Origin: Nonomuraea montanisoli
GTDB taxonomy: Bacteria; Actinomycetota; Actinomycetes; Streptosporangiales; Streptosporangiaceae
DNA length: 64,000 bases
Direction of reading: 5' to 3'
Assembly: GCF_013363975.1 (NCBI RefSeq)
Contig: NZ_JABWGN010000020.1
Location: 62,001 to 126,000 of the forward strand
The translations under genes were made by a program, and so were the position numbers. The notes under the pieces were generated by a model. That model worked only from the letters and a program-made list of their open reading frames with translations. It ran no database searches and was not told the DNA's origin. Of the stretch, positions 1 to 64,000 are shown one piece after another. How positions within the stretch are numbered: the stretch's first letter is position 1; each line of letters opens with the position of its first letter.

Positions 1-270
1 CAGGACGGCGGCCACCGAGCCGAGGGCGAACCCGGCCAGCACCCGCCCGAGGGAGGCGCCGACGTCGGTGACCAGCGAGCCGTCCTGGATCATCGTCCAG
101 CCGGCCGCGACGACCTCGGCCGGGGACGGGAACTGCAGCCCCGCCAGGGACAGCCCCCACCAGATCGCCACCCCCGCCACCACCGAGACGATGTTGAGCA
201 CCAGGAAGGTCCGGCTCTTGCGCGTCCGGGGCGTCGCGGCCCTGGTGGCGTCCGCATTGATCACGGCCAC
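1..270 (-). CDS. ABC transporter permease, SsuC/TauC type (partial)
   Basis: This is the first 90 residues of an inner-membrane permease, cut by the window edge. After a basic N-terminus (RTRKSR) comes a hydrophobic segment around residues 22-42. It is followed by FPSPAEVVAAG and LVTDVGASLGRVLAGFALG, the conserved start of nitrate/sulfonate/taurine ABC permeases. The family moves sulfonates, nitrate or similar small anions together with an ATPase and a binding protein, which would lie beyond the edge. I chose GTG at 270 because GGAGG lies 6 nt upstream. It overlaps the end of the upstream ROK gene by 10 bp, so the two are probably co-transcribed. Substrate cannot be told. Confidence 0.82.
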   Translation of the reverse strand, partial: MAVINADATRAATPRTRKSRTFLVLNIVSVVAGVAIWWGLSLAGLQFPSPAEVVAAGWTMIQDGSLVTDVGASLGRVLAGFALGSVAAVL

Positions 271-1445
271 TGTCGGCCTCCGTCCGTCGTGACGTTCGCC
301 TCGTATCCGGCGAGCAGGGGGGATTCATGGAAGAGGGCCGCGATGGCCCCGAGTGCCCCGCTCTCGTCCGAGAGCAGGGCCGGTCGGATCACCGGCGCCG
401 CGTCGGTCAGCCACGACAGCTCGTAGGTGACCGTGGACGTGACCTGCCGGATCAGGGCGGGGGCGATCTCGACGATGTCGCCGCCGAGCACGATCTCGCT
501 CGGGTTGAGCGTCATGGCGGCGGTGCCGAGCATCCGGCCGACCGCCGTGCCCGCCTCGCGGAGCACCTCGTCGACGACCGGGTGCGCGATGTCCACGGCG
601 GCCTTGAGGTCGTCGAGGGACTCCATGGGCACGCCGAGCCGCCGGCACCGCCCGAGGATGGCCGGGACCGACGCCACGGTCTCGACGCAGCCGCGCTTGC
701 CGCACCGGCACTGGTCGCCGCCCGGGACGGCGGTCACGTGGCCGAGCTCGCCCGCGTACCCGTTGGAGCCGCGCGCGAGCTGGCCGCCGACCACCAGCCC
801 GCCGCCCACGCCGTCGGACAGGCGCAGGTAGATGAGGTCGCGCACGGAGTCGGTCTGGGCGTGCAACGCCTCGGCCAGCCCGGCGAAGCGGACGTTGTTG
901 TCCACGATCACCGCGGCGTGGAAGCGCTCGGCGAACACCTCCGCCACGCCGTCGGCGCGCGAGCGGTCGCCCCAGCCCGGCACGCCGACCCCGATGGCCT
1001 GGAGCGCGCCGTAGTGGACGCCGGTGTCGTTGCTGAGCCGCTCGATCAGGGCCAGCCCGGCGTCGAGGCGCTCGGGCCACTGCGCCGACTCCTCGTAGCG
1101 CGACGTCCCGGACGCGATGATGTCGTGCGCCGCGTCGGCCACCAGGACGTTCACGCGGCGGTGACCGAAGTCGACGCCCATGTACTGCCCGGAGGCCGGG
1201 TCCAGCGCGAGCCGCTCGGCCGGCCGGCCGCTGCCCACGCGTTCGACGGCGTCGGTGTCGACGACCCGGATCACGCCGCGGCCGAGCAGGTCACCGGTGA
1301 TCTCGGAGACCGTGGTCCGGGACAGGCCTACCCGCGCCGCGATCTCGTTGCGGCTCTGCGCGCCGTGCTGGCGCAGGACGCGCAGCACGCGCTCCTCGTG
1401 GGAGCGGCGGACGAGCGCGTGCACTCCGTTGGGCGTCGTTGACAC
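261..1445 (-). CDS. ROK-family transcriptional regulator
   Basis: This 394-residue protein has an N-terminal winged helix-turn-helix (about residues 15-60) and a ROK domain. The ROK signature is complete: the phosphate-binding VDFG near residue 91, DNN near 182, and the zinc site with His236 and Cys246, Cys248 and Cys253 (CRCGKRGC). ROK regulators usually repress sugar-uptake genes and respond to a sugar or sugar phosphate. Here the gene overlaps the start of a SsuC-type permease, so it probably controls that transporter; this link is inference. The GTG start sits about 7 nt after a good -10 element, so the mRNA is probably leaderless. Confidence 0.9.
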   Translation of the reverse strand: MSTTPNGVHALVRRSHEERVLRVLRQHGAQSRNEIAARVGLSRTTVSEITGDLLGRGVIRVVDTDAVERVGSGRPAERLALDPASGQYMGVDFGHRRVNVLVADAAHDIIASGTSRYEESAQWPERLDAGLALIERLSNDTGVHYGALQAIGVGVPGWGDRSRADGVAEVFAERFHAAVIVDNNVRFAGLAEALHAQTDSVRDLIYLRLSDGVGGGLVVGGQLARGSNGYAGELGHVTAVPGGDQCRCGKRGCVETVASVPAILGRCRRLGVPMESLDDLKAAVDIAHPVVDEVLREAGTAVGRMLGTAAMTLNPSEIVLGGDIVEIAPALIRQVTSTVTYELSWLTDAAPVIRPALLSDESGALGAIAALFHESPLLAGYEANVTTDGGRQWP

Positions 1446-1452
1446 GCAGGAA

Positions 1453-1481
1453 ACGTAAGCTTCGTCCCTTTTTTACGTCAA
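1453..1481 (-). promoter_or_regulatory. Promoter and palindromic operator of the ROK gene
   Basis: On the minus strand TTGACG (1481-1476) is followed after 17 nt by TTACGT (1458-1453), a good sigma-70 type promoter that places transcription start at or next to the GTG at 1445. The inverted repeat ACGTAA (1453-1458) / TTACGT (1473-1478) overlaps both elements. That fits an operator for autorepression by the ROK protein; binding is inferred. Confidence 0.55.
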
Positions 1482-1578
1482 CCTTCCGGCAGAAAGAATC
1501 GAGGAATCCGCCAGATCCTTGACGGAAGTGTCTGATCAGCGGGAACGCTCCGCCATGAATCCCTCTAAGGTGATGATC

Positions 1579-2235
1579 ATGCAGCGACTGGTGCTTTTCG
1601 ACTTGGACAACACGCTCGTCGATCGGCTGGACGCCTTCCGGCGCTGGGTCACGGAGTTCACGGATCGCCGGGGGCTGGGCGACGGGGCCGCCGAGTGGAT
1701 GGTGCGGCTGGACGATGACGGCAGCCTGCCGATGGACGTCTTCTTCGGCCGGGTACGGGAGCGGTTCTCGCTGCCGGAGCCCGTCGAGGAGCTGTGGGCG
1801 GAGTACCGGTCCGAGCTGCCGCGGCTCGTGGTGTGCCGGGAGCCGGTGCTGCGGGCGCTGGAGGGGCTGCGGGACGCCGGGTGGCGGATCGGCGTCGTGA
1901 CCAACGGGATGGAGGACAACCAGCTCGGGAAGATCCGGCGGTCCGGGCTGGCCGAGCGGGTGGACGGGTGGGCGATCTCCGGGGCCGAGGGGGTGCGCAA
2001 GCCGGACGCGCGGCTGTTCGAGATCGCGGCCGAGCGGTGCGGCTTCGGTCTCGGCGGCGGGGGCTGGGTCGTGGGGGACGATCCGGTCAACGACGTCGTG
2101 GGCGGGCGGGCGGCGGGGATGCGGACCGTGTGGGTGGATCGCGGGGTCGCGGCGTGGCCCGCCGACGTGGAGGCGCCCGGTCATGTGGTCGCCGACGTCG
2201 AGGCGGCCGTGGAGGTCATCACCGCCTCGGGGTGA
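1579..2235 (+). CDS. HAD-superfamily hydrolase (phosphatase-like)
   Basis: The 218-residue product carries all four HAD motifs. The nucleophile motif is FDLDNTL (Asp8, Asp10), followed by TNG (motif II), a lysine in RKPD (motif III) and GDDPVNDV (motif IV). The cap segment between motifs I and II is helical, as in subfamily I phosphatases. It probably hydrolyses a small phosphometabolite in the cytoplasm; the substrate is unknown. I took ATG 1579 because TAAGGTG lies 6-7 nt upstream; two in-frame ATGs (1555, 1573) are less well placed. It is transcribed away from the ROK gene. Confidence 0.88.
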   Translation: MQRLVLFDLDNTLVDRLDAFRRWVTEFTDRRGLGDGAAEWMVRLDDDGSLPMDVFFGRVRERFSLPEPVEELWAEYRSELPRLVVCREPVLRALEGLRDAGWRIGVVTNGMEDNQLGKIRRSGLAERVDGWAISGAEGVRKPDARLFEIAAERCGFGLGGGGWVVGDDPVNDVVGGRAAGMRTVWVDRGVAAWPADVEAPGHVVADVEAAVEVITASG

Positions 2236-2303
2236 CGAGGTTCGTGGCGTTCGCCGTGCCCGGGGGTTCCCGTCCGTACCGTGAGGGGCGGGAGGTGAGG
2301 CGG

Positions 2304-2957
2304 GTGGGGGGTGCGCAGCCGCGGGCCGGGCGGGCGGTGCTGCCGCTGTCGTTGACGCTGGTGAGCGGCATGCTGGACGCCGTCTCCTATCTGGGCCTCG
2401 GGCACGTCTTCGTGGCCAACATGACGGGGAACGTCGTCGTCCTCGGCATGGCCCTCGGCGGTTCGCCGGACTTCTCCACCCCGGGCTGCCTGGTGGCGCT
2501 GGCGGGGTTCGTCGGCGGGACGGTGGTGTCCGGCCGGCTGGCCAGGGCCGTGCCGCGCTGGCCGCTGCTGGCGCTGGTCGTCGAGTCCGTGCTGCTGGTG
2601 GCGGCCACCGTCGTGGCGTTCGCCGGGCTCACGTCCGGGCGCCGGTTAGCGGTGATCTGCCTGCTGGGGCTGGCGATGGGGCTGCGTACGGCGAGCATCC
2701 GGCTCGCGGGGGTGTCGGACATCACCACCACCGTGATCACCAGCACGCTGGCCGCGCTCGGCGCGCACTCGGCGCTGGCCGGGGGCGACGGCGCCGGCTG
2801 GGGGCGGCGGCTCGGGGCCGTCCTCCTGCTGCTGGCGGGCGCGGGCGGCGGCGCGTGGCTGATCCTGCGCTGGGGGCCGGGCGTCGCGCTGGCGGTGGCC
2901 GTCGGGCTCCAGGGCGTCGCGGGCGGCGCGTACGCCTACCTGTCGCGACATCGGTGA
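2304..2957 (+). CDS. YoaK/DUF1275 family membrane protein
   Basis: This 217-residue integral membrane protein has about six hydrophobic segments. It shows the family signature near the N-terminus (SGMLDAVSYLGLGHVFVANMTGN, here at residues 16-38) and the later AMGLRTASIRLAGV...TTVITSTL segment. Function in this family is not established. The GTG at 2304 is preceded by GGAGGTGAG at 2291-2299. A GTG at 2232 overlaps the HAD stop codon (GTGA) and would add a 24-residue hydrophilic extension, so translational coupling is possible. It appears to form a short operon with the HAD gene. Confidence 0.82.
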   Translation: MGGAQPRAGRAVLPLSLTLVSGMLDAVSYLGLGHVFVANMTGNVVVLGMALGGSPDFSTPGCLVALAGFVGGTVVSGRLARAVPRWPLLALVVESVLLVAATVVAFAGLTSGRRLAVICLLGLAMGLRTASIRLAGVSDITTTVITSTLAALGAHSALAGGDGAGWGRRLGAVLLLLAGAGGGAWLILRWGPGVALAVAVGLQGVAGGAYAYLSRHR

Positions 2958-2994
2958 CGAGGCGGGGGTGCGGTGCCCGGCGGTACGTGCGCAC

Positions 2995-3648
2995 CTACAG
3001 GTACGTGCTGAACCACGCCGTCGCGAGGCGGGCCACCTCGTCCAGGGCGCCGGGCTCCTCGAACAGGTGCGTCGCCCCCGGCACGATCTCCAGCCGCTTC
3101 TCCCCCGCCAGCCGTTCCATCGCCTGACGGTTGAGGTCGAGGACCAGCGGGTCGGCGCCGCCGACGATCAGCAGCGTGGACTGGCGTACCCGCCCGAGGC
3201 GGTCCCCCGCGAGGTCGGGCCGGCCGCCGCGCGAGACCACCGCGTGCACCCGGTCCGGCAGGGACGCGGCGGTCACGAGGGCCGCCGCCGCGCCCGTGCT
3301 GGCCCCGAAGAGCCCGGTCGGCAGTCCCTCGGTACGGGCGTCCGTCTGCGCCCAGTCACTCAGCGCCTCCAACCGGCGCGCCAGCAGGCCGATGTCGAAC
3401 CGGAGCTCGCCCGTCACCGCGTCCTCCCGCTCCTCCTCCAGTGTGAGGAGGTCGGCGAGCAGGGTGGCCAGCCCGGCCGCCTGGAGCCGCTCCGCGACGT
3501 GCCGGTTGCGCGGGCTGTGGCGGCTGCTGCCGCTGCCGTGGGCGAACAGCACCAGCCCCTTGGGGCGACCCGCCGGGCCCGACGGGAGGGCGAGGTCCGC
3601 GTCCAGCCTGACTCCTCCGCCCACGGGCACCCTGAGCGCCTCGTTCAC
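2995..3648 (-). CDS. Alpha/beta hydrolase, dienelactone-hydrolase-like
   Basis: A 217-residue cytoplasmic alpha/beta hydrolase with an intact triad: Ser117 in GASTGAA, Asp166 in GGADPL and His194 in GATHLF. The oxyanion region FAHGSGSS (about residues 35-42) is typical of small KANL3/Tex30-like and dienelactone-hydrolase-like proteins. The GTG start overlaps the stop of the upstream PPK2 gene (GTGA), so the two are translationally coupled. The same pairing of phosphoribosyltransferase or polyphosphate genes with such hydrolases is common in actinobacteria, but the substrate is unknown. Confidence 0.88.
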   Translation of the reverse strand: MNEALRVPVGGGVRLDADLALPSGPAGRPKGLVLFAHGSGSSRHSPRNRHVAERLQAAGLATLLADLLTLEEEREDAVTGELRFDIGLLARRLEALSDWAQTDARTEGLPTGLFGASTGAAAALVTAASLPDRVHAVVSRGGRPDLAGDRLGRVRQSTLLIVGGADPLVLDLNRQAMERLAGEKRLEIVPGATHLFEEPGALDEVARLATAWFSTYL

Positions 3649-4460
3649 GGCGCGCCCTGGACGGGCAGGCCGGACGCCGCGTCCGGCACGGCGATGTCCA
3701 TGCGGGCCATCCGCCGGTAGCCCGTCTCCGGCGGCCGGGACGGAATGGCCAGCGACGGCCTGTCCACCTCCCGGTACGGGATCGACGACAGCAGGTGGGA
3801 GATCATGTTGATCCGGGCCCGCCGCTTGTCCTCGCTCTCCACCTCGTGCCAGGGGGCCTCCGGGATGTGGGTGTGGACGAGCATCTCGTCCTTGGCCCGG
3901 GAGTACTCCTCCCAGCGGATGAACGACTGGAGGTCCATCTCGGACAGCTTCCAGCGCCGCATCGGGTCATCCAGCCGGCTGCGGAAGCGGCGCTCCTGCT
4001 CGGCGTCGCTGACCGAGAACCAGTACTTGCGCAGCAGGATCCCGTCCTCCACCAGCAGCCGCTCGAAGATGGGGCACTGGTGGAGGAAGCGGGTGTACTC
4101 CTCCTGCGTGCAGAAGCCCATGACCCGCTCGACGCCGGCCCGGTTGTACCAACTCCGGTCGAACAGCGCAATCTGCCCGGCGGCGGGCAGGTGCTCGACG
4201 TAGCGCTGGAAGTACCACTGCGTCCGCTCGCGCTCGGTGGGCGCGGGCAGGGCGACGATGCGGGCGACGCGGGGATTGAGGTACTCGGCGACGCGCTTGA
4301 TCGTGCCGCCCTTGCCGGCGGCGTCGCGCCCCTCGAAGATCACGACGACCCGCCGGCCGCCGTCGCGCACCCATTCCTGGAGCTTGACGAGCTCCCCCTG
4401 CAACCGCAGGAGCTCCTCCTCGTACGGCTTCCTTCTCAGCTTCCCGGAGGTCTTCGTCAT
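3645..4460 (-). CDS. ppk2: Polyphosphate kinase 2 (PPK2)
   Basis: PPK2 enzymes transfer phosphate between polyphosphate and nucleotides, usually making NTP from NDP. The 271-residue product has the Walker A loop GRDAAGKGG (about 44-52), the Walker B/lid motif DRSWYNRAGVE (about 101-111) and the conserved RKYWFSVSDAEQERRF and LSEMDLQSFIRWEEYSRAK segments. These match single-domain class I PPK2. ATG 4460 has AGGTGG about 7 nt upstream; a GTG three codons earlier (4469) is the alternative. It is the first gene of an operon with the overlapping hydrolase. Confidence 0.94.
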   Translation of the reverse strand: MTKTSGKLRRKPYEEELLRLQGELVKLQEWVRDGGRRVVVIFEGRDAAGKGGTIKRVAEYLNPRVARIVALPAPTERERTQWYFQRYVEHLPAAGQIALFDRSWYNRAGVERVMGFCTQEEYTRFLHQCPIFERLLVEDGILLRKYWFSVSDAEQERRFRSRLDDPMRRWKLSEMDLQSFIRWEEYSRAKDEMLVHTHIPEAPWHEVESEDKRRARINMISHLLSSIPYREVDRPSLAIPSRPPETGYRRMARMDIAVPDAASGLPVQGAP

Positions 4461-4532
4461 CCGTACCACCTGCCCGCCTCATGGCTCACCTGCCCCGCCG
4501 CACCCGCGTTGATGCGGCGGGACCATGGTGGG

Positions 4533-6248
4533 CTAGACGCCGGCGCCGGCCGCGAGCCGGGCCCCGAGCCGCTTGAGACGGATCCGGGCCTGGGAGCGCA
4601 GCGGTTCGAGCACGATCGTGCGCGCTCCCTCCGGCACGTGCCGCAGGTCGTGCGTGATGAGGATCGTGGTGCGCCCCGTCATGAGCCGTCGCAGCGGCTC
4701 CATGACGCGGGCGGCTGTGACCTCGTCGAGCCCGGTCATCGGCTCGTCGAGCACGAGCACGGGCGCGTCGCGCACGAGGGCGCGGGCGATGGCGATGCGC
4801 TGCCGCTGGCCGCCGGAAAGCTGCCGGCCGCGCTGGCCGACCGGCGTGTCGTACCCGCGGGGCAGCGCGGTGATGAAGTCGTGCGCCCCGGCGAGGACGG
4901 CGGCCTTGACCACCTCGTCGAACGTGGCGCCGGGACGGCCGTAGGCGATGTTCTCCCGCACGCTGCCGGAGAACAGCATGCTCTCCTGGTGCAGGATCGT
5001 GATGGCCTCGCGCAGGGAGGACCGGGTCAGGTCGCGGATGTCGACGCCGTCGAGGAGGATCCGGCCCTGGTCGGGGTCGTAGAACCTCAGCAGCAGCTTG
5101 GCCAGCGTGGACTTGCCCGCCCCGCTGGGCCCGGTGCAGACGATCAGTTCGCCCGGCTGGGCGGTGAGCGACAGGTGCCGCAGCGTCGGCCGGTGGCGGC
5201 CCGGGTAGGTGAAGCCGACGTCCTCGAACTCGATCCGTCCGTGGCTGCGCGACACCAGGGTCAGGGCGGTGGCGCGGTCGTTCACGCTGGGCCGGGCGTC
5301 GAGGATCTCCATGACGCGGTCGGATCCGGCCGCCGCCTCGGACACGGTCAGGGCGATCTCCCCCAGGCTCTGCACGGCCGGGTAGAGCAGCCCCAGGTAC
5401 GCGGCGAAGGCGAGCAGCCCGCCGATCGTCAGCCGGCCCTCGGCGATCTCCCAGGCGCCGACGCCGAGGATGACGACCATGCAGATGGTCTGCAGGACCT
5501 GCACCATCGGCCCGTACAGGCCGGACAGCCGGGCCTGCCACATGTTGGCGCGCAGCCAGCCGCGACCCTCGCGGTGCAGCCGGCGCGACTCGGTGGTCTG
5601 CCGGTTGTAGGCCTGGACGAGCGACTGGTTGGCCAGGCTCTCCTCGATGACGCTGTTCATGGCGCCGTTGCTGAGCCGCTCGTTGGCGGCGGCCACGCGG
5701 AACCGCGCGGCGAACAGCTTCGACACCAGCAGGAACGCGGGGACCAGCGCCAGGGTGACGAGCGCGAGGTCCCATCGGATGAAGAACGCCGCACCGGCGA
5801 AGAAGACCACGCTGACGACCGTGGTGAGCACCTTGACCATGCCCGAGCCGACGAGCTGCTCGATGGCCTCGATGTCGTCGGTGAGCCGGGCCATCAGGTC
5901 GCCGAGGCGCCGGTTCTCGAAGAAGTCCGGTGACAGGGTCTGCACGTGGGCGAACACCCGGTCGCGCAGGCTCAGCAGGAAGCGTTCGGCGCCGAGCGCG
6001 GTGACGTACGCCCCTCCGAACGACATGACTCCGGCCACCACCGCAAGGGCCAGCCAAGCGAGCGCCGGCGCCCAGAAGGCGGACAGCACGCGGGTGGTGA
6101 GCACCTTGTCGGTGATGTGGCCGAACAGCGCGATCGCGGCGACCTCGCAGACCGCCGCCAGGATGGCGAGGACCGTGCCGGCGACGAAGAGCCGGCGCAG
6201 TCCCCGCGTACCCGGCCAGAACTCGCGGAACGTCCGGCGGATGGTCAC
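4533..6248 (-). CDS. ABC exporter, fused permease and ATPase
   Basis: This is a 571-residue half-transporter of the MsbA/LmrA-like type. The transmembrane domain covers about residues 15-300 with a TDDIEAIEQL coupling segment. The ATPase domain has Walker A GPSGAGKS near 373-380, a Q-loop, signature LSGGQ near 477, Walker B VLVLDEP near 497 and the switch His in ITHD. GTG 6248 has a weak ribosome site. The next in-frame start, ATG 6344, would overlap the upstream peptide gene and place a hairpin inside the coding region. It lies directly behind the Gly/Trp/Cys peptide gene, so exporting that peptide is a possible job; exporters of lipids or drugs look the same. Confidence 0.9.
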   Translation of the reverse strand: MTIRRTFREFWPGTRGLRRLFVAGTVLAILAAVCEVAAIALFGHITDKVLTTRVLSAFWAPALAWLALAVVAGVMSFGGAYVTALGAERFLLSLRDRVFAHVQTLSPDFFENRRLGDLMARLTDDIEAIEQLVGSGMVKVLTTVVSVVFFAGAAFFIRWDLALVTLALVPAFLLVSKLFAARFRVAAANERLSNGAMNSVIEESLANQSLVQAYNRQTTESRRLHREGRGWLRANMWQARLSGLYGPMVQVLQTICMVVILGVGAWEIAEGRLTIGGLLAFAAYLGLLYPAVQSLGEIALTVSEAAAGSDRVMEILDARPSVNDRATALTLVSRSHGRIEFEDVGFTYPGRHRPTLRHLSLTAQPGELIVCTGPSGAGKSTLAKLLLRFYDPDQGRILLDGVDIRDLTRSSLREAITILHQESMLFSGSVRENIAYGRPGATFDEVVKAAVLAGAHDFITALPRGYDTPVGQRGRQLSGGQRQRIAIARALVRDAPVLVLDEPMTGLDEVTAARVMEPLRRLMTGRTTILITHDLRHVPEGARTIVLEPLRSQARIRLKRLGARLAAGAGV

Positions 6249-6296
6249 CGCCGGCGCGAGCGTGGGACGGTCCGCCCGGTCCCCGGGCGTGAAGGA

Positions 6297-6322
6297 GAGC
6301 CGGCGGGAGACCCGCCGGCTCT
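6297..6322 (-). terminator. Strong hairpin between the peptide gene and the ABC exporter
   Basis: A perfect 12-bp stem (AGAGCCGGCGGG paired with CCCGCCGGCTCT) with a 3-nt loop lies 9 nt after the peptide stop codon. There is no U-tract. As the exporter gene begins about 50 bp later on the same strand, the hairpin could be an attenuator or mRNA stabiliser that makes peptide transcripts exceed exporter transcripts. Confidence 0.6.
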
Positions 6323-6331
6323 GAGGTGGAT

Positions 6332-6493
6332 TTACCACCACCATCCTCCGCCGCCGCCCCAGCCGCCGCCGCCGCAGCCTCCCCAGCCGCAGCCGCCCCA
6401 GCGCCGGCGCCATCCACAGCCGCCGCCCCAACCGCAGCGGCGACGCCTCCAGCACGGTCCCCAGCCCTGCCGGAATCCATTTGTGGTGCCCAT
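6332..6493 (-). CDS. Gly/Trp/Cys-rich 53-residue peptide, candidate secreted or modified peptide
   Basis: This short gene reads MGTTNGFRQGWGPCW, then a basic RRRR patch, then blocks such as GWGGGC and WGGCGWGGC, ending in Trp-Trp-Trp. Of 53 residues 23 are Gly, 10 Trp, 8 Arg and 5 Cys; there is no acidic residue, Lys, Ala or Ser. The ATG is preceded by GGGGGAGGGG at 6506-6497, a strong ribosome site, and the stop is followed by a perfect hairpin. Regularly spaced Gly-Cys and Gly-Trp units recall the core regions of some ribosomal peptides such as microcin B17, but no modification enzyme (YcaO, radical SAM, lanthionine synthetase) is next to it. An ABC exporter follows. It could also be a structural or metal-binding peptide. 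I do not recognise a named family. Confidence 0.62.
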   Translation of the reverse strand: MGTTNGFRQGWGPCWRRRRCGWGGGCGWRRRWGGCGWGGCGGGGWGGGGGWWW

Positions 6494-7118
6494 AGTCCCC
6501 TCCCCCGAGTCGGACTTTCACTGTCAAACCGGACCGTACCACCCATAAGCCGATAAATCACCACTTATCATGGAGAGCAAATCAGACTTGACCGGGAGGC
6601 CCGGTGAAAAAGCCGGTTGCTTGGCGGCGGTAAATCGCCAGCAAAGATCAGGGCGCCATTCCATACGTCGACCCCGGTTTAGCCGCGAGACCCGTCGCCA
6701 CCTGGGGTTTCACGGCTCCGCCGGCCCTCCGGGGAGGCGATTAGGCGCGACTTGAAGAATGTTTTTGCGCACCAATGGTGTTCGTTATACGCGGCCGCGC
6801 GGCTATCGCCCCCGAGCGCCCCTCGGGGAACGGCCGGACATGCGCGAGAGAGGGCGTCCCGCGACGCCTCCCCCGGCCGCACAGGACTTGCCGGATACGC
6901 CCGCGTCCCCCCGCCGCTCCACCCCCTCGCCGCCCGACCGCCCGGCGCCCGCCCCCCTCGACCACCTCGCGCCCGCACCGCTCGACCACCCCCACTCCCC
7001 CTCGGCCCCCCGACCACCTGGCGTCCGCCCCCTCGACGACCTCGCGCCCGACCTCCTCGACCGCCCGGCCCCACCCACTCCGCCCGCCGGCCGCGACCGA
7101 CGCCTCCCAGCTCAAGCC
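6494..7118. other. Long intergenic region with palindromes and low-complexity sequence
   Basis: No gene is supported here. Near the peptide gene lies the inverted repeat GATAA (6552-6556) / TTATC (6565-6569), nested inside ATAAG...CTTAT and CCAT...ATGG, a likely operator. Two further hairpins follow: ACCGGG/CCCGGT at 6591-6605, and TTGC-TGGCG paired with CGCCA-GCAA around 6617-6646. From about 6890 to 7100 the sequence is a degenerate C-rich run of CTCGACCACC and CGCGCCCG-like units. Open frames through it encode only Pro/Arg or Gly/Arg-biased strings, so I reject them as genes. Confidence 0.5.
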
Positions 7119-7165
7119 TTGACAAATCTTTTTGTCGGTGAAACGCTCGACTCACCTGAGGAGGT
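7119..7165 (+). promoter_or_regulatory. Promoter, operator-like palindrome and strong ribosome site of the 7170 hydrolase
   Basis: TTGACA (7119-7124) makes a consensus -35 box; the -10 box 17-18 nt later (about 7142-7147) is weak. GACAAA-tctt-TTTGTC (7121-7136) is a perfect palindrome covering the -35 box, as expected for a repressor site. GAGGAGGT at 7158-7165 is an optimal ribosome site for ATG 7170. Confidence 0.5.
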
Positions 7166-7169
7166 AGAC

Positions 7170-7979
7170 ATGAACAAGGTCGTTTCCAGTGACGGCACCA
7201 CCATCGCCTACAGCCGCGTCGGCCAGGGCCCGTCCGTCGTGCTCGTGGACGGTGCGATGTGCCACCGCGCCTTCGGCCCCAACCCCGCGCTGGCCGAGGC
7301 GCTCGCCCGCGACTTCACCGTCTACACCTACGACCGCCGGGGCCGCGGCGACAGCGGCGACGCTCCCCCGGCCGCCGGGGCGGCGATCGACCCGCGACGC
7401 GAGATCGACGACCTGGCCGCGCTGGTGGAGGAGGCGGGCGGCGACGTGCGCCTGTACGGCGTCTCGTCCGGAGCGGCCCTGGCCCTGGCCGCGGCCGACG
7501 CGGGCGTGCCGGTGGCGAAGCTCGCGGTGTACGAGCCGCCGTTCATCGTGGACCGCTCGCGGCCGCCGATCCCGGCCGACTACCAGGAGCGCCTGCGGGA
7601 GCTCGTCGCCGCCGGCCGCCGCTCCGAGGCCGTCCGTTACTTCATGCGCTCCGGCGTCGGCATGCCGGCCGTCATGGTGGCGATGATGCGGCTCATGCCG
7701 GCCTGGTCGGGGCTGAAGGCCGTGGCCCACACGCTGGCCTACGACGCCGCGTTCGTGACCGCCTACGAGCGGGGCGAGCCGCTCCCGGCGGGATCCTGGG
7801 CGGGCGTCACCGTGCCGACCCTGGTGATCGACGGCGGCAAGAGCCCCGCGTGGATGCGCAACGGCGTCCGGTCGCTGGCCGAGACGCTGCCCGCGGCCCG
7901 CCACCGCACCCTTGAGGGGCAGACCCACATGGTCAAGCCGGCGGCCCTCGCCCCCGTCCTCACCGAGTTCTTCCGCTGA
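7170..7979 (+). CDS. Alpha/beta hydrolase
   Basis: A 269-residue alpha/beta hydrolase without signal peptide. The nucleophile elbow is GVSSGA (Ser near residue 96), preceded by YDRRGRGDSGD, the usual strand 4 turn. The late acid is probably the Asp in TLVIDGG and the catalytic His lies in EGQTHMV near the C-terminus. It resembles the small hydrolases often put under ArsR/TetR control in actinomycetes; substrate unknown. The start is fixed by GAGGAGGT five nt upstream. The frame remains open far upstream, but that part is low-complexity Pro-rich sequence and is not taken as coding. It is monocistronic. Confidence 0.88.
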   Translation: MNKVVSSDGTTIAYSRVGQGPSVVLVDGAMCHRAFGPNPALAEALARDFTVYTYDRRGRGDSGDAPPAAGAAIDPRREIDDLAALVEEAGGDVRLYGVSSGAALALAAADAGVPVAKLAVYEPPFIVDRSRPPIPADYQERLRELVAAGRRSEAVRYFMRSGVGMPAVMVAMMRLMPAWSGLKAVAHTLAYDAAFVTAYERGEPLPAGSWAGVTVPTLVIDGGKSPAWMRNGVRSLAETLPAARHRTLEGQTHMVKPAALAPVLTEFFR

Positions 7980-8046
7980 TCGGCCGCACCCCCGCCCGAC
8001 CTGCGGCCGGGCGAGTCTTCATCCGTCCTGTGGGCATAGGGAGCCC

Positions 8047-8592
8047 ATGGCTGAGTTCCTGACCGACATCACCACCATCCGCGAACGGGCCCGCGCCGAG
8101 ATCGGCAAGGGTCCCATCACCGACGCGTACGGCGCCGACCTGGAGCGCGTGATCCAGGTGTGCAACGAGGCCCTGGCCACCGAGCTGGTGTGCGTGCTGC
8201 GCTACAAGCGCCACTACTACACCGCCTCCGGGATCCAGTCGGAGTCCGTCGCGCAGGAGTTCCTGGAGCACGCGGGCGAGGAGCAGGAGCACGCGGACAA
8301 GCTCGCGGCCCGGATCGTCCAGCTCGGCGGCGAGCCCGACTTCAACCCCGACACGCTCACCAAGCGCTCCCACTCCCAGTACGACGCCAGCCGCGGGCTC
8401 ATCGACATGATCAAGGAAGACCTCGTGGCCGAGCGGGTCGCCGTCGCCACGTACACGGAGATCATCCAGTGGCTGGGCGAGCGCGACATCACGACGCGGC
8501 GGGTGTTCGAGGAGCTGCTCGCCAAGGAGGAGGAGCACGCCGACGACATGCAGAGCCTGCTCGAACGCATCCCCCAGAACCCGCCCGCCTGA
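8047..8592 (+). CDS. Ferritin-like / bacterioferritin-type diiron protein
   Basis: The 181-residue helical protein keeps ferritin-type ligands: Glu46 (ATELVC), Glu79-x-x-His82 (EQEH), Glu129 (VAERV) and Glu161-x-x-His164 (EEEH). It lines up with bacterioferritin-like proteins but has an N-terminal extension of about 25 residues and lacks the canonical haem Met at the usual place. It probably oxidises and stores iron or protects DNA from peroxide in the cytoplasm. ATG 8047 follows TAGGGAGCCC. The gene stands alone, and a GC-rich hairpin follows it. Confidence 0.85.
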   Translation: MAEFLTDITTIRERARAEIGKGPITDAYGADLERVIQVCNEALATELVCVLRYKRHYYTASGIQSESVAQEFLEHAGEEQEHADKLAARIVQLGGEPDFNPDTLTKRSHSQYDASRGLIDMIKEDLVAERVAVATYTEIIQWLGERDITTRRVFEELLAKEEEHADDMQSLLERIPQNPPA

Positions 8593-8614
8593 AGGACCGC
8601 GAAGGACCGCCCTC

Positions 8615-8647
8615 GCCCGCCGGCCGCGCCCACGCGGACCGGCGGGG
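8615..8647 (+). terminator. Rho-independent-like hairpin after the ferritin-like gene
   Basis: GCCCGCCGGCCGCG and CGCGGACCGGCGGGGGC can pair into a long GC-rich stem around a CCCA loop, with a small internal mismatch. It lies 23 nt after the stop codon. No U-tract follows, which is usual in high-GC actinobacteria. Confidence 0.5.
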
Positions 8648-8778
8648 GCGGACCCGTCGTACGGGCGATCGACTCCCTCCCAGGAGTGAGACCGAGGATC
8701 GCTCCTCGCGGCGATCCGCCCTGACCAGCGAAATCGGAGGATTACCGGGGTAAGCACAACGCCCCCTGGAGGTCCTCC

Positions 8779-9363
8779 GTGAACGTCCGCACCGCTTTCG
8801 TCGCCGCCCCCCTGCTGATCATGGCGTACGGGGTGATCCGCATCGTCGACGGGTTCGACGGCGAGAGGGGGCCCGGTCTGGCCTGGACGACCGGGCATCT
8901 GGCCTTCATGGCGGCCCTCGTGTTGTTCCTCCCGATCTTCTGGGAGCTGAGGCGCCGGCTGGACCGGAACGCGCTCGCCACGGCCGCCGTGGCGATGGGC
9001 GTGGCCGGCGTCGCCTGCGCGTTCACCCAGTTCGCCATCGACATCGTCGTGGGCTTCACGGCCGCTGACCACGCGGCGATGGGGCCGCTGTTCGACCAGG
9101 TCAAGGCCGTGCCGGGAGTGTCGCTGGCCGTCTACGACGCCGGACCGTTCCTGTTCTACGTCGCGCAGTTCGTGCTCGTCACCCAGCTCGCCGTTCGGCG
9201 GCAGGCGCGCATGTGGACGCCCGTCCTCGTGTTCCTCGACTTCACCCTGCCGACCATCGACCGCGACCTGATCCCGGTCGGCGCCCTCCTGCTGCTGGTC
9301 TCGTTCGTGCAGCTCTCCCGTCGCGGCGCGGCGACCCCGCGTCACGCCCTCGCCCATGCCTGA
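8779..9363 (+). CDS. Hypothetical integral membrane protein
   Basis: This 194-residue protein is mostly hydrophobic, with about six predicted membrane segments (roughly residues 5-20, 38-55, 68-95, 117-138, 148-163 and 166-181) joined by short charged loops such as ELRRRLDR. I do not recognise a family. GTG 8779 has GGAGG 7 nt upstream (GGAGGTCCTCC). It ends about 100 bp before a two-component system on the same strand but appears to be a separate unit. Confidence 0.75.
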   Translation: MNVRTAFVAAPLLIMAYGVIRIVDGFDGERGPGLAWTTGHLAFMAALVLFLPIFWELRRRLDRNALATAAVAMGVAGVACAFTQFAIDIVVGFTAADHAAMGPLFDQVKAVPGVSLAVYDAGPFLFYVAQFVLVTQLAVRRQARMWTPVLVFLDFTLPTIDRDLIPVGALLLLVSFVQLSRRGAATPRHALAHA

Positions 9364-9466
9364 CGCCGTACGCGAGAAGGAGCGGGTCGTCCGCGCGAGG
9401 GAACGGGGCGTCCGCGACGTAGGGCGGCCGAGGCGACCTGCCGGACATGCGGCAGACTGGGACGCC

Positions 9467-10639
9467 GTGTCCTCCCCACCGTCCTATCCGCCCTTCGTCG
9501 AGGCCGCGCGCCGGCGGTTGGACGAGCTGCCCCACCTCTGGGTCGACGCGGCGCTGGCCGCGGTGATCCTCCTGGCGCAGCTCTGGCCGCTCCTGACCGG
9601 TCACAACTCGACCGGGCAGCCGTGGGACTGGTGGGGGTACGCGGTCGCGACCGGCGCCTCGCTGCCCCTGGTGTGGCGGCGGCGGGCGCCCGTTGCGGTC
9701 CTGATCACGAGCCTGTGCGTCGGCGCCCTGTACGACCTGGCCGACGAGGTCGCCCGGCAGCCCATCTGGTACGGCGCGACCGTCGCCTTCTACACCGTCG
9801 CCGCCTTGTCGCCCCGCTGGAAGCGGCTGGTCATGCTGGTCGTGACGCTCACCGGCGGCCTGCTGGTGGTCGGCTCGTCGGAGACGGCGCTGCGCGGGGT
9901 CGTCGTGTTCGTCGCCGCGTACGCGGTCGGCCGGGCGAGCGCCACGTCCCGCGCGCACGCCGCGGCCCTGGAGGAACGGGCCGCCCGACTGGAGAGGGAG
10001 CGTCAGGTGGAGGCCGAAAGAGCCGCCGAGCGCGAGCGGGCCCGGATCGCCCGCGACATGCACGACATCCTCGCCCACGCGGTCAGCATCATGGTGGTGC
10101 AGGCCGAGGCGGGCCCCGTGGTGGTGCGGACGAACCCGGCGCGTGCCGAGGCCGCGTTCGACGCGATCGCCGCGGCCGGGCGTGACGCGATGACGCAGCT
10201 CAGGCGGATGCTCGGCGTCCTGAAGGAGGGCGAGGCGCCCAGGGTGCCGCAGCCGACCGTCGAGGACCTGCCCGCGCTGGCCGGCCAGGTCACCGGCGCC
10301 GGCCTGGACGTGAGGTTCTCCGCGACCGGAGAGCCGCGGCCGCTCGCGCCCGACTGCGCGGTGGCCGCCTACCGGATCACGCAGGAGGCCCTGACCAACA
10401 CCGTCAAGCACGCCGGGGCGCGTCACGCCGACATCCGGCTCACCTGGGAGGACGACAGCCTCATGATCGACGTCACGGACGACGGGCGGGGTGCCGGCCG
10501 CGGGCTGCCCTCGGGCGGCAACGGCCTGATCGGGATGCGCGAACGCGCCGCCGCGTGCGGCGGGGTCGCCACGGCCGGCCCTCGCCAGGACGGGCCGGGC
10601 TACCGGGTGTCGGTACGGCTTCCGGTGGCGGGCTCGTGA
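9467..10639 (+). CDS. NarL/DesK-type sensor histidine kinase
   Basis: The 390-residue kinase has about five or six membrane segments in its first 155 residues, a short coiled coil (LEERAARLERERQVEAERAAERERAR) and a HisKA_3 dimerisation helix with the phosphoacceptor His near 199 in RDMHDILAHAVSIMV. A HATPase_c domain follows with the N-box QEALTNTVKHAG and G-boxes DDGRGAGRG and GLIGMRERA. There is no extracellular sensing domain, so it may sense membrane state. GTG 9467 is preceded by CAGACT at -10 spacing, suggesting a leaderless message. The stop overlaps a possible GTG start of the response regulator gene. Confidence 0.9.
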   Translation: MSSPPSYPPFVEAARRRLDELPHLWVDAALAAVILLAQLWPLLTGHNSTGQPWDWWGYAVATGASLPLVWRRRAPVAVLITSLCVGALYDLADEVARQPIWYGATVAFYTVAALSPRWKRLVMLVVTLTGGLLVVGSSETALRGVVVFVAAYAVGRASATSRAHAAALEERAARLERERQVEAERAAERERARIARDMHDILAHAVSIMVVQAEAGPVVVRTNPARAEAAFDAIAAAGRDAMTQLRRMLGVLKEGEAPRVPQPTVEDLPALAGQVTGAGLDVRFSATGEPRPLAPDCAVAAYRITQEALTNTVKHAGARHADIRLTWEDDSLMIDVTDDGRGAGRGLPSGGNGLIGMRERAAACGGVATAGPRQDGPGYRVSVRLPVAGS

Positions 10640-10719
10640 GCGACCGGAGCAGCCGGGACGCGAGCGACGGCAAGGGCCGGACCGTGAGCGACCGGAGCGA
10701 CGAGAAGGGCGGGACCGTG
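10636..10719 (+). repeat. Threefold repeat of the start-codon segment
   Basis: GTGAGCGA occurs in frame at 10636, 10684 and 10717, the first two within the longer unit GTGAGCGACCGGAGC. Every copy could initiate the response regulator. The last copy has the best ribosome site (AAGGGCGGG at 10706-10714) and gives the normal receiver-domain length. The first copy overlaps the kinase stop codon (GTGA). Confidence 0.7.
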
Positions 10720-11373
10720 AGCGAGCGCATCAGGATCGTGGTGGCCGACGACCAGGAGCTGGTCCGGGGCGGCTTCGCGATGATCCTCGACGCCCAGCCG
10801 GACATCGACGTGGTCGCCGAGGCTGGCGACGGCGCCGAGGCCGTCGCGGCGGTGCGCGAGCACGACCCCGACGTGCTCCTGCTCGACATCCGCATGCCCC
10901 GCATGGACGGCATCGAGGCGGCCCGCGTCATCTGCGCGGAGACTCGCTGCCGGGTGCTCATGCTGACGACGTTCGACCACGACGACTACGTCTACGACGC
11001 GCTGCGGGCCGGGGCCAGCGGGTTCCTGCTCAAGGACGTCCGCCGCGACGACCTGGTCAAGGCCGTGCGGGTGGTCGCCGGGGGCGAGTCGCTGCTGGCG
11101 CCCCAGGTCACCACGCGGCTGATCTCGGCGTTCACGTCTCGCCCGGCCGCCCGGCCCGCCGAGGCGCTGGGCGTCCTGACCGCGAGGGAGCGCGAGACGC
11201 TGCAGCTCATCGCCCGCGGGTTGTCCAACGCGGAGATCGCGGAGGCGATGGTGGTGAGCGAGCACACCGTGAAGACGCACGTCAGCAACGTGCTGTCCAA
11301 GCTCGGCCTGCGCGACCGGGTCCAGGCCGTCATCGCCGCCTACGAGTCGGGGCTCGCCGTGCCGGGCGCGTAA
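10717..11373 (+). CDS. NarL/FixJ-family response regulator
   Basis: A 218-residue regulator with a receiver domain (acidic pair DD near residue 11-12, phosphoacceptor Asp57 in LLLDIRMP, Thr in MLTTFD, Lys in LLKD) and a C-terminal LuxR-type helix-turn-helix (LTARERETLQLIARGLSNAEIAEAMVVSEHTVKTHVSNVLSKLG). It is the partner of the upstream kinase, to which it is linked by overlapping or near-overlapping start codons. The start is ambiguous because the start segment is repeated three times; GTG 10717 is preferred for its ribosome site. Targets are unknown. Confidence 0.9.
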   Translation: MSERIRIVVADDQELVRGGFAMILDAQPDIDVVAEAGDGAEAVAAVREHDPDVLLLDIRMPRMDGIEAARVICAETRCRVLMLTTFDHDDYVYDALRAGASGFLLKDVRRDDLVKAVRVVAGGESLLAPQVTTRLISAFTSRPAARPAEALGVLTARERETLQLIARGLSNAEIAEAMVVSEHTVKTHVSNVLSKLGLRDRVQAVIAAYESGLAVPGA

Positions 11374-11476
11374 TGACGGGCCGGGGTCGGGGAGTGGATG
11401 GGCCAGCGAGCAGGCAGACGCGTATGTGGTGTCCCCGAGAGATACGACGCCGACCGACCTGGAGTTCCACGGAGTG

Positions 11477-11514
11477 TTGACTGCTCCCCTGCTTGTTGGC
11501 GGGGGATTCCTGGC
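11477..11514 (-). ncRNA. IS605-type right end and 3' end of a tnpB guide RNA (reRNA)
   Basis: Reading the minus strand, the tnpB stop is followed by GGAATCCCCC, then GCAGGGGAGCAG and TCAA. This matches the usual right-end hairpin (GAATCCCC ... GGGGAG ... TCAA) of IS200/IS605 elements, which forms the 3' scaffold of the reRNA used by TnpB. The RNA would start inside the tnpB 3' end and run through TCAA at 11480-11477. The about 20 nt beyond (11476 downward) would then serve as guide. This is inferred from pattern only. Confidence 0.5.
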
Positions 11515-12777
11515 TCACGCTGCCTGACTGTCCGGCGGACGGTCGGGTCTTAGGCGATCAGCACCAGCCGGGGCCAGACCAGCCCGGACGAGCATCACAT
11601 GGGCGGAGTTCTTGTCCCTGGGGGACACGGCTCCGCACGTGGTGCAGGTGTAGGTGCGTTCGGACAGCGACAGTGCGTGCTTGGTTCTCGCTCCGCACCG
11701 CGCGCAGTCCATCGTGGTGTGCGCGGGATGCACCAGGCGCAGGCCGCGGCCGTGCTTGCGCGCCATGGCGATCAGTTCGCCCTTGGTCGCGCCGATGGCG
11801 GCGTCTGCGGCCTTGCGCGCCATGGTGGTCTTGGCCAGGAACTTCGGCCGGAAGTCCTCCACCGCCAGCACGTCATGGTCGCGCACGACCTTCTTGGCCC
11901 ACTTGCGTGCCGCGTCCTGCCGCTGCCGGGCCACCTTCCGGTGCGCCTTGGCGGCCTGCCGTCTGGCCTCGCGGTAGCCCTTGGACGCCGACTGACCGGG
12001 CTGAGGTTTGCGGCGGGCCATCATCCGCTGGTATCGCGCGAGCCGATCGGCCGCCTTGCGGCCGTGCCCGGCGTGCGCGAGATCATGCTCGTCGCTGGTG
12101 GTGGTCGCGATCTGGGCCACGCCCCAGTCGATCCCGATCACCCGGCCGGTCGCGGGTAACGGCTCGACCGGCGCCGGCACGACGAAGGAGGCGTACCAGT
12201 GCCCGAGAGCGTCGCGGTAGACGCGCACCGACGAGGGGTCGGCGGGCAGCTCACGCGACCACACCACCGTGAACACTATGCCGCCCGCCAGATGCAGGCG
12301 GCCGTCCTTGAGCCGGAAGCCGCGCCGGGTGTAGTTCAAGCTCGGGCCGGCCAGGTCCTTCTTCTTGAACCGCGGCATCCCCGCCCGCCGCTTGACCGGC
12401 AGCCGGGCCTTGATGTCGGCGATCGCTTTGGCGCGGGAGCGGGCGAAGTCACGGATGATCTGCTGCTCCGGCACCGACGCCCCACCGGCCAGCCACCCGT
12501 ACTCGGCCCGCCAGCCGGTCAGCAGCTTGTCCAGCCTCGCCGGACCACACTCCAGCTTTGCTTTGTGCGCGGCGCGGGAGGTGGCCACGCACTGGTTCCA
12601 CACCCAGCGACACCGATCCCACTCCGCCAGCAACCCGGCACACGCCGCGGACGACACGCGCAACCGGTAGGCGTACCGGCCACGCCCGCCATCTCCGCCC
12701 GCAGTCGCTGCCACCGCCACGGCGCCAACATACACAGCAGACCCGACAAAATTCTCCGCGTTCCAGCACGCGGTCAT
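11515..12777 (-). mobile_element. tnpB: TnpB, RNA-guided nuclease of an IS200/IS605-type element
   Basis: The reading frame from ATG 12777 gives 420 residues. RuvC residues are all present: Asp217 (GIDWG), Glu307 (AVEDF) and Asp388 (SPRDKNSA). The zinc ribbon has Cys358, Cys361, Cys378 and Cys381 (CARCG...CTTCG). An N-terminal helical/OB-like part precedes them. It therefore looks active. TnpB cuts DNA beside a short motif, using an RNA from the element end, and helps keep the element. There is no tnpA transposase nearby, so this copy is a lone tnpB element. The start is uncertain, since no clear ribosome site is seen; GTG codons near 12720 would give a more usual N-terminus. Confidence 0.9.
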
Positions 12778-12835
12778 CGCGAACCAGGACGCCGAACCGC
12801 CCGGCGACGATCCGGCGCGGCGGGCGGGCATTGAG

Positions 12836-12849
12836 TCACGCTGCCTGAC
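12836..12849. repeat. 14-bp direct repeat, copy of the tnpB 3' end
   Basis: TCACGCTGCCTGAC at 12836-12849 is identical to 11515-11528, where it encodes the last residues and stop of tnpB. The two copies bracket the tnpB gene in the same orientation. A chance 14-bp match at this distance is unlikely. It may mark the old edge of an insertion or a remnant of a second tnpB copy. Confidence 0.6.
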
Positions 12850-12962
12850 GCGGACCCCGGCCGTCGGCGCCATCGACGGCGAGGAGCTGCGAGCTCGGTC
12901 GTTTACGGCCGAGAAGCTGACATGGTGCAATGGGCCGTGTTGTATGCAACCGAGGAGGCCCG

Positions 12963-13175
12963 TTGACAGACAACCTCGACCTCGCCGCGAGCGCCCAGGA
13001 ACTGGCCGACGCCGCGCCCGCAGGGTCGCTGGACCGTACCGCCGCGACGTCCGTGGCCATCACGCTGGCCACGACGCGCGACGCGGACCACGCCCGGCAG
13101 ACACTGGACGGGCTGTCGCCCGACGACGTGCGGCAGGCGGCGCTCCAGCTCTTCGACCGGCTCCGAGCCGGCTGA
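12963..13175 (+). CDS. Small hypothetical protein
   Basis: TTG 12963 is preceded by GAGGAGG (12952-12958), a strong ribosome site, and opens a 70-residue frame. The product is acidic and helical, with AASAQELADAAPAG and SPDDVRQAALQLFDRLRAG segments and no Cys, signal peptide or membrane segment. I do not recognise a family. The gene stands alone between the tnpB element and a convergent acetyltransferase gene. The strong ribosome site and good codon bias favour it being real. Confidence 0.6.
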   Translation: MTDNLDLAASAQELADAAPAGSLDRTAATSVAITLATTRDADHARQTLDGLSPDDVRQAALQLFDRLRAG

Positions 13176-13211
13176 CGGCCTCAGGAGCCGGGGGCCGGTC
13201 TCGATGCTCGT

Positions 13212-13265
13212 CCGGTTCCGGTTCCGGTTCCGGTTCCGGTCCCGCTCCCGGGCTCGGGCTCGGGC
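13212..13265. repeat. Hexanucleotide tandem repeat CCGGTT
   Basis: Four perfect CCGGTT units (13212-13235) are followed by CCGGTC, CCGCTC and a GGGCTC run. The array sits between the ends of two convergent genes and stops a few bases before the acetyltransferase stop codon. Its copy number may vary between strains. Confidence 0.75.
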
Positions 13266-13268
13266 CGG

Positions 13269-13778
13269 TCAGAGCGTGATCTCGTACTCGACCTGGTCGA
13301 TCGGGTTGCCGTCGCCGAAGTCGTGGCCTCGCGTGGCGCCCGACTCGGTGAAGCCGCTCTTGGCGTAGAAGCGGCGTGACTGCGCGGTGTCGCGCAGCGT
13401 CCACAGGTGCGCGCGGCCGACATCCCGCGCGCGCAGGGCGTCGAGCGTGGCCGCCATCAGCGTGCCGGCCACGCCGCTGCCCCATGCCTCCGGGTGGTTG
13501 TAGAAGCCGAAGATCTCCACGTCGCCGGGCCGCTCCGGCGAGGCGCCGAAGTACGAGTACGCCAGGGGCCGCTCACCGGGACGGGCGGCGAGCAGCATCG
13601 TGTCCTTCGTCTCGGCGAGCACCGCGCCCCACTTGCCGCGCCGGTGCGCGACCGCCTGCTCGAAGAACTCGGGGGCGAAGAACGGCCGGTACGCGACGGC
13701 CCAGGCTTCCGCGTGGATCTCCCCCACCGCGGCGCCGTGCTCGGGAGTCGCGGGGAAGACGATGAAATCAGAGGACAT
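13269..13778 (-). CDS. GNAT-family N-acetyltransferase
   Basis: This 169-residue protein has the GNAT fold order. The acetyl-CoA loop is degenerate (EAWGSGVAGTLMAATLDALRARD instead of Q/RxxGxG/A), preceded by the strand EIFGFYNHP and followed by AHLWTLRDTAQSRRFYAKSGF, the typical motif B. It probably acetylates an amine or a protein N-terminus in the cytoplasm; substrate unknown. It is monocistronic and convergent with the small gene at 12963. Start ATG 13778 is the first Met of the family-length frame. Confidence 0.85.
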   Translation of the reverse strand: MSSDFIVFPATPEHGAAVGEIHAEAWAVAYRPFFAPEFFEQAVAHRRGKWGAVLAETKDTMLLAARPGERPLAYSYFGASPERPGDVEIFGFYNHPEAWGSGVAGTLMAATLDALRARDVGRAHLWTLRDTAQSRRFYAKSGFTESGATRGHDFGDGNPIDQVEYEITL

Positions 13779-13828
13779 GTTCGAATCCTAGGCCGTGTCT
13801 GACAATGAAGATTCGCCAGAAATCGGGG

Positions 13829-13853
13829 TGAAACTATCCGGCGGGTCCGGACA
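13829..13853 (+). promoter_or_regulatory. ECF-type promoter of sigma pair A
   Basis: TGAAAC (13829-13834), 13 nt, CGGACA (13848-13853). The same arrangement lies upstream of every ECF sigma gene in this window, which suggests autoregulation. Transcription would start near 13861, giving a short leader. Confidence 0.6.
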
Positions 13854-13892
13854 GGTACGGGATGTCGGACCCACCGGATGAGAGAAGGCAGC

Positions 13893-14447
13893 GTGACCCA
13901 CCATGACCGCAAGGAGCGCTTCGAGGTGATCTACGTTGCCAACTACGCCGACATCCTCGCCTACATCCGGCGGCGTACCGACTCCCACGAGGACGCCGCC
14001 GACGCCCTCGCGGAGACGTTCACCACGGCCTGGCGCCGCCTGGACGACGTCCCCGAGGGGCGGGACGCGCGCCTGTGGCTGTTCGGCGTGGCCCGCCGCG
14101 TGCTGGCCAACGGCCGCCGCGCCGACTCGCGCCGCGGCGAGCTGGTGGAGCGGCTCGGTCAGCAGCTCGCCGTGTGGGCGGAGCACGCGGAGGCCGGCGG
14201 CGGCCTGGCGGGCGTCCAGGAGGCGTTCGCGCGGCTGAGCCCCGACGACCGGGAGATCCTCGCGCTGGCCGGCTGGGAGGGGCTGGGCTCCGACGAGATC
14301 GCCACCGTCCTCGGCTGCTCGCGCGCCAACACCCGGCTGCGGCTGCACCGGGCCCGCAAACGCCTGGCCAAGCACCTGGACACGGCCGGCGTCGACATGG
14401 CCCGCATCGGCCTGCGCGCCGTCGCTATGACGAAGGGGGCCATGTGA
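13893..14447 (+). CDS. ECF RNA polymerase sigma factor (pair A)
   Basis: A 184-residue sigma factor with region 2 (YADILAYIRRRTDSHEDAADALAETFTTAWRRLDDV) and region 4 (LSPDDREILALAGWEGLGSDEIATVLGCSRANTRLRLHRARKRL). Only these two regions are present, as in group 4 sigmas. GTG 13893 has AGAAGG 6 nt upstream; ATG 13878 is an alternative. It ends with TGATG, sharing one base with the start of its membrane partner. It is a close relative of the sigma factors at 53569, 58576 and 63217. Its own upstream region carries the shared TGAAAC-N13-CGGACA motif, so it is probably autoregulated. Confidence 0.93.
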   Translation: MTHHDRKERFEVIYVANYADILAYIRRRTDSHEDAADALAETFTTAWRRLDDVPEGRDARLWLFGVARRVLANGRRADSRRGELVERLGQQLAVWAEHAEAGGGLAGVQEAFARLSPDDREILALAGWEGLGSDEIATVLGCSRANTRLRLHRARKRLAKHLDTAGVDMARIGLRAVAMTKGAM

Positions 14448-15283
14448 TGCACGACATCGACCGCCTGGTGGCCGGCATCGCGCCCGATCCCGGCCCCGGC
14501 AGGACGCCGATCGCCCGGGAACTGCTGGAGGAGATCACCTCCGTCCCCGTCCCCGAGCGCCGCCGCCGCAGTTGGCTCGCCGTTCCCCGCCCGCGCAGGT
14601 GGGCGGCCGTGCCGGTCCTGGCCACGCTGGCGGCCCTGCTGTCCTTCGGCATCGCCCAGGCGCCCGCCTCCGCCGCGCTCGACATCGAACTGGTCGACGA
14701 CCACTACGTGATCACGGTGAAGGACCTGCTGGCCGAGCCCGAGGTGTACCAGCGCGAGCTCAGGGCCAGGGGCCTGGACATCACGCTCGACGTGGTGCCG
14801 ACCTCCGCGAGCCTGACGGGCCAGCTCATCGTGATCAACGACATGGACCGGTTGAGAGCCGGCAAGCTGGTGCCCCGGGAAGGTCCGATCACCACGATCG
14901 ACGCCCCGGGGCCGTGCGAGCGGTTCGCCGGCTGCCCCATCGGCGTGAAGGTGCCGGTCGACTTCGCCAAGAAGGCCGAGATCACGCTCGGCAGGCGCGC
15001 CCTGCCGGGCGAGAGGTACAAGATGCCGCCCGGCATCGCCATACCCGGCGAGCCTCTGCACTGCGTGGATCACGTCAACAAGAGCGTCGCCGAGGTCTCG
15101 GCCCTGCTGCGCGCGCGGGGCGTCACACCGTCGTACATCCAGGCCGGCAAGGCCGCGGCCCCCTCGGCGCCCGGCGGCTGGTACGTGCACGACGGCGTCA
15201 TGACCGCCGACGGCCAGGCCCTCCTGCTGGTCGGCGCCGAGCCCACCGCCCAGCCCGGCCCGGCGCCGGACGCCCGCTGCTGA
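14447..15283 (+). CDS. Membrane partner of ECF sigma A, putative anti-sigma or sensor
   Basis: A 278-residue protein with a basic cytoplasmic N-terminus (about 1-50, starting MHDIDRLVAGIAP), one membrane helix (about 52-72) and an extracytoplasmic domain of about 200 residues. That domain begins ALDIELVDDHYVITVKDL and contains LRARGLDITLDVVP, GCPIGVKVP, EITLGRRALPGERY and LHC. Two Cys pairs could form disulfides. The partner at 59151 follows the same order closely. It lacks the zinc-binding HxxxCxxC helix of common anti-sigma factors, so the contact with sigma would be different. A role as anti-sigma or signal receptor is inferred from the overlapping genes. Confidence 0.85.
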   Translation: MHDIDRLVAGIAPDPGPGRTPIARELLEEITSVPVPERRRRSWLAVPRPRRWAAVPVLATLAALLSFGIAQAPASAALDIELVDDHYVITVKDLLAEPEVYQRELRARGLDITLDVVPTSASLTGQLIVINDMDRLRAGKLVPREGPITTIDAPGPCERFAGCPIGVKVPVDFAKKAEITLGRRALPGERYKMPPGIAIPGEPLHCVDHVNKSVAEVSALLRARGVTPSYIQAGKAAAPSAPGGWYVHDGVMTADGQALLLVGAEPTAQPGPAPDARC

Positions 15284-15312
15284 TCCCGGCCCGGCACTGA
15301 GAGTTCCCTCCC

Positions 15313-15440
15313 GGGGCGCGCGCCGCTGAGCGCGCGCCCCCTGTCACCGCGCGGCTGAGCGCGGCGCCCCCGTCTCCGCGCGCGGCCGAGCGCGCGCCCC
15401 CACCACCGCGCGCGGCCGAGCGCGCGCCTCCCCTCACCGC
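15313..15440. repeat. Four about 30-bp tandem repeats with hairpin potential
   Basis: Units run like CGCGCGCGGCCGAGCGCGCG followed by CCCCC and CACCAC, four in a row with slight differences. Each unit is itself a GC-rich palindrome around GCTGAG or GCCGAG. They follow the stop of the ECF partner gene and may act as stacked terminators. Confidence 0.75.
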
Positions 15441-15496
15441 CATGCGTCGTCTTCGGCATGCGCGGAGCCCGTCATGCCCCCACGATCGGATCTCGC

Positions 15497-16888
15497 GTGC
15501 TCACCGACACCCGCGTGGCGCTGCCCCCGCAGCGCCGCCTCGCCGCCCTCGCCACCCTCGCCGACCACCGCGGCTTCGCCGTGCTCCTGCTCCTGGCCGC
15601 CGCGCTGCGGGTGGTGACGATGCTCGCCTACCGCCCCGCCACGCTCTACTGGTACGACTCCTTCACCTACCTCGACACCGCTGTGCACCCGGCCCCGTCG
15701 GCGACGTTCCACCCGATCGGCTACCCGTTGCTGCTGCGGGGGCTGCTGCCGTTCCACAGCGTGGAGCTGGTCGCGGCCGTCCAGCACGTCATCGGCCTGG
15801 GCACCGGGATGCTGCTCTACGCGGTGCTGCGCCGCAGGTCGGCGCCCGGCTGGGTGGCGGCCTCGGCGACGGTGCCGCTGCTGTTCGACGCCTCCTTCCT
15901 GCGCCTGGAGCAGGCCGTCCTGTCCGACACGCAGTTCGTCTTCCTGGTCGTGGCCGGGCTGGCCGTGCTGATGTGGTCGCCCCGGCTGTCCGTGCGCGCC
16001 GCCGCCGGAGCGGGCCTGCTGTTCGCCTTGGCCGCGCTGACCAGGACGATCGCGCTGCCGCTGCTGCTGCTCGTCGTGCTCGTGCTGGCCGTGCGGCGCG
16101 TGGGCTGGCGGCCGCTGGTGGCGCTGGTCCTGGCCGGTTCGCTGCCTCTGGCGGGCTACGCCGCCTGGTACGCCCGGCACCACGGCCGTTTCGCCATCAG
16201 CGGCGCCGACGGCGTCGCCCTGTGGGCCCGCACGATGACCTTCGCCGACTGCGCCCGCATCCAGCCGCCGCCCGATCTGGCGCGCCTGTGCCCCAACGGG
16301 ACGAAGGTGGACGCGGCCTCCGAGTACGTGTGGTCCCCCGGGGCCTCGCTCAACCGGCTGCCCGGCGACCGGTTCACGCACAACGACCTCGCCCGCGCGT
16401 TCGCGATCGACGCGATCCTCGCCCAGCCGCTGGACTACCTGGGCGACGTCGCGCGCGACACCGCCATCGCCTTCTCCTGGACCCCGATCCCGCACCCCGA
16501 ACGCGTCACCCCGGCGTTCGGCTTCAGGAGCGGGCGCTGGGAGCTGCCCGACCAGCCGCTGGTCGACAAGGTCAGACGGGAGTACGACCCGGACATCCGC
16601 GGCCTGTCGTCGGTCTCGCCGTACGCGGACTTCCTCATCGCCTACCAGTACGCCGCCTACCTGCGCGGCCCGTTCCTGGGCCTCATCCTCCTGCTGGGCG
16701 GGATCGCCGCGGTGCGGCGGCCCGGCGTGGCGCTGCTGCCGTGGGCCGTGGCGACGGGCCTGCTGATCGGCCCGGTCGCGGTCCTGGACTTCGACCACCG
16801 GTACGTGCTGCCCGTGATCCCCGTCGCCTGCCTGGCCGCCGCCCTCGTTCAGGCGCCCGCCGTACGCACCGGGCCCAGGCGGGCGTGA
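15497..16888 (+). CDS. Multi-pass membrane protein, GT-C glycosyltransferase-like
   Basis: The 463-residue product has about ten membrane segments. Its first outer loop, YRPATLYWYDSFTYLDTAVHP, holds an Asp in the position of the catalytic acidic residue of GT-C enzymes, and HPIGYPLLLRGLLP follows. Such proteins move sugars from polyprenyl-phosphate carriers to acceptors outside the membrane (ArnT/PMT-like). Substrate unknown. GTG 15497 is favoured because it begins a usual N-terminus; ATG 15458 is possible. Its 3' end overlaps the convergent TetR gene by 40 bp. Confidence 0.78.
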   Translation: MLTDTRVALPPQRRLAALATLADHRGFAVLLLLAAALRVVTMLAYRPATLYWYDSFTYLDTAVHPAPSATFHPIGYPLLLRGLLPFHSVELVAAVQHVIGLGTGMLLYAVLRRRSAPGWVAASATVPLLFDASFLRLEQAVLSDTQFVFLVVAGLAVLMWSPRLSVRAAAGAGLLFALAALTRTIALPLLLLVVLVLAVRRVGWRPLVALVLAGSLPLAGYAAWYARHHGRFAISGADGVALWARTMTFADCARIQPPPDLARLCPNGTKVDAASEYVWSPGASLNRLPGDRFTHNDLARAFAIDAILAQPLDYLGDVARDTAIAFSWTPIPHPERVTPAFGFRSGRWELPDQPLVDKVRREYDPDIRGLSSVSPYADFLIAYQYAAYLRGPFLGLILLLGGIAAVRRPGVALLPWAVATGLLIGPVAVLDFDHRYVLPVIPVACLAAALVQAPAVRTGPRRA

Positions 16889-17466
16889 ACGGCGCGGCGG
16901 GCGCGGCCGGCGGCGCGCGGGTCGCGGTGCAACTGGAGGGCGTGGTTGAGCGCCATGACCAGGCCGGTCAGCTCGAACGCCAGGTCGGCGGGGTCCGTGT
17001 CGCCCGGCAGGTCGCCGGCCTCCACCGCGCGCCCGGCCTCCTTGCGCAGCCGCGCGGACCAGGCGTCGAAGCGGGCCTCGATCGCGTCCCGCACCGCGCC
17101 CTCCCTGCCGTCGAACTCGTGGGCGGCGGCCACGAAGAAGCAGCCGCCGGGGAACACTTCGCGTTCCAGATAGGAGATCCACGCCTCGCAGAGGGCGGCG
17201 AGACGCGGCAGCCCCGGCGCGGCCGGCACGACCGGCTCCCACACCTCGGCGCGGAACACCTCCCCCGCCCGCTCCAGCACCGCGAGCTGGAGCGCCTCCT
17301 TGGAACCGAAGTGCCCGAGCACGCCCGACTTGCTCATGCCGAGCTCGGTCGCGAGCCGGCCGATGGTCAGACCTTCCAGCCCTTCGACGGAGGCGATGGC
17401 CACGGAGCGGTCGAGGATGGCGCAGCGGGTGGTGAGCGCTTCGGCGACGGACCTGCGGGGGCTCAT
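16849..17466 (-). CDS. TetR-family transcriptional regulator
   Basis: A 205-residue regulator with an N-terminal TetR helix-turn-helix (ILDRSVAIASVEGLEGLTIGRLATELGMSKSGVLGHFGSKEALQLAV, about 17-62) and a C-terminal ligand domain of the TetR_C_6-like type (FPGGCFFVAAAHEFDGREG). It is divergent from the KAS III gene. A perfect palindrome in the shared promoter region makes it the probable repressor of itself and of that enzyme. The ligand is unknown, possibly an acyl compound. Confidence 0.92.
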   Translation of the reverse strand: MSPRRSVAEALTTRCAILDRSVAIASVEGLEGLTIGRLATELGMSKSGVLGHFGSKEALQLAVLERAGEVFRAEVWEPVVPAAPGLPRLAALCEAWISYLEREVFPGGCFFVAAAHEFDGREGAVRDAIEARFDAWSARLRKEAGRAVEAGDLPGDTDPADLAFELTGLVMALNHALQLHRDPRAAGRARRAVHARLGPVRTAGA

Positions 17467-17524
17467 GGGCCCATCATGCGGGCTCGGGGGCGCGGGACGA
17501 AATCCATGGCGGCCACTTTAGCGT

Positions 17525-17546
17525 CCGAACGTTCGGTTGCTATAGT
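17525..17546 (+). promoter_or_regulatory. Palindromic operator and leaderless promoter of the KAS III gene
   Basis: CCGAACGTTCGG (17525-17536) is a perfect 12-bp palindrome between the divergent TetR and KAS III genes. TATAGT (17541-17546) lies 8 nt before ATG 17555, so the mRNA is probably leaderless. The palindrome sits in the -35/-10 spacer, ideal for repression by the TetR protein. Confidence 0.7.
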
Positions 17547-17554
17547 CGCCGGGC

Positions 17555-18493
17555 ATGAACGGATCGCGCATCGTCGCCACCGGCCACTACCAGCCCGCCA
17601 GGGTGCTGACCAACGACGACCTCGCCGCCATGGTGGACACCAGCGACGAGTGGATCACCCAGCGGGTGGGCATCCGCACCCGCCACGTCTGCGCCCCCGG
17701 CGAGGGCGTGCCGGAGCTGGCCGCGAACGCCGCGGCCAAGGCGCTGGCCGGCAGCGGCCTGGACGCCGCCGACATCGACCTCGTGCTGGTGGCGACCTGC
17801 ACCCAGCTCGACCGCGCGCCGAACGTGGCCGCCATCGTCGCGGGCCGCCTCGGCGTGCCGGGCGCGGCGGTCATGGACGTGGGCGTGTCGTGCTCGGGGT
17901 TCACGCACGCGCTGGCCACGGCCGACCACACGATCCGCGCGGGCGCGGCCAGGAACGCGCTGGTCATCGGCGCCGACACGATGACGGCGGTCACCGACTG
18001 GACCGACCGCACCACGTGCGTGCTGACCGGCGACGGAGCCGGTGCGGCCGTGGTGAGCGCGGCGCCCGCGCCGGAGATCGGCCCGGTCGTCTGGGGCTCG
18101 TTCCCCGAGCTGGGCGACGCGGTGCGCATCGGGGGCACGCCCACCCGGTTCGCCCAGGAGGGGCAGACCGTCTACCGCTGGGCCACCACCAGGCTGCCCG
18201 CCATCGCCCGGCAGGCGTGCGAGCGCGGCGGGGTGGCGCCCGAGGAGCTGGCCGCCGTGGTCCTGCACCAGGCGAACCTGCGCATGATCGAGCCCATCGC
18301 CGAGCGCATCGGGGCGGTCAACGCGGTCGTGGCCCGCGACGTGGTCGACTCGGGCAACACCTCGGCGGCGAGCGTGCCGCTGGCGCTGTCCAAGCTGGTG
18401 GAGCGCGGGGAGGTGCGGCGCGGCGCGCCGATGCTGCTGTTCGGCTTCGGCGGCAACCTGTCGTACGCGGGGATGGTCGTCCGCTGCCCCTGA
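17555..18493 (+). CDS. 3-oxoacyl-ACP synthase III (KAS III, FabH-like)
   Basis: A 312-residue thiolase-fold enzyme with the KAS III triad: Cys113 (GVSCSGFTHAL), His238 (VVLHQANLRM) and Asn268 (DSGNTSAAS). The N-terminal motif DEWITQRVGIRTRH is typical of FabH. It condenses an acyl-CoA starter with malonyl-ACP, or in variants makes an ester or amide. The usual ACAGF around the Cys is replaced by VSCSGF. It stands alone under a TetR operator, away from other fatty acid synthesis genes, so it is more likely a specialised starter enzyme than the housekeeping FabH. Confidence 0.9.
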   Translation: MNGSRIVATGHYQPARVLTNDDLAAMVDTSDEWITQRVGIRTRHVCAPGEGVPELAANAAAKALAGSGLDAADIDLVLVATCTQLDRAPNVAAIVAGRLGVPGAAVMDVGVSCSGFTHALATADHTIRAGAARNALVIGADTMTAVTDWTDRTTCVLTGDGAGAAVVSAAPAPEIGPVVWGSFPELGDAVRIGGTPTRFAQEGQTVYRWATTRLPAIARQACERGGVAPEELAAVVLHQANLRMIEPIAERIGAVNAVVARDVVDSGNTSAASVPLALSKLVERGEVRRGAPMLLFGFGGNLSYAGMVVRCP

Positions 18494-18497
18494 CCCG

Positions 18498-19118
18498 CTA
18501 GCCCTCCTCCGCCGCCGCCGCGCCGGGGCGGTCGCCCAGGTGGCCGACCAGGCGCGCGACCTGCTCCGCGTAGTACGCGGCGAACTCGGGCGAGGCCGGG
18601 TCCAGCCCCGTGACCGCCCGCGCGAGCTGCGGGAACGACACCCCGGCCGCGGTCATGGCGAACAGGGCGAGCAGCACGGCCGGCGGATCGACGTCGGCCG
18701 GCAGCTCGCCCGCCTCCTGCCGGCGGCGCAGGTGCTCGGCCTCGCGCCGGAAGTCCTCCTCCATGGCCGGGGCGGGCGGCCCGTCGTCGGTGAGGCCCTG
18801 CCAGACCATGAGCCGGCCGTAGTCGCGATGGGCGGAGTTGGCCCGGACGTATCCGGCGACGAGGCCGGCCAGCGTGGCGCCGGGATCGGCGAACATCCCC
18901 TCCTCGCGCTGCCAGCTCCCGGTCAGGGCTTGGTAGAGGCCCTCCTTGCCGCCGAAGTAGTACGAGATGAGCTGCTTGTTGACCCCGGCGCCGGCCGCGA
19001 TCTCGCTCACCCGGGCCCCCGCGAACCCCTTGGCCGCGAACTCCCGCAACGCCGCCTCCAGGATGCGCGCCTTGGTGCGCTCGGGGTCGCGCTGCTTCTC
19101 CTCTGGTGCTCGTCTCAC
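18498..19118 (-). CDS. TetR-family transcriptional regulator
   Basis: The 206-residue protein has a TetR helix-turn-helix at about 18-62 (ILEAALREFAAKGFAGARVSEIAAGAGVNKQLISYYFGGKEGLYQAL) and a helical ligand domain. Its GTG start faces the flavin monooxygenase gene at 19183. Two similar palindromic boxes lie between the two starts, so it very likely represses the monooxygenase. It is convergent with the KAS III gene, ending 5 bp after its stop. Confidence 0.92.
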   Translation of the reverse strand: MRRAPEEKQRDPERTKARILEAALREFAAKGFAGARVSEIAAGAGVNKQLISYYFGGKEGLYQALTGSWQREEGMFADPGATLAGLVAGYVRANSAHRDYGRLMVWQGLTDDGPPAPAMEEDFRREAEHLRRRQEAGELPADVDPPAVLLALFAMTAAGVSFPQLARAVTGLDPASPEFAAYYAEQVARLVGHLGDRPGAAAAEEG

Positions 19119-19129
19119 CGTCGAAGACT

Positions 19130-19175
19130 ATCATCCATCCGGATGGTTGACAGAATCATCCGTATGGTTGATAGT
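19130..19175 (+). promoter_or_regulatory. Twin TetR operators over a consensus leaderless promoter
   Basis: Box 1 (19130-19149) is ATCATCC-atccgg-ATGGTTG-like and box 2 (19154-19172) is AATCATCC-gt-ATGGTTGAT. Both share ATCATCC and ATGGTTG half-sites. TTGACA (19147-19152), 17 nt, GATAGT (19170-19175) forms a near-consensus promoter covered by the boxes. Transcription would begin about at ATG 19183, so the mRNA is leaderless. Confidence 0.75.
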
Positions 19176-19182
19176 CGTTCCC

Positions 19183-20433
19183 ATGAGCAACGACATCGCG
19201 ATCATCGGTGGCGGCATCGGCGGGCTCTGCCTGGCCCAGGGGCTGCGCAAGGCGGGCAGGGAGGTGACCGTCTACGAGCGGGACCGCACCCCCGGCGACC
19301 GGGTGCAGGGCTACCGCGTCCACATCGACCCGAACGGCGCCCGCGCGCTCCACGACTGCCTGCCGCCCGAGCTGTGGCAGGCGTTCCTGGCCACCACCGG
19401 CCGAGGCGGCCAGGACTTCGGCTTCCTCACCGAGCAGCTCGGCCTCCTCGCCCTGATCGAGACGCCCCCGGCGGCCGACCCGGCCGGCGACCACCACTCC
19501 GTCAGCCGCATCACGCTCCGCCAGGTGCTGCTGTCGGGGCTGGAGGACGTGGTGCACTACGGCAAGACCTTCGAGCGCTACGAGCGGCTGCCCGACGGGC
19601 GGATCGAGTTGTTCTTCGCCGACGGCTCCACCGCGCGGGCCGACGTGGTGATCGCCGCCGACGGCGGCAACTCCCGGGTGCGGGCGCAGTACCTCCCGCA
19701 CGCCCGGCGCGTGGACACGGGCATCACCACCGTGGCCGGCAAGTTCCCGCTGACGGACGAGACCCGGCGGCTCATCGCGCCCCGGCTGTCCGACGGGCCG
19801 AACAGCATCATCCCGCCGAAGGGCATGGGCATGTTCGTGGCCCCGCACGACGTGACCGGGCTCGCCCCGGTGGACGGCATCGGCGTGACCGAGCAGGGCG
19901 GCGCGCTGATGGACAACACCAGCGCCTACATCCTCTGGGCCGTCGGCGCGGCGGAGGGCCGCTTCCCCAGCGACCTCTCCGGGATGTCCGGCGAGCGGCT
20001 GCGGGCCACGGTGGAGCGGATGATCGGCTCCTGGCACCCGGACCTGCGCCGGATGGTCTCCATGTCGGACCCGGAGACCGTCTCGCTGCTGCCGATCCGC
20101 ACCTCGATCCCGATCGACCCGTGGCCGGCCTCCACCATCACCCTGCTCGGCGACGCCATCCACAGCATGACGCCGATGCGCGGCATCGGCGCCAACACCG
20201 CGCTGCGCGACGCCCGCCTGCTGTTCCAGGCGCTGACCGGCGGGCGCGAGACCGTCGAGGCCATCGCCGGGTACGAGGAGCAGATGCGGGAGTACGGCTT
20301 CGCGGCCGTGCGCGACTCGCTCGACGCCGCCCGCCAGTTCGTGGGCGAGAGCCTGCTGGGGCGGCTCGGGTTCAAGACGTTCCTGCGCACGGCGCAGCGT
20401 TTCCCCCGGCTGAAGGACAAGGCGTTCTCCTAG
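19183..20433 (+). CDS. FAD-dependent monooxygenase
   Basis: This 416-residue flavoprotein has the N-terminal GGGIGG dinucleotide motif (residues 8-13, followed by the acid of VYERD), a DG motif (VVIAADGGNSRVR) and the GD motif (LLGDAIHSMTPMRGIGANTALRDA). That set defines class A aromatic or polyketide hydroxylases using NAD(P)H and O2. Substrate unknown; such enzymes under a TetR repressor often detoxify antibiotics (TetX/RIF-like) or tailor polyketides. The start is fixed by the leaderless promoter. Transcription is divergent from its TetR gene. Confidence 0.92.
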   Translation: MSNDIAIIGGGIGGLCLAQGLRKAGREVTVYERDRTPGDRVQGYRVHIDPNGARALHDCLPPELWQAFLATTGRGGQDFGFLTEQLGLLALIETPPAADPAGDHHSVSRITLRQVLLSGLEDVVHYGKTFERYERLPDGRIELFFADGSTARADVVIAADGGNSRVRAQYLPHARRVDTGITTVAGKFPLTDETRRLIAPRLSDGPNSIIPPKGMGMFVAPHDVTGLAPVDGIGVTEQGGALMDNTSAYILWAVGAAEGRFPSDLSGMSGERLRATVERMIGSWHPDLRRMVSMSDPETVSLLPIRTSIPIDPWPASTITLLGDAIHSMTPMRGIGANTALRDARLLFQALTGGRETVEAIAGYEEQMREYGFAAVRDSLDAARQFVGESLLGRLGFKTFLRTAQRFPRLKDKAFS

Positions 20434-20504
20434 GGTCTCCCCGGCCCGCGGGCGGCGGGGAGAATGGGGACCCGACGACGGAAACCGCCTGGGTGGAGGA
20501 CTGG

Positions 20505-23500
20505 ATGCGGATCGGGATCCTGGGGCCGCTCCACGTGGCGGGGGCCGCGGTCAAGGGCGCCCGGGTGCGGGCGCTGCTGGCGCGGCTGGCGCTGGACCCC
20601 GGCCGCGTGGTGACGGCCGACCGGCTGATCGGCGACCTGTGGCCGGAGGAGGCGCCGGAGCACCCGACGGCGGCGTTGCAGTCGCTGGTGTCCCGGGCGC
20701 GGCGCGAGGCGCCGGGGATCGTGGTCTCGCATCCCGCCGGGTACGCGCTCGACGTGCCTGCCGCCGAGGTGGACGCGTGGGAGTTCGAGCGGCTCGTACG
20801 AGCGGGCGAGGCGCGGGCGGCGCTGCGGCTGTGGCGGGGGGCGGCGCTGGCGGACGTGGCGGCGATGCCGTTCGCGGCCGGAGCGGCGGCGCGGCTGGAG
20901 GAGCTGCGGCTGACGGCCCTGGCGACGCGCATCGCCACCGACCTGGCACGGCACGACGACGCGGCGGGCGAGGGTGGTGGAGTCGAGGAGGCGGTGGCCG
21001 AGCTGCGGGCGCTGGTGGCCGAGCATCCGCTGCGGGAGCCGTTCCACGCCCTGCTCGTACGGGCGCTGGTGACGGCCGGGCGGCGGGGTGAGGCGCTGGA
21101 GGCGTTCGAGCGGGCACGGGCCTGCCTCGCCGACGAGCTGGGCGCCGATCCCGGGCCCGCGCTGCGCGAGGCGCACCTGGCGGCACTGCGCGAGGAGCCC
21201 GCCGCCACCCGCACCACCCCGCGGAGGCCCGCCCCGGCCCGCACCACTCCAGAGAGGCCCGCCCCGGCCCGCGCCCCGCAGGAAGCGCACGCTGAGGAGT
21301 CGCGGGGCGGGCGGATGCCGGCTCGCATGACGAGCTTCGTGGGCAGGTCGCACGACCTCTCCCGGCTCCGCGCCCTGCTCACGGCCCCGACGCCCGGCGA
21401 CGGCGCGCGGCTCGTGACGCTCGTGGGCCCCGGCGGGGCGGGCAAGACGCGGCTGGCCGTCGAGACCGCCGACGCGCTCGACGGCGCGGTGTGGCTGGTC
21501 GAGCTGGCCGCCGCCGGAGGGGTGCGCGCCGCGGTGGAGGGCGCGCTGCGCACCACCGACGCCGTGGCGGCGCTGCGCGGCACCCCGCGGCCGGTGCTCG
21601 TGCTCGACAACTGCGAGCACCTGGTCGAGGAGGCCGCCCGGGTGGCGCATTCGCTGCTCGGCGCGGTACCCGAGCTGAGGATCCTGGCCACCAGCCGGGA
21701 GCCGCTGGACATCCCCGGCGAGACGCTCCACCGGGTGCTCCCGCTGGAGGAGGCGGCGGCCGTGGAGCTGTTCCGCGACCGCGCCGCCGCGGCGCGGCCC
21801 GACGCGCGGGTCGAGCCCGGCGACGCGGCCTGGATCTGCCGCGAGCTCGACGGCGTGCCGCTGGCCATCGAGCTGGCCGCGGCCCGGCTGCGGACCATGC
21901 CCGTCGCCCGGCTCCTGCGCGGGCTCGGCGACCGGCTCGCCTTCCGCGGCGGCAGGACCGCCGAGCCGCGGCACCGCACGCTGCGCGCGGTCATCGACTG
22001 GAGCTGGGAGCTGCTGTCGGACGCGGAGCGGGAGCTGCTGCGCGCGTTCACGGTGTTCGCGGGCGGCGCGAGCGCGGACGCGGTCGCACAGGTCTGCGGG
22101 CCCCGAGTCGAGTCACAGGGCAGGGGGGACGGCGAGACGTCCGGCACCGCGAGCGAGGTCGGCGAAGACGACGTGCTCGACGTGCTGGACGTGCTGGCTT
22201 CGCTGGTGGACAAGTCGCTCATCGGCCTGTCCGGCGACCGCTACACGATGCTGGAGACCATCAGGCAGTACGCCGCCGCCGACCTGCCCGACGTGCGCCG
22301 CGCCCACGCGCGGTACTACACGCTGCTGGCCGAGGAGGCCGGTCCCGGGCTGCGGACCGGCGGGCAGCTCCACTGGCTGGCCCTGCTGGACGCCGAGCAG
22401 GGCAACCTCGACGCCGCCCTCGAACGCACCGATGACCCGCTCCGGCTCTTCCTGGCCCGGCTGTGGCCGTGGAGCATCCGGGGACGGCGCGTGGAGGCGG
22501 CCGAGCGGGCGGCGGAGGTGCTGCGGCGGGTGGGCGGCACACCGCCGGAGGGCCGGGAGCTGGCCCACGGGCTCTGCCGGCTGATCACGGGTGACCGGCC
22601 GGACGACGCCGTCCGCCTCTCGGACCATCCGGCGGCGGTGGCCTCGTTCGCGCTGATGCCGGTCCCGCCGTCCGACGTCGTGGAGATCGCCGAGGCGGCC
22701 GCCGAACGGCTGCGCGACCATCCCGACCCGTGGACCAGGGCCGCGGCGCAGCTCATGCGCGGGCTCACGCGGTTCGAGTTCGGCGCGGCGGCCGAGGCCG
22801 GCGAGCCGCTGCGGGCGGCGCTGGCCGGGTTCCGGGAGACCGGCGACCGGTGGGGGCTGTCGTACGCGCTGCACTGGCTGTCGCTGGACGCCGAGAACGA
22901 GGGCGACGACGCGCGGGCCATCGCCCTGGCCATGGAGGGCGCGCGGCTGGCCGGTGAGATCGCCGGGCTGGAGGCGCCCGAGGGGCCGATCCTCTTCCTC
23001 GCCCGGCTGGGCCGTCTCCAGGCCCGTACGGGTGACGTCGCCGGCGCCGCCGCCACCCTGGCCGGAGCCGAGGAGGCCGCGGCCCGCGCCGACGGCGATC
23101 CCCTGGCGGTGGCGCGGGTGCTGCACGCGCGGGCGGAGCTGGCCCGCCGGTCGGGCGATCCGGAGGAGGCCGCCCGGCTGCTGCATCGTGCCCTGGCGCT
23201 GCTGGACGGCGCGCCCCCGCAGTTCGAGGCTCTGGTGAACGTCGAGCTCGCCCGCGTGTCGGCCGACCCCTGGCCGCCGCTGCGCCGCGCCCTGGAGCTC
23301 ATGGACGCCTCGCCGGACCGCACGGTCCGCGCGACCGTGCTGGAGGGCGCGGCCGAGCACTGCGGCCCGCCGCTGGCCGCCGAGCTGGCCGGGGCGGCGC
23401 GGGCGCTGCGCGGCGGGGCCGTGACCGGGGACGCCGCGCTGCTCGCCCGCTGCCGTGACGCCCTGGGCGAGGACGCCCTTCAACGGGCGCTGGCCAGGGG

Positions 23501-23555
23501 CGCCGCGATCCCCCACCCCGAGAGGTACGCGCTGAGCCCGCTCTCGTCGCCGTGA
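20505..23555 (+). CDS. AfsR/SARP-type regulator with BTAD and NB-ARC domains
   Basis: A 1016-residue regulator. An OmpR-like DNA-binding domain (RIGILGPLHV...RVVTADRLIGDLWPEEAPEHP) and a bacterial transcriptional activation domain span about 1-240. After a Pro/Arg linker comes an NTPase domain with Walker A GPGGAGKT near 308-315, Walker B VLVLDNCEH, and the winged-helix region RHRTLRAVIDWSWELLSDAERELLRAF. Helical TPR-like repeats fill the rest. These proteins activate secondary-metabolite genes on an ATP-dependent switch. ATG 20505 has GTGGAGGA 4-5 nt upstream. The 3' end overlaps the convergent monooxygenase gene by 76 bp. Confidence 0.92.
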   Translation: MRIGILGPLHVAGAAVKGARVRALLARLALDPGRVVTADRLIGDLWPEEAPEHPTAALQSLVSRARREAPGIVVSHPAGYALDVPAAEVDAWEFERLVRAGEARAALRLWRGAALADVAAMPFAAGAAARLEELRLTALATRIATDLARHDDAAGEGGGVEEAVAELRALVAEHPLREPFHALLVRALVTAGRRGEALEAFERARACLADELGADPGPALREAHLAALREEPAATRTTPRRPAPARTTPERPAPARAPQEAHAEESRGGRMPARMTSFVGRSHDLSRLRALLTAPTPGDGARLVTLVGPGGAGKTRLAVETADALDGAVWLVELAAAGGVRAAVEGALRTTDAVAALRGTPRPVLVLDNCEHLVEEAARVAHSLLGAVPELRILATSREPLDIPGETLHRVLPLEEAAAVELFRDRAAAARPDARVEPGDAAWICRELDGVPLAIELAAARLRTMPVARLLRGLGDRLAFRGGRTAEPRHRTLRAVIDWSWELLSDAERELLRAFTVFAGGASADAVAQVCGPRVESQGRGDGETSGTASEVGEDDVLDVLDVLASLVDKSLIGLSGDRYTMLETIRQYAAADLPDVRRAHARYYTLLAEEAGPGLRTGGQLHWLALLDAEQGNLDAALERTDDPLRLFLARLWPWSIRGRRVEAAERAAEVLRRVGGTPPEGRELAHGLCRLITGDRPDDAVRLSDHPAAVASFALMPVPPSDVVEIAEAAAERLRDHPDPWTRAAAQLMRGLTRFEFGAAAEAGEPLRAALAGFRETGDRWGLSYALHWLSLDAENEGDDARAIALAMEGARLAGEIAGLEAPEGPILFLARLGRLQARTGDVAGAAATLAGAEEAAARADGDPLAVARVLHARAELARRSGDPEEAARLLHRALALLDGAPPQFEALVNVELARVSADPWPPLRRALELMDASPDRTVRATVLEGAAEHCGPPLAAELAGAARALRGGAVTGDAALLARCRDALGEDALQRALARGAAIPHPERYALSPLSSP

Positions 23556-24799
23556 TAGCCGATGTACCCGTCGGGCCGGACGAGGATGACGCCCTGCCGG
23601 CCGTCGAGCGGCGGGTGCACGCGCACCGCGTCCCCGTAGTCGCGGCCGGTGGCGGCGAGCAGCGTGAAGTGCGTGCCGCGCTGCGCGTCGAACGGACCGC
23701 CGAGGCGTTCGCCGCCCCGCTCGCCCACCGACAGGGGGCTGTCGGTGTAGCCGATCGCGAGCTGGTCGGTCTCGCCGCCGCGCTTGTGCTCGCGCTCGCG
23801 GTACAGGCGGGTGCTGAGGCCGAGCACGTCCGCGGCGACCTCCATGCGCTCGTGCTCGTAGGTGTCGAGCAGCCGCTCCCCGCCGAGGGCGAGCTTCCAG
23901 CCGAGGTTGTACGCGTCCTGCACGCCGGTGTTGAGGCCCTGCCCGCCCGCCGGCGAGTGGACGTGCGCGGCGTCGCCCGCCAGGAAGACGCGGCCGACCC
24001 GGAACCGCTCGGCCATCCGGACGTTGACCCGGTACTCCGAGCGCCAGATCACCTCGTCCAGCGTGACGTGCGGCGCGTGCTCGGCCAGGATCCGGCGCGG
24101 GTCGTCCTCGCCGGTGTAGGGCGCGACGAGCTGGAACACGTCGGTGCCGGGCAGCGGGCACAGGCTCACGTGGAGCACCTTGGCGGCCATGTCGCCCCAC
24201 AGGTGCCAGTGGTCCCGGTCGAGGTCGCGGGTCCTGACGTCCGCCAGCACCGCCCGGTCGCTCTCGTAGGTGTCGCCGAGGAAGCCGACGCCGAGCAGCT
24301 TGCGCACGGTGCTGCGTCCGCCGTCGGCGGCCACGAGGTGGGAGCAGCGGACGCGCTCGCCGGTGGCCAGCGTGGCCGTGACGCTCTCGGCGTCCTGCTC
24401 GACGGCGGTGACGCCCGCGCCGTACTCGACGTGGCCGCCCAGCTCGGCGAGGCGGTCGCGGAGGATCCGCTCGGTGCGCCACTGCGGCTGCATGACGAGG
24501 TTCGGGTACGGCACGCCGGGGGACGGCTCGCGCGGCTCGTCCATCCGCCCCTCCCAGACGACCTGCTCGCCCTGGTAGCTCCGGAGCGGCGGGTAGGCGC
24601 TGCCGGTGGCGAGGATCTCGTCGATGACGCCGAGGTCGTCGAACACCTCAAGCGTCCGCGGCTGGAGTCCCTTGCCGCGCACTCCCTCGGCGGGCCCGGA
24701 CGAGCGCTCCACGATCCGGAAGGCGACGCCGCGGCGGGCCAGCTCGATCCCCAGGGTCAGTCCCGTCGGCCCGGAGCCGACGATCAGCACGTTTGTCAT
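23480..24799 (-). CDS. FAD-dependent monooxygenase (PheA/TfdB type)
   Basis: A 439-residue class A flavin monooxygenase. It has GSGPTG at the FAD site (about residues 8-13), a DG motif (LVAADGGRSTVRKLLGV), and the long GD motif GRVFLAGDAAHVHSPAGGQGLNTGVQDAYNLGWKL. The C-terminal thioredoxin-like domain is shortened compared with phenol hydroxylases. Likely activity is hydroxylation of an aromatic or polyketide ring. ATG 24799 has GGTGGGGGAC just upstream; an ATG ten codons earlier is less likely. It is divergent from the desaturase gene. Confidence 0.9.
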   Translation of the reverse strand: MTNVLIVGSGPTGLTLGIELARRGVAFRIVERSSGPAEGVRGKGLQPRTLEVFDDLGVIDEILATGSAYPPLRSYQGEQVVWEGRMDEPREPSPGVPYPNLVMQPQWRTERILRDRLAELGGHVEYGAGVTAVEQDAESVTATLATGERVRCSHLVAADGGRSTVRKLLGVGFLGDTYESDRAVLADVRTRDLDRDHWHLWGDMAAKVLHVSLCPLPGTDVFQLVAPYTGEDDPRRILAEHAPHVTLDEVIWRSEYRVNVRMAERFRVGRVFLAGDAAHVHSPAGGQGLNTGVQDAYNLGWKLALGGERLLDTYEHERMEVAADVLGLSTRLYREREHKRGGETDQLAIGYTDSPLSVGERGGERLGGPFDAQRGTHFTLLAATGRDYGDAVRVHPPLDGRQGVILVRPDGYIGYHGDESGLSAYLSGWGIAAPLASAR

Positions 24800-24965
24800 G
24801 TCCCCCACCTTGCAAGGGGGCTCTGCCACGGCCCTGCCATACCGCTGTCACGGCGCCGGGCCGCTGCCGCGGCGCTGCCCGGCGAAGCACGACCTTCCGT
24901 CTTCCGTACCGGGCCGTAATACGGGAATGTGGGGGTCACCTTTCCACGGCTAAGTGAGGAGACCA

Positions 24966-25997
24966 GTGGCCGACCCAGTCACGCTCGACACGCGGGGCAG
25001 CGACTTCGCGCGCCTCTCCAGGAGGATCGCGGAGGCCGGCCTGCTCGACCGGCGCCCGGTCTACTACGCCGTACGGTTCTGCCTGGCCGTGGCCGCCTAC
25101 GCCGGGGGGTGGGCCCTGTTCTGGTGGGCCGGCGACTCATGGCTGCAGCTCCTCGTCGCCGCGGTGCTCGCCGTGGTGTTCGCGCAGTTCGGCTTCCTCG
25201 CCCACGACCTCGGGCACCGCCAGGTGTTCCGGACCCGCCGGCCGGGCGACGTCGTGGGGCTCCTGGCCGGCAACCTGTGCATCGGCCTCGGCTGGGGCTG
25301 GTGGAACGCCAAGCACAACCGCCACCACGCCAACCCGAACCACGACGACCACGACCCCGACGTGTCGCCGGCGGTCATCGTCTGGTCGAACGACCAGGTC
25401 AGGCAGAGCCGGGGGCTGCCGCGGTTCGTGGCCCGATGGCAGGCGTTCCTGTTCTTCCCGCTGCTCACGCTGGAGGCGTGGCACCTGCACGTGGCCAGCT
25501 TCCGCGCGCTCGGCAACCCGGCGCTCAAGCGGCGCTGGGTGGAGCTGGTCCTGTTGACGGCGCACTTCGCGGTCTACTTCGGCGTGGTGTTCGCGACGCT
25601 GTCGCCGGGCAGGGCCGTGGCCTTCCTGCTCGTCCACCAAGGGCTGTTCGGTCTCTATCTGGGCTCGACGTTCGCGCCGAACCACAAGGGCATGCCGATG
25701 TTCACCAAGGCCGACAAGCTCGACTTCCTGCGCAAGCAGGTGCTGACCTCGCGCAACGTCAAGGGCGGCCCGTTCCGCGACGTGCTGTTCGGCCAGCTCA
25801 ACTACCAGATCGAGCACCACCTGTTCCCGAACATGCCGGCGCCCAACCTGCGCCACGCCCAGCCGATCGTGCGCGACTACTGCGCGTCCATCGGCGTGGA
25901 CTACCTGGAGACGGGTGTGCTGGAGTCGTACGGCCAGGCGCTGCGGCACCTGCACGACGTCGGCGCGCCCCTGCGCGCGGCGCCCGCGAGGGCCTGA
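24966..25997 (+). CDS. Membrane fatty acid desaturase
   Basis: A 343-residue membrane diiron desaturase. All three histidine boxes are present: HDLGH (80-84), HNRHH (117-121) and QIEHH (about 281-285), with four membrane segments in two hairpins. The QIEHH box is shared with linoleoyl-CoA (delta-6-like) and similar front-end acyl desaturases. There is no fused cytochrome b5 domain, so it relies on a separate ferredoxin or reductase, none of which is adjacent. GTG 24966 follows GAGGAGA; GTG 24954 is also possible. It may adjust membrane lipid fluidity or feed a lipid product. Confidence 0.92.
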   Translation: MADPVTLDTRGSDFARLSRRIAEAGLLDRRPVYYAVRFCLAVAAYAGGWALFWWAGDSWLQLLVAAVLAVVFAQFGFLAHDLGHRQVFRTRRPGDVVGLLAGNLCIGLGWGWWNAKHNRHHANPNHDDHDPDVSPAVIVWSNDQVRQSRGLPRFVARWQAFLFFPLLTLEAWHLHVASFRALGNPALKRRWVELVLLTAHFAVYFGVVFATLSPGRAVAFLLVHQGLFGLYLGSTFAPNHKGMPMFTKADKLDFLRKQVLTSRNVKGGPFRDVLFGQLNYQIEHHLFPNMPAPNLRHAQPIVRDYCASIGVDYLETGVLESYGQALRHLHDVGAPLRAAPARA

Positions 25998-26000
25998 GCC

Positions 26001-26060
26001 CGGCGGCCGGCTCCCGCGGCACGAGCAGTCCGGCGGCCGGCTCCCGCGGCACGAGCGGCC
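26001..26060. repeat. Two 30-bp tandem repeats after the desaturase gene
   Basis: CGGCGGCCGGCTCCCGCGGC followed by ACGAGC is present twice in tandem (26001-26030 and 26031-26060), nearly identical. It starts 3 bp after the desaturase stop and ends just before the convergent small gene's stop. Confidence 0.8.
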
Positions 26061-26066
26061 CGGCCG

Positions 26067-26279
26067 TCAGTTCTGGCCGAGGCGGCGGCGCAGCTCGTCA
26101 CGCCGCCGCTCCAGGTCGGCGATCAGCTGCTCCTGGTCGTCCGCCATGGCGATCATGGAGCCGATCTCGATCGGGTCGGTCGCCCCGAGCTCGCCGATCT
26201 GCTGGCGGACTTCCTTGTTCTCCGTGCGCAGCCGCACCAGGTCCTCCTCGACCTGCCGCAGCTCATCCTCAGTGCTCAT
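26067..26279 (-). CDS. Small coiled-coil protein
   Basis: This 70-residue protein is almost wholly charged and helical, with heptad-like Leu/Val spacing in ELRQVEEDLVRLRTENKEVRQQIGEL and DQEQLIADLERRRDELRRRL. A short break (GATDPIEIGSMIAMADD) separates two helices, so it may form an antiparallel helical hairpin or dimer. There is no signal peptide. Small proteins of this look are widespread in actinobacteria, but I cannot name the family or a role. ATG 26279 is the only good start (ATGAGC, with GAGGATGAGC upstream). Confidence 0.75.
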   Translation of the reverse strand: MSTEDELRQVEEDLVRLRTENKEVRQQIGELGATDPIEIGSMIAMADDQEQLIADLERRRDELRRRLGQN

Positions 26280-26375
26280 CCTCCTGATCTACCCAGCCGA
26301 AGGCCGCCCGCACGTCGCCGTCACGCTCTCACCCGTCGCGGCGGGCCCGCGTGGCCCCCGTGGACAATGGGGGCC

Positions 26376-27494
26376 ATGCGCGCATCCCGGACTGGCACGG
26401 CCGTCTCGGTCGTCGTGGTCGCCGTCGTGCTCGGCGCCACGCTCGTCACGGCGCTGCTCAGGCCGCACCTGCGGCTGAACGCGCTCGACGTGCTCCTCCC
26501 CCTGGCCGCCGGGGCCGCCACGCTCGCCCGGCTGCGCCACCCGGTGGCGGCGCTGGTCGTCGTGACCGCGGCCGTCGTCGCCTACTACCCGTTCGCCCGG
26601 CTCGACGGCCCGCTGCTGATCCTCATGTTCGTCGTGCTCTACACCACCGCCGACCGGGGTCACCTGGTCGCGGCGGGCACGGTGGGCGCCGCCGCGCTGC
26701 TGGCCCTCGGCTACGGCGAGAGCGGGGACGTCCGGCACATCGACGACAGCATGTTCCTGTCCATCATGGGCTGGGTGGTGGCCTGCATCGCGTTCGGCGG
26801 CGTCACCCGCAACCGCCGCGCCTACCTCCAGGAGGCCGAGCGGCGCGCACGGGAGGCCGAGCACGGCAGGGAGGCGGAGGCCAGGCGGCGGGCCGGCGAG
26901 GAGCGGCTGCGCATCGCCCGTGAGCTGCACGACGTGCTCGGCCACAACATCTCCATGATCAATGTGCAGGCCGCGGCGGCGCTGCACGGGCTGAAGAAGC
27001 GGCCCGAGGAGGCCGAGACGGCCCTGCGCACGATCAAGGAGACGAGCAAGGAGACGCTGCGCGAGCTGCGGACCACGCTCGGCGTGCTGCGGCAGGTGGA
27101 CGAGGAGGCGCCGACCGGGCCGGCCGACAGCCTGGCCCGCGTGGACGCGCTGGTCGCCGCCACGGGGCTGTCGGTGCGCACCGAGCTGTCGGGGCCGCTC
27201 GGGGACGTGCCCACGGAGATCGACCTGGCGGCGACGCGCATCGTCCGGGAGGCGCTGACGAACGTCTCCCGGCACTCCGGGACGACCGAAGCCACGCTCA
27301 CCATCACCAACAAGTCCGGACATCTCGTGATTCGGGTGGAGGATGATGGGCCCGGGGCGACGTACACCGAGGGCAGCGGCTTCGGCGTGCTGGGCATGCG
27401 CGAGCGCGCCACCGCGCTGGGAGGCACCCTGGAGGCGGGCCCGCGCCCCGGGGGCGGCTTCCGCGTGGTCGCGGACCTGCCCCTGCGGAGCTGA
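26376..27494 (+). CDS. NarL-type sensor histidine kinase
   Basis: The 372-residue kinase has five or six membrane segments within residues 8-140, a charged coiled linker (YLQEAERRAREAEHGREAEARRRAGEER), His185 in RELHDVLGHNISMIN and a HATPase_c domain (REALTNVSRHSG, EDDGPGA, GFGVLGMRERA). GACAAT at 26363-26368 is a good -10 box 7 nt before ATG 26376, so the transcript is probably leaderless. An upstream ATG (26367) overlaps that box. It forms a two-component pair with the regulator 50 bp downstream. The stimulus is unknown; cydAB follows the pair. Confidence 0.92.
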   Translation: MRASRTGTAVSVVVVAVVLGATLVTALLRPHLRLNALDVLLPLAAGAATLARLRHPVAALVVVTAAVVAYYPFARLDGPLLILMFVVLYTTADRGHLVAAGTVGAAALLALGYGESGDVRHIDDSMFLSIMGWVVACIAFGGVTRNRRAYLQEAERRAREAEHGREAEARRRAGEERLRIARELHDVLGHNISMINVQAAAALHGLKKRPEEAETALRTIKETSKETLRELRTTLGVLRQVDEEAPTGPADSLARVDALVAATGLSVRTELSGPLGDVPTEIDLAATRIVREALTNVSRHSGTTEATLTITNKSGHLVIRVEDDGPGATYTEGSGFGVLGMRERATALGGTLEAGPRPGGGFRVVADLPLRS

Positions 27495-27544
27495 CCCCGG
27501 CTCCGCCCATCCCCTGTGAACAGCACCACCCCGAACGGAGCCCG

Positions 27545-28213
27545 ATGATCCGCGTACTGCTCGCCGACGACCAGACCCTCGTGCGCGCCGGATTCCGCTC
27601 CATCCTGAGCGACGAGGACGACATCGACGTGGTCGCCGAGGCCCCCGACGGCGCGGAGGCCGTGGAGCAGGCCGGGCGGCACCGCCCCGACGTGGTGCTC
27701 ATGGACATCCGCATGCCGCGCCTCGACGGCCTGGAGGCGACCCGCCGCATCGTCGCCGACCCCCGCCTGGCCGGCGTCCGGGTGATCATCCTGACCACGT
27801 TCGACCTCGACGACTACGTGTACGGGGCGCTGCGGTCGGGCGCGAGCGGCTTCCTGGTCAAGGACACCGAGCCGGCCGAGCTGATCCACGCCGTGCGGGT
27901 CGTGGCCCGCGGCGACGCGCTGATCGCCCCGTCCATCACCCGCCGGCTGATCGCCGAGTTCGCCGGCCGGGTGCAGCGGCCCGAGCCGGGGCCGCAGCTC
28001 AACGCCCTGACCGAGCGGGAGCGCGAGGTCATGACGCTGGTGGCGGCCGGCCTGTCCAACGACGAGATCGCGGCCCGGCTCGTGCTCAGCCCCGCCACGG
28101 CCAAGACCCACGTCAGCCGCATCATGACCAAGCTGGGCGCGCGCGACCGGGCCCAGCTCGTGGTCATGGCCTACGAGGCGGGCATGATCACCCCGGGCTG
28201 GCTCACGCCCTGA
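27545..28213 (+). CDS. NarL/FixJ-family response regulator
   Basis: A 222-residue response regulator with receiver acids DD at 8-9, phosphoacceptor Asp54 (VVLMDIRMP), Thr in ILTTFD and Lys in LVKD, and a LuxR-type DNA-binding domain (LTEREREVMTLVAAGLSNDEIAARLVLSPATAKTHVSRIMTKLG). GGAG precedes ATG 27545. It is the cognate partner of the kinase at 26376. Because cydAB starts 120 bp downstream on the same strand, control of the oxidase is possible but not shown. Confidence 0.93.
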   Translation: MIRVLLADDQTLVRAGFRSILSDEDDIDVVAEAPDGAEAVEQAGRHRPDVVLMDIRMPRLDGLEATRRIVADPRLAGVRVIILTTFDLDDYVYGALRSGASGFLVKDTEPAELIHAVRVVARGDALIAPSITRRLIAEFAGRVQRPEPGPQLNALTEREREVMTLVAAGLSNDEIAARLVLSPATAKTHVSRIMTKLGARDRAQLVVMAYEAGMITPGWLTP

Positions 28214-28333
28214 CACCCGGGCGCGTACCTCCCTGGTGGTACGTCCCGCGCTCCCTGTCACCCGGCGGAGTACGCCAGGTGCCCGCCCGGGCATGACGCC
28301 GCGCGCGGAACCGTCACCGCAGGATCGTGAGCC

Positions 28334-29590
28334 ATGGACACCGTGGACCTCGCCCGCCTGCAGTTCGCCCTCACCGCCGGGGCGCACTTCCTGTTCGTCG
28401 CGCTGACGCTCGGCCTCGCGACGCTGGTGGCCGTCGTGCAGACCTGGGCGACGCTCACCCGCGACCCGGTCCACCTGCGGATGACCCGGTTCTGGGGGCA
28501 GCTCTACATCATCAACTACGCCATGGGCATCGCCACCGGCCTCGTGATGGAGTTCCAGCTCGGCCTGACGTGGAGCGGGCTGACGGAGTTCGCGGGCAAC
28601 ACCTTCGGCGCCTCGCTGGCGATCGAGACGCTGGTGGCGTTCTTCCTGGAGTCCACGTTCCTGGGCCTGTGGATCTTCGGCTGGAACAAGCTGAACCGGT
28701 GGGCCCACCTGGCGGCGATCTGGGTCGTGACGCTCACCGCGTACGCCTCGGCGTTCTGGATCCTCGTCTCCAACGGCTTCCTGCAACACCCGGTCGGCTA
28801 CGAGCTCGCGGACGGCGTGCTGCGGCTGACCGACTTCGGCGCGATGGTCGCCAACCCCACCGCCCAGGTCGCGTTCTTCCACGTGCTCGGCGGCGCCATG
28901 GTCACGGGCGGCTTCTTCGTGGCCGGGGTCAGCGCGTACCACCTGCGCAGGCGCACCGCCGAGCAGGACCTGTTCCGCAAGTCGCTGCGGATCGGGATCG
29001 GCGTGGCGCTGCCCGCGACGCTGTTCACCGCCACGTTCGGCGGGCTCGGCTTCGAGACGCTCCAGCCCACCAAGGCCGCCGTGTGGAGCGGCAGCGCCTC
29101 GCGCATCGCCGCCGCGCAGGCCGAGCTGGCCGCCGCCCACGGCCCCGGCGACTACCTGCCGCCGGCCGGCTGGGTGCACGCCGGCGCCATGACGATGCTG
29201 ATCGCCTTCGCGGTGATGTTCTTCTTCGCCGGGTTGAGCGCCGTGCTCATGCTCATCCGGCCCGCCGTGCGGAGCCTGCGGGTGTGGCACTGGCTGCTGA
29301 CCCTGATGATCCCGGTGCCGTTCGTCGCCATGCTGGGCGGCTGGGTGTTCCGCGAGATGGGCCGCCAGCCCTGGGCGGTGTACGGCCTGCTGACCACGGC
29401 GGAGGCGATGTCGCCGCTGACGCAGACGCAGATGCGGGTCTCGCTGACCGCGTTCGTGACCGTGTTCGCCGCGCTGATCGTGACCAACTACGTCCTGCTG
29501 GCCAGGGCCGCCCGGCGTGGCCCGGACGCCGTGACGCTGGGCGACCGGCCGATCGACACCCCTTCCACCGAGCCCGCCCTGTCCCTCTGA
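28334..29590 (+). CDS. cydA: Cytochrome bd ubiquinol/menaquinol oxidase subunit I
   Basis: CydA carries haems b558, b595 and d and oxidises quinol while reducing oxygen. The 418-residue membrane protein keeps His18 (haem ligand), Glu98 and Glu106 (proton channel, haem site) and His183, at almost the Escherichia coli numbers, and the signature GWVFREMGRQPWAVYG. The Q-loop is short, and the whole protein is smaller than the about 520-residue E. coli form. cydB follows 20 bp later. No cydDC assembly transporter is adjacent. It serves respiration at low oxygen or under stress. Confidence 0.95.
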   Translation: MDTVDLARLQFALTAGAHFLFVALTLGLATLVAVVQTWATLTRDPVHLRMTRFWGQLYIINYAMGIATGLVMEFQLGLTWSGLTEFAGNTFGASLAIETLVAFFLESTFLGLWIFGWNKLNRWAHLAAIWVVTLTAYASAFWILVSNGFLQHPVGYELADGVLRLTDFGAMVANPTAQVAFFHVLGGAMVTGGFFVAGVSAYHLRRRTAEQDLFRKSLRIGIGVALPATLFTATFGGLGFETLQPTKAAVWSGSASRIAAAQAELAAAHGPGDYLPPAGWVHAGAMTMLIAFAVMFFFAGLSAVLMLIRPAVRSLRVWHWLLTLMIPVPFVAMLGGWVFREMGRQPWAVYGLLTTAEAMSPLTQTQMRVSLTAFVTVFAALIVTNYVLLARAARRGPDAVTLGDRPIDTPSTEPALSL

Positions 29591-29610
29591 GGACCTCTGA
29601 GGAGCCCGTC

Positions 29611-30351
29611 ATGGAGATCTTCGTTCTGGCCTTCTTCGCGCTCGGCTACCTCGTCCTGGGCGGCGCCGACATCGGCGTCGGCATGGCGCTGCCGTACCTC
29701 GGCCGCGGGGCGGGTGAGCGGCGCGAGGTGATCGCCGCCATCGCGCCGTTCTTCCTCGGCAACGAGGTGTGGCTGGTGTCCGCGGCGGGCGTGCTCGCGG
29801 GGCTCTTCCCCGAGCTGGAGGGCGAGCTGCTGAGCGGCAACGTCGCGGTGGTGGTGCCGCTGCTGCTGTCCTGGGTGGTGCGCGACATGGGGCTGTGGCT
29901 GCGGGGACGGGTGCCCGGCGTCCGCTGGCAGGGCTTCTGGGACGGCGCGATCGTCGCCGGGAGCTGGGGGCTGGCGCTGAGCTGGGGGGTGCTGCTCAGC
30001 GACGTGCTGCTCGGCCTGCACGGGCCGGTCGCCCTGGCGCCCGCCCTGCTGGTGGCGGTGGTGTTCGGCGCGCACGGGCTGGCCTTCGCCGCGCTGCGGC
30101 TGCGCGGCGAGCTGCGGCGGCGGGCCGCCGTGCTGTCCGGTGGCTCCGGCGAGGCGCGCACGTACGCGCTGACCGCCGCCGCGCTCGTGGTGGTCGGGGT
30201 GCTGGCCGGGCTGCGGCTGCCGCTGACGGCCGGTCCCACGGCGTCGCTGCTCACCCCGGTGATCCTCGTGGTGACACCCCTGCTGGTCGCCGCGCAGGCG
30301 TGGGTCTGGTGGATCTTCCGGCACCGGGTGAGCGGCCCGTCCTACCTGTGA
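29611..30351 (+). CDS. cydB: Cytochrome bd oxidase subunit II, short form
   Basis: CydB is the structural partner of CydA. The start MEIFVLAFFALGYLVLGGADIGVGMALPYLGR and FFLGNEVWLV match the N-terminal half of CydB, though with GADIG instead of the usual GFDLG. The protein has 246 residues, about 100 fewer than E. coli CydB, with about seven membrane segments; the later segments look reduced. Start ATG 29611 has GAGGAG 6-10 nt upstream. It ends in the 21-bp repeat array. It is in an operon with cydA. Confidence 0.88.
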   Translation: MEIFVLAFFALGYLVLGGADIGVGMALPYLGRGAGERREVIAAIAPFFLGNEVWLVSAAGVLAGLFPELEGELLSGNVAVVVPLLLSWVVRDMGLWLRGRVPGVRWQGFWDGAIVAGSWGLALSWGVLLSDVLLGLHGPVALAPALLVAVVFGAHGLAFAALRLRGELRRRAAVLSGGSGEARTYALTAAALVVVGVLAGLRLPLTAGPTASLLTPVILVVTPLLVAAQAWVWWIFRHRVSGPSYL

Positions 30352-30433
30352 GTGCTCTCCCGCGGCCGACGAGTGCTCACCTGCCGCCCGTGAGTGCTCA
30401 CCCGCCGCCCGTGCGTGCTCACCTGCGGCGTGG
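30350..30433. repeat. Four 21-bp tandem repeats at the cydB end
   Basis: Units such as GAGTGCTCACCTGCCGCCCG are repeated four times with a 21-bp period. The first starts inside the cydB stop region (TGAGTGCTC) and the last reaches into the end of the convergent GH13 gene. Each contains the palindrome-like GAGTGCTC. Confidence 0.8.
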
Positions 30434-32107
30434 GTGGGTGAAGGAGTCGTCCGACTTCACCGAGGCGTCCTCCGGCGCCACCTCGGCCGGCGAGGCGCGC
30501 AGCCACCGGCATCCGTGCGGGCCGAGCGGCAGGCGCACGACCCCCTTGTCCGAGACCTCGGTGGTGCCGTCCACGAGCAGGTCGGTGAGCCGGTAGTTCT
30601 CCAGGCCCTCCAGCTTCAGCTCCACGTCCTCGGCCGTCCTGCCCAGGTTGTGCAGGGCGATCACCGACGCGCCGTCGGCGTCGCAACGGTGCGCCAGCAC
30701 GCGCGGGGTGCCAGGGTCGAGCACCGTGTGCGTGCCCCAGGCCAGCTCCGGGGACTCGCGGTAGCGCTCGATGAGGAGCTGGATCCAGCGCAGCAGGGAG
30801 TCGGTCTCGCGCTTCTGGTCCGCCACGTTGACCCGGTCCGGCCCGAAGGGCCCGTCCGGCATGCTCCGCACGGGCTCGGCCATGGTGAAGCCGCCCTCGC
30901 CCGACCACTGCATGGGGGTGCGCACCGCCATCCGGCCCTCCGCGTCCAGGTTCTCCCCCATGCCGATCTCCTCTCCGTAGAACAGCACCGGTGTGCCAGG
31001 CAGCGAGAAGAGCAGGCTGTAGGCCATCTTGATCCGCCGCAGGTCGCCGCCGAGCATGGTGGGCAGCCGGCGGCGCAGCCCCCGGCCGAAGATCTGCATG
31101 TCCTTCTCGGGGCCGAACGCCTGGAAGATCTCCTGACGCTCCTCGTCGGTGAGCTTGTCCAGCGTCAGCTCGTCGTGGTTGCGGAGGAACGTCGCCCACT
31201 GGCAGTCCTTGGGCGGCTTGGGCCGCGACTTGAGCGCCGCGGCCAGCGGCCCGGCGTCTCCCCTGGCCAGCGCGAGCCAGGTGTTCTGCATGCCGATGAA
31301 GTCGAAGCACATGGTGACCTGGTCGCCGAGCCCGTCGCCGAAGTAGCCCATCAGCTCCTTGTACGGCACGTTGACCTCGCCGAGCAGCACCGAGTCGCCC
31401 TTGCGCCGGGTCATGAAGGCCCGCAGGTCGGCCAGGAAGTCGTGCGGGTCGGCGAGCTTCGGCTCGACGTTCTCGATGAGGAACGGCACCGCGTCGACCC
31501 GGAAGCCCGACAGCCCGAGCTCCATCCAGAAGCCGAGGATCCGCGCGATCTCGTCACGAACCTCCGGGTTGGCCACGTTCAGGTCGGGCTGGTGCTTGTA
31601 GAAGCTGTGCAGGTAGTACTGGCCCGACCCCTTGTCGTACTGCCAGATGCTGTTCTCCTTGTCGGGGAAGACCACCATGCTCGGGTCGTCCGGCTCGGGC
31701 TTGTCGGACCAGACGTACCAGTCGCGGCGCGGCGCGTCCTTGCTCCTGCGCGCCTCCTTGAACCACGGGTGCTGGTCGGAGGTGTGGTTGACGACCAGGT
31801 CCGCGATGACCCGCAGCCCCCGGTCGTGGGCGGTTCGCATGAACTCCACGAAGTCGCCGAGCGTGCCGAGCCGGGGGTCGATGGCGTAGAAGTCCGTGAT
31901 GTCGTAGCCGTCGTCCTTGTTGGGGGTGGGGTAGAACGGCATGAGCCACAGGCACGTCACCCCCAGGCCCGCCAGGTAGTCGATCTGCTGCGTCAGCCCG
32001 CGGAAGTCGCCGATGCCGTCACCGTTGCCGTCCTTGTACGTCTCCACGTCCAGGCAGTAGATGACGGCGTTCTTCCACCACAGATCCGAGGTGTACGTCA
32101 GTCGCAT
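30419..32107 (-). CDS. Trehalose synthase-like GH13 alpha-amylase family protein
   Basis: This 562-residue cytoplasmic enzyme shows the GH13 order: DLVVNH (about 103-108), nucleophile Asp205 in GFRVDAVPF, acid/base Glu244 in LLGEVN and the transition-state pair His311-Asp312 in FLRNHDE. The opening WWKNAVIYCLDVETYKDGNGDGIGDFRGL is close to trehalose synthases (maltose to trehalose isomerase). Here YCLD and ETYKD replace the usual YQVYPRSF, and there is no fused maltokinase domain. Substrate could be maltose, trehalose or another alpha-glucoside. It is monocistronic. Confidence 0.88.
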   Translation of the reverse strand: MRLTYTSDLWWKNAVIYCLDVETYKDGNGDGIGDFRGLTQQIDYLAGLGVTCLWLMPFYPTPNKDDGYDITDFYAIDPRLGTLGDFVEFMRTAHDRGLRVIADLVVNHTSDQHPWFKEARRSKDAPRRDWYVWSDKPEPDDPSMVVFPDKENSIWQYDKGSGQYYLHSFYKHQPDLNVANPEVRDEIARILGFWMELGLSGFRVDAVPFLIENVEPKLADPHDFLADLRAFMTRRKGDSVLLGEVNVPYKELMGYFGDGLGDQVTMCFDFIGMQNTWLALARGDAGPLAAALKSRPKPPKDCQWATFLRNHDELTLDKLTDEERQEIFQAFGPEKDMQIFGRGLRRRLPTMLGGDLRRIKMAYSLLFSLPGTPVLFYGEEIGMGENLDAEGRMAVRTPMQWSGEGGFTMAEPVRSMPDGPFGPDRVNVADQKRETDSLLRWIQLLIERYRESPELAWGTHTVLDPGTPRVLAHRCDADGASVIALHNLGRTAEDVELKLEGLENYRLTDLLVDGTTEVSDKGVVRLPLGPHGCRWLRASPAEVAPEDASVKSDDSFTHPRRR

Positions 32108-32210
32108 GGGCCGCCTGCTACCCAGAGGATCGCCCGGAATGCCGGACGTCTCCCGGGGAAGCAGACAACGCCACTAAGGTCTGACCCAGACGATCCCCCA
32201 GGAGGGCACC

Positions 32211-32411
32211 ATGAGCGACCACGCGATCACCTTCGACCTGATCGACGTCGACAAGGACGGCCGCATCTCGGCCGAGGAGCTGGTCCGGCTGATGGAGGTC
32301 CTGGGGCAGCCGATCAGCATGGAGCGGGCCCAGGCCGGCGTGGCCCGGCTCGACCAGGACGGCGACGGGCTGATCGACCTGGAGGAGTTCGGCGCGTTCC
32401 TCAAGGACTGA
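32211..32411 (+). CDS. Small EF-hand calcium-binding protein
   Basis: A 66-residue protein with two canonical EF-hand loops: DVDKDGRISAEE (residues 12-23) and DQDGDGLIDLEE (about 48-59). Each has Asp/Asn at positions 1, 3, 5, Gly at 6 and Glu at 12. There is no signal peptide, so it would bind calcium in the cytoplasm as a buffer or sensor; similar proteins occur in actinomycetes. ATG 32211 is preceded by AGGAGGGCACC. It is divergent from the GH13 gene and convergent with the SnoaL-like gene. Confidence 0.9.
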   Translation: MSDHAITFDLIDVDKDGRISAEELVRLMEVLGQPISMERAQAGVARLDQDGDGLIDLEEFGAFLKD

Positions 32412-32426
32412 CGCGGGTCCCGGCGG

Positions 32427-32849
32427 TCAGAGGCCGGGGAACATGTAGTCGGCGGCAACCCGGCCGCGCTCGTCCAGGACGAGCACCTCGACGCCGCCGC
32501 CCACGCGCTCGCCGCTCTCGGCCGCCACCGTCTCCCAGGTCATCTTGACGACCTCGTTGAGCCGGATGGCGCCGGGCGCGGGCCGGAAGACGTACATGCC
32601 GGATCCGACGAACCTGTCGTAGGAACGGGCCACGCGCACCTCGATGGCGTCGTGGCCGTGGGCCTCCAGGGTGGAGGCGGGGAAGCCCAGCCCCGCGGCG
32701 ATCTCGCGGATCTCCTGGGGCGGCTGCAGGACGTGCGCGGCGTTCTCGGCGAACACGTCCTCGATGGCCTGGCGGCGCAGGGCCGGGTCCGGCTCGTTCC
32801 ACAGCGCGATGTACCGGGCGGCGATATCCTGCGGGTCGGGGTACGACAT
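32427..32849 (-). CDS. SnoaL-like / NTF2-fold protein
   Basis: The 140-residue product looks like a SnoaL-like NTF2 fold: an N-terminal helix pair (PQDIAARYIALWNEPDPALRRQAIEDVFAENAAHV) followed by strands such as RFVGSGMYVFRPA, IRLNEVVKMTWETVA and GVEVLVLDERGRVAADYMFPG. Such proteins are epimerases, cyclases or simply ligand binders; the function here is open. ATG 32849 has AAGGAAGACCCC upstream. It stands alone. Confidence 0.8.
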   Translation of the reverse strand: MSYPDPQDIAARYIALWNEPDPALRRQAIEDVFAENAAHVLQPPQEIREIAAGLGFPASTLEAHGHDAIEVRVARSYDRFVGSGMYVFRPAPGAIRLNEVVKMTWETVAAESGERVGGGVEVLVLDERGRVAADYMFPGL

Positions 32850-32954
32850 GGGGTCTTCCTTCGTACGGTGAGGGCTTCTGCGGGCTCCCACTGTGCGAGG
32901 AGCCCCGCCCGCCCGGCAATTCCCCGCGGGGAATCGCCGGGCCCGCACGATCGT

Positions 32955-34256
32955 TCAGTCCCCCTGGACGTACACCTGCCCGAAGACCTCAGCCAGGGCC
33001 TTCAGGTCGGTCGCGGCGTCCACCTCGGGCTTGGCCGCGTCGTAGAGCGTGGCCAGGCGGGGGCGGACCTCGGCGAGTTTCTTGAGCTGGTCCCAGGTGG
33101 CGTTGGCCGCCCACTTCTCGCCGTACAGGCGGGTGACCTGGCCCTGCTCGTTCTCGGAGCGGCTCGGCAGCGTGACGGTCTCGGCGGCGTCGTCCTGGAT
33201 CGGGCTCGCCACGTGCTCGGTGACGGCCTTGGTGACCTGCTCGCCGGTGAGCTGGGGCGCTCCGACCGTGGTCAGCGTGGTGTCCTCGCTGGCGATCTGC
33301 GCGTACGCGTCCCACGCCCGGGCCCGGACCTGGACCCACTGGTTGCGCTGGGCGGTGGCGGCGTCGATCTTCCAGGTGGCGTACTCGCTGCCGAGGTGGG
33401 CGCCGTCCAGGGCGAGCTGGTCGATCCTGCCCTTGGCGAGCCAGGCGCCGATCCGCTCCGGGTCGAGCAGCGGGTACTTCTGCGTCATCGCGGTCTTGCA
33501 GGCGTCGTCGGCGCCGCAGCCGAACAGCGGCACCGCCGTGCGCGCGGCCAGCTTCCGGCCCGGGGCGAGCTTGCGCAGCCGCGCGGTCGCCTCGGTGACG
33601 AAGGTGTCCATCTCGTCGGCGCTCTGGAACGTCTGCCCGGTCCCGAGCTGCCGGGTGAAGCGGATGCCCACGACGCCCGGCTGCGCGGCCAGCGCGGCGA
33701 CCCGCTGGGCGGCCTCGTCGAGCTTGCCGGCCTTCCAGTCGTCGGCCAGCTCGGCGTCCACCCACACCCGCAGGCCCGCCGCGACCGCGGTCTTGACGGC
33801 CTGGCCGGTCGTGCTCTCCATCGCCGTGGAGATCTGCTCGGCCGACAGGCCCTCCGGCGAGACGAAGCACTCCTCGCCGGCCTTGCACTCGGGCGTCCCG
33901 CCGTCCTCGGCGCCCTCGACGTCCGGGTCGCCGCCGTCGTGGGCCTCGCCGTCGCCCACCCCGTCGTTCTCCAGCGGCGGGCAGACGTTGCCGGGGTCCT
34001 TGCAGTTGACGCCGATGCCGTCGACCGGACCGGCCGACTCCAGGCGCTCGCCGTCGTTGGCCAGCCACCACCGGGCGATGTCCAGCGCCTCGTCCGGCGT
34101 GGCCATCCACCGGCACACCACGTACGCGGGGGTGTCGCCGGACATCAGGTCGTTGCAGCTACGGGGATCGTCCTCCGACCACGCGGGGACGCCGATGCCG
34201 AGCAGGGAGAGGGCGAGTCCTAGGACGAAGATCTGCCGCAGTCGTCGACGTCGCAT
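32955..34256 (-). CDS. Secreted hypothetical protein, Cys-containing
   Basis: The 433-residue protein starts with a typical signal peptide (MRRRRLRQIFVLGLALSLLGIGVPAWSE, cut after about residue 26). A Cys- and Asp/Gly-rich stretch follows (CNDLMSGD, CRWM, NCKDPGNVCPPL, CKAGEECF) and may hold disulfides or bind metal. The rest resembles a TIM-barrel-like domain with WVDAELADDW and LDGAHLGSEYATWKID strands, so it may be a glycoside-hydrolase-like or substrate-binding protein. I do not recognise the family. It is monocistronic, and a 203-bp intergenic region separates it from the MFS gene. Confidence 0.75.
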   Translation of the reverse strand: MRRRRLRQIFVLGLALSLLGIGVPAWSEDDPRSCNDLMSGDTPAYVVCRWMATPDEALDIARWWLANDGERLESAGPVDGIGVNCKDPGNVCPPLENDGVGDGEAHDGGDPDVEGAEDGGTPECKAGEECFVSPEGLSAEQISTAMESTTGQAVKTAVAAGLRVWVDAELADDWKAGKLDEAAQRVAALAAQPGVVGIRFTRQLGTGQTFQSADEMDTFVTEATARLRKLAPGRKLAARTAVPLFGCGADDACKTAMTQKYPLLDPERIGAWLAKGRIDQLALDGAHLGSEYATWKIDAATAQRNQWVQVRARAWDAYAQIASEDTTLTTVGAPQLTGEQVTKAVTEHVASPIQDDAAETVTLPSRSENEQGQVTRLYGEKWAANATWDQLKKLAEVRPRLATLYDAAKPEVDAATDLKALAEVFGQVYVQGD

Positions 34257-34349
34257 CGAGGCGCCTTACGTGAGGGGTGATCGTCGGGCATTCAGCACGA
34301 TATCTGGATGATCAATAACGTTCAATGAGATCAGGCCCTCTTGACCGCT

Positions 34350-34382
34350 TTTCTGACCGATGTCGTGACCTTTCTGACCGAT
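34350..34382 (+). promoter_or_regulatory. Direct repeat TTTCTGACCGAT, spaced two helical turns
   Basis: TTTCTGACCGAT occurs at 34350-34361 and 34371-34382, a period of 21 bp, so both copies face the same side of the helix. They lie about 80-110 bp before the MFS start in an otherwise AT-richer patch. This is the arrangement of a tandem activator site; the protein is unknown. Confidence 0.5.
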
Positions 34383-34459
34383 TCCCCCCGCCGATAAGCA
34401 GAAGACACCTTGCTGGAAACCCGGCAGAATGGCTCCGTTTGTCAAAAGGGGGCATCACG

Positions 34460-35716
34460 GTGCGCGGACACTTCCAGGATCTCGGCCTGCTGCGCGACCG
34501 GCGGTTCACGTTACTGCTGGCCGCGCGGACCATCTCGGTGCTCGGCAGCGCGTTCGCCCCCGTGGCCCTCGCCTTCGGCGTCCTCGACCTGCCCGGGGCC
34601 GACGCGACCACGCTGTCGGTGGTGCTCACCGCCGAGGCGCTGCCGATGGTCCTGTTCATGCTGGTCGGCGGGGTGATCGCGGACCGCTTCCCCCGGCACC
34701 TGGTGATGACGGCCGGCGAGGCCGCCAACGCGCTGGCGTTCTTCTCCCTGGCCGCGATGATGCTCACCGGCTGGACCCCGCTGCCCGCGCTGGCCGCCGC
34801 CGCCGCGCTCAGCGGCGTGTCGATGGCGGTGCTGTTCCCCGCGCTGACCGGCATCATCCCGGAGGTGGTGCCGGCCGAACGGCTGCAGACGGGCAACGCC
34901 CTGCTCGGGCTGGGCGCCAATGTCTCCCGGGTGGCCGGAGCCGTCTTCGGCGGCGGCACGGTGGTACTGGTCGGCGGCGGCTGGGCGCTGGCGGTGAGCG
35001 GGTTGATGTTCGCGGTGGCGGGCGCGCTGATCGCGGCCCTGCGGCTGACTCCGTCCGAGCGGCCCGCCGGCCCGCGCCACTCGGTGCTGGCCGACCTGCG
35101 CGACGGCTGGCGGGAGTTCAGCTCGCGGCAGTGGATCTGGGTGGTGGTCGCGCAGTTCTCGGTCATGGTGATGGCGCTCCAGGCCGGTCACGGCGTGCTG
35201 GGGCCGCTGCTGGCCAAGGAGAGCCTGGGCGGGCCGCTGGTCTGGTCGGCGTTCCTGACGGGCGAGGCGGTCGGCACGATCGCCGGGGTGCTCGTGTCGC
35301 TGCGGCTGCGGCCGTCGCGGCCGATCCTGCTCGGCACCCTGCTGTGCCTGCCCACCGCCGCGCCGTACCTGCTGCTCGGGCTGGGCGCCCCGGTGTGGGC
35401 GATCGTGGCCGCCTCGTTCGCGCTGGGCGTCTGCTTCGACGTCTTCGGCGTGCTGTGGCAGACCACCATGCAGCGGGAGGTCCCGGCGGAGGCGCTGTCG
35501 CGGGTCAGCGCGTACGACGCGCTGGGGTCGCTGATGTTCGGCCCGCTCGGGCTGATGCTGGCCGGGCCGCTGGCGGCGCTGGTCGGCACCCGGGAGGCGC
35601 TGCTCGGCTGCGCCGCGCTGGTCGTGCTCTCGACGCTGGCGGCGCTGCTGTCCCCGGGGGTACGCAACCTGCGCGCCCCGGCACCGGCCCCCGCCGCGGA
35701 GGGCGTCTCGGGCTGA
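34460..35716 (+). CDS. MFS transporter (efflux type)
   Basis: A 418-residue major facilitator of the 12-helix, MFS_3/enterobactin-exporter-like group. The motif A loop GGVIADRFPRHLVM follows helix 2 and the central cytoplasmic loop contains RHSVLADLRDGWREFSSRQWIW, both typical. It likely exports a small molecule or drug. GTG 34460 follows AAAGGGGG at 34446-34453; the open frame extends upstream but without a ribosome site. It is monocistronic and divergent from the secreted protein gene. Confidence 0.9.
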   Translation: MRGHFQDLGLLRDRRFTLLLAARTISVLGSAFAPVALAFGVLDLPGADATTLSVVLTAEALPMVLFMLVGGVIADRFPRHLVMTAGEAANALAFFSLAAMMLTGWTPLPALAAAAALSGVSMAVLFPALTGIIPEVVPAERLQTGNALLGLGANVSRVAGAVFGGGTVVLVGGGWALAVSGLMFAVAGALIAALRLTPSERPAGPRHSVLADLRDGWREFSSRQWIWVVVAQFSVMVMALQAGHGVLGPLLAKESLGGPLVWSAFLTGEAVGTIAGVLVSLRLRPSRPILLGTLLCLPTAAPYLLLGLGAPVWAIVAASFALGVCFDVFGVLWQTTMQREVPAEALSRVSAYDALGSLMFGPLGLMLAGPLAALVGTREALLGCAALVVLSTLAALLSPGVRNLRAPAPAPAAEGVSG

Positions 35717-35775
35717 CCGGCCGCGCCGGGCTCAGGCAGGGCTCAGGCTGACCGGCCGCGCAGGGCTCAGGCAGG
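35712..35775. repeat. Two 35-bp tandem repeats at the MFS gene end
   Basis: GCTGACCGGCCGCGC, then GGGCTCAGGCAGG, occurs at 35712-35740 and again at 35747-35775. The unit includes the MFS stop codon (GGCTGA), so the duplication copies the gene end. It runs into the end of the convergent membrane protein gene. Confidence 0.8.
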
Positions 35776-36261
35776 CCGGCCGCGGAAGAAGGCGTTGGCC
35801 CGGGGCTGGAACATGAGCGTCACGGCCCCCAGCACGGCCAGCAGGTGCAGGATCCGGCTGCCCGCGAAGGCGAAGTCCATCGGGGCCCAGGCGGCGAGCG
35901 CGTCCCCGATCGAGCCGCCGCCCAGCAGCCACCGCGCCGGCTCGATCACCAGCGACAGCGTGCCGAAGATGCCGAGACCGACGGCCAGCGTGAGCCGCGC
36001 CCAGTTCCGCCCCGCCCGCAGCCGCAGGGCGAGGAACACGGCCGCCGCGAACACCCCCAGCCGGAAGGCGATCTGCGGCAGCAGCTCGCCGAACGCCGTG
36101 CCGGACGACAGCATCTGAGTGACGATCAGCACGGCCTCGAAGACACCGGCCGCGACGGCGAACAACCACAGCGACGTCGCCGCGAGCACGACCGGCGGCG
36201 CCTGGTCCGCCGGAGCGGTCCGGGGCGCGGGCGGCTGGGCGAGGGCGGACATGCGACTCAT
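35767..36261 (-). CDS. Hypothetical membrane protein
   Basis: A 164-residue protein with a Pro-rich cytoplasmic N-terminus (LAQPPAPRTAPADQAPP) and about four membrane helices (roughly 28-48, 62-80, 88-108 and 128-150). No family is recognised; similar small four-helix proteins without motifs are common in actinobacteria. ATG 36261 is preceded by AAGGAGGATCCC. It is divergent from the IclR gene with 149 bp between. Confidence 0.72.
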   Translation of the reverse strand: MSRMSALAQPPAPRTAPADQAPPVVLAATSLWLFAVAAGVFEAVLIVTQMLSSGTAFGELLPQIAFRLGVFAAAVFLALRLRAGRNWARLTLAVGLGIFGTLSLVIEPARWLLGGGSIGDALAAWAPMDFAFAGSRILHLLAVLGAVTLMFQPRANAFFRGRPA

Positions 36262-36375
36262 GGGATCCTCCTTGGGGGCTTTCCTGAAGTCTGCGCCGAT
36301 CACCCGTCCCGATCAGGCCCGTCGTCCCCCGAATCCGGGGTGAGGCCCGCCCTACCGGCGTCCGCGCTCACCCGG

Positions 36376-36404
36376 TGTGACGGCGATATCCGGACGGCGA
36401 TAAT
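36376..36404 (+). promoter_or_regulatory. Leaderless promoter of the IclR gene
   Basis: TGTGAC (36376-36381), 17 nt, GATAAT (36399-36404), then ATG 36411. Transcription would begin at the start codon, giving a leaderless mRNA. Confidence 0.65.
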
Positions 36405-36410
36405 CGACCC

Positions 36411-37040
36411 ATGGCCGCTGAATCCGCCCAGACGCTGGAGCGCGGGCTCCGCCTGCTGAGGCTGCTCGCCGACGGCAAGGGCGGGCGCACCCCCACCGAG
36501 CTGAGCCACGAGCTGCAGCTCAGCCGCCCGGTCGTCTACCGCCTGCTCACCACGCTGTCGAGCGAGGGCTTCGTGCGCCGCGACGCCGAGGGGCGGGCGC
36601 ACCTGGGGTTCGGGGTGCTGGTGCTGGCGCAGGCGGTGCAGCCGCTGCTGCGCGCGGCGGCGCTGCCCGCGCTGCGGCGGCTGGCCGAGCGGGTGGGCGC
36701 GACCGCGCACCTGACGGTGGCGGAGGGCGACGACGGGCTGGCCGTGGCCGTGGTGGAGCCGTCGTGGACGCACATGCACGTGGCCTACCGGGAGGGCTCG
36801 CGCCATCCGCTCACCAAGGGCGCCGCGGGGCGGGCGATCCTCGCGCTGCGCGAGGGCCGTTCGGACTACTTGGTGACGGAGGGGCAGTTGCAGGAGGGGG
36901 CCCGCGGCATCGCCGCCCCGGTGACCGGGCTGCCGTGGCTGGAGGCGTCGGTGGGGGTGGTGACGTTCGGGCCGCTGGAGGAGTCGGCGGGTCCGCTCGT
37001 GGTCGAGGCCGCGGCGGAGCTGGCCGGCGCCCTGGGTTGA
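36411..37040 (+). CDS. IclR-family regulator of homogentisate catabolism
   Basis: A 209-residue IclR protein. The winged helix-turn-helix occupies about 5-60 (TLERGLRLLRLLADGKGGRTPTELSHELQLSRPVVYRLLTTL) and an effector domain follows (HVAYREGSRHPLTKGAAGRAIL, GIAAPV). The C-terminal domain is about 40 residues shorter than in typical 250-residue members. It lies 83 bp upstream of hmgA on the same strand and probably represses the tyrosine pathway operon. The inducer may be homogentisate or an upstream intermediate; both points are inference. Confidence 0.9.
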   Translation: MAAESAQTLERGLRLLRLLADGKGGRTPTELSHELQLSRPVVYRLLTTLSSEGFVRRDAEGRAHLGFGVLVLAQAVQPLLRAAALPALRRLAERVGATAHLTVAEGDDGLAVAVVEPSWTHMHVAYREGSRHPLTKGAAGRAILALREGRSDYLVTEGQLQEGARGIAAPVTGLPWLEASVGVVTFGPLEESAGPLVVEAAAELAGALG

Positions 37041-37078
37041 CATCTTCAGGACGATGGACGACGGTAATTACATATAGA

Positions 37079-37103
37079 GGACACTAACGTCCGATAAGCG
37101 GAC
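37079..37103 (+). promoter_or_regulatory. Inverted repeats upstream of hmgA, candidate IclR operator
   Basis: GTCCGATAAGCGGAC (37089-37103) is a perfect GTCCG/CGGAC inverted repeat, overlapping GGACACTAACGTCC (37079-37092), another GGAC/GTCC repeat. They lie 20-45 bp before hmgA. TTGACA at 37037-37042 could be the -35 box of the operon promoter, but no clear -10 box follows. Confidence 0.55.
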
Positions 37104-37123
37104 ACCAGCTCTGGGGAGGGCGG

Positions 37124-38323
37124 ATGCCGTACTACCGCGTCGTGGGCGAGATCCCCCGCAAGCGCCACGTGCAGTTCAGAAGGCCCGACGGCGGTCTTTA
37201 CGCCGAGGAGCTGATGGGCGAGGAGGGCTTCTCCTCCGACTCCTCGCTGCTCTACCACCGCCACCTGCCTACGGCCATCGTCAAGGCGGAGGCTGTCGCC
37301 CAGACCACCGGCGCCCAGACCACCGGCGCCCAGACGGGCGGCGCCCGCCTGGAGCCCAACCTGCCGCTCTCCCCGCGGCACTTCCGCACCCAGGAGCTCG
37401 GCAGCGCCGGCGACCTGGTCACCGGCCGGATCGTGCTGGCCGGCAACGGCGACGTCCGGTTGTCGTACGCCACCAGCGACCAGCCGAGCGAGCTGTACCG
37501 CAACTCGATGGGCGACGAGTGCGTGTACGTCCAGCGCGGCCGGGTCCGGTTCGAGTCCACGTACGGCGCCATCGACGCCCGCGAGGGCGACTACGTGGTC
37601 GTGCCCACCGGCACGATCCACCGCTGGGTGCCCGAGGGCCAGGTCAACGTGCTGGCCATCGAGGCCGCCGGGCACATCAGGCCGCCCAGGCGCTACCTGT
37701 CGCAGTACGGCCAGTTCCTGGAGCACGCCCCCTACTGCGAGCGCGACCTGCGCGCCCCGGCCGAGCCGCTGCTCGCCGAGGGCGAGGAGGTGCCGGTGCT
37801 GGTGCGCACCCGGGGCGGGCTGACCCGGCTGTTCTACCGCAACCACCCGTTCGACGTGGTGGGCTGGGACGGCTGCCTCTACCCGTACGCCTTCAACATC
37901 GAGGACTTCGAGCCGGTCGTGAAGAAGACGCACGCGCCGCCGCCGGTCCACCAGACGTTCGAGGGGCCGGGGTTCGTGGTCTGCTCGTTCTGCCCGCGCC
38001 CGCTGGACTTCCACCCCGAGTCGGTGCCGATCCCGTACAACCACCACAACGTCGACTCCGACGAGTTCATGTTCTACGTCGGCGGCGACTACTCCGCGCG
38101 CAGGGGCTCCGGCATCGACGTCGGCTCGGTGTCGCTGCACCCGGCCGGGTTCACCCACGGGCCGCAGCCCGGCGCGGTCGAGGCGGTCATCGACGCGGTC
38201 TCCCGCGGTGTCACGACCACCAGCGAGATGGCCGTCATGGTCGACACCTTCCGCCCGCTCGACCTCGGGCCGGGCGCGCTGGCCTGCGAGGACACCGACT
38301 ACGCCTGGACGTGGGCGCGATGA
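37124..38323 (+). CDS. hmgA: Homogentisate 1,2-dioxygenase
   Basis: HmgA opens the homogentisate ring with O2 to give maleylacetoacetate. The 399-residue cupin-type protein keeps the iron ligands His308, Glu314 and His345 (NHHNVDSDEF...GFTHGP) and the active-site His276 (HQTFEG). The N-terminal domain is typical of the bacterial short form. Residues 59-75 hold a small tandem repeat (QTTGAQTTGAQTGGA) not usual for the family. ATG 37124 has GGGGAGGGCGG upstream. It overlaps the next gene by ATGA, so the operon is translationally coupled. Confidence 0.95.
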   Translation: MPYYRVVGEIPRKRHVQFRRPDGGLYAEELMGEEGFSSDSSLLYHRHLPTAIVKAEAVAQTTGAQTTGAQTGGARLEPNLPLSPRHFRTQELGSAGDLVTGRIVLAGNGDVRLSYATSDQPSELYRNSMGDECVYVQRGRVRFESTYGAIDAREGDYVVVPTGTIHRWVPEGQVNVLAIEAAGHIRPPRRYLSQYGQFLEHAPYCERDLRAPAEPLLAEGEEVPVLVRTRGGLTRLFYRNHPFDVVGWDGCLYPYAFNIEDFEPVVKKTHAPPPVHQTFEGPGFVVCSFCPRPLDFHPESVPIPYNHHNVDSDEFMFYVGGDYSARRGSGIDVGSVSLHPAGFTHGPQPGAVEAVIDAVSRGVTTTSEMAVMVDTFRPLDLGPGALACEDTDYAWTWAR

Positions 38324-39096
38324 GCACCGCCGCCCTGTTCACCGCCCTGGTGGACGACGCGGGGCTGTTCCCGCCGACGTCCCTGCACATGTCCGAGGCG
38401 CTGGCCCGCCACCGCCGCGACCAGGAGCACGGCGGGCCGGTGCTGACCCACCGGTTCCTGTGCCCGGCCGACCGGATCGACGCGCTGCGCCGCGAGGAGT
38501 TCACGCCCCGGCGCATCGGCCTGATCCTGCACACGCCCGAGCCGCCGCCGTTCGACGATCTGCCGGTCGACATCATCGAGGCGGTCCTGCCGTCCGACAC
38601 GTCCGTGGGCGCGTTCGCCCGGCAACTGGCGAGCCGGGTGCCCCACGGCGTGCGGCTGTTCGTGGAGGTGCCGCCGCACCGGGTCGGCGGCGACGTGCCG
38701 GAGGGGGTCGGGCTCAAGGTACGCTGCGGCGGCGCGACCGCCGAGGCGTTCCCGCCGGTCGAGCATCTGGCCGCGTTCATCCGCTCGTGCGCCGAGCAGG
38801 AGATCCCGTTCAAGGCCACGGCCGGGCTGCACCACGCGGTACGCCACTTCGACCCCGCGCTGGGCACCGACCGGCACGGGTTCCTCAACCTGGTGCTGGC
38901 CGTCTGCGAGGCCGTCGAGCGGCGCGACCCCGCGCAGGTGCTGCGCACCACCGACGCCACCCGGCTGGTGGCGCTGGCCCGGACGGTGCCGCCGGAGACC
39001 GCCAAGCACGCCCGCGAGCTGCTGGTGAGCTACGGCTCGTGCAACACCGCCGCGCCGCTGGCCGACCTGCGCGAGCTCGGCCTGATCCCGGAGTGA
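38320..39096 (+). CDS. Conserved-looking unknown protein inside the homogentisate operon
   Basis: This 258-residue soluble protein starts at ATG 38320, which overlaps the hmgA stop (ATGA). It has no signal peptide or membrane helix. Visible segments are DDAGLFPPTSLHMSEALARH at the N-terminus, HRFLCPADRIDAL, LKVRCGGATAEAFPPVEHLAAFI, IPFKATAGLHHAVRH and LLVSYGSCNTAAPLADLRELGL. The alternation of strands and a KATAGLHH turn suggests a TIM-barrel-like fold. I do not recognise a family or EC number. Position between hmgA and fumarylacetoacetase suggests a role as the missing maleylacetoacetate isomerase or an accessory protein; this is inference. Confidence 0.85.
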   Translation: MSTAALFTALVDDAGLFPPTSLHMSEALARHRRDQEHGGPVLTHRFLCPADRIDALRREEFTPRRIGLILHTPEPPPFDDLPVDIIEAVLPSDTSVGAFARQLASRVPHGVRLFVEVPPHRVGGDVPEGVGLKVRCGGATAEAFPPVEHLAAFIRSCAEQEIPFKATAGLHHAVRHFDPALGTDRHGFLNLVLAVCEAVERRDPAQVLRTTDATRLVALARTVPPETAKHARELLVSYGSCNTAAPLADLRELGLIPE

Positions 39097-39154
39097 CCCG
39101 CCGGCGCGTGGGCAGGACGATCCGCGCGCGATGCCGATCGAACAAGGAGGACGT

Positions 39155-40258
39155 GTGAGCTGGGGAGTGGACCACCTGCCCTACGGGGTGTTCTCCCGGC
39201 CGGGCCAGGCGCCGCGGGTGGGGGTGCGCTACGGCGACCGGGTGCTCGACCTGGCCGCCGCGCTGCACGACGAGGTGTTCGCGGCGCCCTCGCTCAACCC
39301 GTTCATGGTCCGGGGGCGGGCCGCCTGGCAGGCCACGCGGGCGCTGCTGCGGGAGAAGCTGACCAACGACATGGCCGTCACCGAGGCCCACCTGGTCCCG
39401 CTGGAGCAGGTCCGGTTGCACCTGCCGTTCGAGGTGGCCGACTACGTCGACTTCTACTGCTCGCTCGACCACGCCTCCAACATCGGCCGGATCTTCCGGC
39501 CCGACGCCGAGCCGCTGCTGCCCAACTGGCGGCACCTGCCGGTCGGCTACCACGGCCGCTCCGGCACCGTCGTCGTCTCGGGCACCCCGATCACCCGGCC
39601 GCACGGACAGCTCAAGGCCGGCGTGTTCGGGCCGTGCGTCAAGCTGGACATCGAGGCCGAGCTGGGGTTCGTGGTCGGCACGCCGTCCGAGATGGGCGCG
39701 CCGGCCGGCGCGTTCGAGGACCACGTCTTCGGGGTGACGCTGCTCAACGACTGGAGCGCGCGCGACATCCAGGCGTGGGAGTACGTGCCGCTCGGGCCGT
39801 TCCTCGGCAAGTCGTTCGCCACGTCGATCTCGCCGTGGATCACCCCGCTGGACGCGCTGCCCAGGATCCCCGGGCCGCCGCAGGACCCGGAGCCGCTGGA
39901 CCACCTGCGGCGACGGGCCGACTGGGGGCTCGACATCGTCGTCGAGGTGGCGATCAACGGGGAGGTCGTGTCCCGCCCGCCGTACGCGTCGATGTACTGG
40001 ACGCCGGACCAGATGCTCGCCCACATGACCTCCAACGGCGCGTCGCTGCGCGTCGGCGACCTGTTCGCCAGCGGCACCATCTCCGGGCCGCGGCGCGAGG
40101 AGCGCGGCTCCCTCATCGAGCTCACCTGGAACGGGAATGATCCGATCAAACTGGCCGACGGCCAGACCCGAACATTCCTGGAGGACGGCGACACCGTGAC
40201 CCTGCGCGCCACAGCCGGGAGCATCACTTTGGGCGAGGTGTCGGGAACCATCCGTTAA
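39155..40258 (+). CDS. fahA: Fumarylacetoacetase
   Basis: The enzyme cleaves fumarylacetoacetate to fumarate and acetoacetate, the last step of tyrosine breakdown. The 367-residue protein shows metal ligands Asp99, Glu167, Glu169 (DIEAELGF) and Asp199 (NDWSARD), and the catalytic His133 in GYHGRSGTVVVSGTPI; GKSFATSISPWI follows. It is shorter than the about 430-residue mammalian form, mainly at the N-terminal domain. GTG 39155 follows AAGGAGGACGT. It lies 58 bp after the unknown gene and completes the operon hmgA-unknown-fahA. Confidence 0.94.
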   Translation: MSWGVDHLPYGVFSRPGQAPRVGVRYGDRVLDLAAALHDEVFAAPSLNPFMVRGRAAWQATRALLREKLTNDMAVTEAHLVPLEQVRLHLPFEVADYVDFYCSLDHASNIGRIFRPDAEPLLPNWRHLPVGYHGRSGTVVVSGTPITRPHGQLKAGVFGPCVKLDIEAELGFVVGTPSEMGAPAGAFEDHVFGVTLLNDWSARDIQAWEYVPLGPFLGKSFATSISPWITPLDALPRIPGPPQDPEPLDHLRRRADWGLDIVVEVAINGEVVSRPPYASMYWTPDQMLAHMTSNGASLRVGDLFASGTISGPRREERGSLIELTWNGNDPIKLADGQTRTFLEDGDTVTLRATAGSITLGEVSGTIR

Positions 40259-40328
40259 GTCACTCAGCGTGCTCCTGCCATGACTCCCCGCTAACCTGGA
40301 ACGTCCCTTCCCGGAAAGCAGGAGTCAG

Positions 40329-41510
40329 ATGCGGCGCGCCGCGGTCATCTCTCTGGTCATCCTCTGCCTCACGGCCCCGCTCACCGCGGGATGCGGCTCG
40401 GGGACCTCCGACACCCCGCCGCCCGCGGCCCCGGCCGTACGCGTGAAGCCGGCGTTCGACACCAAGCGGGCCCGCACCGACCGCGGCCTCGTCGTGCGGG
40501 CGCGCGGCGGCCGGCTGGGCGAGGTGCGCGCGCACGCCGCCGGGGTGCCGGTGCCGGGACGGCTCGACGCGTCCGGCACCGTCTGGCGCTCCGACTGGGC
40601 GCTCAGGCCCGGCGCCGAGTACACCGTGACGGCCAGGGCGGCCGGGCCGGGCGGCCCGCCGGCCGTCGCGCGGGGCCGCTTCCGCACCCGCGTGCCCGAG
40701 CAGACCTTCGGCGTGGCCTCGGCCGTGCCGCTGCCCGGCGAGACCGTGGGCGTCGGCATGCCGATCATCCTCGACTTCGACACCGCCGTGCGCGACCGGG
40801 CCGCCGTCGAGCGCTCCCTCCAGGTGACCTCCGAGGTGCCGGTCGAGGGGGCCTGGCGGTGGGTGAGCGACACACGGGCGGTCTACCGCACCCGTTCCTA
40901 TTGGGCCCCCCGGCAGCAGGTCACGGTCACCGCCCATCTGTCGGGGGTCCGGGCCGCGCCCGGCGTGTACGGCACGGCCGACCGCACCTTCGAGTTCACC
41001 GTGGGCCGCGACCAGTCCAGCGTGGTCGACGCGCGTACCCACCAGATGACGGTCAGCCGCGACGGCGCGGTCGTGCAGCGCATGGCGATCAGCGCCGGCA
41101 TGGGCACCACCCGCGAGTACACCACGACCAGCGGCGTCCACCTCACCATGGACAAGGGCGACCCCGTGCGCATGGTCTCCCCCGGCCGCGAGAAGGGCGA
41201 GCCCGGCTACTACGACAAGCTCATCGACCACGCCGTCCGCATCTCCGACAGCGGCGAGTACGTCCACGCCCTGGACAACGTGTGGGCGCAGGGCCGGGCC
41301 AACGTCAGCCACGGCTGCATCAACGCCCGCCCCGACCAGGCGGCCTGGTTCTTCGCCGCCTCCCGGCGCGGCGACCCGGTGACGATCACCGGCACCGACC
41401 GCGAACTGGAATGGGACAACGGCTGGGGATTCTGGCAGTTGTCCTGGGACGAATGGCTGCTCGGCAGCGCGCTCAACAGCCCCGCCCCGACACCTCTGTC
41501 GCAACGCTGA
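40329..41510 (+). CDS. L,D-transpeptidase lipoprotein (YkuD domain)
   Basis: The enzyme makes 3-3 cross-links in peptidoglycan. The 393-residue protein starts with a lipobox (LTAGC, lipid Cys22), so it is anchored outside the membrane. Two Ig-like domains (about 35-125 and 126-225) precede the catalytic domain, as in LdtMt2. The YkuD site is intact: Cys330 in SHGCINARPD, with His313 (YVHALDN) and His328. A C-terminal LEWDNGWGFWQLSWDEW cap is typical. ATG 40329 follows AGGAGTCAG. It stands alone, 70 bp after fahA. Confidence 0.94.
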   Translation: MRRAAVISLVILCLTAPLTAGCGSGTSDTPPPAAPAVRVKPAFDTKRARTDRGLVVRARGGRLGEVRAHAAGVPVPGRLDASGTVWRSDWALRPGAEYTVTARAAGPGGPPAVARGRFRTRVPEQTFGVASAVPLPGETVGVGMPIILDFDTAVRDRAAVERSLQVTSEVPVEGAWRWVSDTRAVYRTRSYWAPRQQVTVTAHLSGVRAAPGVYGTADRTFEFTVGRDQSSVVDARTHQMTVSRDGAVVQRMAISAGMGTTREYTTTSGVHLTMDKGDPVRMVSPGREKGEPGYYDKLIDHAVRISDSGEYVHALDNVWAQGRANVSHGCINARPDQAAWFFAASRRGDPVTITGTDRELEWDNGWGFWQLSWDEWLLGSALNSPAPTPLSQR

Positions 41511-41583
41511 AACGGCGATACCGTAGGAAAAAGGGGAACCGGTGGCGGCCCCTGGCCCGTTGTCCTTACAGGAGGGCCGGAGC

Positions 41584-42015
41584 ATGGACGAATGGATCGT
41601 CTGGGTGATCCTCGCGGTGGTCCTCGGCGTCGCCGAGATCTTCACGCTCACCGCGGCGCTCGGGTTGCTGGGGGTGGCGGCGCTGCTGACGGCGGCGGGA
41701 GCCGCGATCGGGCTGCCGGTGCCTCTGCAGTTGCTCGTCTTCGCCCTGTCCTCGACCGCGGGGCTGTTCGTCGTCCGTCCGATGGCCGTGCGCCACATCC
41801 GTCAGCCGCAGGTGCAGCGGTTCGGCGTGGAGGCGCTCGTCGGCAAGCCCGCCTACGCGATCACCCAGGTGACCGGGCGTGACGGCAGGATCCGCGTCGG
41901 CGGGGAGGAATGGTCGGCACGCGCCTACGACGAGACCCTGGTGATCCCCGAAGGGGCGTCCGTCGACATCATCGAGATCGAAGGGGCCACCGCCCTCGTA
42001 TATCCCAGGGAGTGA
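41584..42015 (+). CDS. NfeD-like membrane protein
   Basis: The 143-residue protein has three membrane helices in its first half and a small soluble OB-fold domain at the end (EALVGKPAYAITQVTGRDGRIRVGGEEWSARAYDETLVIPEGASVDIIEIEGATALVYPRE), the NfeD C-terminal domain. NfeD proteins pair with SPFH/stomatin proteins in membrane microdomains. The next gene, 2 bp after its stop, encodes just such a protein, so the two form an operon. ATG 41584 follows GGAGGGCCGGAGC. Confidence 0.9.
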   Translation: MDEWIVWVILAVVLGVAEIFTLTAALGLLGVAALLTAAGAAIGLPVPLQLLVFALSSTAGLFVVRPMAVRHIRQPQVQRFGVEALVGKPAYAITQVTGRDGRIRVGGEEWSARAYDETLVIPEGASVDIIEIEGATALVYPRE

Positions 42016-42017
42016 GC

Positions 42018-43112
42018 ATGGATCCGCTGTTGATCGCCGGACTTCTCGTCATACTGTTCGCTGTTTTCACCGTGCTCAAGGCTGTGCGCATCATCCCGCA
42101 GGCCCGGGCGCGCAACGTCGAGCGGCTCGGCCGTTACCACCGCACTCTCAAGCCCGGCCTGAACTTCGTCATCCCCTACGTCGACCGCGTCTACCCCATG
42201 ATCGACCTGCGGGAGCAGGTGGTGTCGTTCCGGCCGCAGCCGGTCATCACCGAGGACAACCTGGTCGTCGAGATCGACACCGTGCTCTACTTCCAGGTCA
42301 CCGACCCCCGGGCGGCCGCCTACGAGATCGCCAACTACATCCAGGCGGTCGAGCAGCTCACGGTCACCACGCTGCGCAACGTGGTCGGCTCCATGGACCT
42401 GGAGAAGACGCTGACCTCCCGCGACACGATCAACAGCCAGCTGCGCGGCGTCCTCGACGAGGCCACCGGCAAGTGGGGCATCCGCGTCAACCGCGTCGAG
42501 ATCAAGGCGATCGACCCGCCCAAGACCATCAAGGACGCGATGGAGAAGCAGATGCGGGCCGAGCGCGACAAGCGGGCCGCCATCCTCAACGCCGAGGGCC
42601 AGCGGCAGTCGCAGATCCTGACGGCCGAGGGCGACAAGCAGAGCAGCATCCTGCGCGCCGAGGGCCAGCGCGCCGCCGCGATCCTGGAGGCCGAGGGCCA
42701 GTCGCGGGCCATCGACCAGGTCTTCCAGGCCGTCCACCGCAACGACCCCGACCCGAAGCTGCTGGCCTACCAGTACCTCCAGGTGCTGCCGCAGCTCGCC
42801 CAGGGCTCGGGCAACACGTTCTGGGTCATCCCGAGCGAGGTGACCTCGGCGCTCCAGGGCGTGTCCAAGGCGTTCACCGAGGCCCTGCCCAAGTCTGCGG
42901 CCACCCGCGAGGAGCTGCCGCCGAGCGCGGAGATGGACGAGGAGGTGGCCAAGGCCGCGGAGGCGGCGGCCGAGGCGGTGGCGGACGCGCAGGAGGCCGA
43001 GAGCCCCAACGGCCCGCGGCAGCTCACGCAGGCCGTCCCGGAGCCGGCCCCGTTCCCGGGCCTCGACGCCGAGCGCGCCCCGGCCACCGAGCACAACCAC
43101 CAGGAGCACTGA
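42018..43112 (+). CDS. SPFH/band 7 (stomatin-like) membrane protein
   Basis: A 364-residue protein with one N-terminal membrane helix (about 3-22), an SPFH domain (about 22-180: IIPQARARNVERLGRYHRTLKPGLNFVIPYVDRV...VEIDTVLYFQVTDP) and a long Ala/Glu coiled coil with repeats of LNAEGQRQ, LTAEGDKQ, LRAEGQRA and LEAEGQSR. Such proteins form large ring-like scaffolds and may act in membrane stress or protein quality control. An acidic tail (PSAEMDEEVAKAAEAAAEAVA) follows. It is coupled to the NfeD gene. Confidence 0.93.
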   Translation: MDPLLIAGLLVILFAVFTVLKAVRIIPQARARNVERLGRYHRTLKPGLNFVIPYVDRVYPMIDLREQVVSFRPQPVITEDNLVVEIDTVLYFQVTDPRAAAYEIANYIQAVEQLTVTTLRNVVGSMDLEKTLTSRDTINSQLRGVLDEATGKWGIRVNRVEIKAIDPPKTIKDAMEKQMRAERDKRAAILNAEGQRQSQILTAEGDKQSSILRAEGQRAAAILEAEGQSRAIDQVFQAVHRNDPDPKLLAYQYLQVLPQLAQGSGNTFWVIPSEVTSALQGVSKAFTEALPKSAATREELPPSAEMDEEVAKAAEAAAEAVADAQEAESPNGPRQLTQAVPEPAPFPGLDAERAPATEHNHQEH

Positions 43113-43186
43113 GGCGCACCTGCCGGTCGAGGACGGCCGGCGCCCCGAGGCCGACGTCCTCGGGGCGTACCGGTGGGAGTGGGCGG

Positions 43187-43789
43187 TCAGTGCGCCAGCG
43201 GGGGCTCCGTGGTGTCCACCAGGGTGCAGTCGGCCACGGCGCCCTCGGCCACCCGGGCCCAGACGGCCGCCACCACCGCCGGTCCGTCCGGGGCCTCGAA
43301 GACGCTGAACTCCAGCACGCCCGTCTGGCCGTCCTTGATGACGCGGGGGTCGACGACGAAGCCCGGCTGGTGGTCCTTCCCGGTGGGGAGGACCACGAGC
43401 GGGGCCTCCTCGGGCGACAGGAAGCGCTCGGCGCGCGGCTGCGGGCCGCACTTCTTGCCCTGCGGGATGTAGTCCACCACCACGTGCATCCCCTTGGCCC
43501 GCAGGTCGGCCTCCAGCTTGTCGGCGTCCCGGACCTCGTTGATCTGGATGCGGACGGTGCCGTCCGGGTTGTCGGTGACGGCGTACGCCGGGCTGCCGCC
43601 GCCCACGAACAGCGGGACCGCCACGGCCGCCGCGGCGGCGAGCCCGAGCACGGGCGCCAGGACGGCGGGACGCAGCAGGCGGCGGCGCGGAAGGGTCTTC
43701 CCGGCCTTGCGGTCGATCTCGGTCATCACGAACTCCTTGAGCAGCCGGTGACGGCCCTCGGGAAGATCGCGCTCGTCGTGCCAGCTCAT
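43187..43789 (-). CDS. Membrane partner of ECF sigma B
   Basis: A 200-residue protein with a basic cytoplasmic N-terminus (KTLPRRRLLR), one membrane helix (about 42-60) and a small extracytoplasmic domain. That domain has the same opening as the other partners: VTDNPDGTVRIQINEVRDADKLEADLRAKGMHVVVDYIP, matching the YVI-x-I-x-D...LRxxGLDVTLDVIP pattern. The later part differs and is shorter. It has no zinc-binding anti-sigma motif. Its ATG overlaps the sigma stop codon (ATGA). Function as anti-sigma or sensor is inferred. Confidence 0.8.
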   Translation of the reverse strand: MSWHDERDLPEGRHRLLKEFVMTEIDRKAGKTLPRRRLLRPAVLAPVLGLAAAAAVAVPLFVGGGSPAYAVTDNPDGTVRIQINEVRDADKLEADLRAKGMHVVVDYIPQGKKCGPQPRAERFLSPEEAPLVVLPTGKDHQPGFVVDPRVIKDGQTGVLEFSVFEAPDGPAVVAAVWARVAEGAVADCTLVDTTEPPLAH

Positions 43790-44373
43790 CGGATCTCCTC
43801 CTTCACGGGGCCTCGGTCACCTTCTACCTGTCGGGGCGCGGGCGGCGGTTCCACGAACTTCCCGAGTTTCCGCCGCGCCCTCGACAACCGCGACCGCACG
43901 GTGCCCACCGGGATGCCCAGCGCCTCACCCGCCTCCGCGTAGTCGAGCCCCGCCCACACGCACAGCGCGAACACGTCGCGTTCCTGGCGGCGGAGCCCGC
44001 CGAACGCCGCGCGCACGGCGGCGAGCCGCTCGGCGTCGTCGATCCGGCCCACCACCTCGTCGGCGAAGTCCGGCACCGGCTCGCCCCTGGGCAGCCGGGC
44101 CAGCGCGTCGTCGTGGCGGCGCGAGGCCCGGCGGGTGTTGCGGGCCACGTTGGTGGCGATCCCGAGCAGCCACGGCCGCAGCGAGCCGCCCTCGGGGTCC
44201 ACCCGGGCGCGTAACCGCCACGCCTCCAGGAACGTCAGCGCCATCACGTCCTCGGCCGCCGACCAGTCGCCGGTCAGGCGGTAGGCGTGGTTGTAGACGG
44301 CCTTCGAGCACTCGTCGAAGAGCTGCTCGAAGGCCGCCGGGTCTCCGGTGCGTAATCCGGCACGTAGCGACAT
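43786..44373 (-). CDS. ECF RNA polymerase sigma factor (pair B)
   Basis: The 195-residue sigma factor has region 2 (FEQLFDECSKAVYNHAYRLTGDWSAAEDVMALTFLEAWRLRARV) and region 4 (LRRQERDVFALCVWAGLDYAEAGEALGIPVGTVRSRLSRARRKL). It is more distant from the other four sigma factors in the window, and has a longer region 2-4 linker. ATG 44373 is preceded by the shared ECF-type promoter; a second ATG two codons earlier is also possible. The gene is translationally coupled to its partner. Confidence 0.93.
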   Translation of the reverse strand: MSLRAGLRTGDPAAFEQLFDECSKAVYNHAYRLTGDWSAAEDVMALTFLEAWRLRARVDPEGGSLRPWLLGIATNVARNTRRASRRHDDALARLPRGEPVPDFADEVVGRIDDAERLAAVRAAFGGLRRQERDVFALCVWAGLDYAEAGEALGIPVGTVRSRLSRARRKLGKFVEPPPAPRQVEGDRGPVKEEIR

Positions 44374-44388
44374 GTCCACATACAGGAC

Positions 44389-44413
44389 TGTCCGCGGCGG
44401 GAGAGGAGTTCCC
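44389..44413 (-). promoter_or_regulatory. ECF-type promoter of sigma pair B
   Basis: On the minus strand GGGAAC (44413-44408), 13 nt, CGGACA (44394-44389). The -10 and spacer match the other ECF pairs; the -35 is closer to the classic GGAAC. Confidence 0.6.
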
Positions 44414-44415
44414 GC

Positions 44416-45594
44416 TCAGCTCTCCAGCGTCTGGCCCGCCTCGAAGTAGGCCACCAGCTCCGGGTCCAGCGCCGGCACGTCGTACGGCGTGCCGCCGTCG
44501 CGCAGCGACATCGTGGCCTGGTAGCCCGCCGCCACGCTCATCCGGGCCGCGACCGGCGAGGTGTCCGTTGTCCCGCCCTCCCGGACGAACCGCAGGAACT
44601 CCGTGACGATCTCGGTGTCCGCGCCCCCGTGACCGCCGTGGGCGTCGGGCACCCGGTAGGTGACGTCGGCGTCGCCGCGGTAGCCGGTGGGGCCGGTGTT
44701 CCACACCTTGACCGTGTCGCCGGGGCCGTCGCCGAAGTTCTCCAGCCGGCCCTCGGTGCCGATGACCGTGTAGTTGCGCACGTAGTCGGGGGTGAAGTGG
44801 CACTGCTGGTAGGCGGCGATGACGCCGTTGTCCAGGCGCATGTTCATCACGGACACGTCCTCCACGTCCACGACGTCGTGCAGGTCGCGGCGGGCCGTCG
44901 GCGGCCAGTCGTACTCGCGCAGCCACCCCTCGGGGCGCGGGGTGCCGGGCTCGCGGCGCGGCAGGTCGCCGTACACCATGAGGTCGCCGAACGCGCTGAC
45001 CCGGGTGGTGTAGCCGCCCGCCAGCCAGTGGATGACGTCGAGGTCGTGGGCGGCCTTCTGCAGCAGCAGGCCGGTGGTGCGGGTGCGGTCGGCGTGCCAG
45101 TCCTTGAAGTAGTAGTCGCCGCCGTACGAGACGAAGTGCCGCACCCACACCGTCTTCGGCTCGCCGATGTCGCCGCGGCGGATGGCCTCGCGCATCAGCC
45201 GCACGACGCCCATGTGCCGCATGTTGTGACCCACGTACAGCCGCGTGCCGGTGCGGCGGGCGGCGCGCAGGATCGCGTCGCAGCCCTCCACGGTGATCGC
45301 CAGCGGCTTCTCCACGTAGACGGCCTTGCCCGCCTCCAGGCAGTCGATCGCGATGCGCTCGTGGGTGTCGTCGGGCGTCAACAGGATCACGGCGTCGAGG
45401 TCGTCGCGGTCGAGCAGGCGACGGTGGTCCTCGGTCATGTAGGCGGCGTCGAACACCCCGGCCTGGTGCTTGAGCACGGCCGGGTCGGTGTCGCACAGCG
45501 CGGTGACCGCCGCGCCCGCGCCTGGCCGGTGCGCCGCGCGGGCGAGGCTGGAGCGCAGGCCGAGGCCGATGACGCCGATCCGCAGGTCTTCCAC
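44416..45594 (-). CDS. Gfo/Idh/MocA-family oxidoreductase
   Basis: The 392-residue enzyme has the N-terminal Rossmann start (RIGVIGLGLRSSLA), the family EKP motif (VYVEKPLA, about residue 90-97) and a C-terminal dimerisation and substrate domain with YFKDWHADRTRTTGLLLQKAAHDLDVIHWLAG. It oxidises or reduces a sugar or polyol with NAD(P). It follows a sugar ABC importer on the same strand (gap 28 bp), so it probably acts on the imported sugar. GTG 45594 has AAAGGA 6 nt upstream; GTG 45621 is in frame but lacks a good site. Confidence 0.92.
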   Translation of the reverse strand: MEDLRIGVIGLGLRSSLARAAHRPGAGAAVTALCDTDPAVLKHQAGVFDAAYMTEDHRRLLDRDDLDAVILLTPDDTHERIAIDCLEAGKAVYVEKPLAITVEGCDAILRAARRTGTRLYVGHNMRHMGVVRLMREAIRRGDIGEPKTVWVRHFVSYGGDYYFKDWHADRTRTTGLLLQKAAHDLDVIHWLAGGYTTRVSAFGDLMVYGDLPRREPGTPRPEGWLREYDWPPTARRDLHDVVDVEDVSVMNMRLDNGVIAAYQQCHFTPDYVRNYTVIGTEGRLENFGDGPGDTVKVWNTGPTGYRGDADVTYRVPDAHGGHGGADTEIVTEFLRFVREGGTTDTSPVAARMSVAAGYQATMSLRDGGTPYDVPALDPELVAYFEAGQTLES

Positions 45595-45622
45595 ATGGGT
45601 CCTTTCTCGGGGGTACGGCACG

Positions 45623-46438
45623 CTACTTGGAGCCGGTGAACGCGATGCCCTGAATGAGCTGCTTCTGCATGATGATGAACAGTACGATGATCGGCGCGCT
45701 GGCCATCAACGACCCCGCCATGAGCACCGGGTAGTCGGTCATGTGCTCGCCCTGGAGCGCCGACAGGCCCGCCGAGAGCGGCATGCTCTCGGGATCGGTG
45801 TTGACGATGAGCGGCCACATGAGGTCGTTCCACGACCACAGCACGGTCAGCACGCCGAGCGCGAGCAGCCCGGGCCTGGCCAGCGGCAGCATCACGCTCC
45901 AGAAGATGCGCAGCGGGTTGGCGCCGTCCAGCCGGGCCGCCTCCTCCACCTCGGCGGGCAGCGTCATGAAGAACTGCCGCATCATGAACGTGCCGAACGC
46001 GCTGAACATGCCGGGCGCGATCAGCCCGGGCAGGGTGTTGAGCCAGCCGAGGCTCTGGACGATCTGGTACTGCGGGATGAGGAAGAGCTGTCCCGGCACC
46101 ATTAGCACCGACAGCAGAGCGACGAAGATGACGTCGCGGCCGGGGAAGCGCAGCCGGGCGAAGGCGTAGGCCGCCAGCGAGCAGAACAGGAGCTGAGCCA
46201 GCGTGCGCCCGGTCGTCATCACCACGGTGTTGCCGAGCTGCTGCAGGAACGGCGTCTCGTCGAGGACCTTGGCGAAGTTGCCCCACTCGAACGAGGGAAT
46301 CCAGACCGGCGGCGTCCTGGTCGCCTCGGTGAACGTCTTCAGCGAGGTGAGCACCTGCCAGAAGAACGGCATCACCATGGCCGCCGCGCCGATGGCGAGC
46401 ACCAGGTGGACCGGCCAGAGACGGCCGCCGTTACGCAT
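45623..46438 (-). CDS. Carbohydrate ABC importer permease (MalG type)
   Basis: A 271-residue permease with six membrane helices and the EAA loop EEAARLDGANPLRIFWSVMLPLARPGL that contacts the ATPase. It matches the MalG/CUT1 class of sugar importers. It overlaps the upstream permease by 8 bp. No ATPase gene is present, so a shared MsiK-type ATPase encoded elsewhere is expected, as in other actinomycetes. Confidence 0.94.
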   Translation of the reverse strand: MRNGGRLWPVHLVLAIGAAAMVMPFFWQVLTSLKTFTEATRTPPVWIPSFEWGNFAKVLDETPFLQQLGNTVVMTTGRTLAQLLFCSLAAYAFARLRFPGRDVIFVALLSVLMVPGQLFLIPQYQIVQSLGWLNTLPGLIAPGMFSAFGTFMMRQFFMTLPAEVEEAARLDGANPLRIFWSVMLPLARPGLLALGVLTVLWSWNDLMWPLIVNTDPESMPLSAGLSALQGEHMTDYPVLMAGSLMASAPIIVLFIIMQKQLIQGIAFTGSK

Positions 46439-47369
46439 AGTGGACCCACCTCTTCTGCACGCGGAACTGGATGACGGTCAGCACGAGCGTGATCAGCATG
46501 AGGACCACGGCCATGGCCGCCGCGTACCCCTTGGCGCCCTCCTCGAAGGCCCGGGAGAAGAACAGCGACACGACGGTCTGCGTCTCCTCGCGGGCGGGGT
46601 TGCCGCGGCGCAGCATGAGATAGACGAGGTCGAACATCTGCAGGCCGTTGATCACGCTGAGCACCGAGACGAAGAAGATGCTCGGCGACAGCAGCGGCAG
46701 CGTGATGCGGAAGAACTGCCGGGCGCGCCCGGCCCCGTCGATCGAGGCGGCCTCGTACAGGTGAGACGGGATCGACTGGAGGCCCGCCATGAAGATGACC
46801 GCGTTGTAGCCGATCTGCGTCCAGATGCCCACGGCGACGAGCGCGTACAGGGCGGTGGACGGCTCGGCGATCCAGGAGGTGCCGTGGATGCCGACGAGCG
46901 AGAGCAGGTAGTTGACCAGGCCGTAGTCGCCGTTGTAGAGCCAGGTCCAGATCATCGCGACGGCCGCCGGCATGGTGACCACGGGCAGGAAGTACAGGGT
47001 GCGGTAGAGCGACACCAGCCGCAGCCCACGGGTGCCGAGCAGGGCCGCGACCGCGATGGACAGCGGGATGCCGAGCAGGCTCAGCCCGCCGTACACGAAC
47101 GTGTTGCGCAGCGCCCTGCCGTTGGCCGGGTCGGTGAAGAGCTGCTCGTAGTTGCGCAGGCCCACCCAGGTCGCGTCGCCGAACAGCGTCCACTCGGTGA
47201 AGCTGTAGTAGACCGACTGCACGACCGGCCACAGGTAGAAGACGCCGAGGCCGAGCACGAGCGGCGCGATCATCGCGTAGCCCCAGACCCAGTCGCGGTC
47301 GCGCAGCCGGCGACGGGTGGCGGGGCGGGCGGCCGCCTTGACGGCGACCGCCCTTCCGGCGGTGCTCAC
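46431..47369 (-). CDS. Carbohydrate ABC importer permease (MalF type)
   Basis: A 312-residue permease with a basic N-terminus (RPATRRRLRDRD), six membrane helices and the EAA loop YEAASIDGAGRARQFFRITLPLLSPSIFF. It is the MalF-like partner of the next permease. The GTG start overlaps the binding-protein stop (GTGA), showing translational coupling in the order binding protein, MalF, MalG, oxidoreductase. Confidence 0.94.
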   Translation of the reverse strand: MSTAGRAVAVKAAARPATRRRLRDRDWVWGYAMIAPLVLGLGVFYLWPVVQSVYYSFTEWTLFGDATWVGLRNYEQLFTDPANGRALRNTFVYGGLSLLGIPLSIAVAALLGTRGLRLVSLYRTLYFLPVVTMPAAVAMIWTWLYNGDYGLVNYLLSLVGIHGTSWIAEPSTALYALVAVGIWTQIGYNAVIFMAGLQSIPSHLYEAASIDGAGRARQFFRITLPLLSPSIFFVSVLSVINGLQMFDLVYLMLRRGNPAREETQTVVSLFFSRAFEEGAKGYAAAMAVVLMLITLVLTVIQFRVQKRWVHYA

Positions 47370-48625
47370 TTCTCCTGCGACAGGGCCGCGTTCATGGCCG
47401 TGGCGAGCTGCTTGGCCGTCGCCTCGACGTCCTGGCCGTCGGTGAACGCCTTGGTGATCGCGTCGGTCTCCAGACGCGCCCAGGCGGCGGTGTTCTTCGA
47501 GACCGGGTACGGCCGGGCGTCCGGGAGCTGGTCGATGAACGCCTGGAGGTCCAGGCCGGGCATCGACTTGACCCAGGACTCCTGGAGCCCCTCGTAGGCC
47601 GGGATGACGGCGCCCGACTCGGCCTGGATGCGGTTGGCCTGCTCGGAGCCGAGGAACTTGACGAACTCCCAGGCCTCCTGCGGGTGCTTGGTCTTGGCGT
47701 AGACGACGTTGGCCAGGCCGTGGATGACGGTCGCCTTGCCCTTGGGCCCGGCGGGGAGCGGGGCGACGCCGGCCTTGAGGCCCTCGGTCTTGAAGTACTG
47801 GGAGGCGTCGTAGGAGCCGTCGTACCACATGGCGAGCTTGCCGCTCTTGAACATCTCGATGGGGTCGTTGTCGGTCATCTGCTGGACCGTCGGCGAGAGC
47901 TTCTGGTCGAGGAGGTCCTTCCAGAACTTGAGGCCCTCGATGGTGGCGGGGTCGTCGAAGCCCGACTTCTTCTTGTCGTCGGAGATCACGTAGCCGCCGG
48001 CCTGGAAGATCGTGTTGTAGTAGGCCTCCTGGGACCAGGCCATCGCGCCGATGCCGTGGACGCCCTTGGCCGGGTCGGTCAGCTTCTTGGCCGCCGCGCG
48101 GACGTCGTCCCAGGTCCAGGAGGCGTCGGGGTACTTGACCTTGGCGGCGTCGAACAGGGCCTTGTTGTACCAGAGGCCGATGGTGTCGAAGTCCTTGGGA
48201 ATGCCGTACTGCTTGCCGTCGAGGGTGTAGAGATCGACCAGCGACTTGGGGTACTTGCCGAGGTCCATCTTGTCGGCGGCGATCTTGTCGGAGAGCGGCA
48301 GGAGCGCGCCCTGGGAGGCGTACAGGCCGATGCGCGGGCCGTTCATCCAGAACACGTCGGGGGCCGTGCCGCCGGCGGCAGCGGTCTGGAGCTTGGTCCA
48401 GTACTCCTTGTTCGGGGTGAACTGGAGCTTGACCTCGATGTTCGGGTGGCTCTTCGTGAACTCCTGGGCGATCTTGGTCATCGCCGGGCCCTGGTTCTCG
48501 TTGTCCCAGTAGGCGTAGGTCAGCGTGACCTTGCCGCCGGAGTCGCCCCCGTCAGACGAGGAGCATCCCGCGAGTCCGGCAACGAGCGCGCCGGCGCACA
48601 CCAGCGCCCTGATCTTCCCTGTCAT
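47366..48625 (-). CDS. Sugar-binding lipoprotein of the ABC importer
   Basis: The 419-residue extracellular solute-binding protein (family 1) has a lipoprotein signal (ALVAGLAGCSSSD, lipid Cys21), then the usual two-lobe pattern with VTLTYAYWDNENQGPAM, VFWMNGP, YGIPKDFDTIGLWYNKALFD and MWYDGSYDAS. It collects the sugar for the two permeases. GGGGAC precedes ATG 48625. The 215-bp upstream region is AT-rich and holds a direct repeat TGACAGcttcgTGACAG (about 48740-48756), a possible control site for the ROK regulator next door. Confidence 0.94.
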   Translation of the reverse strand: MTGKIRALVCAGALVAGLAGCSSSDGGDSGGKVTLTYAYWDNENQGPAMTKIAQEFTKSHPNIEVKLQFTPNKEYWTKLQTAAAGGTAPDVFWMNGPRIGLYASQGALLPLSDKIAADKMDLGKYPKSLVDLYTLDGKQYGIPKDFDTIGLWYNKALFDAAKVKYPDASWTWDDVRAAAKKLTDPAKGVHGIGAMAWSQEAYYNTIFQAGGYVISDDKKKSGFDDPATIEGLKFWKDLLDQKLSPTVQQMTDNDPIEMFKSGKLAMWYDGSYDASQYFKTEGLKAGVAPLPAGPKGKATVIHGLANVVYAKTKHPQEAWEFVKFLGSEQANRIQAESGAVIPAYEGLQESWVKSMPGLDLQAFIDQLPDARPYPVSKNTAAWARLETDAITKAFTDGQDVEATAKQLATAMNAALSQEK

Positions 48626-48780
48626 GTCGTCCCCATCCGTCCGGGTCTGTGCGTGACTGGAAGATAGCGCTCATTTATGAAAAGAACTATAGATAATCAC
48701 GCACGATCAAGCAGAAGATGCGCGCAAGCGACCTCAGCGTGACAGCTTCGTGACAGAATTATCGAAGATCTCTACGAAAA

Positions 48781-48854
48781 GGCCGTTACGAGCAGGCGGC
48801 TACGAGCAGGCGGCTACGAGCAGGTCGCTGCGAGAGGTCGCTACGAGAAGAGCA
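48781..48854. repeat. 14-bp tandem repeats at the ROK gene end
   Basis: GGCGGCTACGAGCA-like units occur about five times in a row (48781-48854). On the minus strand each contains TGCTCGTAG, a copy of the last codons and TAG stop of the ROK gene, so the gene end was duplicated downstream several times. Confidence 0.8.
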
Positions 48855-49974
48855 GGTCGTCGGCGCGGTCCAGCGCCCACCTGACGGCGCCCAACGTGAC
48901 GCAGTCGCTGCCCAGGCCGGAGGCCACGACCTTCGGCGGGTAGTAGCACACCTGGTCGAAGTAGTGCTGGATCGGCTCGACCAGCAGATCACCGGCCCTG
49001 GCCAGCCGTCCGCCGACCACCACCATCTCCGGGTCGAGCGGGTTGACCAGGGTGAGCAGGCCCTCGCCCAGGTGCCGGGCGAACGCGGTGACGGCCGCCA
49101 GCGCCCGCTCGTCGCCGCCGCGCGCCCGCGCGATGGCGAAGTCGGCCGCCTGCTGGTGCGAGCGCAGCTCGCCCGGCTCGGACTCCAACGCGTAGTCGAA
49201 GACGTGCCTGAAGGCCGACCAGTGGTCGCGGGCCTGCCGGCCGATCTCGCCGGCGGCGGCGTGGGCGCCCCGGTGCGGCCGGCCGCCGATCAGCAGGGCG
49301 AGGCCCAGCCGGTGGCCGGTGAAGAGGTAGACCACGTCGTCATGGCCGCGCGCCACGCCCCGCCAGTGCTCGGCGAGCACCGCGAGGCGCATGTCGTTCT
49401 CGACCAGCACGGGCGGCGCGAGCCGCCGCCCCAGCTCGCCCCGCAGGTCGAGGCCGGTCCAGCCGGGCAGGACGGTGCTCTTGACCACGCGGCCCGCGTT
49501 GTCCACCACGCCGGTGGTGCCCACGCCGACGGCCGCCAGGCCGGCCATGGACAGCCCGGCCCCGTCGGCGACGGCGGAGACCAGGCCGGCGACGACGTCG
49601 AGGCGCTCGGCCGCGGTCATCGTCTCGTGGGTGGGCGCCTTGTGGGAGGCGACGACCTCGCCGTTGAGGTCGGCCACCATGGCGCGGACGTGGGAGGCGC
49701 CGATGCCGACCCCCGCCACGTGACCCGCCGACGCGCGGAAGCGGAAGCGGCGGGCCGGCCGGCCGCGCTGGCGGTCGCCCTGCTCCTCACCGCACTCCTC
49801 GGCCCAGCCCTCGGCGATCAGGTCCTCGACGATCACCTCGGCCGTCGGCCTGGAGACGCGGGCGGCCCGGGCCAGCTCGCTCAGCGTGGCGACCCCGGCC
49901 TCCCGCAGGATGCGCAGCACCGCGGCGGAGTTGAGCTTACGCAGCAGGGAGGCGTCGCCGCTCTGCTCTCGCAC
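48841..49974 (-). CDS. ROK-family regulator lacking the zinc motif
   Basis: The 377-residue protein has an N-terminal winged helix (LNSAAVLRILREAGVATLSELARAARVSRPTAEVIVEDLI, about 15-55) and a ROK domain (VGIGASHVRAMVADL, GVGTTGVV, ENDMRLAVLAEH). The CxCGxxGCxE zinc site expected after GE[L/I]G is absent; the sequence reads AAGEIGRQARDHWSAF instead. So effector binding may differ or be lost. It lies just upstream of the sugar ABC operon on the same strand and is its probable regulator. Confidence 0.88.
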   Translation of the reverse strand: MREQSGDASLLRKLNSAAVLRILREAGVATLSELARAARVSRPTAEVIVEDLIAEGWAEECGEEQGDRQRGRPARRFRFRASAGHVAGVGIGASHVRAMVADLNGEVVASHKAPTHETMTAAERLDVVAGLVSAVADGAGLSMAGLAAVGVGTTGVVDNAGRVVKSTVLPGWTGLDLRGELGRRLAPPVLVENDMRLAVLAEHWRGVARGHDDVVYLFTGHRLGLALLIGGRPHRGAHAAAGEIGRQARDHWSAFRHVFDYALESEPGELRSHQQAADFAIARARGGDERALAAVTAFARHLGEGLLTLVNPLDPEMVVVGGRLARAGDLLVEPIQHYFDQVCYYPPKVVASGLGSDCVTLGAVRWALDRADDLLFS

Positions 49975-50003
49975 CGAACCTCCAGGGAAACCGTCAGATC
50001 GAC

Positions 50004-50032
50004 ATCCTACTTAACAAACTTGGTTACGTAAT
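50004..50032 (-). promoter_or_regulatory. Promoter and operator-like repeat of the 49974 ROK gene
   Basis: TAGGAT (50009-50004, minus strand) is a plausible -10 box, and the inverted repeat TAAC (50012-50015) / GTTA (50023-50026) lies in the spacer above it. The -35 box (ATTACG) is weak. It fits autorepression. Confidence 0.42.
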
Positions 50033-50173
50033 CACGGGGCGGCGGGCCGCCCCGGGAACACGCCGGGCAGCGGCGTGAAGCGAAGCTGTGGGGGCACTTA
50101 AGAATCCCTCGATGGACAGGTCCGGAGCCGGGGCGGCACAGTGCGTTAGGTTCGGGATGAGGGGGAATGTGCG

Positions 50174-51276
50174 ATGAAAGCGCTGGTCAAGGAGAGGCCG
50201 GAGGCCGGACTCCGGCTGGTCGACGTACCGGAGCCGACGCCGGGGCCCGGCGAGGTGCTGATCAAGGTGCTGCGTACCGGCATCTGCGGAACCGACCTCC
50301 ATATCCGGAAATTTGATGACTGGGCGCGTAACACCCTGAAGCTCCCCCTCATCGTCGGGCACGAGTTCAGCGGCGAGGTCGTCGAGACCGGCCCCGGGGT
50401 GGAGAACGTCGCCGTCGGCGACCTGGTCAGCGGCGAGGGCCACATCGTGTGCGGCCGGTGCCGCAACTGCATGGCCGGGCGCCGCCACCTGTGCCGCAAC
50501 ACCGTCGGCCTCGGCGTCCACCGCGACGGCGCGTTCGCCGAGTACGTCACGCTCCCCGCCGAGAACGCCTGGGTGCACCGCACCCCCGTCGACCCCGACG
50601 TGGCGGCCATCTTCGACCCGTTCGGCAACGCCGTCCACACGGCCCTGTCGTTCCCCCTGGTCGGCGAGGACGTGCTGATCACCGGCGCGGGCCCGATCGG
50701 GCTGATGGCGGCGGCCGTGGCCACCCATGTCGGCGCCCGCAACGTCGTCATCACCGACGTCAGCGACGAGCGCCTCGACCTGGCCGGCAAGCTCGGCGTC
50801 TCCCTCGCGCTGAACGTCGCGCGCGACTCCATCGCCGACGGCATGCGCCGCCTCGACATGCGCGAGGGCTTCGACGTGGGTCTGGAGATGTCCGGCAATC
50901 CGCGGGCCATGCGCGACATGATCGCGAGCATGACCCACGGTGGCAAGATCGCCATGCTCGGCCTGCCCGCGGAGGAGTTCGCGGTCGACTGGGCCACGGT
51001 CGTCACCTCGATGATCACCATCAAGGGCATCTACGGCCGTGAGATGTTCGAGACCTGGTACAACATGTCGGTCCTGCTGGAGAAGGGCCTCGACCTGACC
51101 CCGGTGATCACCGACCGGTTCCCGTACCACGAGTTCGACGCCGCCTTCGACACGGCCGCCAGCGGCCGCACGGGCAAGGTCATCATGGACTGGAGCGGAG
51201 GAGCTCGGCCGGAGAGCGCGAGGGACGAGCCAACGGAGGCCGAAGCGGCCGCGACCATGGACAGGAGTTGTGCTTG

Positions 51277-51277
<1 letters not shown>
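50174..51277 (+). CDS. tdh: L-threonine 3-dehydrogenase
   Basis: Tdh oxidises threonine to 2-amino-3-ketobutyrate with NAD. The 367-residue zinc alcohol dehydrogenase has catalytic-zinc ligands Cys38, His63 and Glu64, the structural zinc Cys93, Cys96, Cys99 and Cys107, and the NAD motif GAGPIG. Segments [20 protein letters not shown] and [13 protein letters not shown] are typical of Tdh. A 20-residue Glu/Ala tail follows. The stop shares a base with the kbl start (TGATG), so the two are coupled. GGGGGAATGTGCG precedes ATG 50174. Confidence 0.95.
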
Positions 51278-52437
<1,160 letters not shown>

Positions 52438-52446
<9 letters not shown>

Positions 52447-52524
52447 CCGTCCCGGCCCCCCTTGCCCCGGAGCGGCCCCGCGGCTGACCGTCCCGGCCCT
52501 CGCCGCCGGAGCGGGCCCGCGGCC
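52438..52524. repeat. 43-bp tandem duplication of the kbl gene end
   Basis: CGCGGCTGACCGTCCCGGCC occurs at about 52438-52457 and again at about 52481-52500; the unit contains the kbl stop codon (GGCTGA). GGAGCGGGCCC-like sequence follows each copy. The second copy ends shortly before the LysR promoter. Confidence 0.75.
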
Positions 52525-52553
52525 GGGCGGGCGTCGTAGGTATCCTCACCAGC

Positions 52554-53504
52554 GTGATAGACACGCGCCGGCTGCGCACGCTGCGCGCGGTGGCCGACCA
52601 CGGCACGGTCACCGCCGCGGCGGCCACCCTGCACCTCACCCCCTCGGCCGTGTCGCAGCAGCTCGTCGCCCTGGAGCACGAGGTGGGGCACCGGCTGTTC
52701 ACCCGCGACGGCCGCGGCGTGCGGCTCACCGCCGTGGGCACGATCATGCTCAGGCACGCGGACGAGGTGCTCGCCCAGCTCGAACGCGCCGAGGCGGAGG
52801 TGGCCGCCTACGCCAGCGGCGAGGCGGGCGAGGTCACCGTGGCCTGCTTCGCCACCGCGATCAGCGCCGTCCTCGCGCCCGCGGTGGCGGCGCTCCGGCT
52901 CAAGGCCCCGGCACTACAGGTCCGCGTCCGGGACGTGGAGGGCGACCAGGGGCTCGCCATGCTGCTCGACGAACGGGCCGACCTGGCCGTCGTCGTGGAG
53001 TACCGCGGCTGGCCGGACGCGGCGGACGGCCGCCTGTCCCGGGTCCCCCTGTACGCCGAGCCGTTCGACCTCGTCCTGCCCGACGACCATTCCCTGGCCA
53101 CGCATCCCTCGACCGCCCGTCCCTCGACCGCGCATCCCTCGATCGCGGGACCGTCCGACGAGCCCGTGGCGCTCTCCGAGCTGGAGGGCGAGACCTGGAT
53201 CGGCCCCCACCCCGGCAACCCGATCCGCGACGTGATCGCCTTCGCCTGCGAGCAGGCCGGTTTCACCCCCGAGTTCGCCCACTGCTCCGACGACTTCCGG
53301 GCCGTGGTGGCGCTGGTGGGCGCGGGCGCGGGGATCGCGCTCGTGCCCCGGCTGGCGCTGCGCGACATGACGCTGTCGGGAGTCACGGTACGGCCGGCGC
53401 CCGGACCGGAGCGGCGCGTCTTCGCCGCCGTACGCCGCGGCGCCGCCGCCCACCCGCTCCTCCGGCAGGTACTCGACACCCTGCGCGCCATCGCCCCGGC
53501 CTGA
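52554..53504 (+). CDS. LysR-family transcriptional regulator
   Basis: A 316-residue LysR regulator with the N-terminal winged helix (RRLRTLRAVADHGTVTAAAATLHLTPSAVSQQLVALEHEVGHRLFTRDGRGVRLTAVG) and a substrate-binding domain. In the middle is a small repeat (HPSTARPSTAHPSIAGPS), encoded by three 15-bp tandem units at about 53102-53148; this looks like a recent expansion in the loop. The GTG start directly follows a likely promoter, so the message may be leaderless. It is co-directional with tdh-kbl but separated by repeats; its target is not evident. Confidence 0.9.
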   Translation: MIDTRRLRTLRAVADHGTVTAAAATLHLTPSAVSQQLVALEHEVGHRLFTRDGRGVRLTAVGTIMLRHADEVLAQLERAEAEVAAYASGEAGEVTVACFATAISAVLAPAVAALRLKAPALQVRVRDVEGDQGLAMLLDERADLAVVVEYRGWPDAADGRLSRVPLYAEPFDLVLPDDHSLATHPSTARPSTAHPSIAGPSDEPVALSELEGETWIGPHPGNPIRDVIAFACEQAGFTPEFAHCSDDFRAVVALVGAGAGIALVPRLALRDMTLSGVTVRPAPGPERRVFAAVRRGAAAHPLLRQVLDTLRAIAPA

Positions 53505-53537
53505 GGCCGCCTCCTCGCCATGTTGTTCCGATCTCCG

Positions 53538-53563
53538 TGAAATTCCGTGCCCGCCCGCGGACA
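53538..53563 (+). promoter_or_regulatory. ECF-type promoter of sigma pair C
   Basis: TGAAAT (53538-53543), 14 nt, CGGACA (53558-53563). The spacer is one longer than in the other pairs. Transcription would start at about the GTG at 53569, a leaderless arrangement. Confidence 0.55.
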
Positions 53564-53568
53564 CGTAC

Positions 53569-54150
53569 GTGATCGAGACCAACCAGCAGCACACCGACGA
53601 GGACGAAGTGGACGAAACCGATGAGCAGTCCCGGTTCGAGGCCGTGTACCGGCGCACGTACGAGCAGATCCTCGGCTACGTCATGCGGCGCTGCTCCTCT
53701 CCCGAGGATGCCGCCGACATCGTGGCCGAGACGTACGTGATCGCCTGGCGGCGCGTGAGCGAGCTCCCGCAGGGCGACACCGCCAAGCTGTGGCTCTACG
53801 GGGTGGCCCGGCGCGTCCTGGCCAACCACCGCCGCGGCGAGCGGCGCAGGGAGACGGGGCACGCTGAGCTGACCGCCGAGACCCGGCGCCGCTACGCCAT
53901 GGCCGCCCCCAGCAGGTACGACCACGTGGACCAGGCCATGAACGCGATCTCCGACGACGACCGCGAGCTGCTGGCCCTGTCCGTCTGGGAGGAGCTGGAC
54001 CCCGGCCAGATCGCCGCGGTGCTCGGCTGCTCGCGCAACGCCGTCCGCATCCGGCTGCACCGCGCCCGCAAGCGTTTCGCCCGGGCTCTGAAGGATGCCC
54101 GCCCGGCGGCCTTCCACCCGCGACCACTGACCAACGAGGAGTCACGATGA
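53569..54150 (+). CDS. ECF RNA polymerase sigma factor (pair C)
   Basis: A 193-residue sigma factor with an acidic N-terminal extension (HTDEDEVDETDEQ), region 2 (FEAVYRRTYEQILGYVMRRCSSPEDAADIVAETYVIAWRRVSEL) and region 4 (ISDDDRELLALSVWEELDPGQIAAVLGCSRNAVRIRLHRARKRF). It is a close relative of pairs A, D and E. The stop overlaps the partner start (ATGA). The upstream motif suggests autoregulation. Confidence 0.93.
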   Translation: MIETNQQHTDEDEVDETDEQSRFEAVYRRTYEQILGYVMRRCSSPEDAADIVAETYVIAWRRVSELPQGDTAKLWLYGVARRVLANHRRGERRRETGHAELTAETRRRYAMAAPSRYDHVDQAMNAISDDDRELLALSVWEELDPGQIAAVLGCSRNAVRIRLHRARKRFARALKDARPAAFHPRPLTNEESR

Positions 54151-55016
54151 GCAAGGACCAGGTGTTCAGGGAACGGGCCAGAGTGCTGGACACGGACCTG
54201 TCCGGCAGCGCGACCACCGCGGGGGCGGACGCGCTGCTGACCGAGATCTTTCAGGTGGAGCGGACCCCGGCCCCGGTGGTCCGGCGGACCCGCCGCGTGC
54301 CGGCTCCGAGCCGCCTCCTGCTGGGCCTGGCGGCCTCGGTCGTCCTGGCCGGCGCCTTCGTCGTCGGGCCGTCCCTGTTCAAGGAGTCGGGACAGGTGTA
54401 CGCGAGCCAGGCCGTCACGATCGACCGCGACGGCGACGAGTACGTCTTCTACATCACCGACGGCGATCCCGACCCGGCCGAGCTGCAGAAGGCCTTCCAG
54501 AAGGTCGGCCTGGACAACGTGAAGGTGGAGCTGATTCCCGTGTCGCCGCGGCAGCGAGAGCCCGTCGTCGGCTGGGAGGCCTCGGATCCGGGCAGCCGGA
54601 TGAGCTCCACCACGTCCGACTGCAAGGTGCGGGTCGAGGGGTGCCTGACGGCCTTCAACGTCACGGCCGACCTCAAGGGACCGGCGAAGCTGCAGTTGGG
54701 CCGGCCGGCCAAGCCCGGTGAGAAGTACGCCTACCCCATCGACGCGACCGTGTCGGGCGAGGCCATGGCCGGGACCACGATCGGGGGACTCACGGTGGCC
54801 GAGGCGGTGCGCGTCGTGCGCGAGCACGACCTGAAGGTGACCTACCAGCTCCGCTGGCCGCTGCACGAGGGAGTCGGTTATCGGGCGGAGGAGCAGGTCC
54901 CGGCCTCCCGGGTCGATCCGGGCTGGAAGGTGGCGGAGGCGGAGAGCTACAACGACGGGGCGATCGTCCTGAGCGTCGAGCCCGGCCCGGGCGCCACCCC
55001 GCCGCCCGGCTACTGA
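54147..55016 (+). CDS. Membrane partner of ECF sigma C
   Basis: A 289-residue protein with a cytoplasmic N-terminus of about 50 residues, one membrane helix (about 54-72) and an extracytoplasmic domain starting ASQAVTIDRDGDEYVFYITDG. It shares the framework of the other partners: FQKVGLDNVKVELIPVSP, CKVRVEGCLTAFNVTADLKGPAKLQLGRPAKPGEKY and LTVAEAVRVVREHDLKVTYQLRW. The last 60 residues differ and contain a SPGATPPPGY tail. No zinc anti-sigma helix is present. The role is inferred from coupling to the sigma gene. Confidence 0.85.
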   Translation: MSKDQVFRERARVLDTDLSGSATTAGADALLTEIFQVERTPAPVVRRTRRVPAPSRLLLGLAASVVLAGAFVVGPSLFKESGQVYASQAVTIDRDGDEYVFYITDGDPDPAELQKAFQKVGLDNVKVELIPVSPRQREPVVGWEASDPGSRMSSTTSDCKVRVEGCLTAFNVTADLKGPAKLQLGRPAKPGEKYAYPIDATVSGEAMAGTTIGGLTVAEAVRVVREHDLKVTYQLRWPLHEGVGYRAEEQVPASRVDPGWKVAEAESYNDGAIVLSVEPGPGATPPPGY

Positions 55017-55024
55017 CCGTCCGG

Positions 55025-55133
55025 CCGCCCGGGCGCGATCGCGCGCCCGGGCGGCTGCGGCCCGGGCGAGATCCCATGCCCGGGCCGCGGGAGGCCCGGC
55101 CGCGCGAGGGGAGCCCTTTCCCCGCGCGGCCGG
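55025..55133. terminator. Three consecutive GC-rich hairpins, bidirectional terminator
   Basis: Hairpin 1: 13-bp stem CCGCCCGGGCGCG/CGCGCCCGGGCGG (55025-55054). Hairpin 2: 11-bp stem GCGGCCCGGGC/GCCCGGGCCGC (55057-55088). Hairpin 3: CCGGCCGCGCG with CGCGCGGCCGG (55097-55133). They fill the gap between the convergent ECF partner and subtilase genes. Confidence 0.75.
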
Positions 55134-55147
55134 ACGTGCGGACGGTG

Positions 55148-58100
55148 TCACCCGATGGCGTACGCCCGGGTGATGGTCTGCGTCACCTGGTCACCCGCCG
55201 CGTCCGTGACCTTGGCGCGCAGCGAGACGAACCCGGGCGCGGCCGGGTTCGCGACCCTGGCCGTCCATCCGGAGCCGGAGCGGACCAGCCGGACCGGCCG
55301 CCAGCTCGCCCCGTCGTCGAAGGACGTCTCCACCGTGATCGACGTAGCACGCGCCGCGGGGGCGCCGGGGTTGCGCTGGAGGCTGACCGGGATCACGGTC
55401 GTGGACCCCGGCTTGGCGCGGTTGTGGTCGTCGAGGCCCTCGGGGAGGTAGCGGACCGCGGTGAGGGGCAGCGGCCGGGCCTTGTCCGTCCGCTCCGACC
55501 GGAACGTCCAGGCCGCCTCGACCTTCGTGGACAGGGCCGACGGCCGCTGCGCCGACGCGGTCAGCGTGTAGGTCGCCGCCTCGGCGGGCAGCCGGGCCTT
55601 CAGCAGGCACTTCTCGGGCTCCATGGGCACGCAGCCCGCCAGGTCCGCCTCGGCCAGCGCCTCGGCGCCGCGGGTCAGAGCGAGTTTCCCGGTGGTGGTG
55701 GAGTCACCGCCGTTCAGTCCTGCCCTCCCGGCGGTGAGAAGGCCGTCGGCGGTGAAGCGCAGCCGGTCGCCGTCGCGGTCGCCGGCCGGCGTGCCGAACG
55801 CGGGACCGGTCACGGCGTCGTTCCACACCTCGGCGACCGGCCGCCGCCCGAGCACCTCACTGTGACCGGCCACCGTGTGGGTGCCGGTCTCGATCTGCGT
55901 GGTCCAGGCGAAGCCGGGAGTGCGGTAGTGCGTCATGGTCGCCGGCAGGTCCGTCTCGGGGCTGCTGGAGATCCACACATCCGTCCAGGGGGCGCCAGGG
56001 AACTGCGGCCCCACCGACGTCCTGGCCTTGGCGGCGCCGCCCGGTGCACGGTAGGCCGCGCTCACCTTGACCAGCTCGCGGGTCCGCGCCCTGTAGGTGG
56101 GGTCGTCCGGGATCCCGCCGACCTCGTAGTCGACGAGGTCGTAGCGGTACGGGCTCGGCTTGGCGTCCTTCTTGTGCCAAACGGTGGTGGACATGTATCG
56201 CAGGCCGGGCTGACGTACGGGGAACACGTAGTAGCCCCGGCTCTGGCCGAAGGAGATCCAGGCCGTGTTCCAGGCCCCGTTGGCCAGCGTGAAGGCGATG
56301 AGACGGTCGCGCTCGGCCGTCGGCTCGTCCACCGTGAACTCGACCTTCTTGGCCTCACGCACGTCGAACGTCAGTTCACGGTCCGCGCTGTCGATGGTCA
56401 CGGATCGGTGCCCGAAGGCGGCGTAACCACCCCAGAGGTCGACGTAGAGATTCCACTCACCCTTCGGCAGCCGGACCGTGGCCTTGCCCTGACCATCGAA
56501 GGCCAGCAGACGCCGGTCGCCGGTCTTGTCGTAGGCCTCACCCGAGACGCGGACGTCGGGCGGGTTGCCCTCCGGGTCGACGGTCTTGACGGTGAGGTTG
56601 TAGGACTCCGGCTCGACATAGGCGCCGGCCAGGGTGCGGATGACGGTGTCGCCGGACCGGGCGGTCACGACGCCGGGATAGTCGCCGGGCGCCCTGCCCT
56701 CCCCCCGGATCGTGAGCTTGACCGACGCCTCTCCCTTCGCGGGCACCACCAGGCTCTGGGCTCCGAGCTCCAGCACCTCGCTGTCCTCGCCGAGGTCCAG
56801 CGTGACCGGGGTGTCACCGGCGTTGGCGTACGTGATGTCCTTGGTCACCACCCGCTCACCGGTGCCGTCCCAGGGGAAGGCGGCCCAGACGTTCGGCGTC
56901 GCCGCCGTCACCTGCTGGGCCAGCGTGCGGACCAGGTCGACCCGCCCGGCTCCCTCCTGGTACGGCGTGGCGCCCTCCTGGGGCGCGGCGCTGCCGATGA
57001 GCGCCGCCTTCAGGCGCTGACCACTCCAGTCCGGGTGCCGCTGGGCGAGGATCGCGGCGGCTCCCGCCACGTGCGGGGCGGCCATCGACGTGCCGCTGTG
57101 GGCGACGTACGGGCCGTCGGCCGTGCCCGCGGCGGCCGCGGCCGTGATCTCGACACCGGGAGCGGTGAGATCCGGCTTGATGGCATGGTCACCGCTGCGA
57201 GGGCCCGCGCTGGAGAAGGGCGCCATCCGGTCGTCCCGGTCGACGGCGCCGACGGTGAGGGCGGCGTCGGCGCTGCCGGGGCTGTTCACCGTGCCGGGCA
57301 ACCCGTCGTTACCGGCGGCGATGACGAACAGCACGCCGGTCCGCTCCGACAGCGTGGCGACCGCCTGCTCCAGGGGGTCGAGCTCCGGCGTGTCCGGCGC
57401 GCCGATGCTGAGGTTGACCACCTTGGCCTTCACCTCAAGGGCGGCCCACTCCATGCCCGCCAGGATGGCCGAATCGGCCGGACCGCGGACGCCGCCCACC
57501 TTGCCGAGCGCGATCTTCGCATCCGGCGCCACTCCCCGGTACTTCTCCCCCGCGCCCGCGACGATCGACGCCACGTGTGTTCCGTGGCCGAGGTTGTCAC
57601 GGATGTCAGGCTCCTCGCTGAAGTTCCGCGACTGCGTGACCACGTCCTTCAGATCCGGATGGTCCGGGTCATAGCCGGAGTCCAGGACGGCCACCGTGAC
57701 GCCCTTGCCGGTGAAGCCCTGCTTCCACGCCTCCGTCGCGCCGATCTGCTTGACGCTCCGGTCGAGGGTGAAGGGACGCCGCCCGTCCAGCCACAGTTTC
57801 GTCCGCCCCGCGGACAGGGTCCGGGCGCCGGACGCCAGGCTCTTCCACGTCTCGGCCGCGTTCGCCTTGGGCACCTGCACCGCGGCCATGCCGAGGGCGG
57901 ACATACGCCGGGTCTGACGGGCGCTCCGGAGCGCGGGCACGTCCCCCTGGGCCGACTGCGTGATCAGCGGGATGTCGCCCCGCTGCGCGTCGCCGTACTC
58001 CCATTCCAGAAGCTGCGTGACGTCGAACAGCCGCTCGTCCAGGACGCCCTGGGCCACCAGCGGACGGGCGTCGGACGGGTAGACGTACAGGTGTCCGTCG

Positions 58101-58399
58101 CGGCGCTGGCTGGCGTAGGACGCCTGTCTGCCCGGTCCCGGCTCCACCCGGTGCCCGGCGGCGGTGACGACGACCTTGTCGCCGGTGATCAGCGTCACCG
58201 TGCCGGTCCGCTCGTTCACCGGCCGATCGGCCGCAGCGGCGGCGGGCGTCGGGGACGTCGCAGGTGTTGCGGGCGTCGCGGCGATGGACGTCGCGGGCGT
58301 CGGGGACGTCGCGGGCGTCGCGGCGGCGGGCGCCTGGGCGGCCGTGACACCGGCCGATCCGGCCAGAACGGCGGCCACCAGGCCCTTGCCTAACCTCAT
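55148..58399 (-). CDS. Secreted subtilisin-like serine protease (S8), multidomain
   Basis: A 1083-residue protease. The signal peptide (RLGKGLVAAVLAGSAGVTAAQA) is followed by a repetitive Ala/Thr/Pro segment (TPATSPTPATS, ATPATPATSPTP), a propeptide-like region and the catalytic domain. The triad is Asp240 (AVLDSGYDPDHPDL), His272 (GHGTH) and Ser438 (GTSMAAPH), with oxyanion Asn364. A long C-terminal part (from about 500) holds beta-sandwich modules. ATG 58399 has GAGAGGAAG upstream. The gene is divergent from ECF pair D and has an ECF-type promoter of its own, so it is likely controlled by one of the window's sigma factors. Confidence 0.93.
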   Translation of the reverse strand: MRLGKGLVAAVLAGSAGVTAAQAPAAATPATSPTPATSIAATPATPATSPTPAAAAADRPVNERTGTVTLITGDKVVVTAAGHRVEPGPGRQASYASQRRDGHLYVYPSDARPLVAQGVLDERLFDVTQLLEWEYGDAQRGDIPLITQSAQGDVPALRSARQTRRMSALGMAAVQVPKANAAETWKSLASGARTLSAGRTKLWLDGRRPFTLDRSVKQIGATEAWKQGFTGKGVTVAVLDSGYDPDHPDLKDVVTQSRNFSEEPDIRDNLGHGTHVASIVAGAGEKYRGVAPDAKIALGKVGGVRGPADSAILAGMEWAALEVKAKVVNLSIGAPDTPELDPLEQAVATLSERTGVLFVIAAGNDGLPGTVNSPGSADAALTVGAVDRDDRMAPFSSAGPRSGDHAIKPDLTAPGVEITAAAAAGTADGPYVAHSGTSMAAPHVAGAAAILAQRHPDWSGQRLKAALIGSAAPQEGATPYQEGAGRVDLVRTLAQQVTAATPNVWAAFPWDGTGERVVTKDITYANAGDTPVTLDLGEDSEVLELGAQSLVVPAKGEASVKLTIRGEGRAPGDYPGVVTARSGDTVIRTLAGAYVEPESYNLTVKTVDPEGNPPDVRVSGEAYDKTGDRRLLAFDGQGKATVRLPKGEWNLYVDLWGGYAAFGHRSVTIDSADRELTFDVREAKKVEFTVDEPTAERDRLIAFTLANGAWNTAWISFGQSRGYYVFPVRQPGLRYMSTTVWHKKDAKPSPYRYDLVDYEVGGIPDDPTYRARTRELVKVSAAYRAPGGAAKARTSVGPQFPGAPWTDVWISSSPETDLPATMTHYRTPGFAWTTQIETGTHTVAGHSEVLGRRPVAEVWNDAVTGPAFGTPAGDRDGDRLRFTADGLLTAGRAGLNGGDSTTTGKLALTRGAEALAEADLAGCVPMEPEKCLLKARLPAEAATYTLTASAQRPSALSTKVEAAWTFRSERTDKARPLPLTAVRYLPEGLDDHNRAKPGSTTVIPVSLQRNPGAPAARATSITVETSFDDGASWRPVRLVRSGSGWTARVANPAAPGFVSLRAKVTDAAGDQVTQTITRAYAIG

Positions 58400-58478
58400 G
58401 CGCTTCCTCTCCATCGGCTGCATGAAACGGTCGCCGCCGACGACGCTCGGGCGCGTACGGCGGCAACGCATGAGCAAA

Positions 58479-58503
58479 TGTCCGGATACGGGGAGCTGTT
58501 ACA
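58479..58503 (-). promoter_or_regulatory. ECF-type promoter of the subtilase gene
   Basis: On the minus strand TGTAAC (58503-58498), 13 nt, CGGACA (58484-58479), 80 bp before ATG 58399. It matches the motif of the sigma genes and differs from them only in the -35 box. Confidence 0.58.
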
Positions 58504-58539
58504 GGAGCTGCCGTGAAGGCAGAGACGATGTGCTTCCTG

Positions 58540-58564
58540 TGAAACAGAGCCGCCGAGCCGGACA
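58540..58564 (+). promoter_or_regulatory. ECF-type promoter of sigma pair D
   Basis: TGAAAC (58540-58545), 13 nt, CGGACA (58559-58564), ending 12 bp before GTG 58576. It is identical in both boxes to the promoter of pair A. Together with 58479-58503 it forms a divergent pair. Confidence 0.62.
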
Positions 58565-58575
58565 TCTGCTGTGAT

Positions 58576-59154
58576 GTGTCCAAACAACGGAAAGAAGGCG
58601 ACATCGGGCCTCCTGCGCCGGAGCAACGCTTCGAGCGGCTCTACCTGGCGCACTATCCCGCCATCGCCGCCTACGTCACGCGACGTACCGAGTCCACGGA
58701 CGACATCGCCGACGTGATCGCCGAGACGTTCACGACCGCCTGGCGCCGGCTGGACGACGTCCCCCAGGGGGACGAGGCCCGGCTGTGGCTGTACGCGGTC
58801 GCCCGGCGTGTCCTCGCCAACCACTTTCGCGCCGAGGAGCGCCGCTCGGCGCTGGCCGCGCGGCTGCGCGAGGAGCTGGCCACCTGGTCCCGGCCCGCGG
58901 CGGACCGGGACGGCGACGCCACCTACCAGGCGTTCCGGCGCCTGTCACCCGACGACCGGGAGCTGCTCACCCTCGTCGGCTGGGAAGGACTGAGCAGCGC
59001 CGAGATCGCCAAGGTGCTGGGCTGCTCGCGCGGAGCCGCGCGCCTGCGCCTGCACCGCGCCCGCAAGCGGCTGGCCAAGGAACTGGCCGCCGCCGACCTC
59101 GACCTCACCACTTACGGCCTGCGCGCCGTCGCACTCGCGGAAGGAAGATCGTGA
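58576..59154 (+). CDS. ECF RNA polymerase sigma factor (pair D)
   Basis: A 192-residue sigma factor with region 2 (RLYLAHYPAIAAYVTRRTESTDDIADVIAETFTTAWRRLDDV) and region 4 (LSPDDRELLTLVGWEGLSSAEIAKVLGCSRGAARLRLHRARKRL). It is very like pairs A and E. GTG 58576 is 12 bp from the -10 box with no clear ribosome site, so translation starts on a near-leaderless message. The stop overlaps the partner's GTG (GTGA). Confidence 0.93.
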   Translation: MSKQRKEGDIGPPAPEQRFERLYLAHYPAIAAYVTRRTESTDDIADVIAETFTTAWRRLDDVPQGDEARLWLYAVARRVLANHFRAEERRSALAARLREELATWSRPAADRDGDATYQAFRRLSPDDRELLTLVGWEGLSSAEIAKVLGCSRGAARLRLHRARKRLAKELAAADLDLTTYGLRAVALAEGRS

Positions 59155-60023
59155 ACGACGTGGACCGCGTCATCGCCCACCTGTCCCCCGGCGCCGGGCC
59201 CGGCATGACCGAGGGAGCCCACGCGCTGATGCGCGACATCATGGCCGCCGAGCCCACCACCGCCAGGGCCGCCGCACCGGCCGGGCGGCGCGGGCGCCGG
59301 TCACTGGTCCTGCGCGCCGCGGTGCCGGGCGTGGCGCTGCTGGCCGCCGCGTTCATCGGGCTGAGCTGGATGCTGCCCGCCGGGCTCGGCCTCGGTCCGG
59401 GGACGGCCGCGGCGCTCGACATCAAGAAGGAGGACGGCTACTACGTCATCGAGATCAAGGACCTGTACGCCGACTCCGCCACCTACGAGGCGCAGCTCCG
59501 TGACGCCGGCCTGGACGTGACCCTCGACGTCATCCCCTCGACCCCGTCCTGGGTGGGCTCCATCTTCCCCACCTCGCCCACCGAGAACCGGTATCTCGAC
59601 GAGATCAAGACCATCGACCAGCCGGGGGGCTGCGACAAGATGGGCGGCTGCCCGCTCGGGGTGAAGATCCCGGAGAACTTCCAGGGGCCCGCCGAGATCA
59701 CGATCGGGCGCGAGGCCAAGCCCGGTGAGCCATTCGAGAACGGCACCACGATCGACGGTCTGGGCGAGCCGCTGCACTGCATGCCCTACGTCGGCCGCAC
59801 CGTGGCCGAGGTGCGCGGCATGCTGCAGGAGCGCGGCGTGACCATCCAGAACTTCACGGACATGGACCCGGAGACCGGAGGGACGAAGGAGTCGGTGCCG
59901 GACTCGTGGCTGGTGGAGAGCGGCAGCATGACGGAGCCGGGCAAGGCGACCCTGGACGTGTACGAGGGATCCGCGCCGCAGGAGCCGGGGGGCCGCCGCG
60001 GCGAGAACTGCCCGACCTCCTAG
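59151..60023 (+). CDS. Membrane partner of ECF sigma D
   Basis: A 290-residue protein with a cytoplasmic N-terminus (MNDVDRVIAHLSPGAGP...LMRDIMAAEP), one membrane helix (about 54-76) and an extracytoplasmic domain beginning AALDIKKEDGYYVIEIKDLYAD. Further shared blocks are LRDAGLDVTLDVIPSTPS, CDKMGGCPLGVKIPENFQGPAEITIGREAKPGEPF and GLGEPLHCMPYVGRTVAEVRGMLQERGV. It is the closest relative of the pair A partner (same block order, about half the residues identical by eye in these blocks). No zinc site. Its likely role is to hold or release the sigma factor in response to an outside signal. Confidence 0.87.
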   Translation: MNDVDRVIAHLSPGAGPGMTEGAHALMRDIMAAEPTTARAAAPAGRRGRRSLVLRAAVPGVALLAAAFIGLSWMLPAGLGLGPGTAAALDIKKEDGYYVIEIKDLYADSATYEAQLRDAGLDVTLDVIPSTPSWVGSIFPTSPTENRYLDEIKTIDQPGGCDKMGGCPLGVKIPENFQGPAEITIGREAKPGEPFENGTTIDGLGEPLHCMPYVGRTVAEVRGMLQERGVTIQNFTDMDPETGGTKESVPDSWLVESGSMTEPGKATLDVYEGSAPQEPGGRRGENCPTS

Positions 60024-60171
60024 GACCGCCGGGTCACCGACCGACCTCTCGGGTACGCGAGATGGCCTTGAGCAGGCGAGGTCGCCGATCGGGCTTCCGA
60101 CCACACGACGGTCGCCGATCGTCTTCCTTCCCGGCGTACGAGTGCCGCCGCCCGCACGGGGCCCAGGCGGC

Positions 60172-60232
60172 GGCACTCACCACGCGGCACTCACCACGCG
60201 ACGCTCAGCTCGCGACGCTCAGCTCGCGGCCG
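60172..60232. repeat. Short tandem repeats at the hydrolase gene end
   Basis: GGCACTCACCACGC occurs twice and then GACGCTCAGCTCGC twice. On the minus strand the latter unit is GCGAGCTGAGCGTC, which contains the last codon and stop of the hydrolase gene. The 195-bp gap to the ECF partner gene otherwise shows nothing notable. Confidence 0.75.
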
Positions 60233-60917
60233 CGGCGAGCAGGACGCGGGCCAGCTCGCGCGGCTGCGAGAACATCGGCCAGTGGCCCGTGTCCATCTCG
60301 ACCAGCCGCCACCGGTCACCGGTCAGCAGCAGCGCGACGTCGGGGCTCGGCTCGTCGCCGTCGAGCAGGCACTTGACGTACGTGGCGGGCAGCTCGCCGA
60401 GGGGCTTGGCCAGCGTGGCCGGCTCGGTGAGCGTGGCGCCCGGATGGGGCGTCGAGGCGGTCACGATCCGGTCGATCTGCTCGTCGGTCAGGCCATGGCC
60501 CGCGTAGTCGGGCGCGGTCAGCGGCGCCCAGAAGCCGTCGTTGGCGGCGATGGAAGCCTCCATCATCGCGCGGCCCTCCTTCCAGGGGGACACGAACGAC
60601 TCGCCGTGGGCCGGCACGTTGGAGTCGACGAAGACCACGTGCGACAGCCGGTCGCCGATGCGCTCGGCGGCCTGGCCGACCGGGATTCCGGAGTAGCTGT
60701 GGCCGACCAGGACGACCTCGCGCAGGTCGAGCCGCTCGACCTCGGCGACGATGTCCTCGACGTGGGTCTGTTGACCGGCCGGCACGCCCCGCTTGTCGGC
60801 GAGCCCGGACAGCGTCAACGGGTGGGCGCCGTGACCCGCCGCGCGCAGCTCGGGCACCACGTCGTCCCATGCCCACGCTCCGAGCCAGGCCCCCGGCACT
60901 AATACGAATTCCGCCAT
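60219..60917 (-). CDS. Alpha/beta hydrolase
   Basis: A 232-residue alpha/beta hydrolase of the EstB/salicylate-esterase-like group: the start MAEFVLVPGAWLGAWAWDDVVPELRAAGHGAH is typical. The nucleophile Ser is in VGHSYSG (about residue 74), and the catalytic His in MDTGHWPMFSQP near the C-terminus. Likely an esterase for a small ester; substrate unknown. ATG 60917 lies 10 nt after CGATAC, so it may be leaderless. Upstream is GGAAAC-N13-CGATAC, a relative of the ECF-type motif. Confidence 0.9.
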   Translation of the reverse strand: MAEFVLVPGAWLGAWAWDDVVPELRAAGHGAHPLTLSGLADKRGVPAGQQTHVEDIVAEVERLDLREVVLVGHSYSGIPVGQAAERIGDRLSHVVFVDSNVPAHGESFVSPWKEGRAMMEASIAANDGFWAPLTAPDYAGHGLTDEQIDRIVTASTPHPGATLTEPATLAKPLGELPATYVKCLLDGDEPSPDVALLLTGDRWRLVEMDTGHWPMFSQPRELARVLLAAAAS

Positions 60918-60927
60918 GGGCGGCACG

Positions 60928-60952
60928 GTATCGGACCCCTCCGACAGTTTCC
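60928..60952 (-). promoter_or_regulatory. Variant ECF-type promoter of the hydrolase gene
   Basis: On the minus strand GGAAAC (60952-60947), 13 nt, CGATAC (60933-60928). The spacing equals the sigma promoters, but the -10 box differs in two positions. It may be read by another sigma factor. Confidence 0.4.
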
Positions 60953-60973
60953 CGGCACGCCCACGACGCCCCG

Positions 60974-62200
60974 TCACCGCGGCAGGGTCACGGTGACCTC
61001 CAGGCCGCCGTCCGGCAGGGCGCTCAGGTGCAGCGTGCCGTGGTGGGCCTCGGCGATGGCGGCGACGATCGACAGGCCGAGGCCCAGGCCGTCGCCCATG
61101 GCCCGGCGGCCGGTCTCCAGGCGCTGGAACGGCTGCAGGAGCGTGTCCACCCGGTCCGGCGGGATCACGGGACCGCTGTTGGAGACCCGGAGCACGGCCC
61201 GGCCGGCCTCCACGCCGGTGGTCACCCTGATCCAGCCGCCCGGGACGTTGTGCCGGGCGGCGTTGCCGAGCAGATTCGCCACCAGCCGCTCGACCAGGGC
61301 CCGGTCACCGGCCGCCGGCGCGGCCCGCAGGTCCGCCTCCACACGCGGCCCGTGACCGGCGTCGCCCAGACCCGCCTCCACACGCGGCCCATGTCCGGCG
61401 TCGCGCAGGGCCGCCTCCACACGCGGGTCAGGATCGGTGGCACGTGGTTCGGCCTCTGCGTCCGGGCGGGGATCGGCGGTGCCGCCCGGGCCGTCGAGGG
61501 CCTGCCGGGTGATCTCCGCCAGGTCCAGGGGCCTGCGCCGTTCCGGCCCCTGGCGGCTGCGGGCCAGCGTCAGCAACGCCTCGATCAGCCGTTCCTGGTG
61601 CTTTCCCGCGGCGAGCAGCCGTTCCACGACGGTACGCAGCGCCGCGGCGCCGGCGTCCGGGTCGGCGAGCGCCACCTCGGCCATGGCCCGCTGCAACGTC
61701 AGCGGCGTGCGCAGCTCGTGGGAGGCGTTGGCGACGAACGCCCGCTGCGCCGTGAACGCCGACTCCAGCCGGTCCAGCAACGCGTCGAACGTGTCGGCCA
61801 GCTCCTTGAGCTCGTCGTCGGGCCCGGTCGCGGACAGCCGCCGGTCGAGCCGGTCGGCCGTGATGTGCCGGACGGTGGCCGTCATGCGGGCCAGCGGGCG
61901 CAGCACCCGCCCCGCCACGTACCACCCGAGCGCCGTGGACGCGAGCGCCATGACCGGCAGCGCCACGAGCGAGTTGACCAGGAGCCGGCGCAGCTCGGCG
62001 TCCCGCGGCACGTCGGCGACCACCGCCGGCGGCACGGGGGCCGTCCCGCCCGGTGGCGCGGGGGCGGCGGGCGGGACCGGGAACGGCGAGTACTCGACCA
62101 GCACGTACAGGAGGGTGATCAGCGCCGTCCCGGCCAGCAGGAACAGCCCGGCGTACAGCAGCGTCAACCGCAGCCGGACGGACCACCGGGGCGGTCTCAC
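60974..62200 (-). CDS. OmpR-type sensor histidine kinase
   Basis: A 408-residue two-helix sensor kinase. Membrane helices lie near 14-34 and 76-95, around a short Pro-rich outer loop (SPFPVPPAAPAPPGGTAPVPPA). A HAMP domain (about 97-150), HisKA with His161 (NASHELRTPLT) and HATPase_c (NLLGNAARHN, GDGLGLGLSIV) follow. Between HisKA and the ATPase is a repeat of GHGPRVEA-type units (about 258-298). GTG 62200 overlaps the response regulator stop (GTGA). The outer loop has no known ligand domain. Confidence 0.92.
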   Translation of the reverse strand: MRPPRWSVRLRLTLLYAGLFLLAGTALITLLYVLVEYSPFPVPPAAPAPPGGTAPVPPAVVADVPRDAELRRLLVNSLVALPVMALASTALGWYVAGRVLRPLARMTATVRHITADRLDRRLSATGPDDELKELADTFDALLDRLESAFTAQRAFVANASHELRTPLTLQRAMAEVALADPDAGAAALRTVVERLLAAGKHQERLIEALLTLARSRQGPERRRPLDLAEITRQALDGPGGTADPRPDAEAEPRATDPDPRVEAALRDAGHGPRVEAGLGDAGHGPRVEADLRAAPAAGDRALVERLVANLLGNAARHNVPGGWIRVTTGVEAGRAVLRVSNSGPVIPPDRVDTLLQPFQRLETGRRAMGDGLGLGLSIVAAIAEAHHGTLHLSALPDGGLEVTVTLPR

Positions 62201-62862
62201 GCCCCCGCCCGGATGCGGTAGCCGGCCTGCTGCACCGTCTCGATCAGGGGCGGGTCGCCGAGCTTGCGCCGCAGCCGGCTGACCGTGACCTTGACGGTCT
62301 GCGTGAACGGGTCGGCGAACTCGTCCCACGCCCGCTCCAGGAGCTGCTCGGCCGACACGACCGCGCCCCGCGCCGACAGCAGCAGCTCCAGCACCGCGAA
62401 CTCCTTGGGGCTGAGCGCCAGCCGCCGCCCGTCGCGGGTGGCGATCCGGGCTGCCGGGTCGAGACGCAGGCCCTCGTGGACGAGCACCGGCGGCAGCGCG
62501 GGCTGCGACCGCCGGGCCAGCGCCCTGATCCGGGCGACCAGCTCGGCGAACGCGAACGGCTTCGGCAGGTAGTCGTCGGCGCCGAGCGCCAGCCCGGTCA
62601 CCCTGTCGTCGATCGTGCCGGCCGCGGTGAGCATGAGCACCCGCGCCGGGTGGCCCGCGCGGGCCAGGGACGCGCACACCTCGTCGCCGTGGACGCCCGG
62701 CAGGTCGCGGTCGAGGACGACGACGTCGTAGTGGTTCGCGGCGGTGCGCTCCAGCGCCGCCGCGCCGTCGAGCGCCACGTCCACCGCCATGCCCTCCCGG
62801 CGCAGCCCGGCGGCGACCGTCCGGGCCAGTTCCTCGTGGTCTTCGACGATCAGCACCCTCAT
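62197..62862 (-). CDS. OmpR/PhoB-family response regulator
   Basis: The 221-residue regulator has a receiver domain (acidic ED at 7-8, phosphoacceptor Asp51 in VVVLDRDLPG, Lys in LPKPF) and a winged-helix DNA-binding domain (RDGRRLALSPKEFAVLELLLSARGAVVSAEQLLERAWDEFADPFTQTVKVTVSRLRRKLGDPPLIETVQQAGYRI). It is coupled to the kinase. ATG 62862 is taken as start; a GTG eight codons earlier is possible. A small secreted peptide gene is divergent, 115 bp away. Confidence 0.93.
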   Translation of the reverse strand: MRVLIVEDHEELARTVAAGLRREGMAVDVALDGAAALERTAANHYDVVVLDRDLPGVHGDEVCASLARAGHPARVLMLTAAGTIDDRVTGLALGADDYLPKPFAFAELVARIRALARRSQPALPPVLVHEGLRLDPAARIATRDGRRLALSPKEFAVLELLLSARGAVVSAEQLLERAWDEFADPFTQTVKVTVSRLRRKLGDPPLIETVQQAGYRIRAGA

Positions 62863-62976
62863 GGTGCAGCCAGCATGCCGCGCCATCGGTTACAGCGGGG
62901 TAACCGCCGCCGTTCCGGTCCGGCAACCGGGTCCCGTCTTCACTGGGCTCCACCGGTCGAGACAGGAGGAACCATC

Positions 62977-63153
62977 ATGATCAGCAACACCACGCTCAGG
63001 GTCGGGATCGTCGCCGCCGCCGTCTCCGTCGTGGCGGCGGTGACGGCCACGGCGGCGCCGACGGGCGGGGACGGCAACGCGTTCACCGCCCACATGCGCA
63101 CCCACGGGCCGCCGGACGCCCCCGCCGCTCCGCCCGCCCTCGTGCGACCCTGA
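62977..63153 (+). CDS. Small secreted peptide
   Basis: ATG 62977 is preceded by GACAGGAGGAACC, an excellent ribosome site. The 58-residue product has a signal-like N-terminus (LRVGIVAAAVSVVAAVTATAAPTGGDG) and a Pro/Ala-rich mature part of about 30 residues ending in PDAPAAPPALVRP. There is no Cys. It may be a signal, a surface peptide or a small regulated target of the divergent two-component system. No family recognised. Confidence 0.72.
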   Translation: MISNTTLRVGIVAAAVSVVAAVTATAAPTGGDGNAFTAHMRTHGPPDAPAAPPALVRP

Positions 63154-63180
63154 TCCCCTTCGCCAGGAAGTCACCAGAGA

Positions 63181-63205
63181 TGTCACACATGACCCGGTAC
63201 GGACA
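63181..63205 (+). promoter_or_regulatory. ECF-type promoter of sigma pair E
   Basis: TGTCAC (63181-63186), 13 nt, CGGACA (63200-63205), 12 bp before GTG 63217, the same distance as in pair D. Confidence 0.58.
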
Positions 63206-63216
63206 CTGACCATCAC

Positions 63217-63798
63217 GTGACACTCCCGAACCGGAAGGACGACGACGTGGGACCACCCGAGCCCCGCCGCCGTTTCGAGCAGATCTACACGGAGCACTAC
63301 GCGGCCGTCGCCGCCTACGTGCGGCGGCGCGCCGACTCGCCGGACGACATCGCGGACCTGCTGTCGGAGACCTTCACCACCGCCTGGAGGCGGCTCGGCG
63401 AGGTGCCGGCCGGCGACCGTGCCCTGTTCTGGCTGTACGGCGTGGCCCGGCGCACCCTCGCCAACCACCGCCGCGGCGAGACCCGCAGGACGGCGCTGAC
63501 CCGGCGGCTGGGCGAGGAGCTGGCCACCTGGGCCGGGTCCCCGGCGGACCGGGCGCCCCGGGCGGCGCGCGCGGCTTTCCTGCGCCTGTCGGACGACGAC
63601 AGGGAACTGCTGGCGCTGGCCGGCTGGGAGGGCCTGGGCAGCGCCGAGATCGCCAAGGTGCTGGGCTGCTCCCGCATCGCGGCCCGCCAGCGCCTGCACC
63701 GCGCACGCAAACGGCTCGCCGCCGAGCTGGCCGCCGCCGACGAGGACCTCACCGAATACGGCCCGCGGGCCGTCCGTCTCGCCAAGGAGAGCGCGTGA
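63217..63798 (+). CDS. ECF RNA polymerase sigma factor (pair E)
   Basis: A 193-residue sigma factor with region 2 (QIYTEHYAAVAAYVRRRADSPDDIADLLSETFTTAWRRLGEV) and region 4 (LSDDDRELLALAGWEGLGSAEIAKVLGCSRIAARQRLHRARKRL). It is very close to pairs A and D. GTG 63217 is preferred by its distance from the promoter; GTG 63247 would shorten it by 10 residues. It overlaps its partner gene by GTGA. Confidence 0.93.
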   Translation: MTLPNRKDDDVGPPEPRRRFEQIYTEHYAAVAAYVRRRADSPDDIADLLSETFTTAWRRLGEVPAGDRALFWLYGVARRTLANHRRGETRRTALTRRLGEELATWAGSPADRAPRAARAAFLRLSDDDRELLALAGWEGLGSAEIAKVLGCSRIAARQRLHRARKRLAAELAAADEDLTEYGPRAVRLAKESA

Positions 63799-64000
63799 CC
63801 ACCCACCTGGACGACGTCGTCGAGCGGCTGGCGCCCGCCCCCGTGCCCGCGGCGCCGCTCACTCCGCTCGCGCGGGACCTGATGAACGAGATCATGGACG
63901 CCGCCCCGGAGCCGGCCGCCCAGCCTCGGCGGAGGTGGCGCCCGCTCGTCGCGCTGCCGGTGGCCGCGGCCGTCGCGGCGGCGGCCTGGATCATCCCGTC
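63795..64000 (+). CDS. Membrane partner of ECF sigma E (partial)
   Basis: The first 68 residues are inside the window. They read MTTHLDDVVERLAPAP...LMNEIMDAAPEP with the basic PRRRWR and the start of a membrane helix (ALPVAAAVAAAAWI). This N-terminus matches that of pairs A and D ([IV]DRx-x-A-x-L-x-P and LM-x-[DE]IM). The rest is beyond the edge. Confidence 0.85.
   Translation, partial: MTTHLDDVVERLAPAPVPAAPLTPLARDLMNEIMDAAPEPAAQPRRRWRPLVALPVAAAVAAAAWIIP

Follow-up and report, generated by a model that had tools for sequence, protein, structure and literature searches.

Five genes for ECF sigma factors lie within one 64-kb stretch of a Nonomuraea genome, and each of them, like a subtilase gene divergent from one of them, is preceded by two short boxes of which the second, CGGACA, is constant. 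The locus raises the question whether these sigma factors read one another's promoters or mainly their own. From the sequence analysis it appears very probable that the sites are the promoters of an expanded ECF subfamily, which would form mostly separate self-loops with a helix-read -35 hexamer, and that E4 would also act on the subtilase.

ECF sigma factor genes of the window

The window, which is the whole analysed stretch of 64,000 nucleotides, corresponds to positions 62001-126000 of contig C12 in a genome of 9.76 Mb. The following genes are considered.

13878..14447, + strand: E1, ECF sigma factor, 189 aa (Pfam PF04542, PF08281; helix ..SRANTRLRLHRA..)
43786..44379, - strand: E2, divergent ECF sigma factor, 197 aa (Pfam, alignment; helix ..PVGTVRSRL..)
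53569..54150, + strand: E3, ECF sigma factor, 193 aa (Pfam, alignment; helix ..SRNAVRIRLHRA..)
58576..59154, + strand: E4, ECF sigma factor, 192 aa (Pfam, alignment; recognition helix with G153 and L157)
63217..63798, + strand: E5, ECF sigma factor, 193 aa (Pfam, alignment; helix ..SRIAARQRLHRA..)
55148..58399, - strand: subtilase (Peptidase_S8), probably exported (Pfam; likely start 58399)

E1-E5 matched PF04542 (Sigma70_r2) and PF08281 (Sigma70_r4_2) above cut-off, all five matched TIGR02937 above cut-off, and the Pfam scan gave no region-3 family match in these short proteins. With regions 2 and 4 and no region-3 domain, they are ECF (group 4) sigma factors. The domain content agrees with the original prediction of five ECF genes and a subtilase, as Sigma70_r2 and Sigma70_r4_2 are present in all five and Peptidase_S8 in the subtilase. 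The subtilase start at 58399 was picked by eye from a likely signal peptide and ribosome-binding site. In the alignment, E1, E3, E5 and E2 showed 59%, 47%, 67% and 34% identity to E4, respectively. The nearest named relatives of E4 are in Nonomuraea, namely N. rhodomycinica (97%) and N. roseoviolacea (95%). The genome possesses 44 ECF-like matches to E4, and 11 of these (E4, E5, E1, E3 and seven more) score above 100 bits; these 11 and their relatives are called the subfamily here. The window also contains a 1671-aa frame (18540-23555, + strand) that matches BTAD and, weakly in mid-protein, Trans_reg_C and AAA, and resembles a SARP-like regulator.

Six promoter-like sites

The predicted promoters are situated as follows.

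13829..13853, + strand: E1 promoter, TGAAAC-N13-CGGACA, 24 nt upstream of the E1 start, kept in E1 orthologues
44389..44413, - strand: E2 promoter, GGGAAC-N13-CGGACA, from sequence, kept in E2 orthologues
53538..53563, + strand: E3 promoter, TGAAAT-N14-CGGACA, from sequence, kept in E3 orthologues
58479..58503, - strand: subtilase promoter, TGTAAC-N13-CGGACA, 79 nt upstream of the likely start
58540..58564, + strand: E4 promoter, TGAAAC-N13-CGGACA, 11 nt upstream of the GTG start
63181..63205, + strand: E5 promoter, TGTCAC-N13-CGGACA, with the same -35 in E5-type loci

All six sites, with CGGACA 13-14 nt after the first box, were found exactly where they had been described, and the claim of a start codon within 80 nt holds with distances of 5 to 79 nt, the 79 nt resting on the chosen subtilase start. 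If the predicted E4 site is used, the E4 transcript would be nearly leaderless. CGGACA alone is common (51 occurrences in the window), so the weight of the evidence lies in the box pair and its spacing. The strict motif matched six times in the 64-kb window, each time before a gene, and the boxes in reversed order matched nowhere in it. A looser pattern, [TGC]G..A[CT]-N13/14-CGGACA, gave two extra matches, one intergenic (37079-37104) and one within a coding frame (59837-59862). The statement that no further intergenic copy exists is thus correct for the strict motif but not under the looser pattern, which recovers one weaker copy. This copy, GGACAC-N14-CGGACA on the + strand, is situated in a short intergenic region 19 nt upstream of an HgmA-like gene (37124-38323). 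Across the own genome, three exact copies of TGWAAC-N13-CGGACA and a single one of TGTCAC-N13-CGGACA were found, every one of them inside the window, and the backwards-pattern controls for the two motifs gave 0 and 0. A search with up to two mismatches was not useful (269 matches vs 184 in the backwards control).

The -10 box of E1 lies inside an imperfect inverted repeat (GTCCGGACA..TGTCGGACC, window 13845-13871), and a similar repeat was seen in the majority of 13 E1-type loci listed. It may serve as an operator or form a hairpin in the leader.

Conservation across the subfamily and the genus

The 154 subfamily loci gathered comprised the 11 own loci, 63 of 80 from named genomes (L046 to L109 minus L103; L110 to L125 were excluded as remote, 23 to 31% identical) and 80 Nonomuraea regions. 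The latter were picked among the matches listed by a search that scored part of its candidates, skipping apparent duplicates of the named genomes and leaving L039 to L045 unused. After duplicates and short frames were dropped, 149 loci were retained. A -35-like hexamer and an exact CGGACA separated by 12 to 15 nt were found in 104 of these 149 upstream regions, compared with a mean of 1.5 and a maximum of 4 in 20 rounds of dinucleotide shuffling under the same rule; with a lenient site rule the figures were 131 vs 27. Among other ECF genes of the genome, the site was absent from 18 of 19 (of 33 further matches), the nineteenth being E2 of the window. This subfamily therefore shows one of the features of an autoregulated ECF promoter, two boxes before the sigma gene that are conserved among relatives. 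The view that these are ECF-type promoters gains support from the retention of the boxes in relatives, from their near absence before other ECF genes of the genome and from the covariation of the -35 with the helix described below, and the best interpretation of the six sites is that they are autoregulatory promoters of ECF type.

The individual groups keep their own variants of the site. Among E2 loci, GGAAC with GGACA at N12 to N15 was present upstream in 29 of 30, own locus included, and the thirtieth (L282) shows GGAAT..CGGACA by eye. E3 relatives carry TGAAAT-N14 (L096 and L226) or GGAAAT-N14 (L099). Eight E5-type loci have the TGTCAC -35, at N13 in seven and at N14 in L088. Spacing depends on the branch (own loci L012, L018 and L019; others L192-L199): N14 or N15 is seen in branches with T153 or T157, and by eye L018 and L019 show N12 with CGGACC.

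In 53 Nonomuraea genomes, exact TGWAAC-N13-CGGACA occurred 72 times vs 14 for the backwards pattern, and exact TGTCAC-N13-CGGACA 27 times vs 5. Thirty of the 72 TGWAAC sites (two own) were examined: a subfamily ECF was the next gene in 17, 12 were without a subfamily ECF, and in L128 an E4-like promoter stands before a short N-terminal remnant. Among 20 examined of the 27 TGTCAC sites, an ECF was the downstream gene in four; in L155 and L165 an ECF is present with an over-extended start, and L160 holds an ECF remnant. L128, L160, L286, L287 and L288 represent promoter relics of E4 or E5 type, some of them decayed, which are followed by ECF remnants only. One identical 25-base site was found on three contigs (C5, C14, C23) of genome G019 and is therefore probably in a repeated element.

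Covariation of the -35 hexamer with the recognition helix

Residues 153 and 157 are given in E4 numbering. Site calling for the covariation analysis was blind to hexamer bases 3 and 4 and yielded 128 called sites, leaving 18 of 146 members without a call under the automatic rule. Among the 191 E4 columns, residue 157 showed the highest mutual information both for base 3 (0.86, next 0.63) and for base 4 (0.45, next 0.36). Bases 3-4 were TC in 11 of 11 sigma factors with Q157, AA in 47 of 49 with L and 36 of 41 with I, and TA in seven of nine with V. With T157, base 3 was C in 12 of 13 (CA 7, CC 5, TC 1), and the three rows with S gave GA, AA and CA once each. Similarly, N153 was accompanied by T at base 6 in 34 of 38 and non-N by C in 87 of 90, with four other columns outscoring residue 153 for this base. 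The pairs seen are thus L/I-AA, Q-TC, T-C(A/C) and N153-T6. L185, a sister of the E1 orthologues, has both N153 and T6. Exceptions are L066, L081 and L082 (TA with I or L at 157), L089 (TGAAAG), L214 (TGTCAC with T157), L221 (T153 with T6) and the one S157 row with AA. Some of the misses are wrong calls, as in L014, where TGAAAT-N13-CAGACA is present and another box was picked.

The changes were also mapped on a protein tree built without the helix (254 branches), with all branches weighted equally and a single parsimony mapping. Of the seven changes at residue 157, five coincided in branch with one of the 13 changes at bases 3-4 (p about 3e-6). For residue 153 and base 6, with four and seven changes, two branches were shared (p about 0.004), and one more pair missed by a single node. 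The crossed controls gave 1 and 0 common branches. An independent-pairs test, with too few pairs, gave no significance. As independent events are few, each residue class having 1 to 4 changes, the evidence for covariation is good, not overwhelming. A hexamer read from the helix, with a -10-like box, was found upstream in 120 of 146 members against 35.7 (maximum 44) with the classes shuffled, a figure which measures fit and not prediction as the classes were drawn beforehand from the same data; in 13 of 146 the helix-predicted hexamer was missing. For the -10 bases, the region-2 columns that covaried most were scattered and apparently lineage-bound. Terminal ACA was required in that -10 collection, so its constancy proves nothing.

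A comparable contact is described for C. glutamicum in PMC11588781, where molecular dynamics, multi-residue mutants and reporter assays place S171 of sigma-H on G-34 and V171 of sigma-D on T-34. In an alignment by eye, residue 171 is the counterpart of residue 157, and base -34 that of hexamer base 3. Position 157 is S and base 3 is G in E2, and L084 has S with TGGAAC. The predicted contact between residue 157 and base 3 agrees with the Corynebacterium work, to which the present data add a natural paralogue set.

The subtilase as a probable target of E4

E4-divergent subtilase genes with both promoters were found in the window and in L046, L047, L048 and L294; in L294, E4 and the subtilase are 72% and 74% identical and the subtilase site reads GGTAAC-N14-CGGACA. 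L286, L287 and L288, whose subtilases are 77 to 78% identical, have E4 remnants only and no forward site. The remnants were recognized by eye in L286 and L287 (promoter and first codons) and by a 64-residue match in L288. The subtilase site is thus present in five of five loci with an intact divergent E4 and in none of three with an E4 relic. This joint presence or loss indicates that the subtilase is probably a target of E4, which would drive it from TGTAAC-N13-CGGACA in addition to its own gene. Two points count against this: the hexamer TGTAAC differs from the TGAAAC expected for E4, and most of the other subtilase relatives inspected have no site.

The arrangement is confined to some loci. 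The E4-type loci L049 to L060 showed no divergent site and no subtilase relative in the flanking DNA examined, and of the 40 subtilase loci inspected only the own locus and L294 gave a forward match containing CGGACA. An ECF match within 1.5 to 3 kb upstream was found for 11 of 27 subtilase relatives at least 62% identical, one being the L288 remnant, and for none of 13 relatives below 60%. The ECFs near subtilase relatives represent several branches, and only some are of E4's subfamily. In L307, L308, L290, L297, L315 and L317, subtilase relatives stand beside other-branch ECFs (29 to 35% identical to E4), and such neighbours suggest a wider association of ECFs and subtilases. Among E5-type loci, a co-directional subtilase follows beyond the partner gene in L077, L079, L086 and L088, that is in four of the seven with downstream DNA; L072, L075 and L076 are without one, and L093 is cut. 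The order E5-type ECF, partner and co-directional subtilase was also seen in L296 and L314. The subtilase-like frames of L087 and L104 did not match the subtilase.

Among the matches listed for the own genome, no second subtilase relative was found on the contig of the window. A subtilase paralogue on contig C4 was considered as a trans target, having TGAAAC-N13-CGGCCA 38 nt upstream of a GTG; the two relatives L326 and L327 do not keep the -10, and the candidate was set aside as unproven. The genome has eight one-mismatch sites, one of which is the subtilase site, and of the five loci examined (L003, L004, L005, L007 and L008) only that of the C4 paralogue lies just before a correctly oriented gene, with genes called by a crude gene finder.

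Insulation or cross-reading of the promoters

A shared -10 is expected, since region 2 is shared, and is no sign of general cross-reading. The -35 differs in step with residues 153 and 157, which predicts insulation. The original prediction had taken the constant CGGACA to mean that at least some of the sigma factors read one another's promoters; this is for the most part not supported, as the -35 differs between E1/E4, E3, E5 and E2 and tracks the helix, but for E1 and E4 it is plausible. In the favoured explanation, each sigma factor would act on its own operon, consisting of the sigma gene and that of a membrane-anchored putative anti-sigma factor, through a -35 hexamer nGnnAy and a -10 CGGACA mostly 13 to 15 nt apart. 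Region 4.2 would read the -35, with residue 157 setting bases 3-4 and residue 153 base 6, and at the birth of a paralogue helix and promoter would have changed together to give mostly separate loops, those of E1 and E4 on TGAAAC, E3 on TGAAAT, E5 on TGTCAC and E2 on GGGAAC. We infer that the sites are bound and transcribed in this assignment. The covariation points to the same use of own promoters by E3 (TGAAAT, N153), E5 (TGTCAC, Q157) and E2 (GGGAAC, S157), which are predicted to be insulated. Most of the five sigma factors probably switch on themselves and not one another.

E1 and E4 cannot be separated by the helix code and could cross-read on their common TGAAAC. It is quite possible, at a little under an even chance, that insulation is general and E1 and E4 nevertheless form a cross-reading pair which also covers the subtilase; this would be a variant of the favoured explanation and does not exclude it. 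Their sites are the same, TGAAAC-N13-CGGACA, and their helices carry L at 157 together with G or A at 153, but their spacers differ between the groups and are alike inside each orthologue group, and helix residues 154-155 differ (AA versus NT).

As V at 157 goes with TA, the subtilase site might instead be read by a V157 sigma factor such as the paralogue L019. V occurs with TA in seven of nine called sites, and L019 has V and, by eye, CGTAAC-N12-CGGACC. We regard this as unlikely, given that the subtilase site has N13 and CGGACA as E4 does, and is missing from the loci in which only a relic of the adjacent E4 is left.

The original prediction taken to its full extent, one shared regulon in which all five sigma factors act on all six promoters and activation of one activates all, is improbable. 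CGGACA and the near-constant spacing in six of six sites, the identical -35 of E1 and E4, and the T at base 3 with some L/I-helix sigma factors (L066, L081, L082), which may mean tolerance, are consistent with it; however, bases 3, 4 and 6 covary with helix residues throughout the subfamily, and TGTCAC is kept in E5-type loci and GAAAT in E3 orthologues. That the sites are no promoters at all, being either leftovers from the duplication of ECF genes together with the DNA before them or sites bound by some other regulator, would suit the paralogy of E1, E3 and E5 to E4 (59, 47 and 67% identical) and the imperfect inverted repeat overlapping the E1 site, but is hardly credible when the boxes stayed constant as spacers and flanks changed, the -10 and spacing recur at E2, which comes from another ECF branch and whose orthologues retain them, the -35 tracks the sigma helix and the subtilase is no paralogue of the ECF genes.

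How duplicated regulators avoid mutual interference is an open evolutionary question, and this subfamily displays states of sigma factor and promoter side by side; in L185, compared with its closest kin, the E1 orthologues, a helix residue and a promoter base differ together. The proposed code gives cheap, concrete predictions for exchanges of single residues and of single bases, and the sigma-promoter pairs are candidates for use in orthogonal control in actinomycetes. A probable target, the subtilase, is also indicated for an uncharacterised sigma factor.

Partner proteins and a proposed circuit

Each ECF gene is followed by a partner gene.

14444..15283, + strand: E1 partner, single-TM, putative anti-sigma factor (4-nt overlap with E1; function inferred)
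43187..43789, - strand: E2 partner, weak CU044_5270-like protein (NF038083, 30.3 bits, cut-off 100)
54147..55016, + strand: E3 partner, single-TM, putative anti-sigma factor (function inferred)
59151..60023, + strand: E4 partner, putative anti-sigma factor (function inferred)
63795..64000, + strand: E5 partner, extending past the window end

A co-directional single-TM partner is conserved with these ECFs, and its anti-sigma role is putative. The E4 partner has a short N-terminus, one TM and an extracytoplasmic domain which ends weakly PASTA-like. A signal from outside the membrane may be sensed by this partner and lead to the release of E4, and the released E4 would then act on its own operon and on the subtilase from the two sites of the 58.5 kb divergent region. 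A farther-reaching joint reading combines about a dozen largely orthogonal paralogous sigma-promoter pairs in one genome, arisen as two helix residues and three -35 bases changed together step by step, with a closed circuit of E4, subtilase and anti-sigma factor. In this circuit the exported subtilase would target the extracytoplasmic, PASTA-like region of the adjacent anti-sigma factor, as a site-1-like protease controlled by the very sigma factor that it releases. The joint reading is speculative and we consider it doubtful.

Relation to known systems

A literature search in a limited collection returned no paper that deals with the motif or with these Nonomuraea sigma factors. The principle itself is already known: according to the review PMC8103513, Todor et al. 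2020 established a residue-to-base code between sigma2/sigma4 and autoregulated promoters. There the sigma factor transcribes its own gene, as is predicted here, and sigma2/sigma4 positions predict -10/-35 bases. The present case differs in lying within one expanded paralogue set, mainly of Streptosporangiales. In C. glutamicum, sigma-D (GTAAC) and sigma-H (GGAAT/C) meet -34 with the same helix position (V-T, S-G), but PMC11588781 gives spacers of 17 to 20, a -10 of GAT/GTT and two sigma factors with no large paralogue set.

For ECF54, the review PMC8999054 describes subtilase genes as recurrent in the genetic context. Likewise, a subtilase relative is found downstream of four of seven E5-type loci and divergent from three E4 loci; most E4 and E1 loci are without a subtilase. 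ECF54 is discussed in that review among ECFs without an anti-sigma factor, whereas the ECFs here have a conserved single-TM partner.

The E2 partner resembles the CU044_5270 family (NF038083) through a weak match over residues 10-75, but at 30.3 bits it stays below the cut-off of 100. NF038083 gave no match in the frames of the E1, E3 and E4 partners, those of E1 and E4 having begun upstream of the real start. MibX and PspX are ECF regulators of lantibiotic clusters in Streptosporangiales, which act with a membrane anti-sigma factor and apparently use another promoter motif. The present systems share with them the combination of an ECF and a membrane anti-sigma factor, putative in this case, within the same bacterial order.
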